From positions 5,522,161 to 5,586,160 of the forward strand of contig RPFO01000079.1 in NCBI GenBank assembly GCA_009746045.1: 64,000 nucleotides of DNA. The letters run 5' to 3'. Position numbers and translations under genes: made by a program. This document shows, one piece after another, positions 1-64,000 of the stretch. Position 1 is the stretch's first letter. Each line of letters opens with the position of its first letter. The notes under the pieces were generated by a model that saw nothing but the letters and a program-made list of their open reading frames with translations, did not search any database and was not told the origin of the DNA. The stretch comes from Mesostigma viride. Taxonomy: Eukaryota > Streptophyta > Mesostigmatophyceae > Mesostigmatales > Mesostigmataceae.

Positions 1-1069
1 AACGCCTCCAAAGAATTCGGACGTTAACAACAATGTGCGCCCCAACCCCAAGCCGGACGGGGCAGGAAACGGTCCGGCTCGGCCTCCTGCTCGCCAGCAG
101 CCACCCATTACCACGAGGCAGCTGTTTACGGCGCCTCAGAGGAGAACCTCTCCTTGGACTTCCCCACAGCGACAGCGGGACAATACTGTCACGTATCGCA
201 TGGTGGTGGCAGACCCCCCTCGCCGGCAGCGTGAAGCTGTCGTTGTCGAGACGTCGGCCCCCCAGGGGAACAGGGGCTCCGGGACTCTCAACGAGTCCGA
301 GGTTGCCCCGAACCTCATGCCACCCGCCCCAGGGCGACAGGTGGACGAGGAGTCCTCTTCGGAGGAGGGCAGGCTTCGCCATCTCCCAGGAGAAAGGTGA
401 CATCCGGCCAGACGAAGTCGTCGTCTGGTAACACCTCAACTGGGAGGGCGCTGGCAGGTATGAACCTCAACGCGGACCCGGCCCGTGCGTCCCAAGACGC
501 AGGTTAGGTATATGTCAATGGATGGGGTCAGATCCCATTCAAGATCCCGGTACGCAATGTACCAATCTTTTTGCCCTTCGACGGCTGGCGTTTGCGACAG
601 CAGAGCACGCTTCCAGACGGCATCGTCCTGACCAAGTTTGTTGTTCATGCATTAGCATCCGAGCGCGCGGTGGACGTCGGTCGCCGACTTTCTGACGTCC
701 AGGTAGCAATCTTGATCCGGCTGTATTACTTGGCGGTGCGGCATGGTGTGCATGCCAACGACATGTACTCTGAGGCGCGCCAGGTGGCAGCTGCCACGGT
801 GGTGGCCAGGCCACCCAAGCCGGCAGAGGAGCTGCCCAAGATGCCAAGTGTAGTGCCAGTTGGCTGGGGACTTGCCATAGCATCCCCGGGCTCAGCAGCG
901 GCGTCGACGGCGTCACAGCAGACGGCAGCAACGGCGTTGCCACCGGCATCGGCAGCGACCCTGCCGGCAGCGGCATCGAAGACAGCGGCACCCGTGGGCG
1001 CCCCATCTACCCCGGCAGTGCCAGCGGCAGCGACTCCCGGGCGGGCGGAGGTCAAGCGCAAGCTTCAGA
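1..1069 (+). pseudogene. Copia family A leader ORF fragment, 5' end outside the window
   Basis: This is a plus-strand copy of the leader ORF that lies just inside the family A LTRs; the same protein is encoded on the minus strand at 8909-6974 and 6553-4625. It starts within codon 2 or 3 of that ORF (compare MPPKNSDVNNN at 8909) and keeps the conserved central block (GQIPFKIPVRN, then FLPFDGWRLRQQSTLP near 571-620). It is broken twice. A short deletion near 355-370 in the Ser/Glu-rich run shifts the frame, and a GAG codon near 505 has become TAG. Homology stops near 1069, where it abuts minus-strand integrase sequence. The function of this leader is unknown; it has no zinc knuckle, protease or polymerase motif. 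It is a dead fragment of a retroelement. Confidence 0.75.
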
Positions 1070-1250
1070 TCAGCTGACATGCCTTCATGAGTGCCGTACC
1101 TCCCAATGCAGCTGCTACCACCTCTGCACATACCTCATGACCATACAGTAAGTGCAGTTGCAATGCCAGCTCCTCATAACTGATGTTACTAAGAGCTTGG
1201 GTCATGACCCTGGACACCTTGGGTACCAAGGAGGTGAACCCTAGGTTCAC
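1065..1250 (-). pseudogene. Copia integrase N-terminal zinc domain, truncated
   Basis: The short minus-strand frame contains ELALQLHLLYGHEVCAEV, which matches the integrase HHCC region of the complete copia element in this window (ELAHQLHLAMGHETVAEE, 45.7 kb). The two histidines of the zinc site are present. The cysteine pair and the whole DDE core are lost where the sequence joins the leader fragment at about 1069. It lies directly downstream, in minus sense, of the zinc-finger ORF at 2475-1318, so it is the remaining start of pol from the same element. Confidence 0.7.
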
Positions 1251-1317
1251 TGTCAGATGTTTCTGTGTAATACTTCAACACTTTGCCATCCTTGCTTACA
1301 GCCTTGACAGCTGAGCA

Positions 1318-2475
1318 TTAAGGTGGAGAGTGAGAGGTAACAGAATTAACTTGACATCCTGTCAACACCCTCCCATCCTGTGTCCCTGCATGGGCAGTGG
1401 AGCTGGATATTGGGTGGTGTAGGGGACATGACTCATCATGACACATGTGAGGGTGTGAGAACTTACATTTGGGGGGCTGCCACGGATCCTTGGTGCACTT
1501 GGCAGGGTCCCCGTGAGGCGGTCCCATGCACTTGTGGCAGAGCACCTCCAGATCGCCCAAGTGTTCCCTGTGTTGGTGGCACTTGTCCTTGATGTGACCA
1601 CGACGCCCACAACGTGTACATTTCAAATCCTTCTTGGGGTTGGAGGACCCAGCCCCAGAAGTCTTGTAAGTATTCCCCCCTGGGGGGGATGACCTACCCT
1701 TCCCCTTGCCCTTGCCCTTGCCCTTGCCCTTGCCCTTGCCCTTGCCCTTGCCCTCGCCCTCGCCCTCGCCCTCGCCCTCGCCCTCGCCCTCGCCCTCGCC
1801 CTCGCCCTCGCCCTCGCCCTCGCCCTCGCCCTCGCCCTCGCCCTCGCCCTCGCCCTCGCCCTCGCCCTCGCCCTCGCCCTCGCCCTCGCCCTCGCCCTCG
1901 CCCTCGCCCTCGCCCTCGCCCTCGCCCTCGCCCTCGCCCTCGCCCTCGCCCTCGCCCTCGCCCTCGCCCTCGCCCTCGCCCTCGCCCTCGCCCTCGCCCT
2001 CGCCCTCGCCCTCGCCCTCGCCCTCGCCCTCGCCCTCGCCCTCGCCCTCGCCCTCGCCCTCGCCCTCGCCCTCGCCCTCGCCCTCGCCCTCGCCCTCGCC
2101 CTCGCCCTCGCCCTCGCCCTCGCCCTCGCCCTCGCCCTCGCCCTCGCCCTCGCCCTCGCCCTCGCCCTCGCCCTCGCCCTCGCCCTCGCCCTCGCCCTCG
2201 CCCTCGCCCTCGCCCTCGCCCTCGCCCTCGCCCTCGCCCTCGCCCTCGCCCTCGCCCTCGCCCTCGCCCTCGCCCTCGCCCTCGCCCTCGCCCTCGCCCT
2301 TGCCCTTGCCCTTGCCCTTGCCCTTGCCCTTGCCCTTGCCCTTGCCCTTGCCCTTGCCCTTGCCCTTGCCCTTGCCCTTGCCCTTGCCCTTGCCCTTGCC
2401 CTTGCCCTTGCCTTTGCCCTTGCCCTTGCTAAGGCTCTTTGCAAACTGACTCAGTAGAGTCTTAACCTCAGCCAT
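1318..2475 (-). CDS. Copia gag C-terminal part: Gly-Lys/Gly-Glu array plus Cys-rich zinc fingers
   Basis: The 385-residue ORF begins with about 20 ordinary residues ([18 protein letters not shown]), then has about 250 residues of alternating Gly-Lys and Gly-Glu encoded by the hexamer array. It ends in a Cys/His-rich tail. The first finger, [14 protein letters not shown], is a perfect CX2CX4HX4C retroviral zinc knuckle. It is followed by further Cys/His pairs ([21 protein letters not shown]). In retroelements this part of gag binds the element RNA. The capsid ORF (3217-2530) is just upstream and integrase remnants just downstream, so this is the gag tail of one copia element. The array is much longer than any normal gag linker. 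Whether the protein is made is unknown. Confidence 0.75.
1694..2429. repeat. Hexanucleotide array (CCCTTG)n-(CCCTCG)n-(CCCTTG)n
   Basis: About 735 bp of an almost perfect 6-bp repeat. About 9 CCCTTG units come first (1706-1752), then about 90 uninterrupted CCCTCG units (1753-2298), then about 20 CCCTTG units. On the minus strand, in the gag frame, the blocks encode Gly-Lys, Gly-Glu and Gly-Lys. The two variants differ by one base and are sorted into blocks rather than mixed. That pattern suggests expansion by slippage from single variant units. All six frames are open across it, so the long Pro/Arg, Ala/Arg and Pro/Ser ORFs over this stretch are artefacts. Confidence 0.97.
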
Positions 2476-2518
2476 CGTAACAGGACGCTTGTCCTTGGCC
2501 TTCCTGGCCTTACCCTCC

Positions 2519-3217
2519 TCATCTGACTCCTCCCCCCCGGGTCCGCTTGACAGCAGGGGGGGAAGAGGTGGAAGGAGGGGTGGCAGAGTCCTGGCACAGC
2601 GGACCCAAAGCTAACTGAACATAGTCGAGAGCCGATTTCATCGTCTCCCAGTGAGTAGCCAGGCCTGTGGTGATCATGGCAAAGATGTTTCGATCAAGGT
2701 TGAGTTTCTCTAGCAGGGAGTGCACAAGCCATTTGTGATCTAGCTTGCTAACCTCGGGGTGTGCTTTCACAGCAAGGTCCCACTTCTTGATCTCTGCTGC
2801 ATAGTTCTGAGTTTCAACCTTATAGTTTTTCACCCAGGTGAACGCAGAGTACATATCAACCGTGGTGGGGGCATACAGCAAGTCATGCAAGTCACGCAGA
2901 AAACTCTCCCATGGCTCCCTATTATGGGTATCCTGCCACCTGGGGTACCTCTGCTGATAGATGGACACCAAGTGCTGAATGGATGGGTTACATTGATGGA
3001 AGAAGTCCCCCTGCATGAGTGCCCCAAACCAGTTTTTCACATTCAATTCCTCCCTAGCTAGCTTAAGGGAAAGAAGGAGCTCAGCGCCCTGCTGCCTAGT
3101 GTGCCCTTCTGGCAGCCCCCTAACCAAAATACTGAAAATTGGCCTGTGCTCATTATAAACTTGCCAATCCTGAGAGGGTGAAGAAGGAGATGGAGAAGAA
3201 GACCTGCCTGGGGATGT
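2519..3217 (-). CDS. Copia gag capsid domain
   Basis: From about 3217 the minus frame reads TSPGRSSSPSPSSPSQDW, then a capsid-like domain with VRGLPEGHTRQQGAELLLSL, WFGALMQGDFFHQCNPSIQ and a C-terminal helix-rich part. The complete copia element in this window has the same pattern (GLPEGHTVEQAKQF, then FKALRASSTFHQSSPAIR, at 44.5-44.7 kb), so the assignment rests on two aligned family members. The frame stays open upstream through the LTR at 3218, so the apparent ATG at 3343 is not genuine. The original upstream partner was the leader ORF, whose 3' end has the same ACATC as the first five bases here. The frame stops at 2519; the zinc-finger ORF is next. Confidence 0.75.
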   Translation of the reverse strand, partial: TSPGRSSSPSPSSPSQDWQVYNEHRPIFSILVRGLPEGHTRQQGAELLLSLKLAREELNVKNWFGALMQGDFFHQCNPSIQHLVSIYQQRYPRWQDTHNREPWESFLRDLHDLLYAPTTVDMYSAFTWVKNYKVETQNYAAEIKKWDLAVKAHPEVSKLDHKWLVHSLLEKLNLDRNIFAMITTGLATHWETMKSALDYVQLALGPLCQDSATPPSTSSPPAVKRTRGGGVR

Positions 3218-3626
3218 AGTTAGCTGAGATACCTCGAGGCTGACTTGTGGCCGGAGCCACACAGGGGGAACATACAACGTGACCGGAGTTATTCTGGCGG
3301 AGACTGGATAACAGTGCCGAGCGCCGGTTGTGGCGCGACGCACACACGTGTACGCAAGTTACGTAGCTAGCAACTAGTCTAGTGGACGTTGTGCGTAGTA
3401 ACGTTGCTCCAGGTCTAGAAGCCTCTAGAGCCTGGACACGTGGCGGACAATTGAGCGTAGTCCAGTTGTCCTAGGGAACTCGTGTGAGTGATGTGTCCAC
3501 GACATATAATGTGTGCCCACATATGGAGTGAATAATGACAAGGAACGCCCGATCCCGGGCGTTACTGCATCTCACAGTCTCACACTGAGTCTCCCCAACG
3601 TCTCCAACGTCTTTCTATATCTAACT
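3218..3626 (+). repeat. LTR of copia family A, plus orientation
   Basis: A 409-bp copy beginning AGTTAGCTGAG and ending TATCTAACT. It has the same length as the copy at 6565-6973 and is nearly identical to it in reverse. The ends form a 6-bp inverted repeat (AGTTAG/CTAACT) instead of the usual TG...CA. GATGT (3213-3217) precedes it. The next bases are TGGATTTTGAA, then the leader ATG at 3638; by position TGGATTTT would be the primer-binding region. Confidence 0.9.
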
Positions 3627-3637
3627 TGGATTTTGAA

Positions 3638-4346
3638 ATGGCGCCGAAGAATTCGGATGCGAAAAACAACAATGTCCGCCCCAACCCCCAGCGGGACGGG
3701 GCAGGTTACGGTCGGGGTCGGCCTCCCGCTAACCGGGAGCCCCCCATCACCGCGAGACTGCCGTTTACGGCGTCTCAGAGGAGAACTTCTCCTCGCAGTT
3801 CCCCACTGCGTGAGCGTGACGACAATGTCACCTATCGCATGGTGGTGGCGGACACCCCTCGCCGGCAGCGTGAAGCTGTCGATGCCGAGGCGTCTGCCCC
3901 CCAGGGGAACAGGGGCACCGGGACTCGCAATGAGTCCGAGGTTGCCCCGAACCTCGTGCCACCCGCCCCAGGGCGACAGGTGGAAGAGGATTCCTCCTCT
4001 GCGGAGGAGGGGGAGGCTTCACCCTCTCCTAGGAGAGAGGTGACCTCCGGCCAGACGAGGTCATCGTCCGGCAACACCTCTGTCGGGAGGGCGCTAACAG
4101 GCATGAGCCTCGGCGCGAACTCGACCCCTGCGTCCCAGGCGGCAGGTGAGGTCTATGTTAACGGTTGGGGCCAGATCCCCTTTAAGATCCCGGTGCGTAA
4201 TGTACCAGACTTTCTGCCTTTCGACGGCTGGCGTGTGCGCCAGCAGAGTACCCTCCCTGGCGGCATCGTCTTGACCAAGTTCGTGGTTCAGGCGGTGGCG
4301 TCGGAGCTCCCGGAGGACGTCCATCGCCGCTTTTCGCATGTCCAGG
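3638..4346 (+). pseudogene. Copia family A leader ORF, 3'-truncated copy
   Basis: The ORF starts at ATG 3638 (MAPKNSDAKNNN) and matches the 6553-4844 leader almost residue for residue through VNGWGQIPFKIPVRN and LPEDVHRRFSHVQ. At 4346 it runs straight into an inverted, truncated LTR, so the last part of the reading frame to 4417 is LTR sequence. About 40% of the leader remains. With its LTR it forms the unusual unit LTR-leader-inverted LTR (3218-4624). Confidence 0.8.
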
Positions 4347-4624
4347 CACATCACTCACACGAGTTCCCTAGGACAACTGGACTACGCTCAATTGTCCGCC
4401 ACGTGTCCAGGCTCTAGAGGCTTCTAGACCTGGAGCAACGTTACTACGCACAACGTCCACTAGACTAGTTGCTAGCTACGTAACTTGCGTACACGTGTGT
4501 GCGTCGCGCCACAACCGGCGCTCGGCACTGTTATTCAGTCTCCGCCAGAATAACTCCGGTCACGTTGTATGTTCCTCCTGTGTGGCTCCGGCCACAAGTC
4601 AGCCTCGAGGTATCTCAGCTAACT
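4347..4624 (-). repeat. Truncated LTR of copia family A, minus orientation
   Basis: This is a 278-bp piece of the family A LTR in reverse, ending ...TATCTCAGCTAACT. It lacks the part present at 6565-6694. It is an inverted partner of 3218 to about 3495. GATGT (4625-4629) follows it, the same 5 bp that precede the LTR at 3218. Confidence 0.9.
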
Positions 4625-6553
4625 GATGTAGCAGCATTGGCAGTGGTGGGAGTGCTTGGCAGAACCTGTGAGGGTCTGCTACGCGATGCTGGCTGAGCTG
4701 GGGTGATGGGTTCCTGCACGACATGTGCTGGTGAAGATGGTGAGTCCCCCTGCACACCCTGCCTCTGTGCCTGCCGCTTGCGTGCCCTAGCTGCCTCCCA
4801 TTGCTCAAAAGTGGGGGAGAGGGAAACATCACTGTCCTCACTACTAGGTGAACTTGACTGCTGCGCTTCCCCCCCCCCGCTGGCTACCCGTATGTACACG
4901 CAACCAAGTGGGGAGATACGTACCTGCCTCCGCCAAGCACACCCTGTGCAACGTATGCACCATCTCCACCATCGTGGCCAGGTTCACCCTGATCTTCTTG
5001 CCTCGCAGCAAGGTCTGCAGGGCGGGAAGAAGTGCCTCGCACATCCTCCTGGTCATCGGTTCGATCGAGGGTTGATCAAGCAGGTGATAGATGACCGCAC
5101 ACAACAAGCTGGCGTGTTCAGCCAACCTGCCGTCCAGCCTTTCGCTGGCCACCCCTTGGATACCCTGGGCGCAGCGCTGGACTGCGTGCCAAAGGGCTGG
5201 CTCCCGAAGCGAGACGACGTCATCCCCAGGGATGCGTGCCTCGGCTGTCTCCATGGCCACGTCCTCTTCCCCTGGGGGAGATGGACGATCCCTTGCCACA
5301 GCCTGGGCCGTGGCAGGTCCCTTGCCCCTGCCGGGGGCTTGGGACTGCGATGGGGGTGCCGAAGCACCCGCCTTCGCGGGGGGGTGGGTGTTGATGGCGT
5401 CGGTGTTGTCGGCTGATGCCGACGGTTCCGACTCGGCGGCGGGTGTGCCGTGGGGAGGCGGCTGGCGCTTGCCCTCCGCCCGCCTGGGAGTCGCTGCCGC
5501 TGTCGCTGTCGCTGCTGTTGTCGCTGCCACCACTGGGGTAGACGGGGCGCCCACCGGTGCTGCTGTCTTGGATGCCGCGGCCGGCAGGGTCGCTGCCGAC
5601 GCCGGTGGCGACACAGTTGCAGCCGCCTGCTGCGACGCAGTCGATGTCGCTGCCGAACCAGGGGATGCCGTCGCAGGTCCCCAGCCAACTGGCACGACAG
5701 GTGGCATCCTTGGCAGATCCTCTGCCGGCCTGGGTGGCTTGGCCACCACCATGGCCGCTGCCACCTGGCGAGCCTCCGAGTACATGTCGAGAGCAGGTAC
5801 ACCTTGTTTCACCGCCAAGTAGTACAGCCGGATCAGAATCGCAACCTGGACATGCGAAAAGCGGCGATGGACGTCCTCCGGGAGCTCCGACGCCACCGCC
5901 TGAACCACGAACTTGGTCAAGACGATGCCGCCAGGGAGGGTACTCTGCTGGCGCACACGCCAGCCGTCGAAAGGCAGAAAGTCTGGTACATTACGCACCG
6001 GGATCTTAAAGGGGATCTGGCCCCAACCGTTAACATAGACCTCACCTGCGTCCTGGGACGCAGGGGTCGGGTTCGCGCCGAGGCTCATGCCTGTTAGCGC
6101 CCTCCCGACAGAGGTGTTGCCGGACGATGACCTCGTCTGGCCGGAGGTCACCTCTCTCCTAGGAGAGGGTGAAGCCTCCCCTTCCTCCGAAGAGGAGGAA
6201 TCCTCTTCCACCTGTCGCCCTGGGGCGGGTGGCACGAGGTTCGGGGCAACCTCGGACTCATTGCGAGTCCCGGTGCCCCTGTTCCCCTGGGGGGCAGACG
6301 CCTCGGCATCGACAGCTTCACGCTGCCGGCGAGGGGTGTCCGCCACCACCATGCGATAGGTGACATTGTCGTCACGCTCACGCAGTGGGGAACTGCGAGG
6401 AGAAGTTCTCCTCTGAGACGCCGTAAACGGCAGTCTCGCGGTGATGGGGGGCTCCCGGTTAGCGGGAGGCCGACCCCGACCGTTTCCTGCCCCGTCCCGC
6501 TGGGGGTTGGGGCGGACATTGTTGTTTTTCGCATCCGAATTCTTCGGCGCCAT
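4625..6553 (-). CDS. Copia family A leader protein, longest intact copy
   Basis: The frame is open from ATG 6553 (MAPKNSDAKNNN) to a TAG at 4844, about 569 residues. The N-terminus is Arg/Pro/Ser-rich with an acidic serine run (EEDSSSSEEGEASPSPRR). The middle has a conserved block (VNGWGQIPFKIPVRNVPDFL, then LIRLYYLAVKQGVPALDM), followed by a long Ala/Pro/Thr linker. A helical C-terminal part has MTRRMCEALLPALQTLLRGK. After a C-run near 4870-4880 a second frame stays open to 4615 (SSSPSSEDSDVSLSPTFEQW), so the protein may continue by frameshift or splicing into the capsid part that now starts at 3217. No known domain is recognised. Its position, between LTR and capsid, is that of a gag N-terminal extension. 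Confidence 0.7.
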
Positions 6554-6564
6554 TTCAAAATCCA

Positions 6565-6973
6565 AGTTAGATATAGAAAGACGTTGGAGACGTTGGGGAG
6601 ACTCAGTGTGAGACTGTGAGATGCAGTAACGCCAGGGATCGGGCGTTCCTTGTCATTATTCACTCCATATGTGGGCACACATTATATGTCGTGGACACAT
6701 CACTCACACGAGTTCCCTAGGACAACTGGACTACGCTCAATTGTCCGCCACGTGTCCAGGCTCTAGAGGCTTCTAGACCTGGAGCAACGTTACTACGCAC
6801 AACGTCCACTAGTCTAGTTGCTAGCTACGTAACTTGCGTACACGTGTGTGCGTCGCGCCACAACCGGCGCTCGGCACTGTTATTCAGTCTCCGCCAGAAT
6901 AACTCCGGTCATATTGTATGTTCCCCCTGTGTGGCTCCGGCCACAAGTCAGCCTCGAGGTATCTCAGCTAACT
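6565..6973 (-). repeat. LTR of copia family A, minus orientation (full length)
   Basis: A full 409-bp LTR in reverse, with AGTTAG at 6565-6570 and CTAACT at 6968-6973. On the minus strand it is the 5' LTR of the leader at 6553-4625 and at the same time sits directly after the end of the leader at 8909-6974. GATGT follows at 6974-6978. Confidence 0.92.
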
Positions 6974-8909
6974 GATGTAGCAGCATTGGCAGTGGTGGGA
7001 GTGCTAGGTAGAACGTGTGAGGGTCTGCTACGCGATGCTGGCTGAGCTGGGGTGATGGGTTCCTGCACGACATGTGCTGGTGAAGATGGTGAGTCCCCCT
7101 GCACACCCTGCCTCTGTGCCTGCCGCTTGCGTGCCCTAGCTGCCTCCCATTGCTCAAAAGTGGGGGAGAGGGAAACATCACTGTCCTCACTACTAGGTGA
7201 ACTTGACTGCTGCGCTTCCCACCCCCCGCTGGCTACCCGTATGTACACGCAACCAAGTGGGGAGATACGTACCTGCCTCCGCCAAGCACACCCTGTGCAA
7301 CGTATGCACCATCTCCACCATCGTGGCCAGGTTCACCCTGATCTTCTTGCCTCGCAGCAAGGTCTGCAGGGCGGGAAGAAGTGCCTCGCACATCCTCCTG
7401 GTCATCGGCTTGATCGAGGGTTGATCAAGCAGGTGATACATGACCGCACACAACAAGCTGGCATATTCAGCCAACTTGTCGTCCAGCCGTTCGCTGGCCA
7501 CCCCTTGGATGCCCTGGGCGCAGCGCTGGACTGCGCGCCAAAGGGCTGGCTCCCGAAGCGAGACGACGTCATCCCCAGGGATGCGTGCCTCGGCTGTCTC
7601 CATGGCCACATCCTCCTCCCCTGGGGGAGATGGACGATCCCTTGCCACAGCCTGGGCCGTGGCAGGTCCCTTGCCCCTGCCGGGGGCTTGGGACTGCGAT
7701 GGGGGTGCCGAAGCACCCGCCTTCGCGGGGGGGTGGGTGTTGATGGCGTCGGTGTTGTCGCATTAACGAAAACATATCAGGAGATAGATCGTCGGCGGGT
7801 GCCGACGGTTTCGACTCCGCGACGGTGGTGTCGTGGGGAGGCGACTGGCGCTTGACCTCCGCCCGCCCGGGAGTCGCTGCCGCTGCCACTGCCGGGGTAG
7901 ACGGGGCGCCCACGGGTGCCGCTGTCTTCGATGCCGCTGCCGGCAGGGTCGCTGCCGATGCCGGTGGCGACGCCGTTGCTGCCGCCTGCTGCGACGCCGT
8001 CGACGCCGCTGCTGAGCCCGGGGATGCTGTGGCAAGTCCCCAGCCAACTGGCACCACACTTGGCATCTTGGGCAGCTCCTCTGCCGGCATGGGTGGCCTG
8101 GCCACCACCGTGGCAGCTGCCACCTGGCGCGCCTCAGAGTACATGTCGTTGGCAGGCACGCCTTGTCGCACCGCCAAGTAGTACAGCCGGATCAAGTTTG
8201 CAACCTGGAAGTCAGAAAGTCGGCGACCGACGTCTACAGCGCGCTCGGATGCTACTGCGTGAACAACAAACTTGGTCAGGACGATGCCGTCTGGAAGCGT
8301 GCTCTGCTGTCGCAAACGCCAGCCGTCGAAGGGCAAAAAGACGGGTACATTGCGTACCGGGATCTTGAATGGGATCTGACCCCATCCATTGACATATACC
8401 TCACCTGCGTCCTGAGACGCACGGGCCGGGTCCGCGCTGAGGTTCATACCTGCCAGCGCCCTCCCAACTGAGGAGTTACCAGACGACAACTTCGTCTGGC
8501 CGGATGTCACCTTTCTCCTGGGAGATGGCGAAGCCTCCCCCTCCTCCGAAGAGGAGGACTCCTCGTCCACCTGTCGCCCTGGGGCGGGTGGCATGAGGTT
8601 CGGGGCAACCTCGGACTCCTTGAGAGTCCCGGAGCCCCTGTTCCTCTAGGGGGCCGACGTCTCGGCAACGACAGCTTCACGCTGCCGGTGAGGGGGGTCT
8701 GCCACCACCATGCGATACGTGACGGTATTGTCCCGCTGTCGCTGTGGGGAAGTCCGAGGAGAGGCTCTCCTCTGAGGCGCCGTAAACAGCTGCCTCGTGG
8801 TAATGGGTGGCTCCTGGCGAGCAGGAGGCCGACCCCGACCGTTTCCTGCCCCGTCCGGCTGGGGGTTGGGGCGCACATTGTTGTTAACGTCCGAATTCTT
8901 CGGAGGCAT
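6974..8909 (-). pseudogene. Copia family A leader ORF, broken mosaic copy
   Basis: The copy begins at ATG 8909 (MPPKNSDVNNN), the same subtype as the fragment at 1-1069. A CAG codon has become TAG at 8646-8648, and the frame resumes to 7569. Near 7762 the sequence switches: upstream it follows the 1-1069 subtype (ASERAVDVGRRLSD), while downstream it is nearly identical to 5400-4625 of the other copy. About 40 unmatched bases at the switch cause a frameshift. The 3' frames at 7648-7193 and 7248-6964 show the same two-frame arrangement as the intact copy, which supports a real frame change in the family there. Confidence 0.8.
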
Positions 8910-8920
8910 TTCACAATCCA

Positions 8921-9317
8921 AGTTAGATAGAGATGAGCCGAGAGACGTTGGTGGAACTGAGTGTGAGGCTGTGAGATGCAGTAACGCCAGGGATCGGGCG
9001 TTCCTTGTCAATATTCACTCCAATAATGGGCACACATTATGTGCCGTGACACATCACTCCCACGAGTTCCCTAGGACAACTGGACTACGCACATTTGTCC
9101 GCCACGTGTCCAGGCTCTAGAGGCTTCTAGACCTATAGCAACGTTACTGCGCACAACGTCCATCAGACTAGTTGCTAGCTACGTAACTTGCGTCCACGTG
9201 TGTGCGTCGCGCCACAACAAATGTTATTCAGTCTCCGCCAGAATAACTCCGGTCACGTTGTATGTTCCCCCTGTATGGCTCCGGCCACAAGTCAGCCTCG
9301 AGGTATCTCAGCTAACT
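8921..9317 (-). repeat. LTR of copia family A, minus orientation, outer copy
   Basis: A 397-bp LTR in reverse with AGTTAG at 8921 and CTAACT ending at 9317. It differs from the other copies by small indels, including a loss of about 15 bp near 9218. It is the outermost LTR of the nest. The next bases, CGTAT, do not match GATGT, so the target duplication of the outer element is not visible. Confidence 0.9.
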
Positions 9318-9480
9318 CGTATCTCATGGACCAACTTACTGTGGCCCACTTTCTGCTGGGGTCATAGGAGGCAGGTGAATAAGGCTTTTTCTAGTTAGCA
9401 CCACTGTTCCTGTGGTTGACCCGCTCTACCCGTATCGCTTGAATATCGACTTTGGCGTGTTTGTCGATCCGTGTGTGCAG

Positions 9481-12400
9481 GTGAACAACCTCTTGACCAA
9501 GTTGATGACGCTCAAGTCAGCCCACGGCCGCGAGAGCGTGATTCTGGCCATCGACATGCTGGGTGAGGGCGGCATGGCAATAGCATCGGTGCTTCATGAT
9601 TGGTGTGCGCTGTCTGGCAGTATGGCTGCATGGCATGTATGCCATGCAGTCATGATGGAGGTCAAGATCAAGAGCAAGACGCTCTAGATCTTGAACGCTG
9701 CAGCACAGCGTGACCTCGCAAGTCTGTGGCCCACGAGTACGAGAGTCCTTGCATGGCCACACAGAGATATTCCGTGATGTTTGGTGATGACATCACCTGG
9801 TTCATAAATGTTCCGCAAGGCTGGAGGTATGTAGGCAAATAGGATACTGTTTTGACATAGATGCCTCTACATGGGACAATCTTGAAGCGGGACAGCTCTG
9901 GATCACCCGGCAGCTCAGTCAAGAAGAGTGCTGCATTAACAGCCTATCTCTTGTGTGCCTGGCATGTTCAGTAGTGTCTGCGAAGAGAAGAAGTGTGCCA
10001 GGTGTGTCTTTGCTGATTCCGCCACGATGGGGTCTATCGTTTCTTGTCACTAGCTACTTAGGTTGCCGACGTGTGCCATGAGCGATAGCGGCAAAAGGGG
10101 CAGCTTTTCAGCAAGAGAGCCGTCTCAGGCAAAGTAAAGAACCGATTTATTACGTTAAGAAAGCTTTGCAGCACTGCTCAGCAGCGCAAGTCAATGGCAG
10201 GGATCCATTCGATCCCTCATGTAGGAAGCCCCGCAAGTAGCACACAAAGGCGGCGCTTACATGACAAGGTCGGCTTGTGTCAACCCTTTGCCCCCCGTTA
10301 TCCACCCCCTTGCCACAGGCAAGTGCGTGGCGGCCGCTAGTTCCTCTGGCACTCTCTGCCAGCTGGACCGACGGGACGCCCTCCTCAAGCAGCTTCTAGG
10401 ATACATCAAAGAGCCCCCCCTGGCATCCGGCAGCGCCCTCCTCAGCGCAGTGTCGCTACTCAAGGGCGCAGAAGGCGTCAATTTGGAGCACCTGCACCTG
10501 CAGGCATTGGCGGTGGACGCGTGTGGCACACTGTGTGGGCTCTCACCGGATGTGCCCACGCTGCTGGCGCACGAGCTGGTCACGGTGAGCCCACTGCTAC
10601 TAGCCACATGTAACTGTGTGTGTACACGGAGAGACATCACACGGTGCAACATGTAACTGTGTAGTGGAGAAATTGAAGGTTGCGACACCTTTCTGCTTGT
10701 AACTGTTTGCATGGTATGCTTGCAATACTCTAGGCTTGCTGTACCCTTTGTCCTTTTTCGTCCGAAAGGGCGTATTGGCCCCATCAATCGTCACCACTAG
10801 TGTCGTTTCTGTTGTGAAACTGCCAGAAAGATGTGCCTTACATTCAGCAGTTGACTCGCAACGGTGGCTGGCACGAGGCATGTCTGTGGACGTAATAGGG
10901 TGCCTTCCCTCGCAAAGCCTTCACCATGCCACCCTGGCCACTGCCCTGCCACAACAACAGATGGCCGTCCAGTTGTTCGACGCCCCCGATGAGCCATCCG
11001 AGCTGACAGGGCGCATCCTGTCCAACACCAACCGGCTGATGGGCGTGCTGCTGTGGCGCAGGTGGGTGCACAGAGTTTGAGAATGCCTACTATGTCCTCG
11101 AGCACCTTTATCGTACCGTGGTGGCCTTTCTAACCAATTCACAGGTCTCTATCTAGATCGGTATTCTGCGGCATCGCCCAACAGCTGGCATGCCTCTGGA
11201 TGCCCTCATCATTTGCCACCATGCAGCATGTTCATATTTACCTGTGTACGCTTCAGGTAGGATACTTACTACAGGGACGGATGGTACTCTACATATAAGG
11301 CTCGGCTGCGAGGCACAACCGCATAGGGCCAAGCGCCACCGGTGACGTTCATTCTGTGAGCACGCGACCTGGAGCGACTTGCGAGTGGGGAAGCTTCCGG
11401 TACTTTCTGTTTCAAGATAAATTACAACGGGAGACTGCGCTCATTTTCTGACCATAGTCCAGTATGGCTTTGACCACGTCATATGAGAGCTCTGCTTTGG
11501 TTTAGGATCGCTGCGTGCATCATGGATGCCCCTTTCCTCAGCGAGTATTGCTATAGGGTGGTTGGAGCTGGCGTGGTACCCAGTGAGGGACATGTTGAAC
11601 CAGGTTCATATTCACCCAGTGTTTGGCATGCTTGTGCATGATGATGAAACAGGCCTTTTTGATATGCTGACGTGGTCTTTGTGATTTTGCCATGGAGTGA
11701 CGTGAAAACTGCATTACTACTGGTAGTGAAGTTGACACCTGTGCAAGGGGAAGTTGGCGAGTCACAACAAACGGTTGGTTCCGACTTTCTCGTTGAAGCT
11801 CAGCCATGCCGTAGAAGCTCAACCATACCTTATCGCCTGGCACATTACCATGTGACACCTGGCAATCATATGCCACATTGTACATATACACCTACACAGC
11901 TCGGAGGACAAGGACGGTTGCGACTCGATGCTGAGCGACCAGCTGGCAAAGATGGACCCCTGGCTGGCGGCGCGTGGCAGCACCCAGCGCGAGCGCGCCA
12001 GCGCGTGCGTGCTGTACCTGTTGCAGCGCTTGGATCAGCTCAGCTCCCGCAAGAGCATGGGTGGGTGGCATAGCTACTAGGGCACTACACGAACATCGGT
12101 GGGTGGCATAGCTAGTGTACGGCAAGGGCTTCGGTGGGTTTACTAGTGCACTGCAAGAGCATTGCAGTGGGCTCAATAGTGCACTGTAAAAGCATTGATG
12201 GGCTCAATCATTAGTGCACTGCAATCGCATTGGTGGGTTCAAGAGTGCACTGTAAGAGCACCAGTGGGTTCCCAAGTGTATTGCGAGCGCATCGATGGGT
12301 GTCGTTGTGCATGGCAGCGTTCATGGCAGGGAGGAATCCAAGGAGATGCGCCTTCCTCTAGGTCCATTTGGAGGTGGATGCCTGTGGACCCCAATCAGGG

Positions 12401-15400
12401 GGCCAGCCACCCATTCAGGGTGGTGTGTGGCCATAAGAGGATTGATGGCAAAGTCACCACAGAACATGGGAGTCCTCAGGTTCAGCCTGTCTTCCACAAA
12501 ACGCTGCTAAGCAGATGTTGCTATGGCTGAAGAGGTCCTTGGGATCCTTTCCACCAGCAGAATAGTCTTGATCTCTTGGATGGCTCTCTCCACCACCCCT
12601 TGCTGGCCGTGGCTCTCCCTGGGTGTTATCAGCAGCTCTGGAAACTCTGGCATGTTCTCACAGCACTCAAATCGAATGTCACACTGCAGCAACTCTATAA
12701 CCCAGGGTACCTGCTCCTTGTCAACTTGAGAGCAGCAATCAGAGTTGGTTTCTCCATATCATGCAGGATCTCTAGGGTCTTGTACGTGGTATATATCTGT
12801 CTACTGCCACTCGCAGCTTCAACCCCCGAATCCTCTGAATGTCAACCTGGATATAGAGTAGGAGGCCTGGCATGAGACTGCTTGAGCTTTCTAGAAACTA
12901 GCCTGCAACTGCAGGCTTGAGCCACATGTTGGCAAATGGAGTACAACTCACTTCCTCCCAACCGCCTAGCAACCTGCAAAGGCTGAGCTGCATGGCCAAA
13001 CATGGTGTGCAACCTTGATGCAATATCATACAAAAGAGAAAAACTGTTATTCATTATTATTAGCATCCAGGGTATGTACAGATCCCTTATGTACCAGGGA
13101 CCAGGGTCGTGCCTGTCAGACCGTCCCAGTCTTATCCTCATCCTGATCATCCTCTCCAATTACTGCACGATCCGAATGTGTATGAGATCCACCTGACTCC
13201 ACGGCCCAGGTCCTGCCTCAGGCTCAGCACCGCCATGGCGGGCTCGTTGACGAGTAACCATTACTGCTAACAGCTGGCATACTCTCTGGGATAACCAAGC
13301 TTACTATACCATAACTATACCATTACTGCTACAGCTGGCATACTCTCTGGGATAACCAAGCTTACTATACCATTACTATACCATTACTGCTACAGCTGGC
13401 ATACTCTCTAGGAAAACCAAGCCTGCCCCATCGTGTCCATTGGGCTCTAAACTAAGAGATGGGGCTGCCCCTCACTGCTGTCATTAGCAGGTGCATCACA
13501 TACCTCTGGGGGATCCTTCCAGTGTTCAGAGGCATGTGAAGGCTCGAGTCAATGGTCAGTAGCCCTGCCCTTGCCCTTACGGTCCTGGGATGCACCAACA
13601 CCCTGACCTGTGCCCTGAGCTGGCTTGCGCTGACCCTCCTGCCTGAGGTAAGAAGGGCACTCATTCCTGAAGTGACCCTTGCCATGGCAGAAGTAGCACT
13701 CGACCTGGCTTGTGTCCCGTGAGGTCCCGCTGCTGGGCACAGCCTTGGGAGATCCACCCACCCTCCTGAAGTCAAACTGGGACTGTGGAGGTCCCGACCT
13801 CGGTGGTGGCTCCCTTTCAGCCATTCTGCCACGCCCCCTCCTCAGCCTTCCTCGATCCCCACAAGGGTTCTCCGGCCGACTTGAGGACGCTGGACCCCCG
13901 CGGCCCGATCCCCTCATGGACTTGACTGCAGGCTCAGCTGGCGCTCCTCATCAGCGGGACGAGGGCGCTTCCCGCCTACATACTTTCCACTGAAACACTC
14001 ATACAACTGATCAGTCACGGCAGCCCAAGACTGGGCCTCGCGCATGTGGATTGTCATGAGTGACCTGATCAAGTTTGAGTGATTTCGAGAAATCCCCCAT
14101 GGCCATCTTGTCATTGCAGAAAAAAACCTTGGCCATGGCGTCCTCCCGCACCTTGCAGAAGTCTTCAAAGGCCTGCACCACCAGCTGCCCCTTGGTCGGC
14201 TTATAATGCAGGTACTCCTGCTTCAAATGGGACCCGTCTATGGTCCGCTTTTCCGACAGGATTGACCTAAGTCGAACCACAAACTGTGCCCAGGTCTCCC
14301 CCGCAGCATTGCGCTCCCGGACGAACTTGAAAAGCCGCCTGCCCGACTGCCAAATGTAGGCACTCGACGCCAGGGTGCGCAGCTTCTGACCTGGATAGAT
14401 CTCGCTGTAGAGCTCCTTGTCCTCCAACATGCGCTCTGCGTCGTGTGGCTGCCAATTGTCCTTGACAGACTGAAATTGGCAAAGCACTGCGCAGCCTTCA
14501 GCTGCGGTAGGGCGACGTGGCTGGCTCCGGGCTGCTGGGGCGTTCTGATCTTCCTGGGACTTCTGGTCTTCCTGCTCCTCATCCGACTCGGGGTGGTTAA
14601 CTGCCGCGCCCCGACGTCCATCTGGATCTGCGCCGCGCCTGCCACCGTGGATGCGCTGCTGACTCCGCTCATCAATACCCTCCTGGCTTGGGTCGCGGTT
14701 CAGGTCGATGTTGGTCTGGTTCAGATCTTGACAAACAGAGATCCGACTAAGCAACCACAATGCAGTATGAAAGTCCAGGAAACAAACAACGCCGACCGCT
14801 GCCGACCCTAGTCGACTCCGGCGCCGTTTTCCACCGACGGCACTTGGTTCTTCTTGTCGCTGTCGTGTCGCTCGTGGGCCTCGGCACACTGTCGCCACGG
14901 CTATCCCCAGCACCCGCCTGGCGCTTCACAGTTGGGCTAGGAGGCACAACAGCGCCGTCGCCGTTGGCGGGATACGTCGGCGAATTGCTGACGTTAGCAC
15001 CTCGGGGATCATAAACTGGCAACACCTCCGGCACAACCTCCCCTGCCTCGGGAAGCCCTTCCACACTGGTCGCGTCGGCGCGATACCTGAAGTAATCACC
15101 GTCGTGAGAGCTGCCGCTGAAGGTTCCCCAACGTCGCACCACACCAGGGCCGCGAGCAATATATCGGCAAGCGGCACCCAAAGCCACTCGCGCTGAATGT
15201 TGTCGAAACAGTCATCGGCACGTGTAGCGTGCTGAAGACCCAAAATGGCGGCCGACACACTCCTGATGGTAGAGACGCTCCCAGATCGCTCGATTTGACG
15301 TCTTCCTGAAGGCGGAATGGGGGCTGCGATGCCCTCGAATGCCCTTTGAGCACCAAGGTCTACAGTGTTTTGCTCTAGCTCCTGGAGCAGAACTTGCCAG

Positions 15401-18400
15401 GAACCTGCTCGCCCCCACGTCGAGCGACCAGCTCCTGTGAATCCGTTCGACGAGAGCTGTTATCACAGCTCGGATATCGACCGAACCGTGAAGCTCCCGC
15501 TCGATGTCGTTGATGCTCCTCTGCGGAGGAACCGCGATGGTAGCGATGTGTTGAAGAATGCGCTCCCGATTTTCCTGCTCGTCGTCCAAGACCTGCACAA
15601 AGTTCCGATTCACCGGAGGGCAATCTCCGAGCAAGTGAGACAAATCTTTCACAATTTGATGAAGCTCGGCAGGATCCGCTCCACCAATGTATTGCCGCTG
15701 CAGCCTGAAACTGGGACGTCGCGGAGCTTCTTGAACCATTCGTCGCTGCGGGCGAAATGCCTTTGCCACTGCCGCACCAAATCCGCAAGCAAAACCATGA
15801 CCAGGTTCCTCCTGGCCGTCTAGGCGAACTGCTTGTAATTTGAGTTCAAGCGCAATGTTAAGGGATGTGTGGATTGCAATGCGGATAAACTGAGAATGGT
15901 TGGATTTGAGCTTTGTTAAAAGATATAGATTACAGCGTATACTCGAGTGTGAGCTACGCCCAGGATTACTCGCACAAGATTGCCAAGTCAAGATACACGC
16001 GTGAGGCAGTGCTTGCAAGATGCCCAGTTGGCATTGCTCTATTCTTTATATACACTCTGCGAACTGTACTTTGCTAGGGAACACCGCAGTTACTCCGCAT
16101 GTACTAACCTGCTCAGGACTAAATATCCCGGTACAGTAGGACCATCCGGTACAGTATTTATATCCGGTACAGTAGCACCGCTACACCGGTACAGTGAACC
16201 ACCACAGAGCACAGTCCACACAGTAATTATGACATCAGTAACGACCATTCCTAGGCTAGGCCTGCGGTCCCACAAACCACAGGTTAAGGCTCCAATTTCC
16301 TGCGTGCAAGGTATTCATCCAATACCGTCGTAGCTGAAGCACAGTGTTCCTGTCGTCCCAGGAATAACTGTCGGCCCACCATGTCCTCAACAGATAAGCA
16401 ACATATTCGCGTGCGACCTTCGCATGCAGCCGGCTCGTGCTCGCGTGCGACCGGGATCGTCGGAAGCCCATAACTTTCTCGATACTTGTCGGAATGACTC
16501 CTTCCCGGCAGCACTGGAATAGCAGCAACACAGTGATTCAGGATAATCCCAATGTGGTTGGCGTCAACTCCTGTCCTGGAACTCTCAGGTAAGATGTCTG
16601 CTTTTTAGGCGTAAAAGGTGGTGGCTTCCACGCATGCCTGCACTGATTGGCCCGATGCATAGGGTTCATGGGGTGTAGACGGCAAGGAGGGAGGCTAGAT
16701 TTCACGGAGTGGAGAGGGTAGCGGGTCCATACCTTTTTGGGCATTTGAGGTTGTAGCCAAACCTAATGGCTACAAAATGTGATGAATTTTCTGACATTTA
16801 GGTAGGAATCTTCTCATAAAATGCTCTTGTTTTGCTTGGGTGATTGGTTTCACCCTTCCTTGACCGCTTGTTCGCATGCATCAGCCGGGCTCCTCTATTC
16901 CCGCAGCTGTCTCCACTTGGGCCAGAGGCTGGCACATTATGTACCGCTGCTCAATGACCCCACGCCCTCTGTGCGGGCATCTGCTGCACAGGTGAGCGGC
17001 TGCGGTGGTGGGTTATATGCAAAGGAAGCATGTAACATAGGTAGCCTGTCTGCAACTGGAATGGCCCCGCCTCGACCAGACAATCTCACTGCTACTTTGT
17101 GTTGCGTTAGCCCTGGTGATCCGTGGCAAGCACGATGGTAAGGCACGAGTCGCTGGCCCGTTAACATCCCAAAGAACGTTCTTTCGCGTGTGGAATTTGA
17201 ACCTTTGGATCTTGATCGCAATTTACTTTACGTTCATGTTTCGTTATTTGCTTTTGCATTGTAGCACAGCTTCCAAGGCCATGGTTTCCATAATCTTCAG
17301 TCGTCTCTGTATGCGTTGCGTGCTACCTTGACATTATGGGAGGACTCCTCCACGCCATGCGTTTCCTGTGGGGGCAACCCCCTACATGCCACCTTGTCTG
17401 GTGATCAGATCGTGGAGCGGCTGGTGAGCGTGGCCGCTATCCTGCAGCTGCACGAACAGGAGGCCCTGTCGCCTGTCACCTCTGCAGGAGGGGGGGAGGG
17501 GGAGGGGGAAGGTGCGGTGGAGGGTGAGGGCGAGGGCAAGGGCAAGGGCAAGGGTGAGGGTGCAGGTGCTGATGAGGGTGAGGGTCATGATGAGGGCGAG
17601 GGCAAGGGGAAGGGCAAGGGCAAGGGTGCGGGTGAGGGTGAGGACAAGGGCGAGGGTGAAGGCAAGGGCCAGGGCCAGCATGAGCAGACGGCAGCAGCGG
17701 GCGAGGCGCGCCCAACTTCTCCGGCGCTGAATGAGGAGGACATGCGGCGCTTGGAAGAACTGGCGACGATTGCCCGGCAGGTGAGTCATCACGTGCTTTT
17801 ACTTAATTAGGTCCTCACTCCTCTCAAGGGGAGCGCCCGGGTCCCCTCGGCACTTACTAGGTGGTGCTGTTGTGGTAGGGAAAGGGCGTCATTATTTAGA
17901 TACATCGATGGTATCCATGGGAGCGGTGGGTTGCATGGCACAGTTGTTCAATGGTGTACATGTTTTGCTATGTCCGACTAGGTTTTACTTTCTCAATGGC
18001 TCGATGGAGTCATAGGTGCAGCAACATAATGAAGGGATACAGCTGGTAAACAAGAGAGAGCTATTGCATGAAGGAAATTCCCCTAGATCACTTGCTTGTT
18101 GGTGAGGCAGGAACCGCCCACTAGGTCTACCGCAACACCTAATTTTGATCCAGTAGTTGCATCTACAATACCTAAAGATTCAAGTTGAGCAATGAAGAAG
18201 AAACCTTCCACCTTTTCCTTTGAGCGGTTCCTATGTCTCTGGCTTTGGGACGATGATGTTGGCTGTCATACTCCTGCACATTACCTTGATTTATTGCCAG
18301 CTTTATTGATAGCATGGTGGCTGCAAGTTGTTCTCTGGTTTCTTCTTTTTTTTCCTGGGTTTATTTGTTGCTGTCAGCCTGGTGGCAGGGGTATTCGCTA

Positions 18401-21400
18401 GTTTTCCTCTGTGTGGGGGGGGGAGGGGGGGATGCCCGAGGAGCTGCTGCATCTGCCCAGGAGCATGTGTTGTGGATGGGCTCAGGAGCAGGTGTTGTGG
18501 ATGGGCTCAGGAGCAGGTGTTGTGGATAAGTTAAGTAATGCATTTCGCATTACTGAACTGGATAGGCCCAGGAGCAGGCTTAGTGAGTCGTCAGCAGGCT
18601 GATTGCAGCTCGCCAGCAGTCAATGTAGCTGTATCGTAATAATTACAGCAGCATGCATGTCAGCGCCCTGGCCTCACCTGGGCCCGTGCTGCATGTACCT
18701 CATGGGTGCTGGGGGCTGCCTCCTGTTTGGCTGCGAGTGCAGATCGAGCTCGGGTGCACGGACAAGGGCACGGTGGCGGCGACGCGGGACATGATGCAGC
18801 TGATTGGGCCACTGCTGTCATGCCACGAGGTGGGTCCCGTCCAGACCTGGTCATATGCATGGTTCTTATGGCGACTCTGTGGCTATGCATGCAAGGCCAC
18901 TTCCCTAGTTGGCCATGGTCAGCCACCCTAGCTGGCCATGGTCGGCACACGGATGGAAGGGGCCATGTGAGTTATAGTCCGGGAGGCACGGCCATGCACG
19001 TGATGGATCATGTGGCCATGCTTTCCTGACTTCCTGGCACACGTCACACCCCTGCTGCGTGGTGCTGTGCGACTAGTAATCTTGCAATGGGTGGGTCGTT
19101 TACTGCGCTCTGATCTAAAATTGTTCGTTAGTTTTTTGCCACTTATGTTGTCTTTCCTGGTTTACTGCTTCATTTTGTGTTCAACCGAGGCGCTAAGGGA
19201 GTGATATATGTGATGCCTGCTTTACCGTCCTTGGCAGGTTTTACAATACCCTCACATGTATCCAAGCGTGCGTCTGGATCGTGCATGCATACTAGAGCCA
19301 GTGACAAGTAAAAGCATAAACACAACCCGGAGATGACGACGAAACGATGTCAGCTCCCACGCTGTTGTACCCTTCTTCATTCCCTCCTCGCACCCTTTGC
19401 CTGCACAGTTGGTGCGGCGACACGGATGAAGAAATGGGAAGGAAGTTCGATCCATACATGGGGTTGTGATCCCCAAGCAGTTCGGTGCTCACAGCAAGTC
19501 GCATCTACTGGCAGCTTACGCTATCTGTGCCCTTGACACGCTTGCTCTTTCTTCAAAAGGTTGGGGTATCATCTACCATCATCATGGCATCTTATTTACC
19601 CGCAACTGGCCCGTTCTGAAAGGCTGCACCAGCCCGCACCCGCTCGCACCCGCTCATTCATTTACTCATTCATTTACTCAATCATTTACCCCTTCTTACG
19701 TACTCGTTCATCGATGTCGGCACCGCAGGCATCCAGCTTCACCCAGGCAGCCTGTGAGGGGTTGCTAGTGGGCATTCCTGAAACCTCGCTGGGCACGGCC
19801 GTGGCCATCACCATCATTTGCACCCAGAAGGGGAAGGAGATGCTTCAGGCGTTTCCATCGTACGTTGGACCGAGTCAAGACTGACGGATGTTCTGATTTT
19901 GATGTTTTAGTACTCCTCGTGTTTGACTTGCATCTGGTGTTGCTGTAAGTTGGCTTTTCCGCTGTGGCGTCGCTTTTCACTCCAGTAAACTATCAATACT
20001 GTATTGAATTATGTGCATCACTACTGTGTATGATAGTTTGTCATGTTGTATGGACTATCGAACTAACAAACTAGCTTGGCTGTGTATGTGGTTTTGACTG
20101 CGTCAATCAGAATTTTTGTGCACGCATGCCTAATTCGCGCAGCCAACAGGGCGCCTCGTCTAGCACGTTTCTGGACGAGGGCAGCAGACTGGAGATTTAA
20201 CACAATAACTGGGTCGTTACTACCTTCCAGACTATATGCTCACAAGCACCTCTTTTGCACCTTGATCTTGTAGATTAGACCAGTCTGTGTAGGCAGTGCC
20301 ACTGCAGTCAAATCATCGTGTGGTTTTGGGTTGGCATGGGCTAACCTTCACAGCATGCGGGTACACGTGTGCGATTTGTTACGTCTCTTGTTTGCTCTTC
20401 TGTAATTTTGCATCTGCCACGGGACCTGCCACCTGCCACACGTCCGCCAGAGTGATGCAGCCTCTGCTCAAGACCATGAGAGGCATCCAAGACAAGGATG
20501 TTTACCAGCTGCTGGTGGACACTGTAAGCACATGGACCTATAGGACATCCTCTCTGTTGCATGCCAGGCACTTGTGCAGCCTGGCGCATTTTTGCTCATT
20601 TGTTTCCATGCGTGGGGAATAATACGACAGCCTGCTGTATTTCCCCATCAATCGCACCCATTGGGCCACGGTATGCCAGATTCAAGGTCACACGAAAGCT
20701 AAAACGCATGCTAATGAAACGGCTGCTTCACCTGAAAGCATTCTTCCCCCGCATTGATCCTCTGGTCGTGGTCATGACCTCCCGGCCCTAAGCCTGGCAC
20801 GTCGCGAGCCATGTTTGTCATCCTCCCTGGCAGGTGGTGGGTCTGGTGGCGGTTAGCGAGGGCAGTGGCGTCTTCTGTGGCCTCCTCAACGACTGCGGGA
20901 CCACGCTTGACCATCGGGGGGCAATGACCGTGCTGGAGGTACGTGGGAGACCGCGAGTGGAGTGAGGGGAGCGATTGGAGATGTTTCAGGCAGGAAGAAC
21001 GCTCCAAGGATGACCCGGCTAGCTAGTACCACTCCCTCGGTTTCTCATATAGCTCGGGGTAGGCTGGGTCGCAATCGCTGCCGTCGAAGGATTCAGAGAC
21101 ACAAGGGGTCTTCTGGTGTGCACTGGTGGGCGCGTCAGAACTGAACACGGCGATTCCTAAGGGGTGGGCACTTCTGGTTTGTAAAAAGTCTGTTTGGAAG
21201 CAACCTGGCAACAACCACATAACTGCTCGTGTTGACTACATTCTATCTTCCTGCTGTATACTTCTCCCATCGACCTTGATTACTTACCTACTTGGTGTGC
21301 CTCTCCCACTTACGTTGTTAACGTGGTTGACGGCTCGCTATGCTTGCTCCCCTCAGGCGCTGCTGTGTGACGAGCGCCAGGGCCTACGGCTGCTGGACTT

Positions 21401-24400
21401 CTTCGTCGACGAGCTCTGGAAAATGCTTCCGCCGTCTGCCACCAACATGGAGGAGCCGTTACAGGCGCAAGCGCATGCAGAGATTCGGGTGCTCAAGGCG
21501 CTGCTGGCACCCGGCACGACCACCGCCTCCGTGGGGGGCGCCGCCACCGCCATCAGCCTCACCCCCGCGATGGTCGCTTCCGGGTCGGCCCCCGCCGGTT
21601 CCACCGTCCCGAAGTATCTTGACACGCTGCGCTCGCTGCTGCGGCACCGGTACGCACGCCTTCTGTGCGGGCTAATGCTGCACCTCGGCACGAATGCGTC
21701 ATCCAGCGACCGTGCGGATACCCGCGAGGACCACGCCGACGCCGGAAAGGGCAAGGGGGCGGGCGCCGCCAGGGGGCACTTGGGCCAATCAGGCGTGGGC
21801 ACTGCCCCCGCTGGCTCAGGCCCGTCCGCCGGCGTCCCCCCGCGTCATGCCGGCACCCGCACCCATGCGGCGATGCAGGACCTGCTGGACACGTTCCGAG
21901 CGTTCAGCGAGCTGTGTGGCGACGCGGGGGGGGCGGCGCTGGCCGACATGTGGCAGCGCAGCGGGGGCAGTGGGGCCCGTGGGAGTAGCGGTGCCGAGGG
22001 GGGGGTGGCCATGGTCCCTCCAGCTGACCACTCGGAGGTTGGCTCCTTTATCATCGTTTCTACTGCGGCGATGGGGTATGAGGAAGGTTCTCATCAGGAG
22101 GAGGTGGCGTGCGTGGTCTCTGCCACGTGTCGCATGCTGGTGAACAAAAAGGATGCGGGGGCCATAGTCCCAGAGGTATGCCGGCTGCTGCAACCGTTCG
22201 TGGCGCACCCTCACAGGGGCCTACGCCAGGTGGCCGTGGCTGCATTTGCCGAGCTCATGGGCAGCAGCACGCTGTGGGGAGAGGAGCGGCCGGGGGATAT
22301 GCTCCCATTCCTGGTGACGTCAATCAAGGACCTGATCTCGGACGACTGCCGCGCCGTGAGGAGGCAGTGCGTGAGGGGGCTATCGCAGGTGCGTGGAGCG
22401 TGCATGCCCCCATGTCTGTTGCATGTTGATGCTGGGTTGATGGCTGCTGCAGGCTGGGGGTGTGTCCATGGTTATCGCAGGTGGGCAACGTGTGCATGCC
22501 ATCATGCCTGTCGCCATCGTATCTATCACAGGTTGGTGCTGGCTTGATGCCTTCAACTATCCAGCGGTCGCAGGGGTTGCGGTGTGTCTGACCTTGTAAA
22601 CATGGGCAACAGGGCAAGCAGTGTCCAGCTTGCATGCAGGGTCCATCATACATGGATGCCACTTTCTTTCTTATTTTTTTATCTGCAATGTGGCTCCGTG
22701 GTAAGCTTGATGTGGCCGGCCCCTCGTTTATGCCCGCATTGCCACCTATCGCAGATCCCTGGCCCTAGGTGCGAGGAGTTTGCGGCCATCGTCGTCGGTG
22801 TGCTGCTCACGGGCATGGGGGATGCTGCCAACAGCGTCGCGCTGCAAGCGATACAGGGGCTCATTGTGGTAAGGGGGGGCTGAGGACGATGGATCCAGGG
22901 ATAAGGGGGGCGAGGGCAAGGGGGGAGATGGGGGCGCCTGCAATACCTTAAAATGGTGAACAGGGGTGTTTGTCTGAAAACATCAGGTGATGCTTGCTCC
23001 CAGTACTACGACTACGCGATCTCAGTTGCCTCTATCACTGTGAATTTGGTTGGTGTTTCTTGGGCACCTCAATGAATGGCAGTAGGCAGCCGCATGGCCT
23101 GCGTAGATTTTGGTTGACTAGCGAAGCGCTGTCGCTGCTAACCTGACTGTCTCGATTCCTGCCGGCGGAATCTGATAGACAATGAATGTTTTGTAATCCA
23201 TTTTGTGGTCATGCCTGGAAGAGGAGGATGCTGCCTACATTGAAAAGGACTGGCTGGGTGTACGCTATGGATACAGGATGGGTGATCTAGCCAGAGACAG
23301 GCAGGGCATGGCATGGATAATGAGAAAGGCAGGCATGGCATGGATAATAAGAAAGGCAGGCATGGCGTGGATAATAAGAAGGGCAGGCATGGCATGGATA
23401 ATAAGAAGGGCAGGCATGGCATGGATAATAAGAAAGGCAGGGAATGGCATGGATAATAAGAAGGGCAGGCATGGCATGGATAATAAGAAAGGCAGGGAAT
23501 GGCATGGATAATAAGAAAGGCAGGCATGGCATCCAAAGGGTTGTGGTTAGATAAACTGGCGGATCAGCGGCCAATCAACATGCGGGGCCCGTATGCATCG
23601 GATAGTCGGTTGGTTGGAGAGTCGGTTGCGTGATGATGTGCACCCTTTTACGTGCGCCGTGCGTGCGTCCCTCGTGCGTCCGTGCCCGACGTGCCACCCT
23701 CGCCGTGGCCCCAACCCTGGCCCTGTCGCTGGCAGGTGCTCGGGTTCTTGTCGGACGCAAGCATCAGCGCGATGGTCGCCGTGCTGTGCAGCCAGCTGCA
23801 CGCGCTGCAGGTACCTTTTGTAGCCACATCAGGCATTGTTGTGCCGGTGAGATGCTTGTGTGCCGTGCTCTTATCCACAAATCCGTCACGCGACAGGGCT
23901 GCCTGGCGCTGCCATGCCACTGCCAGCTTCTGAGGTGTCTCTCGTGAGCATAAACATGCTAATCATAAGGGCGATGACCTCAAACTTCAGTTTGTTTTTC
24001 TTGGATGAGAACGTGCAAGCTCAGTTTTTCTGATGGATGGCCGCGGACACACTTCTCGTATGGGCCACCGTAGAGGCATGCAAGGGATGACCCTTTTTTT
24101 GTTCTTTTTTTCCCCCTACTCTGGCCGCACTAGAGCCACGTGATGGACGACATGCGTGCATCGGCCTTCCTCGCGCTGGCCAAGCTGGGCGCGGTGATGG
24201 CTTCGAGGGAGGGAGGCGGCCGCGACTGTGGGGAGCTCATCCAAGAGGTACACCATCGAGGGGTTGTGCCATCCACGTGGAGCTGTGCGGTCTTCTGTCA
24301 TTTTCTTCCCAGCCGTGCCATTCATGTCAAGCAAGGATACCTTTTGTTGTTTTCTTCGTCGTTATCTTTCTTGGCCATGTGGACAGCACATCCTTGAGGT

Positions 24401-27400
24401 TCACACGGGCATAAGCCTTTGAGGGTCTTGTCAATCTTTTAGGCCAGAGGCACATGGAGCGAACGTACACGACAGCCATGTCATCAACATAAGGCAGAGG
24501 TCCATCATTGAATTTGGCCCGCCAGGTGGATGGGGAGGCAGGCTCATGACTGTTTCTCGAAAGTAGCACTTTTGCGGTTGTTCTTGTTGAAACCAGGCTG
24601 TGGACTGATACTAGTGTCGATGCTTAGCGAATTCCCACGTTGTAAATGGCACGTATTGTGGCTTAGTAGAATACAGGTATATGCCACCTGCAGCGTCTTA
24701 TGTCACAGGCATTCCTACACGGGAGCACTATCAAGCAAAGCTGGAGCAGGGGCACTGGTGCCTGCACTCCAATGAGCTAGTACCTTTTAAAGCCAGTAAA
24801 GCTGGTCAGCTCGGCGTGAGGGCGCCCAATGAGCTAGTACCTTTTAAAGCCAGTAAAGCTGGTCAGCTCGGCGTGAGGGTGCCCATGTGAGGAGAGACTG
24901 GTCAGCGCCGCACGCGTAGGACGCACGCAGTTCCTTGGTTGCGTGTATTCTATTTTGAAGAGGAGCCATTTTGGCGCATGCCAGCGCAGCAGCCATGATG
25001 GATCCGCAACGAAGAGCAATATCCATTTTCAGCGAGTATCTGTGAAGTACTCTAATCATCTTACTGAACTCTCTCATCTTACTGAACTCTATATTAAGTG
25101 TCTTATTTGGTCAAGCAGTCATAATAAATGTTGGCAAACGGGCGGGCCTCACGAAATATCACCACATCGCCTCACAAATAGCTCCACGTGTTGTTGTTGT
25201 TTTTGCATGGGCTTGTGGTATATTCTGGTATATCGAACAACCGCAGGTGCACGCCTCCATGGTCCCACTGCTGCTTCATGCAGGTGACGGCTCCAGCACC
25301 GTGCGCACGTCCTGCAAGGTATGGCTGGGGTGGCACGCTGCTAATGGAACCCTGAGGAGATGAGTCATAACTTCAAATTAAAATCTGGTGTTTTATGGAT
25401 GAGGTTAGATGGGGGCAGGCAAGACGGTAATTATGAAGCTACTTAAGGTAGGACGGTGCTCCCCTATACGGTAGGACGGTGCTCCCCCTGCCGTCATCGA
25501 ACTGCCATGCGTTGGGGCCTCCTGTGAGCATGTTCTTGAAGACGTCCCGTATCAACCAATCGACGCTGTTTTATCCTCCTTGGGTTGTGATTGGTCAGTT
25601 GGCGTGAGCACACGGTGTTAAAGCACAACCCTGACTAGAGAGGAGGTGCATGGTTGTCTAAAAAGGGGGGGGGAAGGGCTACCTTGCGCATTGGAGTCTG
25701 GTGCCACGATCTGTGAGCGAGTGGGGATGTCAAAATGGGCACGATTCTTTACTGTCAATCTGCCCCACTTCCTGGCCAACATTTTCTATATAGTTCTTCT
25801 GTCGAATGGAAGGGGGCTATTATCATGGCGCCAGGATTGCAGAAATGATATCTTCGGTATTTGCTAACCATCGGTCTTCTATTTGCAAACCATCGGTCTT
25901 CTATCTGCGAACCATCGGTCTTCTATTTGCTAACCATCGGTCTTCTATTTGCTAACCGTCAGTCTTCTATTTGCGAACCATCGGTCTTCTATTTGCTAGC
26001 CATCGGTCTTCTATTTGCGAACCATCGGTCTTCTATTTGCTAACCATCGGTCTTCTATTTGTGAACCATCGGTCTTCTATTTGCGAACCATCGGCCTTCT
26101 ATCTGCGAACCATCGGTCTTCTATTTGCGAACCATGGGTCTTCTAATTGCGTACCATCGGTCTTCTATGTGCTCCCGATCACCCATGGCGCCGTGCGGTG
26201 TGGGATGCGCCCACAAACACACACCGTCCATGTGCGCGCAGACAACACTGCGCACCGTTGCACCCTTGCTGGGGAGTGAGGAGCTGGTGGTGGCTGTGCG
26301 CTCGCCGCAACTTGAGCGGGAGGACAGGTGTGTCAATTATGTCAGAACTTTGCTGGATGCTGCGTGGTGTTGGAGCTAGCATCATTGGTTGCTTGGTGGC
26401 CGCTTCGTGATGATGCGAAGGGGTCCAGCGACAAGATGTCCCCCTGTGAGCCATTCCTTGACCAGTGTAATACCATGACGTGCTTGCCGTTATGGTGACT
26501 TGGTGCTTCCGCCATGGCTGAACTAGGTGCTTGCAGAGGACAGCCAGTGCTTGTAGACAAGTTCACAGGTATGGTTGTCAAGACCGGTGACCATGGGCAG
26601 GGTTGTGAGGATGAGGGGATGTCCCGGTCAACAAGACCCACACGCTATGAATACATAGGGAAATGAATATATATATATATGAATACATATGGGGAGCCGT
26701 AGCGGGGATAAGGCCAAGCTGTTGCTCGCAAGCGTGTGTGCACTAGTCGCGCCCTGCCACTGCCAGTTTGTGCTAGTCGTTACAAATGCTGGCACAAACT
26801 GCAAGTCAAACTACAGGTGCAAGCATCCACCCAGACCTCGCGCTTGTCAGCCGTGGTGAACGGCGCGTGTATTTCTGCGCATGGCGATCACGAAAACGGT
26901 TTCCTATGTTGATTCTGTGAATTATTTTTTGTCTAGCTGACAGGGATTCCAGTTTTTGCGGTATGTTTATGATGGAGTGGTAATTCTTTGCATACCTGCC
27001 CATGGCAATAACTACAGCTTCTAATAATTGCTGCCAATGGTGTCGTGATCTTAGGAGCATGAGTTTGCTGATATTAGCTTTGTTGTTGGATCAACATTAG
27101 GTGTCTTTTTTTACCTGGAAACCTGGTTTTATTCGCCATCACTTCCGGTGCAGGGAGTCCCATGAAGATATCCTGCGGAGGGCCACCGGCGTGCTAGTAG
27201 ACGAGTTCCCTGACAGCCTCGGCGTGTACTTGTACGAGTGCCTAAAGGTGCGGCATGTTCTTGTACAAGTGCCTAAAGATGCGGCGTGTTCTTGTACGAG
27301 AGCCTAAAGGTGCGGCATGTTCTTGTATGGTTGCCTAAAGTTGCGGCATGTTTGTGTACGAGTGCCTAAAGTGCGGCATGTTTGTGTACGAGTGCCTAAA

Positions 27401-29670
27401 GGTGCACGGCGTGTTCTTGTATGGTTGTCTTAAGGTGCAGCATGTTCTTGTACGAGTGCCTTAAGTGCGGCATGTTTGTGTTCGAGTGCCTAAAGGTGCG
27501 GCGTGTTCTTGACGAGTGCCTAAAGGGGCAGGGTGATCTAGTTTAACTGCCTTGTGACATTTCAGGTGTGGGTGCATGCATTTTGGTGCGCAGGCTGTAT
27601 GCTGTGATGGCCAGCTCACTGAAATGTGATTTAGTGGATTTTGTGTTGGTCTAGTACCTGGCAGGCAGGAATATCGAGGCTGGTTGGTTGCGTGTATCGT
27701 TCCCTGTATTCAGTGAGATATGGACAATTAGTGGTCTCTTTTCAATGGGCCCTCTGAATGCCCGCATTGAGATGAATTCTCTTTTCTTTGCCAATGAGAG
27801 CTCAAGGTTCATGCGGTCCCTGGGGACCATTGGACCATGCATTAAAAAAATCTGCTTCCATGGCTGTATAATTGTGAGCAGGCTCTTGGCAGCCATTGGG
27901 AGGAGCTTCAGGCGACAGCATTACTGTGCGGCGGCTGGATCCTGTGCCACCTGATCACCACCGAGCGCTTCTATGCCAGCTCGCACAAGCACGCCGAAGT
28001 GAGACAGGTACTATTGGGCCAGGGGATGTGGCTGAGAGGGCTTAGCCTAGTAGCTGCCTTTGGTGTGCACGATCGTGAGTGGCTTGGCTTTTCTCCTTGG
28101 GTTAACTCCATCTCGTGTCTGCTTGTTGATACAGGGGGGCTAGAAAAAAGGGGGGGGGGGGGGGTGCAAGCAAGAGGGGTAGGAGGGGCAGAAGAGGATC
28201 AAAGGAAGGGTGAATGACAGGGCACGCAAAACTGATGGGACCAGGGAGATAGAGACAGTAGTAAAGAGAGATTCAAGGCATCGAGGCAAATTGTGTACTC
28301 CATATCATTTTTTCAAGTTTTGCATAGATGGGGGTGGCTAAAGCTTCAGTACAGTGGAGTTTCTGCCTATCCTTGTTTTTGTACAGTAAGAGTGTGCAGG
28401 CAGGCTGTATAGTGGAGCCAAGCAACACGATCAAAATCATGGTACAAATAATTGTCAAGTTGCCACATCACCACGCTGGGGCCCAGCTCATGCCCCCTTG
28501 GTCCAAGCTTGTCCCCCAAAAGCAGAGTGGGTGGGTGGGTGGGTGGGTGGGTGGGTGGGTGGGTGGGTGGGTGGGTGGGTGGGTGGGTGGGTGGGTGGGT
28601 GGGTGGGTGGGTGGGTGGGTGGGTGGGTGGGTGGGTGGGTGGGTGGGTGGGTGGGTGGGTGGGTGGGTGGGTGGGTGGGTGGGTGGGTGGGTGGGTGGGT
28701 GGGTGGGTGGGACCAGCAAAAAGTCCTTCCTACCTTCACCACACCGCTCTATCATGTGTAGGTGCACGTGGATAACAGATTGCACTGATGGCATTAATAG
28801 TGCCACGCCCTCTTTCTCCATTACTTGTAGTGATAACACGAAAAAGGAGGCACGTGCCAAATTATAGGCACTACCGGCACACAGCCGACCCCCTTTTAGT
28901 TCTCTAGTCCAATGTAGCACAAGCACCTCACATGGTGTAGGCGACATAAAGGTAGAGCTACGCTATGGGCGGCAGATCAGCCGCATTTGAGCCCTTTTAC
29001 AGCAGCTATAAAGTGTACAAACAGCTTGACAGTTACGCTCTCATGTCAGTTTGTTCACCATGGCTTTTTTGTATGGTGTGGATGAGGATTATATCCCCCT
29101 CTAGAGACTAAATGGTTGGGGCATGATGCAGATGATATTTGTGACTTTTGTGTAATTATGTTTCTAATGAGATTAGCATAGTATTCCGTGGCTGGCCCAT
29201 GCGCATGACACGCAAGTGCTTACTTATCTATCTACTTGTGTTGTGTAACGATGGAAATTCCGACAGTCCCAGTACGTATACGAGAAACACTGACGGTCCC
29301 CAAGCAACGACCTGAATCCAAGCTATCTTTGCTATGGGATTTGCTTTTAGTTTCAAAGAAGTCCTTTGCCCCTTTTATGGTAAATATACTGATTGCCATG
29401 ACAGGCAAGGAGATGGATGGCATGGATCTGCTTATGTTTATACAACAGAATCAATAATAAATTGAAGCATCAGTACTAAATGAATCCACGCTGCTTGGGG
29501 CACCCGTTGCATGCATATTTGTTTGCTTGCTTGTGCAGATGTTTGACCAAACGCTGAAGCTGTCCACTAAGTCGCCCACCGCAGCAGTTCGAAACCAGGC
29601 AGTGGCTGTGCTCGGCCACATCCTTGCCTGCATTCGCGGGCCAGAATCAAGTCCGTCCAAGTTGCAGTAG
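9481..29670 (+). CDS. MROH1-like HEAT-repeat protein, C-terminal part, about 19 exons
   Basis: Exons read from GT-AG sites and open frames: 9481-9562, 10319-10584, 10961-11061, 11900-12064, 16907-16991, 17409-17780, 18743-18829, 19729-19859, 20451-20523, 20834-20938, 21357-22388, 22755-22868, 23736-23810, 24134-24247, 25247-25318, 26242-26327, 27154-27247, 27882-28007 and 29539-29670 (TAG). Lengths sum to 3,312 nt (1,103 codons plus stop), and splice phases agree at each junction. Two choices are weak: the acceptor at 10961, and the donor at 12065 (the stronger donor at 12061 breaks the phase). The protein is helical HEAT-type, for example DPWLAARGSTQRERASACVL and LNDPTPSVRASAAQ. The order of motifs in the last five exons recalls maestro/HEATR7A proteins, from memory without alignment. 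Those proteins are large helical scaffolds of poorly known role. The N-terminal exons must lie upstream of 9481, beyond or inside the retroelement nest. Confidence 0.7.
9563..10318 (+). other. First visible intron of the host gene
   Basis: This stretch lies between the donor GTGAGG at 9563 and the acceptor CCACAG ending at 10318. I see no coding block, repeat or element in it. The exon before it (9481-9562) is supported by its HEAT-like helix (VNNLLTKLMTLKSAHGRESV) and by the phase: it leaves one base and the next exon supplies two. The sequence from 9318 to 9480, between the LTR nest and this exon, also shows nothing recognisable. Confidence 0.45.
12045..12290. repeat. Imperfect minisatellite in host intron
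   Basis: Six or seven diverged units share the pattern 'agtgcactgcaagagcatTGgtgggttca' and vary by several bases and in length. The first unit overlaps the 3' edge of the exon ending near 12060 (AAGAGCATGGGTGGG), so the array seems to have grown from the exon border. It includes several GTGGGT strings that could act as donor sites. Confidence 0.7.
12480..13160 (-). pseudogene. Copia integrase remnants in host intron
   Basis: The minus strand at 13159-12842 reads DIASRLHTMFGHAAQPLQVA and CQHVAQACSC, the integrase HHCC zinc region of this copia group. At 12692-12507 it reads LLITPRESHGQQGVVERAIQ, which includes the third catalytic residue (the Glu of VVERAI) of the DDE core. The same block in the 34-39 kb element is VVPRESHGQQGAVERSIREV. 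Frames are broken between the two parts. This is the pol end of the degraded copy that continues upstream to about 16.2 kb. Confidence 0.75.
13250..13425. repeat. Tandem repeat, about 64-bp unit, 2.7 copies
   Basis: The unit TACCATTACTGCTACAGCTG...AACCAAGCTTACTA occurs nearly three times in direct tandem, with a shorter first copy. It lies between the integrase remnant and the zinc-knuckle ORF of the degraded copia copy, where intact pol sequence would be expected. Confidence 0.85.
13549..13917 (-). CDS. Copia gag zinc-knuckle part (degraded element in host intron)
   Basis: The 122-residue minus-strand frame is Arg/Gly/Pro-rich and contains CYFCHGKGHFRNEC, a perfect CX2CX4HX4C knuckle. It ends in a basic tail (DRKGKGRATDH). 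The capsid frame lies just upstream at 14913-14011, so this is the nucleocapsid part of the same gag in another frame. Its likely role is binding of element RNA. Confidence 0.75.
   Translation of the reverse strand: MRGSGRGGPASSSRPENPCGDRGRLRRGRGRMAEREPPPRSGPPQSQFDFRRVGGSPKAVPSSGTSRDTSQVECYFCHGKGHFRNECPSYLRQEGQRKPAQGTGQGVGASQDRKGKGRATDH
14011..14913 (-). CDS. Copia gag capsid region (degraded element in host intron)
   Basis: The 300-residue frame has an acidic/Gln-rich start, then a helical capsid-like region (LYSEIYPGQKLRTLASSAYI, GETWAQFVVRLRSILSEKRT, LVVQAFEDFCKVREDAMAKV). Its architecture, with long helices ahead of a zinc knuckle, fits copia gag, and the family C gag at 37.6-36.7 kb has a similar TWAQFLDGLREEFSDKVLNL segment. 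The apparent start at 14913 is uncertain because the frame lies within one longer broken ORF. Confidence 0.65.
   Translation of the reverse strand: MLGIAVATVCRGPRATRQRQEEPSAVGGKRRRSRLGSAAVGVVCFLDFHTALWLLSRISVCQDLNQTNIDLNRDPSQEGIDERSQQRIHGGRRGADPDGRRGAAVNHPESDEEQEDQKSQEDQNAPAARSQPRRPTAAEGCAVLCQFQSVKDNWQPHDAERMLEDKELYSEIYPGQKLRTLASSAYIWQSGRRLFKFVRERNAAGETWAQFVVRLRSILSEKRTIDGSHLKQEYLHYKPTKGQLVVQAFEDFCKVREDAMAKVFFCNDKMAMGDFSKSLKLDQVTHDNPHARGPVLGCRD
14747..16018 (-). pseudogene. Leader region of the degraded copia copy in host intron
   Basis: Two overlapping minus-strand frames (16018-15212 and 15187-14747) precede the capsid ORF. The first has a helical middle (ELHQIVKDLSHLLGDCPPVN, then NRERILQHIATIAVPPQRSI); the second is low-complexity. 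By position it is the counterpart of the leader ORF of the other copia families, but I cannot align it to them by eye. The true start is unclear. Confidence 0.5.
16044..16195 (-). promoter_or_regulatory. Putative retroelement promoter: TATA box and four CCGGTACAGT repeats
   Basis: On the minus strand a TATATAAAG box (16044-16052) lies just upstream of the degraded copia leader. Further upstream are four exact copies of CCGGTACAGT, as written on the plus strand, at 16128, 16146, 16164 and 16186, spaced 18, 18 and 22 bp. A TATA box behind spaced direct repeats is the usual layout of an LTR U3 region. The LTR ends themselves were not found. Confidence 0.5.
17409..17780 (+). CDS. Host HEAT gene exon with Gly/Glu/Lys hexamer insertion
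   Basis: This 124-codon exon starts after the acceptor ending at 17408 and ends CGGCAG before GTGAGT. It opens with a normal helix (IVERLVSVAAILQLHEQEAL) and closes with another (NEEDMRRLEELATIARQ). Between them, about 17494-17690, is a degenerate GRGGGY/GRGGGC repeat coding mainly Gly-Glu and Gly-Lys pairs. The insert keeps the frame and separates two HEAT helices, so it is probably a disordered loop. The hexamer is the same type as in the copia gag ORF at 1318-2475, here on the opposite strand. Confidence 0.7.
21357..22388 (+). CDS. Host HEAT gene, largest exon (344 codons)
   Basis: The exon runs from the acceptor CCCTCAG (ends 21356) to the donor GTGCGT (22389) and is open in phase 0 throughout. 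Helical segments include GLRLLDFFVDELWKMLPP, LRSLLRHRYARLLCGLML, MQDLLDTFRAFSELCGD and EVACVVSATCRMLVNK. It ends with a clear HEAT pair (VCRLLQPFVAHPHRGLRQVA, then SIKDLISDDCRAVRRQCVRG). Low-complexity Gly/Ala-rich loops interrupt it at 21700-21850 and 21950-22010. The frame continues past the donor to 22547, but that extension has no HEAT pattern and the next exon joins in phase at 22755. Confidence 0.75.
23296..23530. repeat. Minisatellite, 22-bp unit, about 10 copies, in host intron
   Basis: Units of GGCATGGATAATAAGAAAGG (plus CA) with minor changes (AAAGGC/AAGGGC, CAGGGAATGG). Open frames here are repeat translations, not genes. It lies in the intron between the exons ending 22868 and starting 23736. 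Confidence 0.92.
24771..24884. repeat. 57-bp tandem duplication in host intron
   Basis: Two head-to-tail 57-bp copies begin AATGAGCTAGTACCTTTTAA at 24771 and 24828, differing at one base near the end (GGCGCCC/GGTGCCC). It looks recent. No coding meaning is seen. Confidence 0.93.
25855..26168. repeat. Minisatellite, 22-bp unit, about 14 copies, in host intron
   Basis: The unit CCATCGGTCTTCTATTTGCG (plus AA) repeats with small changes (GCTAA, GTGAA, GCAAA ends). It has no spacers and is not a CRISPR array. It ends about 70 bp before the acceptor of the exon at 26242. Confidence 0.95.
26242..29670 (+). CDS. Host HEAT gene, last four exons and stop
   Basis: The exons are 26242-26327, 27154-27247, 27882-28007 and 29539-29670. 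The first leaves two bases (AG) that are completed by the first base of the next, so the phase match is independent evidence. They encode TTLRTVAPLLGSEELVVAV, HEDILRRATGVLVDEFPDSL, SHWEELQATALLCGGWILCH and TAAVRNQAVAVLGHILAC, then stop at TAG 29668-29670. This block is the part most like the C-terminus of MROH1-type proteins. The last intron (28008-29538) holds a (GGGT)n array and a LINE-like 3' end. Confidence 0.75.
27226..27535. repeat. Minisatellite made of a duplicated exon end and splice donor
   Basis: The exon 27154-27247 ends TACGAGTGCCTAAAG before the donor GTGCGG. The following intron repeats this 30-bp border about nine more times (TTCTTGTACGAGTGCCTAAAG then GTGCGGCATG). Most units recreate a potential donor (AAG|GTGCGG), while others lack it (AAAGATGCGG, TAAGTGCGG, AAGGGGCAGG). 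Confidence 0.9.
28526..28711. repeat. (GGGT)n tetranucleotide array in host intron
   Basis: About 46 perfect GGGT units on the plus strand lie inside the last intron of the host gene. The long Trp-Val-Gly and Thr-His-Pro ORFs over it are repeat artefacts. G-runs every four bases on the transcript strand could fold into quadruplexes. It is not the TTTAGGG or TTTTAGGG telomere repeat of plants and green algae. Confidence 0.97.
29080..29245 (+). mobile_element. LINE-like 3' end, copy 1
   Basis: Starting at GATGAGGATTATATCCCCCT it matches two other stretches in the window: 30515-30670 (same strand) and 32775-32560 (inverted). Shared blocks are TATATCCCCCTCTAG, GATGCAGA(T/C)GAT, TAATGAGATT and CATGACACGCAAGT, ending in a TTAC/ATCT-type tail. 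In two copies the block opens with the end of a frame (DEDY...P stop). Short copies truncated at their left end with a common right end and a simple-sequence tail are typical of non-LTR retroposition. Confidence 0.6.
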
Positions 29671-30200
29671 ATACATAAGCCGTGCGGTTCCGCTCGGGAG
29701 CCCCGGAGCGCTTCTAGTGCTTTCCAGCTCCCTGTTTGTTGCATGATGAGTACATACATGTCATTCCAGTGTTCGCGGTGCGCATATGCATATGCCAATT
29801 TGCGCATGAATTCCTGCTTGGCCTCTTTCACATCAGCAAGTTATTAGGGTGCATATTGCCACTCATGTTATAGTGACATCAAAGTTGGTATTGTGAGATA
29901 TTCATGCCAAACTCTGGGGGGGGGGGGTCGTGCTTGCTTATAATTATTTGACTGTACATAGAACTCACTGGCATATGATTGTTTGACCCCAAGGCTTGGG
30001 TCGCCCGGGCTGAGTCAGGCATGCTGATAAATCAGGTTGGACTTGTATATAACTTTCTGTCTTTCTTGTCACTTGCAAGTTGTGCACATTGCAGCACGTT
30101 GTTACAATACATAAATAAAGCTTGTATAAATCAACACTGCAACATATAAATCTGTGTAACAAGGAAAACATGGCCCATTCTTCTTTCTGACTGGTTAACA
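29671..30200. other. Downstream flank of the host gene, nothing recognised
   Basis: The stretch after the TAG at 29670 is AT-richer than the rest, contains a 10-base G run near 29920 and scattered AATAAA-like strings (AATAAATAAAGC near 30110). It may include the host gene 3' UTR. Algal genes often use TGTAA as poly(A) signal; CTGTGTAAC near 30153 is a possible site, but this cannot be judged from sequence. No coding block is seen. Confidence 0.3.
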
Positions 30201-30204
30201 TCAT

Positions 30205-30275
30205 TAAATTAAATTAAATTAAATTAAATTATAACATGCCTCCGTGGGGAGGTCATGTAGCACATATTTCATGAT
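30205..30275 (-). mobile_element. LINE 3' tail with (AAATT)n
   Basis: Five AAATT units are followed by ATAACATGCCTCCGTGGGGA and GTCATGTAGCACATAT. The same arrangement, (TTAA)n then GAAACATAACTCCGTTGGGA and TACATGTAGCACATAT, occurs at 62547-62600 next to a LINE ORF1 fragment. So this is the 3' end of a minus-strand LINE-family copy. The body of the element is not recognised in the following sequence. Confidence 0.55.
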
Positions 30276-30514
30276 GGATGGGGTGGAGGAAGCCGCGTGA
30301 TCGAACTATCCTAACTCTATCTAGAAAATCCTAACTACACTACTCATCAAAACGCCTCCTCCGCTTGGTTAACATCATGCTCCTGTTTTATCCACGTACA
30401 CGGGCCCCGCGGCCCATTGCTAGCCAGAGTAGAAGTCCACAGGCGGAGGTTATTGCCCCTGAGGATAGCCGCTACACACCCGGCGGCTCGTCTGCCATTA
30501 CAGTAGAGGACAGC

Positions 30515-30670
30515 TCAGCTGAGGATATTATATCCCCCTCTAGTGACTGCATGGTTGGGGCATGATGCAGACGATGTTTGTAACTTTCGTGTAATTATTT
30601 TTCTAATGAGATTCACGTAGTACTCTGTGGCATGCCCATGTGCATGACACGCAAGTACTTAGTTACTTAC
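30515..30670 (+). mobile_element. LINE-like 3' end, copy 2
   Basis: This copy is preceded by a short open frame whose end reads GGSSAITVEDSSAEDIISP, then stop. It continues with the shared 3' block (GCATGATGCAGACGATGTTT, CATGACACGCAAGTACTTAG) and a TTAC-like tail. Homology to the inverted copy at 32560-32775 starts earlier, in GCCATTACAGTAGAGGACAG, than homology to copy 1. Confidence 0.6.
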
Positions 30671-32559
30671 TGATTAACGTAAGAAGCGATATCTCAGTCG
30701 AGTCGACGTCACTTGGATGGTTCCTGAGGATTGCTCAGTGGTTTGAGATGGAAAGTTCCTCAGTGTGAATTAGGACAACCTTCATTGCACAATGGTTGCA
30801 ATTCCTCCAGTGTCCACCATGCAGATGTGCCCAGTCAATGAGACGACATGCTATTCTCATCATTAATTATCAGATGAGGACAGTGATAAGAAGAAAATGG
30901 CCACGAGAGCCTGGTGGAGAGATAACTGAACGAAGAGTTTGATTCTATACTCCTAAAGTACGTATAGTAATTGGAGCGCATGGGGCGCATGGATGGGTAA
31001 CTGCATGCGATCTTCCCACAGTATACCAAATGTCGCCACCCACCACGCGGACACCTCATTTCCTCAAGGTCGCATAGGATGATCGCATGGTCACCGCAAT
31101 ATTGCGCCTACGCCTTCAGGCGGCCCCCGAGTGCCGCCGCCCACGCCCACGCCCTCAGTGATTGGACCTGCCTACGCCCCGTCCGCGGGCGCCGGGAGAA
31201 GTGGTCAGAGGAGGAGAAGCGCCGCGACGCAATCAGGTCTGCCTTCGTGGCTGCACACGTACCTTTTCAAGAGGTACCTGGATCCCGAACGCGGCCTGGA
31301 TCTCACGCCACCCTATGCATGAACTGTTCATGCGATCCGTGTCGATCTTGGCTTTCAGCCATGCTCCCTGAGCCGTCGGAACCCCGCGCCCGCCCAGCCC
31401 TGCTATATCTGCGCAATGCCCGGCCGGTGGTCACTGGTCGCCGCCCGGCTCAGCGGTAGTGCATGCCGAGGCCCGCCGGCGTGGGAAGGATGTACCTGTA
31501 CCCATACCATGAGCGGCTTACTCAAGCCTCAAGGGCTCAAGCATATACTGCCGCACACACAGACGGAGGTGGAGACCGACTTGGCGCGGCTCCATATCAA
31601 TCGGCCACACGGCCGCCAACCAGCATGCGCGCACGAGGCGGCATGGCGATGACTCCGTCTCGACCGACGTCTTACCGGACGCCGGGAAACGCAAAGCCCG
31701 GCTGACATCCAGGGCGCACCCCCAGTGAACGCCTTGAGCTTTGGTTCACGATCTCGACCTAGCTAGGCCAAACTATCGGGGGCTCCTGGACCACTCCGCC
31801 CCCCCGCTCGACCCCGTCGCCACTGCACGCCCTGCCGGGCTAGCCGCAGCGGACCTACTGAGCCCATGCAGAGGTCGGAGGTCCTTGCACCCACAGATCT
31901 AGTGGGATCGTTTACCGAGTCCGATTGCAGCTGTGGCATGCCTTTGTGGCATGAAGGAGAAAGGGGGTCTCTGCCCTTTCTTCCTGTTAATTGTGCACAC
32001 ACAGGGATTAAAAGCACTTCGGTGCTCCGTGACTTCCCAACGGGAGCACGAGTTTAATTAACTAATTACTTAGTGTTAAGAAGCTCATCCGCCAGTTCTA
32101 TGAAGGGTCCAAGCCCATGCAGGTCGATCCGTACCAGTGACGGCGTCACGCCGGCGCGTTCCCCAGGCTGCACACAGGGATGTGGCCGAGGGCTGTGTGC
32201 TCTCGATCCCCATCTCTATTCTCATTTAATGGTGGCATCATTATGGTGGACTACATATGACTGATGAGGCGTGCTCAAGCCGGCGCTTTGCCCGGGTGGA
32301 GGGGCGCCCGCCGCGGGCCAGGATCAAGATCACGGAGTTTGCACGCCAGCTACAGTACGGCGCGGGGTTGACCCAATTTCACGAGTCGGCTACACGAGGC
32401 GGTGTACCTGATCGGCCCGGAAACGGACAACAGACCGCCTCGACCTCAAGGGTCAGACTGCCCCGTCATCAGTCAGGTAAACCTGCCTGGACATATGCAT
32501 GGTCGATCCTCGTATTGGCGGTGCAGCGACTCTGCGGTGTCCCGGCGCCCTCACTCGCA
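30671..32559. other. GC-rich region between inverted LINE-like ends, no gene recognised
   Basis: The stretch is GC-rich from about 31080 to 31900 and again from 32100 to 32560. Open frames up to 126 residues occur, but none carries a motif I recognise, and they overlap in several frames as expected for GC-rich DNA. It is flanked by inverted copies of the LINE-like 3' block. It could be the decayed body of such an element. Confidence 0.35.
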
Positions 32560-32775
32560 CGTACGGTAAGTAAGTAAGTAAGTAAGTACTTGCGTGTCAT
32601 GCGCAAAGGCATGCCACGGAGTACTATGCTAATCTCATTAGAAAAAATAATTACACAAAAGTATAAACAAATATCGTCTGCATCATTCCCCAATATACCA
32701 TAAGCACTAGATGGGGATGTAATAATCCTCATCCGAGCTGTCCTCTACTGTAAGTAATGGCAGACTCGCACGGTG
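32560..32775 (-). mobile_element. LINE-like 3' end, copy 3 (inverted)
   Basis: Read on the minus strand it has GCCATTACTTACAGTAGAGG, ATGAGGATTATTACATCCCC, GATGCAGACGATATTTG and GCATGACACGCAAGTACTTA, then a clean (TTAC)n tail (plus strand 32568-32586, TAAG repeats). The tail sits at the 3' end of the block, as for copies 1 and 2. Confidence 0.65.
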
Positions 32776-33228
32776 GCTGATGTACATGTTATTCCACCGC
32801 GTCTGGGCCGATCGACTTTGTCGCGGCCCAAGTGTGTCGCGTTCGCGTGCCATATCATCCTGGACTGGTCATTACCGCTATACTTGGAATGCATCCACTA
32901 TCAGCAGTAATCATGTGTATGCCACCTCTTGGTATGCCCACCTCTTTACTCGGTTACTCGAAGAGACTACCTCCATCTGCAAAGGAACATTTTCATTTCA
33001 GCAAAGAGAGACGGTGTGCAGTTTTCTGGGGAAGACTGGCACACATAGTGGCCTGATCAACCATTAAGTCTTTCAGATTAGACCGTTGCAACTTAGTAGT
33101 GGTTGTGGCAGTTTATGTCATATCACACTAGGTCGGTCACAGCGTTTTTGGCAAGCCACGCAGGCTGCGCCAACACGGGCGTCGACACCGACGGGCAGGA
33201 GCTCTCCAGGGTCGATACCACCATCAAC
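32776..33228. other. Intervening sequence, no gene recognised
   Basis: Short open frames (32780-33067) have no recognisable domain. The stretch leads into the coiled-coil ORF that starts at 33229. Confidence 0.3.
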
Positions 33229-33768
33229 ATGTCAGGAACTGACCCCACAGCATCAGGCAGTGGTGGGTCAGCGCCGGCAGCTACGGGCGGTCAAGCAACT
33301 GAGTTCCCGCCCAGCGGTCGTCTCGGCACTAGTGCGGACACCGCTTTGTTAGGTAATGGAGCGCCTTCCCTTTCTTCGGCAGGGGACGGTGGTGCTCTTA
33401 CCCAAGTGCTGCGCCTGCTGCAAGAGCAAGCGGCAGAGCTGGCGGCACTCCGAGCTCAGCAAGCGACGCAGTTATCGCAACAGGCGACGCTTGTTGAAGA
33501 AACTGTGCGACTTGCTTTGGAGCGCGCGGAATCTACGGCTGAAGCGAGGCGTTCTACGGAGCGCGCTGAGCAACGGCAGCAGGCGGAGGCAACCACGGAA
33601 GCTGCACGCGCCTGCCAAGCTGCGGCCCAACGCGACGCCGAGGCCAGGCAGGCTGCCAACGAGGAGGCCGCTGCCGAGGAAGCGCGGCGACATGAGGCGC
33701 TGCGCGACCAACGAGGGCACTTCGACGAAGAGCGCATGCAGTGGGACAGGTCCGTTACGCAACGTTGA
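33229..33768 (+). CDS. Coiled-coil ORF, probably the gag start of an LTR element
   Basis: ATG 33229 opens a 179-residue frame (MSGTDPTASGSGG) with a Gly/Ser/Ala-rich head. A long coiled coil rich in Ala, Glu, Gln and Arg follows (VLRLLQEQAAELAALRAQQA and onward) and ends FDEERMQWDRSVTQR. The frame is also open upstream to 33103. No enzymatic motif is present. Its setting, next to retroelement ends, suggests a gag N-terminal coiled coil. It may belong to the gypsy element that resumes at 39.5 kb, but nothing here proves that. Confidence 0.5.
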   Translation: MSGTDPTASGSGGSAPAATGGQATEFPPSGRLGTSADTALLGNGAPSLSSAGDGGALTQVLRLLQEQAAELAALRAQQATQLSQQATLVEETVRLALERAESTAEARRSTERAEQRQQAEATTEAARACQAAAQRDAEARQAANEEAAAEEARRHEALRDQRGHFDEERMQWDRSVTQR

Positions 33769-33825
33769 ACCCAGTCAGCCATGCACGCGCCGGACCAAGC
33801 GGTCAACGGCGGGGAGACGGGGAAA

Positions 33826-34244
33826 TGGCGGAGGATGACGAGCTGCAGCCGAACGTCGGTCGGGTAGGCACCCGGTCGACTGCCGACGCATCTTATACGC
33901 TGGGGGGGAACCTACGGGCACCCAACCACGGCACGTTATCGTGGCGCGGCGGGTATGGTGCAGCCCCCAGGGGGGGAGCATCAGGTGGCTTGTTTAGTAC
34001 AGGTCGGCCACCCATGAAGGCGGCAGCAACGCCGTTGGGTGGCACCGCAGGGCGGCCCAGGCTTGGCGGCACTCGGTCAGACTTCGGCTGGGGCCAAGTC
34101 GATCGGGAGCTAGCCAGCATACCATGGAGTGAGGGCGATGACGTCCAGCGACCCCACCGCATGCCGTACGGCGTGCATGGCGAATCCACTCGTGTGCCAT
34201 CGCTGCAGTTAGCCGCTCACCGTGGTCGTGGCTTGGTGCAATAG
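33826..34244 (+). CDS. Gly/Arg-rich ORF, unknown, probably retroelement
   Basis: A 139-residue frame from ATG 33826 (MAEDDELQPNVGRVG) is rich in Gly, Arg and Pro and ends AAHRGRGLVQ, then TAG. Its last bases (CGCTCACCGTGGTCGTGGCT and onward) match, in inverted sense, part of the family C terminal repeat at 39340-39400, so the ORF end is retroelement sequence. No domain is recognised. Confidence 0.4.
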
Positions 34245-34248
34245 TACG

Positions 34249-34392
34249 AGTTAGCGAGCAGCCAGAACTGTGAGTTCCTGGTCTCTCACGCCACACAACG
34301 GGATGAGCCAAAGGTTGCTGCCTTGCAACTTTGGCTCATCCCGTTGTGTGGCGTGAGAGACCAGGAACTCACAGTTCTGGCTGCTCGCTAAC
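34249..34392. repeat. Palindrome with 72-bp arms made of family C terminal repeat
   Basis: This 144-bp stretch starts AGTTAGCGAGCAGCCAG and ends CTGGCTGCTCGCTAACT; each half is the reverse complement of the other apart from a 17-bp centre. Either arm matches the start of the 279-bp repeat at 39264-39542. The centre, GGTTGCTGCCTTGCAAC, is the reverse complement of the bases at the same place in that repeat. It cuts the RT of the minus-strand copia element after LLDEEL. Confidence 0.93.
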
Positions 34393-36631
34393 TGAGCTCC
34401 TCATCTAACAACTGGCCAGTGCCATGATACTCGGTTACAACTGGTCTGACATGTGGCACCTGGACACCATCAACCTCCTTGAGCTTAAGGACAAACATCA
34501 ATCTGAGCAGCTGGTGAACTTCTGGCAGCTCATCCACAGGTTCTGCACAGTTGGAAACTATCCACTCATGCCCAGAAGCAACAAAGCCAAGAGTCCATGC
34601 CTTAGCCATCTTGGGGCTCTGCATCATCTCGACTAGCTGGCGCCAGGGAATAGGACTGTGAGCAGCTATCTGGTACCTGTTTACCCCTAACTGCCTTGGA
34701 TCAAAGGTGGTTGGGATTATCAACAAGTCCTCAGCTATGGGCTCCTGACTCTGAGGACCCTCAGCTGGCTGACTCCTAACAGCCTTCACCGCCACTGCAA
34801 GACCCTGGGAATAGTGATATCTTTCAAGGGGGAGGCTGCCCCTGCCTTCTAGTGCCAACTCATCAGAGGTCAAAGTAACCCCTGGCATGCACAAGAAGTT
34901 CTGTCCCAGAATGGCAGGCCCCTTATAGCCCTCTACCACACAGAACGTGGTGGGCACCCCTAAGATAGGCACACTCACTTCCCCAAGGATCTTCATGGAC
35001 ACCTTTCCTGAGAAATCAGACACAGCAAGGCAACTGGGATGGGACATCTGTAAGCCTACAGCATCCTCTTCCCTGATGACAGACACCTGTGAGTTGGTAT
35101 CTACCTCCATTGTAGCTGCCCAGCACGACCCCCACCCCGTGAGCTTGGATACCTTGGGATCATGTTTGCTGCGCATGAGTGCTCGGATGACGTCCGCCAT
35201 GAGAGGCCCCCGGGCCTTAGGTGGCTGCCCCGTCCCCTCTGGCCTTGTGACAGTTGCTTCAGCAGCCTCCTCCTGCTCGTCATCTTCCAGCAGGGACAGA
35301 CCATCATCCACCACCAGAGGATTGTTAGCTGCTGCTGCCTGGCTCTGGCCTGGCTCCTCAACCCAGCTGGGAGGGCCTGGCCCGTCTGCAGGCCAGATTG
35401 CATGTGGCCTTCTTTCCTTGACATGAGCCCAGGACAACCTGTACACGTGCCTTGGATCCTTTTCCAAAGCCACCAGGCAAGATCTGTTAGCTTCTTCCAC
35501 ACGAGTGACAACCCCATCCTGCCACTTCCCCCGCTTGCCTGGAATAGATGGTTCCTTCCACATCCTGACCTTCAGCCCCACCTGAGGCCTCAGCACATTC
35601 CAGTTCTTGTCCTTACGTCTCAGCTGGGCAAATAACCTATCTGCCTTCCTAAGACTGGCCTGCACCACGTTCTCAGGCAACAAGCTATACTGCAGGGCCA
35701 GGGGAGAGACAGCCACACCATCAAAGTAATAGTTAACCCTGTGGTTCAGCTGCTCTTCTATCCCCTTACACCAGGCTGCCCTCTCTAAGGCAGATGCCAC
35801 AAGTGGCACTGACTCTGCTGCTAGCACCACTGTCTTCACTTCACGTATGGATCTCTCTACAGCCCCTTGCTGCCCATGACTCTCCCTGGGGACTACTACC
35901 AGCTTACAAGGCAGCTGGTCCTGATGCTTGAGCAAACAGTCAAACTGCAAGTCTGCCTGCACACTCTTGCACACCCCAAAGCCTGGGATCAGGGCCTTCA
36001 TACCCAACAACAAGTGGTGCTCCTGCATACCAGGCAGAACGTCTATCAGCCTGTATCTGCTGAACCTGTCCACCCCCACCAATATATACAAGCCCCTGAT
36101 ATGCTGGATATCCATCTGGATGTCGCCACGCTCCCTAGCAGGCTCCCTAGCATGGGACTGAGGTGGGTGAACAGCATTCTCCTGGCAACCACAGTTCTCA
36201 GCAGCAGCCTGGCATGCCTCCCACAAAGGCTCCCTACCTAGCTTCCAAGCAAACATTGCTGCCTGCCCAGAATGCCCAAACATATGATGCAATCTATGGC
36301 CAGCCTCAGCATAGCTCAGCACTCTGTCAGTACTGACCTGGCGAGACGTCTGAACCGTGTGTGGGGACACATGATCCACTCCTGAGGTTCCAGGGCTTCC
36401 CTGCAGGCCATCCTGACGCCCCAAGCCAGGCCCTGCACCCTGGACCGCTCCAGGCCCTTCCAGCAAGGTCCCTTGGCCCTCCAGGCCAGCACCTGCTGGA
36501 GACCCACCACCTGCATGAGGCATAGGGAATTCAGCTGCAGCATTGTTATTGCAATCCAGTGGAAGAACAACATCTTTACACCCTTGGTGCTGCACAAGGG
36601 GCACACCCCCATCCTTATGTACATCCAGCAC
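34393..36631 (-). CDS. Copia family C pol: integrase, protease-like domain, start of RT
   Basis: The single frame of about 745 residues is uninterrupted. Near residue 150 is the integrase zinc region (HRLHHMFGHSGQAAMFAWK). The DDE core follows (DIQHIRGLYILVGVDRFSRY, then QADLQFDC, then SHGQQGAVERSIREVKTV), with an integrase C-terminal part around KVRMWKEPSIPGKRGKWQDG. After a low-complexity linker comes a retropepsin-like domain: EVDTNSQVSVI at the active site and AILGQNFLCMPGV at the C-terminal motif. The frame then enters RT (LMFVLKLKEVDGVQVPHVRP) and is cut by the palindrome at 34392. The protease thus follows integrase; in standard copia it precedes it. The catalytic DTG is DTN here. Confidence 0.8.
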
Positions 36632-36675
36632 ACCTTCCCCAAGGGGTGATTGACTATTTACAGGGGATGATGTAG

Positions 36676-37638
36676 CTAGTCACTGCTGCCCAGACTGGCC
36701 CCCTGCCCCAGCAGGCTTGGCCTTCCTGTCAGGACACTCACGACGCCAGTGACCTTCCTTGCCACACACAAAGCATGCTCCACCCTTCTTCCCAGACCCA
36801 GCCCCACCCTTGCCAGGCTTCCCCTGGCCTCCCTGAGACTGCCACCCTGCTTGCCCTGGTTGCCTTGAGCTTGGCCCTTGCCTTGCCCTTGGCCACCCTT
36901 ACCCTGCTGACCACCAGCTTGCTGGCTCCCAACCCCTCCTTGGGAACCTGCACCCTTGCCACCCTGAGCCCCCTGCCTCTGGCGCCTGAAGCGCTTACGC
37001 TTGTTGGGCCTTGCCCCATCACGGGCTGGGTACCCGGGGACATCACCTTGGCCCTGCACAGCGGAGGTGGCATTGCTGCCATGGGACTGGATAGCTTTGC
37101 AGGCAGGATCTGGCTTCCTTATGCTGAGGATTACAAGCTCCAGAGCACGCAAGGAGCCATCAGTCTGGTTAAGAAACATGCGGGCACTGTTCCTCCCATC
37201 CACACTCAAACCCATACGGTCCAGGAAATAGTCTGCCAAGGCCCTATCTGTGACCAGGAAGCCATACTTGGCCCCCTTGTCCCTGATACGGTTGAGCCTA
37301 GCCCATTCCTCTGCCACAGGGCCCACTATCTCAAAGGTGTCATACTGATGTTTATAGTAGTTGGTGAGGTTGAGAACCTTGTCAGAGAACTCCTCCCTCA
37401 ACCCATCCAGGAACTGTGCCCAGGTTAGCTTATCCTTGACACCAGTCCTAGCCTTTTCCCTGACACGCTCTGACGAGTCCCTGTTGCACGTGGACGAGTG
37501 AAACACTTGCACTAGGTTGACAGTGGGGTCCACGGAGAGCACAACCAGCTCCATGTCCTCTAGCCACTTGTCTAGAGCTTCCTGTGCTAGTGGTGGGTTA
37601 AGAGGCTTTTGTCCATTCATAAGCGTGACTGCACTCAT
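36676..37638 (-). CDS. Copia family C gag: capsid and zinc knuckle
   Basis: The frame starts MSAVTLMNGQKPLNPPL at 37638 and has helical capsid segments (EALDKWLEDMELVVLSVDP, LTWAQFLDGLREEFSDKVLN). A basic Gln/Gly/Lys-rich linker follows (NKRKRFRRQRQGAQGGKGAG). The zinc knuckle CFVCGKEGHWRREC (36775-36734) is in another minus frame, so a frameshift lies in the Gly-rich stretch near 36800-36850. The gag lies just upstream of pol and just downstream of a leader frame. Confidence 0.75.
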   Translation of the reverse strand: MSAVTLMNGQKPLNPPLAQEALDKWLEDMELVVLSVDPTVNLVQVFHSSTCNRDSSERVREKARTGVKDKLTWAQFLDGLREEFSDKVLNLTNYYKHQYDTFEIVGPVAEEWARLNRIRDKGAKYGFLVTDRALADYFLDRMGLSVDGRNSARMFLNQTDGSLRALELVILSIRKPDPACKAIQSHGSNATSAVQGQGDVPGYPARDGARPNKRKRFRRQRQGAQGGKGAGSQGGVGSQQAGGQQGKGGQGQGKGQAQGNQGKQGGSLREARGSLARVGLGLGRRVEHALCVARKVTGVVSVLTGRPSLLGQGASLGSSD

Positions 37639-38056
37639 GTGAGGTCTCGACCCTGGCAGCGCTTCACCGGCTCCACCACAGTGGGTGTCACAGCAACAAC
37701 GCCACTTGGGCCAGCAAGCACAGGGGAGAGCACATCCACATGAGGCCTCTTACCATTGCCGTCAGCGGAGGTGTCCCTCTTACGCTTCTCCACGGCTGGT
37801 TGCCCATTCGCCACCGTTATTGCATCAGATGCCCTAGCGCCCGCGCCTTGCGCGCCTCCTCCACCGAGTCTTCGTGCCGTCTCTTGCTGCCTGGTCTCTT
37901 TCCCCCATCGCCCTCGCTGGCTGGGATCGCCTCCCCCACCAGCTGCTCCTTGTCTTGCCGAGGCTCCTGGCTCGCCCAGCCGGTGCCTCCATCTCGCCCT
38001 TGTCGCCGTCTCCCGGTTTGCCACGAGGCATTATATACAGTGGGATGGCAAAACAA
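37635..38056 (-). CDS. Copia family C short ORF upstream of gag
   Basis: A 129-residue minus frame (38024-37635) is basic and low-complexity at first (MANRETATRARWRHRLGEPG), then reads DAITVANGQPAVEKRKRDTS and ends just at the gag start. Several frames are open here, so the exact product is uncertain. By position it is part of the leader or gag N-terminus. Confidence 0.4.
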
Positions 38057-38659
38057 AACAGGCGATAGACAAGGAAAACAGGCTCAAGCGCTGGTGCTGC
38101 CTGAAGAAGCCGCTGGCTGCTCTCCAGCTACTGCCTCCTCCTCACGCTCCTGCGCTGTGCGTGCCACCGGTGTCCCCACGCGTGGAACTGAGCGGACCTC
38201 CTCCGCGTTGTAAGGACCTAGCACACGGCTCACCGGCCTCCCGGCTGCTGTCTGCTCTACCGGCAGTCTAGGCGCACTGCCACGGCGATACCACTGAAGA
38301 TTTCTGACCCACCGACTACCACCACCTCGCCGGTCGTTCCGCGACCCCGACCAATCTCGCCAAAATCGTGTTCCGGCTCAAAGGGTATGTTTAACTCTGC
38401 CTACGCCGAGCTGAGTAGCCCTCGTTTGTGCCGTCACCCTCGTCAATCTGTTGTGACGACCGGGCTATGATTCCCGTTGGTCGGTCCACGAACTGATCGT
38501 GGAACTCCTCGTCGGAGACGTCTCGACCGGTGATGACTGTCACCGTCGGCCCAGTCGCCCCTGGCCTGCTCTGCAACCTCGGAGTGTCCAAGGTCGACCA
38601 AATCCCCGGCGGACGCGTAGTGATCACCCAGTGATCGGCGTGACCACGCGCCTCTTGGA

Positions 38660-39234
38660 TCAGAATGTTGACCAGGTGCTCACACGTTTGAGCCACCACC
38701 TCGGCCGAATCCCACGGGCTATCGGCCTCGCGCGTCTGCGCGTCCCGTATGTATGATGTGACGCGTCGGTCCCCTCCCCCAGCGAGCTTGTCGCCACCCA
38801 GTGATTATACAATCTGGTTCCACCTAAACAGATGGCCACCAGTTGGCCCAGCGTCTCACGCGCTAAGTCCAGCGCCTGGATGGTTACGTGCCCGCCCTGG
38901 TACGCAACTTCTAAACTGTAGATCAACGAAGCAATTTCGTCGCGAATGGCGACGAGGCGCTCCGTGCAGACCCGTCCGGTTTCCCCTGGCGACGTCGTCG
39001 CCCGAATCCTCATCACCACAGGGTCGTTGGCCGACGGCCCTGCTGCGTTACCGAACACAGCGACCCAACCTCCTTCCGCAAGGCCCCTCGCAACGTAGGC
39101 CGCTTGCACAAATGTAGAAGCGTTGGATTGGTGGGTGTAGGGGTAGAATGCGTTTTCGCGCGCCGGCAACTCTGGAGCTGCTTCGCGCCTGGGAGATGAC
39201 TCAGGTGTCGCAACCCGAGCCTCGGCCGACATGA
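38660..39234 (-). CDS. Copia family C leader ORF
   Basis: ATG at 39234 (MSAEARVATPESSPRREAAP) begins 30 bp inside the terminal repeat at 39264. The middle (LVAIRDEIASLIYSLEVAYQ, then ALDLARETLGQLVAICLGG) resembles in spacing and pattern the family A leader block LIRLYYLAVKQGVPALDM and MYSEARQVAAAM. The two families may therefore share a leader domain, but identity is low and this is only an eye comparison. The function is unknown. From 38660 to 38060 downstream, no clear frame links it to gag. Confidence 0.5.
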
Positions 39235-39263
39235 AACCTTGCAAACGGAAATGCAATAGTACA

Positions 39264-39542
39264 AGTTAGCGAGCAGCCAGAACTGTGAGTTCCTGGTCTC
39301 TCACGCCACACAACGGGATGAGCCAAAGTTGCAAGGCAGCAACCTTTTAACCCGTGCACCAAGCCACGACCACGGTGAGCGGTTCCACGTCCAATGTGGG
39401 AGCCTCGGTTCGTGCTTGCCAAGATAGCTGGTCATCCCCCATGACCAAGCTATATCCTTTGCGTTGTTCCTCGTTCCCATCGGCGTGACGAGGCACGTGC
39501 AGGCAGGCAAGCAAATCCTCAACGTCCACTGGCATCAGTGCA
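39264..39542 (-). repeat. Family C terminal repeat (LTR end), copy 1
   Basis: The 279 bp starting AGTTAGCGAGCAGCCAG match 63722-64000 by eye without difference. On the minus strand the block ends ...GCTCGCTAACT and is followed by TGTACTATTGC and then the leader ATG. That is the same layout as families A and B (LTR end CTAACT, short gap, leader), so it is the 3' part of the 5' LTR of the minus-strand element. The other LTR edge is not seen. Small frames within it are probably not genes. Confidence 0.7.
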
Positions 39543-39902
39543 GAGCCAGGACGAACTGGATTTGCCTAGACTCTGCAACCTAGGAAGTACAGGACCTGTC
39601 ACAAGCCTGCAAGGCCTAGTATCCTTGCAGACCTGTGCCAGTTCCTGTAGTCCACCAGTCACAGGCTGCTGCTCCTCTGGTCTACGTGGACCACAGTCAC
39701 GTGATAGTCAGGCTAAGCCTGTGCAGGCACGGCCTGCCACGTGTCCTGTCCACTATACCAGAGGACTGTACCTTAGTCGGCCACGGACGGCTAGGACTTC
39801 GGGACCTCATATCTTTCTCGTCCCTTGTCTGTTTCAGGCGGTCAGCACGGCGTTGGAAAGGTCTTTCCAAACTGCATCCACTTAGCATATTGGTTGCCCA
39901 AA
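39543..39902 (+). other. 5' region of the gypsy element, possible LTR or leader
   Basis: No coding block is recognised between the family C repeat and the first gag ATG at 39903. It is probably the 5' LTR remainder and untranslated leader of the gypsy element. A matching 3' copy was not found in the window, so this stays an inference from position. Confidence 0.35.
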
Positions 39903-40960
39903 ATGCTAACTGCTGCCCAATTAAGGTGGAGCTTCGCGAGAAGTTCACCTCAGCAGCTAGGCACGGGTGCGACGTTAGAGGAAGCCTATGAGCTCTTCCG
40001 AGCTCATTGTAACACTTATCGTTACGCCTCGGGGTATCCTCTTCGCCATGAGATGGTGATGGATTTTATTCACCTCTTTTTCCATGACCTGACCAAGAAG
40101 AAGGTCCAGGTTTTGGTCCAGCATTACCGAGCGCTCGTGGACCGGTGTCATTGCACGGACATATCTGCATGGTACGTGCTCACGGACATGGGCACACCGG
40201 ATCTCGACTCGATCGATCATCTTCGATGTCGACCCGGCAGAGCAGCTGTGGCAGCAACTGCGGCTGGAGTACCCAGTTGAGCACGTCAAGGCCATCGCGG
40301 AATGGAATGGAGCGTTCACCGTCGCCGAGGGTGAGGATCCGGCTTTCTCCCTTGACCGGCTCCTCGCGTTTGCGGGAAAAGTGCCTGATTATACGCAGAC
40401 CAAGGCTTGCATGCCGATTATGGCGGAGTGCATTGCCCCTGCTGGCCATCGATCTTCCGGAGCTGCCCGGTGGGGAGTGGACTTTGGTGACTCTCTGTGC
40501 AGCATTCAAGCGGCTGCTCAGGAAGCGTGCGGAAGGCGAGAAGGGTATCTCGTCTGAGCTGGCTGAGATGCGCCAGAAGATGGCTGAGATGGAGAAGGTC
40601 ATGGCGGTCAAGGGTGGCCAGCGGCTGCCTGGTGCGGGGCGCGGTGAATATGTCGGCAGTCAGGGTGGTGGCAACGCCGGTCACGGTGGCAGCGGCGGTG
40701 GCGGTCAGGGTGGCAGCGGCGGTGTCAGTCGTGGTGGCGGCGGCAGTGGCTACGGTGGTCGGGGTCGCGGTGGTGGTCGAGGCGGAGGCGGTCGTGCGCC
40801 GACATCGGATGGAGGCGCAGGCCGGGCGTGCAAGGCGCGCTGGGCGCACCCACCCCGTCACGCGGTAAATGTTACCTTTGCGACAAGGATGGGCACCTTA
40901 GTCGCGAGTGTCCAAGCCGTTGCACGAAGCCGCATGGGTCAGACACGAAGTGGCACCTGA
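39903..40960 (+). pseudogene. Gypsy gag (frameshifted)
   Basis: ATG 39903 starts MLTAAQLRWSFARSSPQQLG, and the frame covers a gag-like helical segment (ATLEEAYELFRAHCNTYRYA, MVMDFIHLFFHDLTKKKVQV). A frame change near 40220-40240 leads to another open stretch (DPAEQLWQQLRLEYPVEHVK, then DPAFSLDRLLAFAGKVPDY), and a further change leads to FKRLLRKRAEGEKGISSELA with a coiled coil and a Gly/Arg-rich tail. In the third frame it reaches the zinc knuckle at 40870. It is recognisable as gag of a gypsy-type element, with two or three frameshifts. Confidence 0.65.
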
Positions 40961-42272
40961 TGAACAAGTGTCCAGCCGCCGGCATCAAGACGGTCCACTT
41001 CGCCGAGATGGCGGGCAAGACCGACTCGATGGAAGCCCAGGTGGCTGCCATCAAGCATGGTGAGGAGGCGACGGCGCCCCCCAACCAATTCGCGACAGTG
41101 TACCGGGAGGACCCATTCTGGGCGCCCATGCCGGGTGACGTCGAGATCAACGCTGCGGAGCTAGGCTACCAAAGGCAAGCAGGCACGCAGCCCGCTTTCT
41201 TTTCAGCAGGCACCCATGTTGCCTGCCGGGCAGTTGCCCGCGTCCTTTTCTATATGCCGCTAGCTGGGGTGCAATCTGCTTTTGAGCATGCAAACCCTGC
41301 TGGGCTGGAGCAGCGTAGGCGATTGGCGCCTGTGTACCTAATGCCGTTCATTGTGGACGTACCCATGTTTTCAGCACGGCAGGTGGTCGACACCTTCGGG
41401 CAGAAGGGGGTTGAGTGGCTGGGGTCGGTTGTGTCCGAGATCCAGTTGTTCGCAGATGGGCATGATGTGCGCACCTTGCGCAATTCTGAGTCCGTCACCT
41501 ACGGGCGTCAGCCGGTAGAAGCCGCAGTGCCCGTGGTGCAAGCGGGAGTGGTCAGCACAAGTAGCCAGCAGCGCACTAGTGCAGTTCCCCGGGTTCCCAC
41601 GGTGGTTCCATACCCCAATGGTGAGCCTTCCATAGCGTTCCAAGCAGTTGGAGTCTGTGGAGATGTATGGAGCGACATGGTGACATGTCCGTTGGTTGGC
41701 GCAGTCAAGCTTGATAGCGGTGCTCAGCCGCTAGTCATCAGCATAGACTTGGCCACCATGCTGAACCTGAGCTACGAGAACGGTGGCTTAGTGGAATTAA
41801 GGCCCGTGTCTATGTCCTAGGTTGGCAGGGTCCGGCTAGTAAGCCGTACGCTATGACGGACAACGTGATTTTCAATCCGTTGCGCGCCTCTAGCATGACC
41901 ACCGTGTCCGCGTATGCGCTGGTGGTCAACAAGTGTGGATATTCCGCACTACTCGGGGTGGATGTCCTTGCTCGCGCCATGGTTCAGGTGGACTTTAGGG
42001 CGGAGGAGGCATCTTACATCCCTGATTGGGATGGGGCTGGCCTGAAGCGGGCCAGTGTGCCGGTCTCATGCTTCAGTTCTTCAGCCGGGGCTGCACGCCT
42101 CAACCCTTCAGCGGCTGCGGGCGTGGTGGAGGTCAGCATGGTGGAGGTACGGGCGGCGGGCTCATCGGCGTGGGACAAGCATCGGACGGTGCTGCCTCAG
42201 CCAACGGCGAGCATTGCCAAGATGCGCACGCAGTGGTCCGACGCTGGATGCTGTGACGTCCACGCGGCAGCT
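40828..42272 (+). pseudogene. Gypsy zinc knuckle, linker and retropepsin protease (frameshifted)
   Basis: The frame 40828-41820 opens with CYLCDKDGHLSREC (40870-40911, a perfect CX2CX4HX4C knuckle). It runs through about 250 residues of linker to the protease active site VKLDSGAQPLVIS (Asp at 41713). After a stop at 41820 the frame from 41853 continues the protease with GYSALLGVDVLARAMVQVDF, whose LLGVDVL is the usual C-terminal retropepsin motif. It is followed by a Ser/Ala-rich linker. The reading runs up to CAGCT (42268-42272), where the copia element is inserted, and resumes at 49904. Order in this element: gag, knuckle, protease, DNA methyltransferase, RT. Confidence 0.75.
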
Positions 42273-42753
42273 AGTTAGTCTCCATGCTTTGCTGTAGACT
42301 AAGTCTCAAAGGCATTGTGAATACAACGTATGAATAAGCCTTGTAAACCTACGTTGGTATGTGAATATAAATACCACGTGGGCTATGCAGATAGGAATGC
42401 TAGTCGAGTCGCATACGTTTCCCTAGATAGGTACTTTGGGTACTGGGGTACGTGACAGATGTCAGTACCCAGTATACGTAGTGTCCTGTCATTGGACGGT
42501 ACTAGAGTATCCTAGATAGGGACCGTACTGCAGCGTGCATTGATCTGTGATCACACGATGCAGTGACTAGACTGCTACCTGTCATCGTGCGGCCTCGGGC
42601 CAACGGTCTGCACCCAACGGTCACTGGCGGCGCAGCCAGTGAGAGGAACGTTGATAAAGGGTAAACCTATTTTCTAATAAGCCAAGCAATTCATTGCTCT
42701 CAGCACTCTGTGTTCTCAAGCATTGTACCAAGTCGGTCGTTCGTATTCTAACT
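42273..42753 (+). repeat. 5' LTR of copia family B
   Basis: 481 bp with a TATAAATA box at 42366-42373 and an inverted repeat GGGTACTG...CAGTACCC near 42440-42475. CTAACT ends at 42753 and is followed by TGAATTTTATCTGCTACC, then the leader ATG at 42772. Families A and B share the start of this primer-binding region (TGRATTTT). Confidence 0.95.
42366..42373 (+). promoter_or_regulatory. TATA box in the family B 5' LTR
   Basis: TATAAATA lies about 90 bp into the LTR and is repeated at 49508-49515 in the 3' LTR. It is the only clear TATA box in the LTR and probably directs element transcription. Confidence 0.55.
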
Positions 42754-42771
42754 TGAATTTTATCTGCTACC

Positions 42772-44450
42772 ATGGCTATCATTAACAAGAATGTCGCTAA
42801 GAAGCTTAACTTCAACGAGGATGATGACGGGCAGGATCGGCGGATGCCCAAAGACAACAATCAGAAGCCGGCTGGCGATGCGGCCATTTCAAAGAAAAAG
42901 AAGAAAAACAAAAAGAACAACAATGTCTGCCAGGACGAGGGGACGGCGGCTGCAAGGCCGACCGACCTACCCCCCTCCCCTGAGAAGCCGGAGGACGAGA
43001 CGGCTCCCCCCCGGGGGACCGGCTTACCCTCGACTCCGGCGGCTGCAACAGCCGCAACCACGGCTGGAGCAGCCATGGCTGCGGAGCCCTCGGCGGTCAA
43101 CCCCACTGAGGCTCCCCAGTTCGGCCCTCCGTTGCCGACTATTCGGGAGCTCCTGCCCCGTCAGACGGCTTCGGTGGCGCCGGACGGGGCGATCACGTTT
43201 CGCCCCGCCACGTCTGATCTTCGTGTTCCCTTCGCTCAGGGGCACAATCACATCGAGCTTCAGCTTGGGCGACCTTCGTCTCTTCTTCGCAAGAAGAAGG
43301 ACATGGAAAGCATTAAGCTCGCGCGGGTGGTGCGTAGACCCGTGGAGCCCATCGGAGGACAACAAATGTCCGATGATGAGGTCTCCGATACTGCCAGTCT
43401 TCCCGACGGGGAGACTGAGATAACCTTACCCCAGCGCTCCTGGCGGTCGAGCAGGCCGCGCTGGTGGCTAACGAAGAACGCCGAGCGAGGCAGCGAGACC
43501 GGGAGGTCCGTCGAGAGACGGCCTTTCGGCTCGCCGCTAAGCGGCAGGAATACGAGGAGGAGGCCGCCCGTCGCCTGGCAACCCACCAGGCGATGGCGGC
43601 GGCGTACCGCGAGGCAACTCAGCGGCTACGCGACCTTCTCACCAATGCTGATTATCCGATGGAATACTCGGATGGTCAAGACCTGGCCGAGCTTGCTCGG
43701 TCAGCCCATTTTAAAGCTATGTCCTCCCTAACCCAAGCCAGGGTAACGGAGGCCATCTTGGCCAAGCATGGGGTGGTAGCTGAAGCTGCCCCCCCGCCGG
43801 AAACCACCAAGAAACCCTCTCCTCCCCAACCCTTGCAGTACAAGGAGGGCCTGCTGGCCCTGGGCCGAGGAAGGGCAAAGAGCACGGACTGCCCTGTCCG
43901 GGATGCTCTGATCATGGGAGAACCCCTCCCTGACATTCCTACGGATGAGGCTGCCTTTCAGGCTGCCCTCCGGGAGCATGAGGTACGCAAGGAGATGAAG
44001 CGTCTCAGGAGGAGGCAGCGAGGAGAGCGGCGGCAGACACCCCTGCCCGCCCCTCCACCGCTGGGGCTGGACCCAGTGGGGTTACCCGGACCCCCCGGGC
44101 TCCCCCGGGCCACCACGGCCCCCCTCCCCCTCCCCCACCACCCCAGGTTCGCCCTGTGGGTTGGGGCCCCCTCCCCAACCAGGGGGGGTGGCCAGGACCC
44201 CAGGAGGCCCTGGGGGGAGGTGCAGAGGTGCCCAGGCACCCACCAACCTGCTGAGGCCCCCCCAAGGAGCGGGGATGTCCTGGAACAGCTCGCCATTCTC
44301 CAGGCTCAGCTGGCCTCGTTGCAAGACCAGCAGTTAACAGCTAACCAGCTGCAAACTGTCGAGGGCCTGCGCGCCCTGATGTCGCGGTATGAGCGGGGGA
44401 CCATCAACCTGGACCCCACCCGCCTGCAACAAGCAACCGACGCTTCTTGA
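42772..44450 (+). CDS. Copia family B leader region, two frames
   Basis: The first frame starts at ATG 42772 (MAIINKNVAKKLNFNEDDDG). It carries a Lys/Asn-rich stretch (ISKKKKKNKKNNN, possible nuclear or RNA-binding signal), Pro/Ala-rich sequence and a segment GPPLPTIRELLPRQTASVAP. Near 43430 a one-base shift leads to the second frame, an Arg/Glu-rich coiled coil (LATHQAMAAAYREATQRLRD) followed by PADYPMEYSD-like and Pro-rich sequence, ending ATDAS with TGA at 44448. The gag frame overlaps this stop (TTCTTGAGG) in the minus-one frame. Function is unknown; position matches the leaders of families A and C. Confidence 0.6.
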
Positions 44451-45207
44451 GGGCCAACCCCCCTCTCACAGGTGTGTTTAACCCTCATAAAAAGGAATCC
44501 AAAATCAATATTGCTGGCTTGCCTGAGGGTCACACTGTTGAACAAGCTAAGCAATTTGTTTTTGCTCTGGAGTATGGGATGGAAGGTCTTAACCTTAGAC
44601 ATCAGTTTAAGGCTCTCAGGGCCTCCTCCACATTCCATCAATCATCTCCTGCAATTAGAGCATTGATTCAAACCTATCAGGAACGCACCCTGACACCTGA
44701 AGCAGCCATTGAACAGTGGCCTACCTTTATCACTGATCTGAAACAGCTAGTGCTTACCAATAACCACATGGAAGCAGTAGAACGTTTCAACTGGCTTGCT
44801 GCATATAAGGTGAACAAGAATAACCTCTCTGGGGATGCAAAAACATACAGGGTAATGATTGAGAAAGACCTTGAGCTTCTCAAGCTCCAACCAAGGTATC
44901 TCATCCACACCTGGCTAACAAAAGCTAATTTGCAACCTTCTGTCCTGGCTACCCTGCTTACAGGCCTCAAGTCCCTCTGGGACAACTTCAGAGCTGCCAT
45001 GCTCTATATCGAGGAGGCAGTGGACCCCCTGGGTACTGGCAACCCCCAGGCCCAGGACCCCAAGGTCCAGGGTGTCCAAGGCCACAAACGCAAGGGGCAG
45101 GCCAGCCAGGGGGGGCACCCAAGACCCACAAGTCCTCCCACCAAGGGGGCAGTGGCTCTCAGGGGCGTGGCAACACGTGGCACCGTGTGCCCCTGCATGG
45201 CAACCCC

Positions 45208-45238
<31 letters not shown>

Positions 45239-45537
45239 GGTCCCAGCAGGGCAACAATAACAACAGGTCCCAACAGGGCCAAAACAACAACAACAACAGG
45301 TCCCAGCAGGGCCAGAACCGGTCCCAGCAGGGAAACAACAACAACAACAACAACAACCAACCTGGAAACCCTGGCCATAAGGTGCCTGAGGTGCTTCCAG
45401 AGGGCACGCACGGCACAACTGCCCCAACAACGACTCCCTGGCCAACGTGGATCTCTGCCCGGGTTGCTGGCACGCACGTCATCCCCTGGGACCTCCAGGC
45501 AGCCGTTGCAACAGGCCTCGCTACCAAATCAATGTGA
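44447..45537 (+). CDS. Copia family B gag: capsid, Asn/Gln-rich linker, zinc knuckle
   Basis: The capsid part begins near RANPPLTGVFNPHKKE and contains LPEGHTVEQAKQFVFALEY, FKALRASSTFHQSSPAIRAL and LQPSVLATLLTGLKSLWDNF. It matches the family A capsid at 3217-2519 along its length. The linker is coded by CAA/AAC repeats (45206-45360), read as poly-Thr, poly-Asn or poly-Gln depending on frame. The zinc knuckle begins CLRCFQR at 45385 or so and finishes HARHNC in another frame, so the frame change to pol falls inside the knuckle. A second Cys/His cluster follows (LCPGCWHARH). Confidence 0.75.
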
Positions 45538-45539
45538 GT

Positions 45540-46886
45540 TCTCTCACCTTGTACTCTGAGGATGATGATCTCATTACCATTGGGGATGGCAACCAGGGCA
45601 TAATTGATTTTGAGGCAGCAACCTTACTGTCCTCCCAACACCCTGTTCTGGAACCTTACATAAAAGCACTAACCCCTACTGTTGACAACTCCATAGATAT
45701 CAAGGAGCTTGCTCATCAGCTGCACCTAGCCATGGGTCATGAAACAGTGGCTGAGGAACTGGCCAGACGGCTGGGGGGTAGTAGCATGGGAAAACAACTC
45801 AGGAATGCAGTAAAACTGGCTAGACAACACTGTCAAGAATGTCAGTTCAATAGCCCCAAACCTCAAAAATGGCATACTGCAACTCCTTCCACCAATAGGG
45901 GCATGATAGTGGGGGATGTGATGCACATCAACAAAGATGTCCAACCCTACCTGATCCTAAAAGACTCATGGTCCAGGTTCACAGTAATGGAACCCCTACC
46001 TGGCATGTCTGCAGGGCAGCTACGTGTTGCACTCATGATTGCTTTACCCAGATTCTACCCAGTTGACAGAATTTTGCTTGATCAACAATTTTCTTGTCTG
46101 ACTGACCTGGAAGGGTGTGAAGCAATAGAGATTGCTGGGCTGGAAGATCATGAGGGTCAGGGGGTCATTGAAAGAACCATCAGATCTGTCAAAACCCTAC
46201 TAGCCAAAAATCCTTCCAAGGATGCTACTTCAGGGGTCTATTGTGACAGGGCACTCTGGTGTCATGAAATGTGCACAACCCTAAACATGAGACCTGTCTT
46301 GCATGCCACGTGGGGTGAAGTAATCCCAGCAGGCCTGCAGGCAGGTGTATATCCCCCAGAGGTGATAGCACTGTACAACACTGCACGTGCACAAACCTCA
46401 GCAAAACTGGCAGAAAAAGATAAAACCCATTCCAGGCCAGTATTCCAAAAAGGTGATCAAGTTCTCTATTACAAGGAAAACAGCTTTGGTAAGGTTGGAA
46501 CTTGGCTAGGTCCAGTTACCATCCGTGGATTTACCAAAAACAGCAAGACCGTGGAGGTCAAGCACAATATCAATGGGAAGCGTCACAGGGTGAGCTGTCA
46601 TAGAATTAAGAAGTATTATTCTCCCATGGCAGACGTGCCTGGGGAAGAGTCTTTAAGCATGGACTCACTACTTCTATCTGGCAACTCCAGCATGCCCAGC
46701 AGTAGCTCTGAGCCACCAATTACTGCTGTTGACAGCACCACAGCACCCTCTGTGAACCCTTCCACCCTCAGTGAAGCCAGGCCCACTTCACAACCTGGGG
46801 ATTGCTTAACCAGGCACGAGGTAGCTGGGTTGGAAGCATTAGCTCAGCCCCAAGGCACCAAATTGTCTGCCAACCTCCCGCTCTGA
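45540..46886 (+). CDS. Copia family B integrase
   Basis: The frame (open from 45447) includes the zinc domain ELAHQLHLAMGHETVAEE with QHCQEC, a complete HHCC site. The catalytic core has DVMHINKD, LLDQQFSCLTDLEG and DHEGQGVIERTIRSVKTL, supplying Asp, Asp and Glu. The C-terminal part (KGDQVLYYKENSFGKVGTWL, then HRVSCHRIKKYY) resembles the SH3-like end of retroviral integrases. The frame ends LSANLPL at TGA 46884-46886. The next ORF overlaps by a one-base shift (CTCTGAGG). No protease lies between the zinc knuckle and the integrase; only about 70 residues separate them. Confidence 0.85.
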   Translation, partial: SLTLYSEDDDLITIGDGNQGIIDFEAATLLSSQHPVLEPYIKALTPTVDNSIDIKELAHQLHLAMGHETVAEELARRLGGSSMGKQLRNAVKLARQHCQECQFNSPKPQKWHTATPSTNRGMIVGDVMHINKDVQPYLILKDSWSRFTVMEPLPGMSAGQLRVALMIALPRFYPVDRILLDQQFSCLTDLEGCEAIEIAGLEDHEGQGVIERTIRSVKTLLAKNPSKDATSGVYCDRALWCHEMCTTLNMRPVLHATWGEVIPAGLQAGVYPPEVIALYNTARAQTSAKLAEKDKTHSRPVFQKGDQVLYYKENSFGKVGTWLGPVTIRGFTKNSKTVEVKHNINGKRHRVSCHRIKKYYSPMADVPGEESLSMDSLLLSGNSSMPSSSSEPPITAVDSTTAPSVNPSTLSEARPTSQPGDCLTRHEVAGLEALAQPQGTKLSANLPL

Positions 46887-46893
46887 GGTCAAA

Positions 46894-48330
46894 TTGGCAG
46901 TCGCCTTGCAAGCATTACACAGGTCACATAAGCAACAAGCTGCTGTGGCCGCAGGGTTGGCAAAAGTCTCAGCTGTGTGCACTAGTCAGGACCCCTGGAC
47001 CCTGGCAATAGACACTCAGGCACAGGTCAGTGTGATCAGTGCACAAGCCATCCCTGGTCTTGAGATTGCACCTTCATTTTGGGCACGGGTGCAGGATTTC
47101 TCAGGCCAAAGCTCACTGGATGTAGTGGGACAAGTGATGCTCCCTATACTTGGTATTCAGACACCCTTCCAGGTGGTGGAGGGGTACTCTGGTAACACCT
47201 TGTTGGGGGAACCTTTTGTATCCTATCCTGGGGTGCTTATCTCAGCTAATGAGCTCAGTGTCACAGGGGTGGGTGCAGTTCCTCTGGACCACTTTAAAAT
47301 CCCTCTCTCCAGTATTGTCCCTGGTATGGATGCTGTCATCAAGGCAGTCAACACTCAGTATGCACCAGGGGAGATCCCTGATCTGGACAAGTTAGTGCAC
47401 AGCCAGTTCCTCCATCCCTCAGCCTTTGGGCTGGGTAAGTGGGACATAGCCATGCACTCACCCCACCAAATCTCCCACGTCATACAAGAATGCAAAACAC
47501 AAAAAGGGTTTACCAAGTGGCTGATGGCCATTGTCCACCAAGCCAGGCAGGAATGGGTCCTGCCCAACCCCAAAAACCCTCAATACAAACCGCCTGTCAC
47601 CCCTTCATGGGACGTGCCAGAGGGAGCCAAAAAGCTCAGATTAAAATTTGTTCTCAAACAAAAACCACAAAAAGTGGGCTCCCCAATCTTCCATGCCAGA
47701 CCATGTGTCACAGAATTAAAGGGGACATCCACACTGCCAAAAGGGGAAACATACACACCTGGGCTGCAACAAACCTCACTCAGGATCATGCTCTCCCTAT
47801 TCCTCCACAACCTCAATGCAGGCCAAGACTATGTCTGCAAAGCCACTGATATTAAAAGGGCCTTCCTCAGGGGGGACCCAGAAAAGGCTGAATCTGTGTG
47901 GAAAGGGAAGGTGTACGTGGTAGACACCCCAGCTGTGTGGAAACCTTACATTGATGAGCCCCACCTTATCATCAACATTGGGGTGGAAGGGCTTGTCAGT
48001 GCCCCAAAAATTTTCAGAGACTCAGCAGAGGAAGTATTCAAAAAGCTCAAGGCCACGTATGATGACCTGGACCCATGCTTTTTTGTTGTACCCACCCCCT
48101 CTGGACTGCTGTTCTTTGTGTGGCATGGAGATGACCAACTCATTTGTGGGCCTAGAGCTGAGGTGGAAACCTTTATTCAGCAGGTCCAGGAATCATATGA
48201 GATTGGCAAACAGGTGGAATTGAGCACAACCCCCATCCAGTTCTGTGGCATCATGTTGCAGCTGCACAGGCAGCCAGATCAATGGGTCTGCTCTCTCTCT
48301 CCTCCTGCAGAATATATCAAGATTGTCTAG
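46894..48330 (+). CDS. Copia family B protease-like domain and reverse transcriptase
   Basis: Residues about 35-150 are retropepsin-like: LAIDTQAQVSVISAQAIPG at the active site, SLDVVGQVMLPILGIQTPFQ in the body and NTLLGEPFVSYPGV at the end. The Gly of the usual DTG is Gln. RT follows: LRLKFVLKQKPQKVGSPIFH, then LQQTSLRIMLSLFLHNLNAG, the first catalytic Asp in CKATDIKRAFLRG, and LLFFVWHGDDQLICG with the catalytic Asp pair (WHGDD in place of the usual YVDD). The frame stops at 48330 in the RT thumb. So the order is integrase, protease-like, RT, as in the family C copy at 34-36 kb. Confidence 0.8.
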   Translation: MAVALQALHRSHKQQAAVAAGLAKVSAVCTSQDPWTLAIDTQAQVSVISAQAIPGLEIAPSFWARVQDFSGQSSLDVVGQVMLPILGIQTPFQVVEGYSGNTLLGEPFVSYPGVLISANELSVTGVGAVPLDHFKIPLSSIVPGMDAVIKAVNTQYAPGEIPDLDKLVHSQFLHPSAFGLGKWDIAMHSPHQISHVIQECKTQKGFTKWLMAIVHQARQEWVLPNPKNPQYKPPVTPSWDVPEGAKKLRLKFVLKQKPQKVGSPIFHARPCVTELKGTSTLPKGETYTPGLQQTSLRIMLSLFLHNLNAGQDYVCKATDIKRAFLRGDPEKAESVWKGKVYVVDTPAVWKPYIDEPHLIINIGVEGLVSAPKIFRDSAEEVFKKLKATYDDLDPCFFVVPTPSGLLFFVWHGDDQLICGPRAEVETFIQQVQESYEIGKQVELSTTPIQFCGIMLQLHRQPDQWVCSLSPPAEYIKIV

Positions 48331-49048
48331 ATCTGCTGCATCACACTGCCTCCCCTTACACATGTGTGCCACTGTTCAGGGCAAACTGGGGTGGTGGTCA
48401 GCCATCTGTGGGGCTCCCTTAGCTGTCATCAGCAGGGTCACCCATGATGTTCTAGTCAAATCAAATGCAGTCACATCAGGAAGTTGATCCATGACTGCCC
48501 CCCCTCATCCTCCATGGCCTGAATCTGATGGAAGACATCCACATCCAAGTGTCATGGACAGCTCCATGGAGAGCAGAACAATCAATCAGATGGGGGCACG
48601 GGAATCAGGGCTGTTTTTTCTCACCAACAGGTCAGATTACATGTCCCTCACTTCCTGGTACAGCAGGCTACACCGCAGAAAACCTGGCAGCAGCAACTCA
48701 GCTGAATGTCGTGCTGTGGTGTCTGCTGCATTGCATGCTCGTTCCCTGCAGCACATGCTCACCTGGCTACAAACCCAGGCAGGCAGCACATGCAATGTCA
48801 TCTCACATCTCTATACTGACAGCCAATCTGTGATCAGTTTTCTAACCAAGAAATCTGTTCTGCTGCTGTCCACACTGACTGGATTGGGTGATCCTCAAAC
48901 AGGAGGCCACCTATTTTTCCAGCTGGACTCATGTGGATGATGAGGACAACCCAGCAGACGCTCTAACGAAGCTGCGGGATGCTGCTGGCCAACAGTACCA
49001 GCTCCTCTTTCAGAACATGAACCCCTATGATATCAGAGTCAGTGTTTG
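48331..49048 (+). pseudogene. Copia family B RT end and RNase H (frameshifted)
   Basis: RT end sequence continues in another frame (SRSAASHCLPLHMCATVQGK). RNase H follows in a third frame (48491-48940) with AECRAVVSAALHARSLQHML and LYTDSQSVISFL, holding the Glu and an Asp of the active site. The conserved copia tail DNPADALTKLRDAAGQQY lies in yet another frame ending at TGA 49046-49048. At least three frame changes occur in 700 bp. Confidence 0.7.
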
Positions 49049-49414
49049 AATAAATGACTGGCCATAGCACAGTACACAACCACCACACCCCCTTACCACA
49101 GCGATAGCTGCTGGGCGCCATAAAATTCAACACATTCGTTGTGGGGTGTGAGTGCTGGCTAGGTCAGATTTGTATCCATTTGCAGCTTGAGGACACAAGC
49201 TTTGTATCCATTTACTTAATCAGTACTGGCCAAACCAGCCAGCTGTGTACACCTTATTTAATGTGCAATATAACACCTGGCCAGAACAGCCAGCTGTAAC
49301 CAACCTGGCTCAACCAGCCATGTCTCTTTTGTACCCCTAATCAACTTAAAAACAATAACAATAATGTTGGGGGTGCAGACCTGCATTAAGAAATAAATAA
49401 TAAAACAATACTGG
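49049..49414 (+). other. 3' untranslated region of copia family B
   Basis: There is no coding block. A short diverged repeat, CTGGCCA(A/G)AACAGCCAGCTGT, occurs about three times (49220-49320). The last bases before the LTR (AATAATAAAACAATACTGG) stand where a polypurine tract is expected; they are A-rich but not a pure purine run. Confidence 0.5.
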
Positions 49415-49898
49415 AGTTAGTCTCCATGCTTTGCTGTAGACTAAGTCTCAAAGGCATTGTGAATACAACGTATGAATAAGCCTTGTAAACCTACGTTGGT
49501 ATGTGAATATAAATACCACGTGGGCTATGCAGATAGGAATGCTAGTCGAGTCGCATACGTTTCCCTAGATAGGTACTTTGGGTACTGGGGTACGTGACAG
49601 ATGTCAGTACCCAGTATACGTAGTGTCCTGTCATTGGACGGTACTAGAGTATCCTAGATAGGGACCGTACTGCAGCGTGCATTGATCTCATGTGATCACA
49701 CGATGCAGTGACTAGACTGCTACCTGTCATCGTGCGGCCTCGGGCCAACGGTCTGCACCCAACGGTCACTGGCGGCGCAGCCAGTGAGAGGAACGTTGAT
49801 AAAGGGTAAACCTATTTTCTAATAAGCCAAGCAATTCATTGCTCTCAGCACTCTGTGTTCTCAAGCATTGTACCAAGTCGGTCGTTCGTATTCTAACT
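49415..49898 (+). repeat. 3' LTR of copia family B
   Basis: 484 bp, same as the 5' LTR apart from CAT inserted near 49689. It ends CTAACT at 49898 and is followed by the target duplication CAGCT. Confidence 0.95.
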
Positions 49899-49903
49899 CA
49901 GCT

Positions 49904-50673
49904 GGCTATGCGCAAGCGGGTGACTGAAGCCGTTGTCACCATTCCTCAGATGGCCAGCCATGGCCTCACTTTGGTGCAACCGGGTGTCTCGGAGGCCCAA
50001 GGTAATTTTTCTGCTGCAATCTTACCGCAGGCCCCTGATTTTGCCAAGGGTGCGGTAGTGTTGGAACTGTTTGCGGGGATCGGAGGGGGCATTGCAGGCT
50101 TTTTGGCCGCAGGCGGCGTGTGCCGTAAACTCATCGCGGTAGAGCCATCGCACAAGGCGCGTCAGGTGTACTTCAGTCACTGTAGCGTGTTGTCGCGAGA
50201 GTACGTATCCCGCGCAGTTTCCGCCATCAGCATGGCGTGACCCGTTTGGGGAATGTCCTCAAGATATCCGAGCCATCGGTGAGGTGCAGGTGCAGCAGTT
50301 GTTGCGCAGGCATCATGCCATCGACTTGGTAATTGCGGGTTGGGAGTGCCAGGGCCTGAGCCATGCAGGCAGGGCAAGGGCGGGGGCTATAGCCGATCCG
50401 CGTAGCGCACTGTTCTGGGAACTGTTGCGTGTGGTGGGACTGTTGCAGTGGCGTCAGCCCGGCCCATCCGCCTGCGTATCTGTTTGAGAACGTTGTGGCG
50501 GGTGACAGCCCACATCAGGCGGTGCGGGAGGACTGGGCTAAAATCGTGGCACTTCTGGGGGAGCCCATCGTGTGTGACAACGCAGGGCTGGGTGGGCTCA
50601 CTCATCGTTTGCGTGCCTAGCTATTGGACCAACGTGGCGTGTGCGACCGGTGTGCAGGCGGTCTTGGGGGCCG
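49904..50673 (+). pseudogene. C5-cytosine DNA methyltransferase domain within a gypsy element (frameshifted)
   Basis: C5 methyltransferases transfer a methyl group from S-adenosylmethionine to cytosine in DNA. Motif I is ELFAGIGGGIAGFLAAGG (50067 on), followed by the expected acidic residue in LIAVEPSHKARQVY. Motif IV is VIAGWECQGLSHAGRA with the catalytic Cys at 50347-50349; the usual Pro before it is Glu. DPRSALFWELLRVV follows, as in the family. Motif VI is YLFENVVAG (about 50482) and motif VIII HRLR then YWTN (50603-50632). Frames change near 50190-50235, 50455 and 50615. When the copia insertion is ignored, the frame enters from the protease linker at CAGCT. A LINE interrupts it at 50673; the same frame resumes after 52764 (VARQHPSVSAEVALPSHLV), probably the target-recognition part. 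The domain is not intact as read. Confidence 0.85.
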
Positions 50674-51081
50674 TAATTAATTAATTAATAAGCACGTCAC
50701 TGCGTCACGTGGGTGCCAATACAGAGTAAAGGAACCTTCAACCCTATATACACAGCGAGAAGGAGGGAGGGCGCCCTAGCTTCTCTCACTGCCGCAGGTG
50801 GGCTGCCAGGCCACAGAGCGCTCTCTCCACGGCATCGGGCGCAACACTGTGGGTGCAATACAACCAGTGCAATACCATAGGTAGGCTGACGCATAGCTTA
50901 TGCTACAAATGTGAGGTGGGCTCAAGACGTCGGCTAATTAAGGCGCAAGCTGATGGCCACAAGGTGCCAGAGCTAATTGAAGGTACTATAACGCTGTGCG
51001 CTAATATCGTTTCAAGTGCTGTAATGCCTATAAGCTATCCCATCATTGATTGCCCCCATCTAGACAACGAGCTGGAGTGCT

Positions 51082-52561
51082 CTATCCCGGGGAAGCCCGG
51101 GGGGGCTTCCACAGTTTCTTGTTGACATAGAGGTCCCCGCCCCGCCAGTACACTTGGGGCTTCTCGGGGTTGGTCTTGTGGCGGATGTAGTCGGGCCACT
51201 GCTGATTGCGGCGTTGCTGCTGCTGGGCTGGCGTCAGGTCGTCGTCAAGCGACCAGGAGGTGTCCACTAGCTTCTTGCGGCGAGAGAGGAACCGAACTCG
51301 GGCTGCATGTGATGTCGCTGAAGGTGAGGACCACTGGAGGGGGCCCAGCCTTGGCCCGTGGATGGGGCAGGCGGTAGGCGCCCTGCAGTATCGCACCTAG
51401 CTGGCAGCTGCATGCACGCCAAGAGCTGACAGTTTCTTCAGCTCGTCGAGAAGAGAGTCTGGGGTCTCCTCCGGCAGCATGTCGAAGCGCCTGAGGATGA
51501 CCCGGCAGCGGCGACGGTCGCGGTCAGCGGCCTCGCGGCGCGTGTCTTCCAGCTCCTGGAGCTTGGTGGTGATGGCGGTCGTGGTAGACTGATGCCTGGC
51601 TCTTGAGCAGGTCCGCCCAGGAGGCGCGAGTCGAGGGGTCATCGCTAGCCCTACCAGCAGGTTGGGCGGCGATGGTGGCCGTTCGCTCGGCGATCTCGGG
51701 GACCTGCGTGGCCAGGGCGTCTACCTTGGCAGCAACTGCCTCAAGTTTCACGGTGCCTTGGCCGACTCGGCCTTCCACCTGGTTAAGGCGGGTGGTCACA
51801 GTGGCTGTGGCCTCGGAAACTTTGGTGGCAATGTGCTCTTGCGTAGCAGTAAACTGAGGCTGGAGCTTAAGTGCAACTCTGGCTTCAATGTTGTTGACCT
51901 AATTGGCCGAGAGAGTGTTGAGTGGGCCGTCAGGCGCGTTCAGGGCGGCGAGCTGCTCAGCCATCGGCGCCAGCTGCTCCGCCACTGACTGCAGCTCGGA
52001 TGGAGTCCGTGCTGGGGGAGGTGCCGCTCTGCGGGGATGCTGCAGCTGCTGTGGCTGCCCGTCTGCGCTCATGCAGGAGGCTCCTGAGGCCAGCGTAGCC
52101 AATCTGGGTGATGCATCCTGGGCGTCGCAGCGCAGGTAGCTGCACATGATGACTACCTTCAAGTACGCCTCCGGTTCTTGAAGCAGCCATTCCCAGGCGG
52201 GCTTGGTGACCTTGTCGCCAGGGGTAGGCAGGAAAAGTTCGTCATGGCGGGCCAGGAACTTGATAACATCGTCACATTGTTCCTTCGTGAGCGTAAAGAT
52301 TTCCAAGATGCAAAAATCCCGCTGGCCGGCGCCGAAGCGGCGGACGTCCCATTTGGTATGGGAAGTTCGGGTTTTCTTGGGAATGGGCGACGAATTTGGC
52401 GTAGAGCACTGCGTCGAGGGAGGCAGACCGTGGGGGAGAGCTTCGATCAGCGCGAAAAGGTTGGCGTCCGCAGGAGTTGATGTCGCACGTGCTGCTGTCG
52501 ACGGGAATGCCGACGACAGCTCAAAATGTTTGTCAAGGCTGCGTTTTGGTGGCATTTGCAA
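51082..52561 (-). pseudogene. LINE ORF1 protein (copy 1), broken
   Basis: It starts MQMPPKRSLDKHFELSSAFP at 52561 or 52555. The first frame (220 residues) ends NTLSAN at TAG 51899. A coiled coil continues in the same frame (VEGRVGQGTVKLEAVAAKVD), then after a shift DRDRRRCRVILRRFDMLPEE, another TAG near 51397, and finally FLSRRKKLVDTSWSLDDDLT with YWRGGDLYVNKK. The last block is the conserved end of LINE ORF1 RNA-binding proteins (a basic helix, DDLTPAQQQQRR and a WRG motif). Both TAG codons stand where CAG would fit, and both recur in copy 2. Confidence 0.7.
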
Positions 52562-52597
52562 AATACTGCGTTACAGCCGTAACCGATTATTATACTA

Positions 52598-52626
52598 GCA
52601 GATGCGTCTTGAAAAGACGCATCTGC
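52598..52626 (-). promoter_or_regulatory. Conserved hairpin in LINE 5' leader
   Basis: GCAGATGCGTCTT and AAGACGCATCTGC are perfect 13-bp complements around a GAA loop. It lies about 40 bp upstream of ORF1. The same hairpin is at 62404-62431 in copy 2, and a reduced version (CGTC...AAAAGACG) stands near 60391 in the leader of the neighbouring full LINE. Confidence 0.7.
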
Positions 52627-52763
52627 TGCAAGTAGCCTGACTGAATTTGGGGCTCGGACGCAAAAGTTATGAGCTCCGCCGTCAGCCATGTCCGCTCGTG
52701 GCTCGTGGCTCGTGGCTCGTGGCTCGTGGCACGTAAAACAACAAAAAGACAATCACAACCGTA

Positions 52764-53080
52764 GCATTGAAGTGCAGCATCCGAGTGTGTCTGCGGAGGT
52801 AGCATTGCCTTCCCACCTAGTCACGCAGAAGGTGCATGGATAGCGAGGATCGCCCACCGTATGCACGTGTCAACCGGGTCGGGAGCCCCATGTGCGTGGG
52901 GGCCGTAGCAAGGCAGCATCCGAGTGTGTCTGCGGAGGTAGCATTGCCTTCCCACCTAGTCACGCAGAAGGTGGATAGCGAGGATCGCCCACCGTATGCA
53001 CGCGTCAACCGGGTCGGGAGCCCCATGTGTGCACTGCCGATCGACCCTGGTCAGTTACCAAGGGTCGACAGCATACCGTG
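52764..53080 (+). pseudogene. Gypsy sequence after the methyltransferase, with a 140-bp tandem duplication
   Basis: A block of about 140 bp (GCAGCATCCGAGTGTGTCTG through GGGAGCCCCATGTG) is repeated directly at 52774 and 52914. It encodes QHPSVSAEVALPSHLVTQKV then SEDRPPYARVNRVGSPMC in the frame that continues the methyltransferase. The second copy runs on to LPIDPGQLPRVDSIP and stops near 53079. The first copy has a 4-bp insertion (GTGCATGG) that shifts its frame. Confidence 0.65.
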
Positions 53081-53930
53081 ATCGGGGTAAGGGTCTCGTT
53101 TGGGACACTACCACCGGTCTGTTGGTGCAGCCACCCGCAGAATTTCGTGAGGCCAGCATGGGTTTTCATGTCGGGGCCTCGGCGCTGCCGGGTGTGCTCG
53201 AGAGTGAGCGCTGGTCTTTGATAGGCCAGGCTATGTCGGTGTTGCAGGTCGGGTATGTGCTGCTTGCATCGATCGGTTGCCGTGCGCCAGTCTGGGGGGG
53301 CGTCCCCAGCCAATCCGCCTCAGGTTGAGGCGCGCGCAGCCAAACTGAAGCGCCCTGCAGCGACGGGGACTTCATCAGCATGGGGGTGGCGTCTGCGACA
53401 GGTGTGGACTATCATTCTCATGACCGCCCTGCTGACCAGCACCGTGCTGGCCGGCGAGCCCACGTGCTGCATCGGGTAATACACCGTGCGGCACGTACGC
53501 GAGGCTCCGGCGGTGGGTGTCACACCAGGTGTGGCAGCCTTTTCCTTGTTCCACAACGATGCGGCTAGGGCGCCGCATCTTGAGGCACATGCGGTAGCTG
53601 TGGGTGATCCCGCGGATACGCACCCCAGGGCTATTGGCGAACACCTTTCTGATGCGCAGCGCTCAGCCATGCTAAAGTGGCTAGACACTGCAAGGGTGGC
53701 CTTCGCTTTCACAAGTGATGAACTGGGGTGTTTCAATGGTGGTGGGACCATGCGTGTTCCATTGGACACTGACACTCCTTTGTTCCGACGCCAGCATCGC
53801 CTGAGTCAGGCCGAGTTGGATTTTGTAGCCGAGCAATGCAAGGAGTTAGAGGATGCCGGTATCATCAGGCAATCTTCCTCCAAAATCTCCGGCGCCACCA
53901 TGGCGGCTGGCCACTCAGCTTAATTTGGTA
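53081..53930 (+). pseudogene. Gypsy reverse transcriptase N-terminal part, truncated
   Basis: After about 400 bp of linker-like sequence, the frame 53486-53923 has LSDAQRSAMLKWLDTARVAF, then VPLDTDTPLFRRQHRLSQAE and CKELEDAGIIRQSSS. This is the usual start of gypsy RT, before its catalytic motifs. It breaks off at about 53900-53930, beside an imperfect palindrome (53914-53948), where minus-strand gypsy sequence begins. None of the RT catalytic residues remain on this strand. Confidence 0.7.
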
Positions 53931-54033
53931 AAACCCAAATGAGCTGAGCTGACGTGCCTGCCTTGACTGCATGCCCTGTGGGGTGGGCGAGGACCTGTCC
54001 CATGATTCCCCCCCTTGCTGGTGACCGGCCCCA

Positions 54034-54436
54034 TCACGAAGACAGCGATCGTACCAAGACAAGGGCAGCGGTGACCGCAGTCAAGCTGCGGGAGGTAAAC
54101 TGCGCAGCGGTGCACACTGGACAAAACCAATCCCCCTCCGGAATGCTGGTGACCACTGGCTGCAAACACTGCATGTGCCAACCACAGTTACACTGATCAC
54201 ACAATAACATGGACTCCGCCTGATCGACGTACCCGGTGACAAACCTGACACTGGGCGTCCTTGACTCGGCAAGATGTGTGCGGTTGGAGGTCGTGGACCA
54301 AATTGGGCAGCGAGCAGGGACTGAGATTGCTGAGGTTGTCAGTCGTACGGCTCCCGTTGGCGCCCTCCAAAATTGCCACTCCCGATGGTTTGATAGCCAC
54401 AATGCGCAAAATGGTGGGCCCTGCCTCCACTGGCAT
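54034..54436 (-). pseudogene. PHD finger at the end of a gypsy integrase (frameshifted)
   Basis: The minus strand reads KDAQCQVCHR in one frame, then, after a frame change, MLLCDQCNCGWHMQCLQP and SIPEGDWFCPVC (54201-54112). Together these give the C4HC3 pattern of a PHD finger, including the Trp two residues before the last Cys pair. PHD fingers read histone H3 tails. In gypsy chromoviruses a chromodomain at this place guides integration; a PHD finger could do the same here. That role is inference. Confidence 0.75.
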
Positions 54437-54559
54437 CCAAAGTGTGCTTCAGCTGAGTGCGCAGGAAAACATACTGCCCGGCCTGGCCTAAACCGCAGCT
54501 GGCGAGCCATGTATGCGCCCCCCCGGCGCTGAGCGTAGCGCAGGGAGTCCCTGTGCTGA

Positions 54560-55514
54560 GCAATGAACAAGTTGTTCATCGCGATGGGCATGACCTTAAT
54601 TCTTAAAAGTCTCTGCCCTGGCCAGCACCTCAACCAAAAATTGCTGAGCGTTGTCGAAGGCCATGGGTTCGGGGTGGGCAACCTGTGCCTCCGTAGGCAA
54701 AAGAGGATTACGCCCGAACAGAAGGAAATAAGGGGAGAAGGTAGCGAGAGACTCCTGGGGAGACATGCGATAACCCATGGCAATCCATGCCAACTCGCGA
54801 TCCCACCTGGCCGACTCCGGCACCTGCAGGCTCCACTTGCGCAGCGCCTGCTTGACGGTCTGCACAAATCTCTCAGCCAAACCATGCATTGGCCTGAGGA
54901 TGCTCCCGAGAAGTGCGACGGTGATCAATAAGACATCCATCCAGCAACTCCTGGAACTCACCCCTGAACTCACCACCCTGGTCCGTGACTACCTCCGCGG
55001 GAGCCCCAAACCTGCATGGTTATTATGATGTCCGCAAAATGCTTCGCTGTGGTAGCGGCATGCTTGTCAGCAATGGGGATCAACTCAACCCATTTGCTAA
55101 AGCTCTCCACGCATACCATGACATAGAGGTTGCCGTCAGGGCTCGATCAGACTCCTGAAACGGCCCGCACAGATCGACGTGCCAGCGATAAAACAAGCCC
55201 TTGATGGGAAGCAACATCAGCTCCTTGGCACCATGATCTGCGCTAAAGTTAGCCTTGCATGGTTCGAGCACACGGGACACAGCTCGGGCCACTACCTGGG
55301 CCACCGTGTGTCGCATGTTATTCCACCAATAGCTGGTCCGTACAAGGCTGAGCGTGCGATTGCCACCCAAGTGACCATACCGCTCGTGGTACGCCTGCAC
55401 TATAGCAACGCGCTTGTCAGGCGGTGGGACGACCACCCTACGCTTGCCCAACAGCTTGCACAAAACCCCATCTTCCCAACCATAGGTTGCAGCCCTGTGC
55501 TGCACCCTGTTCAA
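54560..55514 (-). pseudogene. Gypsy integrase (frameshifted)
   Basis: The frame 55514-55080 has the zinc-domain histidines (AYHERYGHLGGNRTLSLVRT) and the first core Asp in FYRWHVDLCGPF. The frame 54976-54596 has the core end with the catalytic Glu in GLAERFVQTVKQALRKW and the typical ELAWIAMGYRMSPQESLATF and YFLLFGRNPLLP. The middle of the core lies in other frames (55020-55080). The PHD finger follows downstream on the minus strand, RNase H upstream. Confidence 0.75.
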
Positions 55515-55646
55515 CTCCGTTGCCTTCTGAGCAGCTAGGAGTCCAATCGACTGGAGTAGGAGTCAAGACAGCACCCTGCACTTGCTCCAACACTCGACCA
55601 TCTAGCCAGATATCAGCGGTGTAGCAATCAGCAAGAGAGCTACGCG

Positions 55647-56118
55647 CTATAAGAGAGCCTGCACAGCGATCAGCTGCTGCAGAGAAGGATCAATGTCAAA
55701 GGACAGAGACCTACCCTCTTCCATAGCGCACACAGCTTTGGATGGCGTGAATGGCGACGGCCGCACCGGGTCGTCGCTGGTGCCAAAGTCCGCCACAGAG
55801 CACTCGACACTGCGCCACCACGCCTCCTCCTCATCGTCGGCCGCATACCCAGCAGCGTTCACAAAGACCACAGAACCAGACGAGCCCTCGGCACCCATGG
55901 CCCGGGCTCCAGTGTGGTCAACAGTGGTAGGCATGGCGTATCGGGATAGCACATCGGCGTTGACATGGTCCTTGCCGGGTCGATGCACAATGGTCATGTG
56001 GTACTCCTGGATAATCATGGCCCATCGGGCGAGCTTACCCGTCAGGTTGGTGTTGGTCATCAGCCATGCACTGAAGCGGCTGGTGGTCTGTCACCAGAGT
56101 AAACACGCGCCCAAATAA
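55647..56118 (-). pseudogene. Gypsy RNase H end and linker
   Basis: The minus strand begins VFTLVTDHQPLQ at about 56115 and, after a 2-bp frame break, continues NLTGKLARWAMIIQEYHMTI and HRPGKDHVNADVLSRY, the standard gypsy RNase H end. A linker then leads to the integrase. Upstream of about 56118 the sequence is LINE, so this gypsy piece is cut within RNase H. Confidence 0.8.
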
Positions 56119-57330
56119 AGATCGGGCCCTCGGCGCCATACGTAAGCACCGTGAGGACGAGGACCTTGAAGAGCATGCGCTTACGGTGCTCGCCCAGGCC
56201 CTTCGAGCGCCAGTAGGTGTTGAGCGAACGGAGCCTGGCCCATGCAGGCCAGGCCGATGCGGATGTCCACATCGTCGGCGGTGTCAGGGATCGCCATGCT
56301 CCCTAACAGTTTGAAGCGATCACACGGAACGGGACCTCCGTCCCGTCGAGCAGGCGCGGCAGAGGCGGGCGACTGGAGCTAGGCCCCAATCACCATCGCC
56401 TCAGTTTTTACACTAATCTCCAACCCCACCGCCCTCGCCTCCAAGCCCAGACAGTCCAGCCAGGTCTGAATGTGCTCGGGGCGCGCGATGAGGGTGGTGT
56501 CATCCGCATAAATCAGGTCGGACAGGCGGTAGCCAGTGCCGCCCCCGCCATGCTCGCGCTCGTTAAGAACATGTCCAGGCCGGGCTCGAACCCCGGCCTT
56601 AAGAGCAGTAAAGCGTGCACGTGCCCGGCGCATGACGTGATCCACGACAAAATGAACAGATATGGGGACAGGACATGCACAACCTTGCCACTGTCACCCC
56701 GTGGTGAAGGGGGGATGGTGGGGTGGTGCCTTCCGCAGTCCGCACTACTGCCTGTGAGCCCTCATACAGTCGACGAATGGCAGCAATGAACGCTGGCGGT
56801 ACTCGATCCAGAGCTAGGATGGCCCAAAGAGCCTCCCAGAGGACCGCGTGTCAAAGGCCTTGATATACTCGACAAAAATGAGGACCGGCATGCAGCGGCA
56901 AACCATCAGGGCAAAGGCGACGCACCTCCTCCATCTACCGGCGCGCGACAAATACAGCCATGACAGTGTTACGACCACGACGGAAACCCATCTGAGACTC
57001 ACCCAGGTGTGGGTCCAGGGCGGCGCGGAGCCTAGCTGTGCAGCATCATGCGCATGCGCATGAAGACCTTCAGCGCGGCGCTCTGGAGGCAGATCGACAC
57101 CCCGATAGTTACCGGGGTACGTCAGCAGCAGAGCCCTTCTAATTGTACAGCATGATCGAGTCGGATGGCCGTCTGCCACTCAGCAGGCGGAGGCTCATCA
57201 GAGAGCAGGACACGGTTGCAGAACGCCAGCAGAAGATCCCTCACCGCCGGGGCAGGGGTGTTCAGCAGCTCAGCAGAAAGGTGGTCGGCACCGACCGCCG
57301 CGTCGTATACCGCGCAGGCGAGCAAGGGCG
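56118..57330 (-). pseudogene. LINE ORF2 reverse transcriptase (frameshifted)
   Basis: The frame 57179-56814 ends with PVLIFVEYIKAFDTRSSGRL, RT motif A; the usual first Asp (FVD) is Glu. The frame 56645-56379 has RLSDLIYADDTTLIARPEHI, with YADD at 56510-56499, and a normal RT continuation (LEISVKTEAMVIG). The frame 56272-56060 has RMLFKVLVLTVLTYGAEGP, the usual LINE RT end. These are three separate frames, and the catalytic Asp is replaced, so this copy is unlikely to be active. Confidence 0.8.
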
Positions 57331-57849
57331 CCGTCCAATTCCTTCAAAGTGAAGGGGTGGACGACGCCGTTGGTGGCAAGGCAGCCCTCCTGCAAGGCGG
57401 GGACTTGGTAGTCCGCGGCCGAGGAGGGGGGCGCAGGCGGCGGGGGGGCCGGGTCCGGCAACACCGAGACGGGCGGCCGTCTCGGGGTAATTGGCATCTG
57501 CGATGCACTGGGCCGCCTCTGCGTCCTGATCGTGCTCGTAGGCCTCCACCATGCAGGGCGGCCTTGAGCACCGGTTTCTGCAGCGGGTCCCGGTTACCGG
57601 CTTGAGGCGGTGCCCGGGGCGGCCGAGACCTTTGGGTCCTGCTGGCAGTAGAGCGGGCTGGGGCGGCGGCGGGGCATGACGGTCAGGGCAGGTGCCGGGC
57701 CCCCAGCGACGGGGCGCGGGCCGCGAAGCCCGCAAAAATGGCGGCGTTGGGAGCACCCTGGGCCAGCGCGTCGACATCCGCCGGGGCGGCCAGGGCCGCC
57801 AGGTACTCCTGTCGGCACCGGTTCCGCTCGCGCTCGGCGTTCGTCCAGT

Positions 57850-58702
57850 CCTCAGGATCCCCCCGGACCGGGCGTAAAGCAGACCAGTCGGGGCGGGCCA
57901 CTGGGGCGCGGCGCTCGGGGACATATGGAACCGGAGCCGAATGGTCGCGCGCACCAACCGGTGGTCAGAGCACACCGTGGGCGTGTCGAATACTCGGGTG
58001 TCCAGAACCGAAGTACACCGGGACTGCCGTACCACCATGCACGTATATAGTCCAGACAGGCCTGACGGTCGTTAGGGCCCCGAAAAGTGACCAAGTCCTG
58101 TAAGGGAGGTTGGAAGTGGCAGTTGACAGCAACCATCCCGCTATCCCGCAAAAAGGCAGAAAACAGGGGAGTGTTGTCGTTAGCAGCCGTGCTCCAGCAT
58201 GCAGGTGCAAAGCGACTGCCAGCAGTGCCCACGGGGAGCGTGGCATTGGCGTCGAGCAGCATAACCAGGAAGTGGCGGGCCGGGGTGGCCCCCATAAGGC
58301 TATGCAAGTCCTCGAAGAACTTCTGGCGTTCCAACTGGGTTAGACCACTATGTAGGGGTGCGTAACCCACCCCAACCGTGAGGTGGTGCTCAGACCGCCC
58401 CTCAACTGAGGTGAAATGTGCCACCATAAGGCGTGGGGTCACCCTTTTGTGTTCGCCGCTGGCAGCTGCCAGCCTCAGCACGCTTCAGTTTCTCGGAGAA
58501 ACTGAAGCGTGCTGAGGCTGGCAGCTGCCAGCGGCGAACACAAAAGGCCAACACCACCTTGGCCTGGCGTCCCACCGCCAGCGAAGTAAAAACGCCAACC
58601 GCCTGTCAGGCGATCAGTGCGCACCATGCCAAATGGCACCGTGCGACGATGCTCCTGCACGCCTAGAGTAGACACATGAATCACGTGCAATGCAAAAGGC
58701 AA
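57850..58702 (-). pseudogene. LINE ORF2 endonuclease (APE type), split by a palindrome
   Basis: From 58702 the frame has a typical endonuclease start (VIHVSTLGVQEHRR, with the Glu expected to bind metal, and GQGGVGLLCSPLAA). After the palindrome at 58443-58547 it continues LMVAHFTSVEGRSEHHLTVG, FLVMLLDANATLPVG and RQACLDYIRAW. SDHRLVRATIRL (about 57975-57940) supplies the last Asp-His pair in the next frame. APE-type endonucleases nick target DNA to start LINE insertion. Confidence 0.75.
58443..58547. repeat. Perfect palindrome, 52-bp arms with 1-bp centre
   Basis: CCTTTTGTGTTCGCCGCTGG begins the left arm, and the right arm is its exact reverse complement; the centre is one G at 58495. It lies inside the LINE endonuclease and has duplicated the coding stretch LRLAAASGEHK in inverted form, breaking the frame. 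Confidence 0.96.
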
Positions 58703-58709
58703 CGAGCTC

Positions 58710-59176
58710 CTCCACCCGGTATATAGCTATGGTCGCTGTCTGCTAGCAATGTGCGTATACGTTGAAAGTTGCAAGGGCCAAGGATGCCTGCTGGCCCAAC
58801 AGGGGACGGGAGAACGACGATGGGAGATGGGGGTGGATGCAGCGGAAGGTGGGGGTGGGGATGGAACGGAGGGAATGGCCAACGGAGGGAATAGTGCTTT
58901 TCATCGCATTGATTTTGTCATGCAGGCGTAGGATGCGAGCCTGCCGCCTGCTCTCGGTATTCGGGGGTGATTGCGCAAGGCGCCGAGGCGTAGTAGGTAA
59001 TCCAGCAAACGTTGTGTTTTACCGGCAAATCTGATAGTCGGATAGATGTCGTTCTAGCCCGAAATACCGGCACCACCATGTCTATCACCCGACTACTAGG
59101 TCGAGGCATGATCGAGGGTGCATGGAACGGTGGGACTGTTTAGAGGCTGTCCCCGAAGCCTGTTAGCCGCCGACGA
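58710..59176 (-). other. Region between LINE ORF1 and ORF2
   Basis: No coding block is recognised. The stretch includes a purine-rich GGGGGTGGGG run on the plus strand near 58830-58860. Open frames here are short and carry no motif. It is the spacer between ORF1 and ORF2. Confidence 0.4.
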
Positions 59177-60223
59177 GTGGGGTTAATTGTCTACCTACTG
59201 GAACCACCAGGGGCAGCACGTTTCTTAGACTCACCACGAGACTCTACACCCGTGGTGCTAATCTCAACACCGTCAAAGAAGGCAGCAAAGCGACCATCCG
59301 ACTTCAGACGCATCTGCACACGTTTCCCCTCTGGAACGTACCCCTTCCTTTTCTCCACGACCTTCTCGTGATTCCAATTAAAGCTTCTTAATGCTCCTCG
59401 CCGCCAGCTGTGCAGGGGTGTAGTCCTCGTCCATGCTGATGAGGGTGCCCTTGAGCAGGCGACGGGCGCCCATGACCCGTTTCTGGTCGTTCACAGTGGC
59501 GGCCAGCCATGGTGACCAAAAACAGGCCAGCTGGGCCTGGCAGCTAGGCGAATGGCCCTGTCAATGGTCACGTGATGGCGCCGCTGCAGCACCCCCAAGA
59601 ACGCGGGGCCCCGCAAGGCCTCGGCAATTGCGTGTGCGGTGTCATGCTCTCCCATCTCAAAATTCTTGAGAATGTTACTGCGGTGTCGGAGCTGCATGAG
59701 CCATGTGCATTCTGTGACGCGACTGCGGTGGCGGCCGTCTTAGCCGCCAGGGCGACTATGGCATCCAGGTTCTTCCCCACCGCGTCCGCGAACGTGACCT
59801 GTTTGGGGGGGGAGGTGGCCATGGCCGCCTTTAATTCCAGCAAGGTGGCTTGGGTTGCAGCAGAGGCAGCAGCCATAGACTTGAGCTCACCTTGCAGACC
59901 TTGCAGGTGAGCGACTGCTGCATGCGACGCAGTAGCTCAGTGGGGCCGGCTGCGCTGGCAGGGGTGTCGGCGTCGGCCGCGGCGTCGGATGCGTCAGCGA
60001 TGGTCGCCAGCGGGTTGCAGAGTTCAGGGCAGCATGTTAAGAGGCAGGCGGTGGGGTGGCAGGCGCGGTGGTAGCCTCGGCGTCCATGCATGGAAGTGGC
60101 TTCCGTGCATGGTGCGCGGTTTCTTGTGAGCGGCGGTAGCGGTGTCGGCGGAATGGCTGGCGTCCTCAAGAAGGTCGTTGATGACGCGGGTTTCCTGGGC
60201 GGCAGGTGTCGTTTGGGCCTCAA
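59177..60223 (-). pseudogene. LINE ORF1 protein, full-LINE copy, broken
   Basis: The frame 60223-59831 is Pro/Thr/Ala-rich and ends in Ser/Leu sequence. The frame 59876-59568 holds a coiled coil and linker (LLELKAAMATSPPKQVTFAD, VGKNLDAIVALAAKTAATAV). The end, in a third frame at 59370-59177, reads KGYVPEGKRVQMRLKSDGRF, the counterpart of the YWRGGDLYVNKK tail in the ORF1-only copies. Its leader (60240-60560) resembles theirs, so it is a relative, and a candidate driver of their movement. Confidence 0.55.
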
Positions 60224-60571
60224 TAGCTACGAGTAATATTGCGTATGCTATGTCGGGGTCGCAGGTGTGCTATTCACGGGTGGCATTCCGCCATATCGAG
60301 TCGAAAATAGTGATATATCTGCTGGGCAGGCCGATGTCGATAGCGTACTAAATCGGGGGCGATAGCTGCAGGAAATTATACCAGCATGTTCGTCATCAAA
60401 AGACGAGTCGAATGCACTAAACCCGACTAAATTTCATGGCCTGAGTCGAAAGTTATGAGCATTCTCAGCAGCCATAGCTCGGCGTATTTTCGCGGGCAAA
60501 TTTTTTGGGGAGGGGATGCGGTGTTCAAACTGAGCTGGGACCACTAGGTCGGCCAGCTCTGGGATTATGGG

Positions 60572-62535
60572 TTAATTAATAAGCACGTCACTGCGTCACG
60601 TGGGTGCCAATACAGAGTAAAGGAACCTTCAACCCTATATACACAGCGAGAAGGAGGGAGGGCGCCCTAGCTTCTCTCACTGCCGCAGGTGGGCAGGCCA
60701 CAGAGCGCTCTCTCCACGGCATGGTGCATCATGCCGGGGCGCAACACTGTGGGTGCAATACAACCAGTGCAATACCATAGGTAGGCTGACGCATAGCTTA
60801 TGCTACAAATGTGAGATGGGCTCAAGACGTCGGCGCAAGCTGATGGCCACAAGGTGCCAGAGCTAATTGAAGGTATACTATAACACTGTGCGCCAATATC
60901 GTTTCAAGTGCTGTAATGCCTAAGCTATCCCATCATCGATTGCCCCCATCTAGACAACTAGCTGGAGTGCTCTATCCCGGGGAAGCCCGGGGGGGCTTCC
61001 ACAGTTTCTTGTTGACATAGAGGTCCCCGCCCCGCCAGTACACTTGGGGCTTCTCGGGGTTGGTCTTGTGGCGGATGTAGTCGGGCCACCGATCGCGGCG
61101 TTGCTGCTGCTGGGCTGGCGTCAGGTCGTCGTCAAGCGACCAGGAGGTGTCCACCAGCTTCTTGCGGCGAGAGAGGAACCGAACTCGGGCTGCATGTGAT
61201 GTCGCTGAAGGTGAGGACCACTGGAGGGGGCCCAGCCTTGGCCCGTGGATGGGGCAGGCGGTAGGCGCCCTGCAGTATCGCACCTAGCTGGCAGCTGCAT
61301 GCACGCCAAGAGCTGACAGTTTCTTCAGCTCGTCGAGAAGAGAGTCTGGGGTCTCCTCCGGCAGCATGTCGAAGTGCCTGAGGATGACCCGGCAGCGGCG
61401 ACGGTCGCGGTCAGCGGCCTCGCGGCGCGTGTCTTCCAGCTCCTGGAGCTTGGTGGTGATGGCGGTCGTGGTAGACTGATGCCTGGCTCTTGAGCAGGTC
61501 CGCCCAGGAGGCGCGAGTCGAGGGGTCATCGCTAGCCCTATGTACCAGCAGGTTGGGCGGCGATGGTGGCCGTTCGCTCGGCGATCTCGGGGACCTGCGT
61601 GGCCAGGGCGTCTACCTTGGCAGCAACTGCCTCAAGTTTCACGGTGCCTTGGCCGACTCGGCCTTCCACCTGGTTAAGGCGGGTGGTCACAGTGGCTGTG
61701 GCCTCGGAAACTTTGGTGGCAATGTGCTCTTGCGTAGCAGTAAACTGAGGCTGGCTTCAATGTTGTTGCAACTCTGGCTTCAATGTTGTTGACCTAATTG
61801 GCCGAGAGAGTGTTGAGTGGGCCGTCAGGCGCGTTCAGGGCGGCGAGCTGCTCAGCCATCGGCGCCAGCTGCTCCGCCACTGACTGCAGCTCGGATGGAG
61901 TCCGTGCTGGGGGAGGTGCCGCTCTGCGGGGATGCTGCAGCTGCTGTGGCTGCCCGTCTGCGCTCATGCAGGAGGCTCCTGAGGCCAGCGTAGCCAATCT
62001 GGGTGATGTCCTCGGCGTCGCAGCGCAGGTACGTCATGGCGGGCCAGGAACTTGATAACATCGTCACATTGTTCCTTCGTGAGCGTGAAGATTTCTAAGA
62101 TGCAAAAATCCCGCTGGCCGGCGCCGAAGCGGCAGACATCCCATTTGGTATGGGAAGTTCGGGTTTTCTTGGGAATATGGGCGACGAATTGGGTGTAGAG
62201 CATTGCGTTGAGGGAGGCAAGTTGGCAGACCGGGGGGGAGAGCTTCGATCAGCGCGAAAAGGTTGGCGTCCGCAGGAGTTGATGTCGCACGTGCTGCTGT
62301 CGACGGGAATGCCGACGACAGCTCAAAATGTTTGTCAAGGCTGCGTTTTGGTGGCATTTGCAAAATACTGCGTTACAGCCATAACCAATTATTATACATA
62401 CTAGCAGATGCGTCTTGAAAAGACGCATCTGATGCAAGTAGCCTGACTGCATGAATTTGGGGCTCGGACGCAAAAGTTCTGAGCTCCGCCGTCAGCCATG
62501 TCCGCTCGTGGCTCGTGGCTCGTGGCTCGTGGCTC
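60572..62535 (-). mobile_element. ORF1-only LINE, copy 2
   Basis: It is nearly identical to copy 1 (50674-52763), with several indels: about 90 bp missing near 62035 and additions near 61545 and 61755. It has the same order: hairpin leader, ORF1, 3' untranslated part, TTAATTAATA tail at 60572-60581. It also has the same CTCGTGGCTCGTGGCTCGTG tandem at its 5' edge, interrupted at 62535 by another element's tail. Confidence 0.8.
60972..62363 (-). pseudogene. LINE ORF1 protein (copy 2), broken
   Basis: The order of parts is as in copy 1: start MQMPPKRSLDKHFELSSAFP, NTLSAN with TAG at 61794, a coiled coil, RRCRVILRHFDMLPEE, TAG near 61284 and the DDLTPAQQQQRRD and YWRGGDLYVNKK end. An internal deletion near 62035 removes part of the middle. 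The two in-frame TAG codons are at the same places as in copy 1, so they predate the copying. Confidence 0.7.
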
Positions 62536-62985
62536 TGGGATATTTATTAATTAATTAATTAGAAACATAACTCCGTTGGGAGTACATGTAGCACATATCC
62601 CTGAGAAGGGGCATATGGCTTTTAATACATTCTGGGCTACTTCCTGCAAGGGTGGGAATGTAAGCTACCCTTGCTCTAGGTGCACCAGGGCACCTGCACC
62701 CTCATGATCTTCACACTATGCCCAGCTAAGGGGGAGTACGTCATGTGGGGGAAGATCATCATGGCTATACAAGAGCTAGGGCATGGCTTCTCGACAGAGA
62801 GCAGCTCTCTGCATGGCATAGCATATGGCTAAATTCTTAATGCGACATCCATGGGGTTCCCATTATAGGCAGGGCTTGGCTAAATTCTGAAGGCATCATC
62901 CATGGGGGCGCCATTATGGGCGCACATGCGCGTGGGCCACATGCTAGGCTAAGCTTGACTAATCTACACTACTGGTATATATTCC
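62536..62985 (-). mobile_element. 3' part of a third LINE copy, with (TTAA)n tail
   Basis: The tail TTTATTAATTAATTAATTAG is at 62543-62562. Next to it is the conserved 3' end (ACATAACTCCGTTGGGAGTA) also seen at 30235. Within it, a stretch of about 55 bp is repeated imperfectly (GGCTAAATTCTTAATGCGAC and GGCTAAATTCTGAAGGCATC). The ORF1 end follows upstream on the minus strand with no ORF2 between, so this is another ORF1-only type. Confidence 0.6.
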
Positions 62986-63252
62986 CTAGTCTGAGGTGGC
63001 AGGAGGGGCCTGCCAGGGCTTGTGGTCAACGTGGATGACCGCCCCCCTCCAGTATACCGGCTTCCCCCTTGCGCTCTGCCGGAGCTGAAGGTAGGTCGGC
63101 CATAGCTCGCGCCGCCGCTGTTGCTGGGCCAGGGTCAAGTCGTCGTCCAGCGTGAAGCGAGTCTCCGAGAGCTTCTTGCGGCATTTGAGGAACGCCAGCT
63201 TGCCCGCCATGTACTTAACCCCTAAATGGTCTTGCTGCCGATTTTCCGCCAA
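62986..63252 (-). pseudogene. LINE ORF1 C-terminal fragment (third type)
   Basis: The frame ends with LAFLKCRKKLSETRFTLDDD, LTLAQQQRRRELWPTYLQLR and VYWRGAVIHVDHKPW, the ORF1 C-terminal block in a diverged form. Upstream of about 63260 the match is lost, so the copy is 5'-truncated. Confidence 0.7.
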
Positions 63253-63721
63253 AAATCGAGTTCCAGCCGATGCATCGGCCCCTTCTCGGGGGACCAGATG
63301 CCGCGAAATCTATTGAGAATTAGGAATTAAAGTTTAGCTGAGAAGATCGAAAGTTTATAAGTTTCTTCACAGCATGGTTTATGGGTTTGCATACAGTTTT
63401 CTGACAAAGTTATAGAGGTGTTCTGGCCGGTCAAAGTACAAGGGGTCAGGGTACTTTTTCACGTACAACGTGCATTCCGGAAAACAACGACCTGGCCATG
63501 GCGGCTTGCGCCCACGCATGGCATTTACGTTTTCGTTCGAATTTTCTGACCAAACTTAGGAGATTGATTTTATACGTCCTAAAGATCATACAGGCCAATT
63601 TTTGGTTCGCGGGAATGCCATTTGATAGGTGTCGGCAGCGTTCTTGCTGGAAAAAACTGCGATCAGGCCGGACGATAGAAACGTTGACAGCAATACCTTT
63701 CCGGCGTATTTTAAAGGATAT
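63253..63721. other. No gene recognised
   Basis: AT-richer sequence with no coding block or repeat match in the window. It ends with AAAGGATAT just before the family C repeat. Confidence 0.4.
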
Positions 63722-64000
63722 AGTTAGCGAGCAGCCAGAACTGTGAGTTCCTGGTCTCTCACGCCACACAACGGGATGAGCCAAAGTTGCAAGGCAGCAA
63801 CCTTTTAACCCGTGCACCAAGCCACGACCACGGTGAGCGGTTCCACGTCCAATGTGGGAGCCTCGGTTCGTGCTTGCCAAGATAGCTGGTCATCCCCCAT
63901 GACCAAGCTATATCCTTTGCGTTGTTCCTCGTTCCCATCGGCGTGACGAGGCACGTGCAGGCAGGCAAGCAAATCCTCAACGTCCACTGGCATCAGTGCA
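63722..64000 (-). repeat. Family C terminal repeat, copy 2, cut by the window end
   Basis: By eye the same 279 bp as 39264-39542, starting AGTTAGCGAGCAGCCAG and still matching at the last base. Its left neighbour (AAGGATAT) differs from the TGTACTATTGC context of copy 1, so on this side it borders other DNA. It may be a solo LTR or the 3' LTR of a minus-strand element to the right. Confidence 0.75.

Follow-up and report, generated by a model that had tools for sequence, protein, structure and literature searches.

Our analysis points to a gypsy family in Mesostigma viride in which a DNMT3-like C5-cytosine methyltransferase (MTase) is fixed in Pol and a PHD finger lies behind the integrase; we consider this the best overall explanation of the data, and a probable one. 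The starting point was a window of 64,000 nucleotides (positions 5,522,161 to 5,586,160 of contig RPFO01000079.1) that carries a dead, interrupted and partly inverted Ty3/gypsy-type relic. Sequence comparison assigns this relic to a young and abundant gypsy-type family of the alga.

Structure of the relic

The window sequence contains gag, a CCHC knuckle, protease, MTase and the start of the reverse transcriptase (RT) in this order on the plus strand, and the motif positions thereby bear out the order proposed in an earlier note. That note had let the element run from 39903 to 53930, but it extends further on both sides. The 5′ leader and the N-terminal part of gag were located at 32954..34206 (plus strand; 97.4% identity to two young copies, where they adjoin the next gag piece directly upstream), split off by an insert at 34207-39911 with a GCTGC duplication. 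The remainder of gag, the CCHC knuckle (40870-40911), the retropepsin (LDSGAQ at 41710-41727, LLGVDVL at 41949-41969) and the protease-MTase linker occupy 39912..42272 on the plus strand with broken frames and are 94.9-96.2% identical to three young copies. The N-terminal part of the MTase, recognized by its motifs and its match to young copies, is found at 49899..50675 (plus strand) with several frame changes and includes motif I (FAGIGGG, from 50070), motif IV (ECQG, 50344-50355), motif VI (ENV, 50486-50494) and motif VIII (HRLR, 50603-50614; HRLRA, 50603-50617). Its C-terminus with motifs IX-X (REASMGF..., IGQAMS) follows at 52897..53283, corresponding to pol residues 746-873, and the MTase-RT linker and gypsy RT start at 53284..53882, corresponding to residues 869-1078, both on the plus strand. 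The 3′ part of the same family is inverted: the end of RNaseH, the integrase, the PHD finger and the B repeat (53880-54007, the B1 end) lie on the minus strand at 53880..56127, with 95.9-96.6% identity to young copies. Compared with these copies about 1 kb of RT/RNaseH is gone. Since young copies match the window pieces at 95-98% identity, the arrangement of the relic is not due to chance. The MTase of the window copy is spread over several frames and holds an insert, and therefore this copy cannot make the enzyme.

The copia-like element nested at 42273..49898 (plus strand; repeats at 42273-42753 and 49415-49898) is flanked on both sides by the 5-bp duplication CAGCT, so that its insertion at an exact target duplication, as stated earlier, holds. 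Its RVT_2 match (46894-48327) falls below the curated cut-off of that family. The insert inside the MTase (50676..52773, no strand assigned) is a LINE according to the earlier note, which saw it at a likely target duplication; its flank is a tandem duplication of 120-140 bp and not a clean target duplication. A second copy of this insert is present at about 60572-62535. The segments 39264-39542 and 63722-64000 were considered as a gypsy LTR pair and rejected, as they are part of a 648-bp repeat (39264-39911 = 63722-64369); this repeat was likewise rejected as a gypsy LTR, because it stops exactly at the end of the nested insert 34207-39911.

Domain order and terminal repeats of intact relatives

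Young copies encode a single Pol frame of 2,074 amino acids with the order protease-MTase-RT-RNaseH-integrase-PHD, in which the PHD finger sits behind the integrase, and a second M. viride family has the identical domain order. In many young copies the sequence shows the MTase within the Pol frame, between protease and RT. The earlier claim that the domain belongs to the polyprotein is thus correct for the young copies but not for the window copy with its broken frames. Family B Pol shows the RT-RNaseH-integrase order with H2C2 and rve; neither the Pol that was scanned, with its rve integrase, nor the first frames of B and F2 contained a recombinase family. Some copies are not intact: in each of the three tested from the A subfamily, a stop follows 252-397 codons past the MTase anchor. 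An overlap of frames at G-runs may reflect programmed frameshifting or assembly error.

Amino acid identity between the two M. viride families amounts to about 66% for the MTase versus 43% for the linker. Between B and F2 dS is saturated, and selection on the MTase is therefore judged from amino acid conservation and open frames. The copies A335 and B1579 differ by one nucleotide in 334 MTase codons (up to the first stop of A335), too few for dN/dS, and near-identical copies are not independent of each other.

DIRS/PAT elements are characterized by a tyrosine recombinase and by split direct repeats in the order A1-ORFs-B1-A2-B2 with a joined-end junction. The M. viride element shares the split direct repeats, in the same order, and the junction, despite encoding a DDE integrase; it differs from DIRS/PAT elements in this integrase, its TGTC...GACA ends, its 4-bp target duplications (7 of 9 copies) and the lack of a tyrosine recombinase. 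A1 was found on the left and B1-A2-B2 on the right in nine of ten copies, and the tenth (A335) showed no repeat pair. The sequence GACA-GC-TGTC precedes A2 in 9/9 copies, and the B1-GC-A2 junction equals both element ends joined head to tail. This junction suggests, by analogy with DIRS/PAT elements, that a template with joined ends is used in replication, while the DDE integrase would carry out the insertion. The MTase lies within the terminal repeats and target duplications. It had been placed within LTRs before, and its position inside the repeats stands, but conventional LTRs were rejected, since the sequence behind the right repeat is common to the copies and equal to B1. By eye, no obvious TGG-led tRNA primer site was seen behind A1, and a candidate site in the B end was dropped after the same kind of inspection.

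Association of MTase and integrase in the genome

A census was started from the integrase rather than from the MTase and gave at least 150 integrase matches, all 100% identical. Copies without the domain would have spoken for a chance neighbour, but the MTase was present on the same strand for 122 of the 150 matches listed, at a distance of about 3.2-3.6 kb in 115 and at another distance in 7 more. The other 28 had no partner among the MTase matches listed. Three of them (C2000:988660, C2111:28168 and C2133:144893) fall in a full 2,074-aa frame, and eight of the remaining 25 were sampled at the expected MTase position, which held other DNA in seven cases (the copia-like insert in one of these) and N in one. 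The sampled loci without MTase look interrupted or truncated, and no clean MTase-less version was found among these eight. A first look at the genome had given 1808 integrase candidates versus 336 for the MTase, which would fit the possible existence of MTase-less sister families.

Classification of the MTase

By profile and fold the enzyme is DNMT3-like. DNMT3 and DRM were the best profile and fold matches, with DNMT3 the closest among solved C5 MTases; at E 0.01, profile comparison with solved structures gave no match to DNMT1 or DNMT5. The motif order of DRM is permuted whereas that of the M. viride enzyme is not. Both M. viride families differ from DNMT3 and DRM in carrying ECQ instead of PCN as motif IV and in the polyprotein context, and both retain the catalytic Cys, ENV, HRLR and motif X. 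The Cys and the motif VI Glu are invariant in an alignment of eight rows.

In the tree, six ECQ rows, one of them from Closterium, form a group with support of 91/95, at a fork that is not starred, next to a PCQ clade that includes Klebsormidium; P0023 was omitted, as its start was not found by the motif-I search. The earlier suggestion that ECQ marks a distinct subfamily thus receives moderate support from sequence. Viral relatives had PCQ in 46/46 cases, although the search pattern permitted E, and are 25-44% identical, mostly over partial stretches. A bacterial or viral donor is not supported, given this low viral identity and the separate position of the bacterial rows in the tree.

Comparison with known systems

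The arrangement in M. viride is a variant of one known from Klebsormidium. There, KnitGypsy-Dnmt3 of K. nitens (Klebsormidium nitens; de Mendoza et al. 2018, PMC5890265) sets the precedent and likewise has a DNMT3-class MTase within a gypsy Pol frame and, according to the Fig. 4 legend of that paper, DIRS-like repeats with gypsy domains. The M. viride enzyme differs by its ECQ motif and apparently by its position in another subclade, and the element by its PHD finger, a word absent from the main text of PMC5890265. We found at least 150 MTase matches in M. viride; for K. nitens, fewer copies than in Symbiodinium are reported (PMC5890265). The K. nitens gypsy enzyme did not methylate DNA in yeast, a result described by the authors as inconclusive, with human DNMT3B also failing (PMC5890265). 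The K. nitens protein fragment P0035, which may or may not be KnitGypsy-Dnmt3 itself, contains an MTase followed, by eye, by an RT-like start, although Pfam finds no family in the fragment; it falls into the PCQ sister clade on a long branch and without motif IV.

According to a 2019 review (PMC6338049), Ty3/gypsy and DIRS elements that encode DAM and DCM are present in stramenopiles, red and green algae and charophytes; a close relative may already have been reported among the sources of this general statement. With reference to the 2018 paper, PMC12344493 mentions that 'LTR Copia and DIRS' elements in streptophytes and in dinoflagellates contain DNMT3s, and passages of PMC6947507 on M. viride mention only CMT/DMT orthologues. 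A chromatin reader C-terminal to the integrase is shared with chromodomain and Tudor gypsy elements, e.g. of Ectocarpus (PMC12477816), but the M. viride reader is a PHD finger and an MTase is present in addition. At the level of titles and abstract openings, no DNMT-bearing retrotransposon of Mesostigma was found in the literature. SymbioDIRS-Dnmt3 and SymbioLINE-Dnmt of dinoflagellates are not known to encode a DDE integrase. They resemble the M. viride element in encoding a DNMT, SymbioDIRS-Dnmt3 also in its DIRS-like repeats, and differ in their DIRS and LINE machinery as opposed to gypsy (PMC5890265).

Potential function and alternative explanations

We tentatively propose that the MTase, released or kept near the RT in the particle, acts on the double-stranded cDNA of its own element and methylates it at or before integration, presumably in CG context by analogy with DNMT3, and that the PHD finger anchors the integrase on histone H3, a target guessed from sequence relatives, with a predicted preference for the unmodified H3 tail. 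New copies would then be methylated on arrival, resemble the host DNA with its predominantly CG-type 5mC, and end up in silent chromatin.

From the window, the MTase could be taken for a host gene or for part of a different element adjoining the gypsy relic, as inserts part it from the other pieces and its frame is broken; the open frame shared by many copies, the constant spacing and the position within repeats and target duplications make such a chance neighbourhood extremely improbable. An action in trans on host chromatin or rival elements, or a restraint on the element's own copies that allows coexistence with the host, would leave methylation of its cDNA incidental. Such a chromatin role would be in keeping with the high copy number and the presence of a PHD reader, and de Mendoza et al. 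discuss a benefit to the host from slowed retrotransposition (PMC5890265). CpG transitions are raised in the window relic (20/1108 versus 23/3276 at other C/G sites, Fisher p 0.0024), consistent with old copies being methylated. However, this signal is weak because transversions are raised as well (12/1108 versus 16/3276, p 0.047), host enzymes could explain it, and nothing points to the domain leaving the particle. We regard action in trans as rather unlikely, and silencing of the element or its rivals, as envisaged in the earlier note, is not supported by this analysis.

The ECQ motif might weaken or alter catalysis. A domain that no longer methylates DNA and instead binds nucleic acid or has a structural role within Pol, or whose substrate is RNA, would agree with ECQ replacing PCN/PCQ in the six tree rows while viral relatives keep PCQ throughout; yet a structural role would not need the Cys, ENV, HRLR and motif X kept in both families, and we consider this reading unlikely. 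Methylation of the element's own cDNA stays our working proposal and the likeliest of the functions considered. Its extension to a gypsy lineage across streptophyte algae (Mesostigma, Closterium and others) that combines joined-end replication, a DDE integrase with PHD finger and an ECQ DNMT3 of altered chemistry or specificity pre-marking its copies is doubtful at present.

Implications

The 2018 report left open why a transposon carries the class of enzyme with which hosts silence it. M. viride is naturally suited to addressing this question: its genome is sequenced, 5mC can be detected, bisulfite data have been published (PMC6947507), and the family is abundant, with near-identical young copies many of which have intact frames. 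How a gypsy pol combined with split repeats is replicated is a further question, answerable from cDNA intermediates. With the ECQ subclade comes a second type of retroelement DNMT that is defined by sequence, and the PHD finger brings chromatin reading together with the writing of DNA methylation in a single polyprotein.

Gypsy elements with a methyltransferase in the Mesostigma genome

Our searches of the M. viride assembly (439.9 Mb, 2,243 contigs) gave at least 150 matches to the N-terminus of the DNMT3-like C5-cytosine methyltransferase (MTase) of the window, and 127 to the C5-methylase Pfam family, other methylases among them. The frame in fetched copies comprises a CCHC knuckle, protease (LDSGAQ, LLGVDVL), MTase, RT, RNaseH, H2C2, integrase and a terminal PHD finger. 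Copies carrying a 2,074-aa frame, here termed family B, occurred at 29 of 150 MTase matches and 36 of 150 integrase matches, among the matches listed. Their gag (615 aa) is a separate frame overlapping Pol by 186 nt. In a second family, F2, gag and protease share a frame of 1,081 aa, and another of 1,642 aa runs from MTase to PHD (MTase-RT-RNaseH-INT-PHD). The overlaps of B and F2 (L026:8041-8245; L011, minus strand) contain runs of 7 and 9 G and involve a -1 shift, a sequence pattern which suggests programmed frameshifting; homopolymer errors in the assembly are the other candidate source of the overlaps. The two overlaps sit at different domain borders.

In the three subfamily A copies compared, the Pol part was 97.9-99.4% identical to that of the family B copy B1579 while gag differed, and stops occurred 252-397 codons past the MTase anchor. 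The same near-identical Pol with different gag was seen between fetched loci of the two subfamilies (L010, L026 vs L009, L034), with the switch point near the zinc knuckle, likely a result of recombination or template switch.

The constancy of the MTase was tested in reverse, with integrase as the genome query. This search gave 1,808 first-look candidates and 150 listed matches, each 100% identical. MTase positions for comparison came from the 150 listed matches of the window N-terminus query and from 24 of 139 rows of a second MTase search, the positions of these 24 being shifted by a fixed offset. A listed MTase match on the same strand accompanied 122 of the 150 integrase matches, and in 115 of these it lay about 3.2-3.6 kb upstream. 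Three of the 28 integrase matches without a listed MTase fall within a 2,074-aa frame, and at eight of the others the expected MTase position was sampled. Seven of these eight held other DNA, in one case the copia-like element that also lies in the window, and one was N; no clean MTase-less version of the element was found among them. Two of the seven (L046 and L050) are, by eye, mutual reverse complements.

Two further methyltransferase types are present among the matches listed and are possibly borne by other mobile elements. A 364-aa frame occurs at ten places (contigs C35, C47, C64, C79, C340, C389, C815, C1517, C1809 and C1935; seven of ten in fetched loci L002-L008), matches DNA_methylase over its full length in L002 (7.8e-50), carries the motif AGFPCQAF and falls outside the retroelement clade; a 313-aa frame occurs at 17 places. 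A EukProt entry of the dinoflagellate Prorocentrum lima (P0039) matches the M. viride element with 97% identity across 23% of the query, either through contamination or through transfer.

Element ends and relation to known elements

For the analysis of ends, two adjoining stretches were taken for each of ten copies. Nine showed the pattern A1 - ORFs - B1 - GC - A2 - B2, that is, split direct repeats; the tenth, A335, had no such repeat pair. The A repeats measure about 1.1-1.3 kb (98.8-99.8% identity within a copy) and the B repeats 136-143 bp (100% in eight of nine copies, 98.6% in one). Elements terminate in TGTC...GACA, and the B1-A2 junction, GACA-GC-TGTC, corresponds to both element ends joined. 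Identical 4-bp flanks (TAGT, AGCT, AGGT, AAAG, AAGG, CTTG, TCTC) enclose seven of the nine copies and are absent in B998 and in B1646, the left flank of which is mostly N. A polypurine-tract-like G-run precedes B1 in the five copies printed. Full length is 10.7-11.2 kb in eight copies and 12.9 kb in F2_777, where about 2 kb splits the left A repeat. The split-repeat design is that of DIRS/PAT elements, here combined with a gypsy integrase.

A DNMT3 within gypsy Pol together with DIRS-like repeats has been known since 2018 from Klebsormidium nitens; in the available text, a figure legend likewise gives KnitGypsy-Dnmt3 DIRS-like repeats with gypsy domains (PMC5890265). A 2019 review mentions DCM-bearing gypsy and DIRS elements across several algal groups (PMC6338049), and on DNMT3s of retrotransposons a 2025 paper refers back to the 2018 study (PMC12344493). 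The M. viride families are variations on this reported arrangement and not the first of their sort. Within the partial texts that our literature search returned, we found no account of the families in Mesostigma or of how abundant and young they are, of the subclade with ECQ as MTase motif IV and a Closterium member, of a PHD finger in such elements, or of 4-bp duplications with TGTC...GACA ends.

The relic in the window

The gypsy pieces of the window match young genomic copies at 95-98%. On the plus strand lie the 5′ leader and gag start (32954-34206), gag, CCHC and protease (39912-42272), the MTase in two pieces (49899-50675 and 52897-53283) and, after it, the linker and RT start (to 53882); RNaseH end, integrase, PHD and B repeat follow in inverted orientation (53880-56127). 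The domain order proposed in the earlier note is correct, while its borders, 39903..53930, were too narrow, since the pieces span 32954-56127. The gag matches the three A copies and not B, which makes subfamily A nearest. The copy is dead, since it lacks about 1 kb of RT/RNaseH and its MTase reading frame is interrupted at several points.

Three inserts split these pieces. The insert at 34207-39911 (ends AGTTAGC...GCTAACT, GCTGC duplication) has its final 648 bp repeated at 63722-64369 with 100% identity, extending past the window end. A copia-like element at 42273-49898 (CAGCT duplication) has repeat ends AGTTAG...CTAACT, not TG...CA. The third, at 50676-52773, is a 2-kb repeat with a second copy at 60572-62535 (94-100% alike across matched blocks); behind the insert, 120-140 bp of its target are duplicated in tandem.

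Possible function of the methyltransferase

According to the accessible text of the genome study, M. viride contains 5mC, mainly in CG (LC-MS/MS and bisulfite sequencing), as well as CMT/DMT orthologues, and LTR retroelements are the biggest share of its repeats (27.9%) (PMC6947507). In the window relic, transitions were more frequent at CpG (20/1108) than at other C/G sites (23/3276; p 0.0024). Transversions at CpG were raised as well (12/1108 vs 16/3276; p 0.047), which makes the signal weak evidence that old copies were methylated.

Between B and F2, where dS is saturated, amino-acid identity was 0.66 for MTase, 0.67 for PHD, 0.71 for integrase, 0.81 for RT and 0.89 for RNaseH, compared with 0.43 for the MTase-RT linker. 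That the MTase is better conserved than the adjoining spacer across this distance argues, at the sequence level, that the element needs it. The PHD finger is nearest to those of BAZ2B, BAZ2A, WSTF and CHD4, many of which bind the unmodified H3 tail. De Mendoza et al. obtained CG methylation in yeast from the DIRS enzymes and none from the gypsy enzyme of K. nitens, a negative result that they termed inconclusive, and their discussion proposes cDNA methylation for DIRS elements (PMC5890265). By analogy, our best guess is that the M. viride MTase, made in one polyprotein with RT, would methylate the new cDNA.
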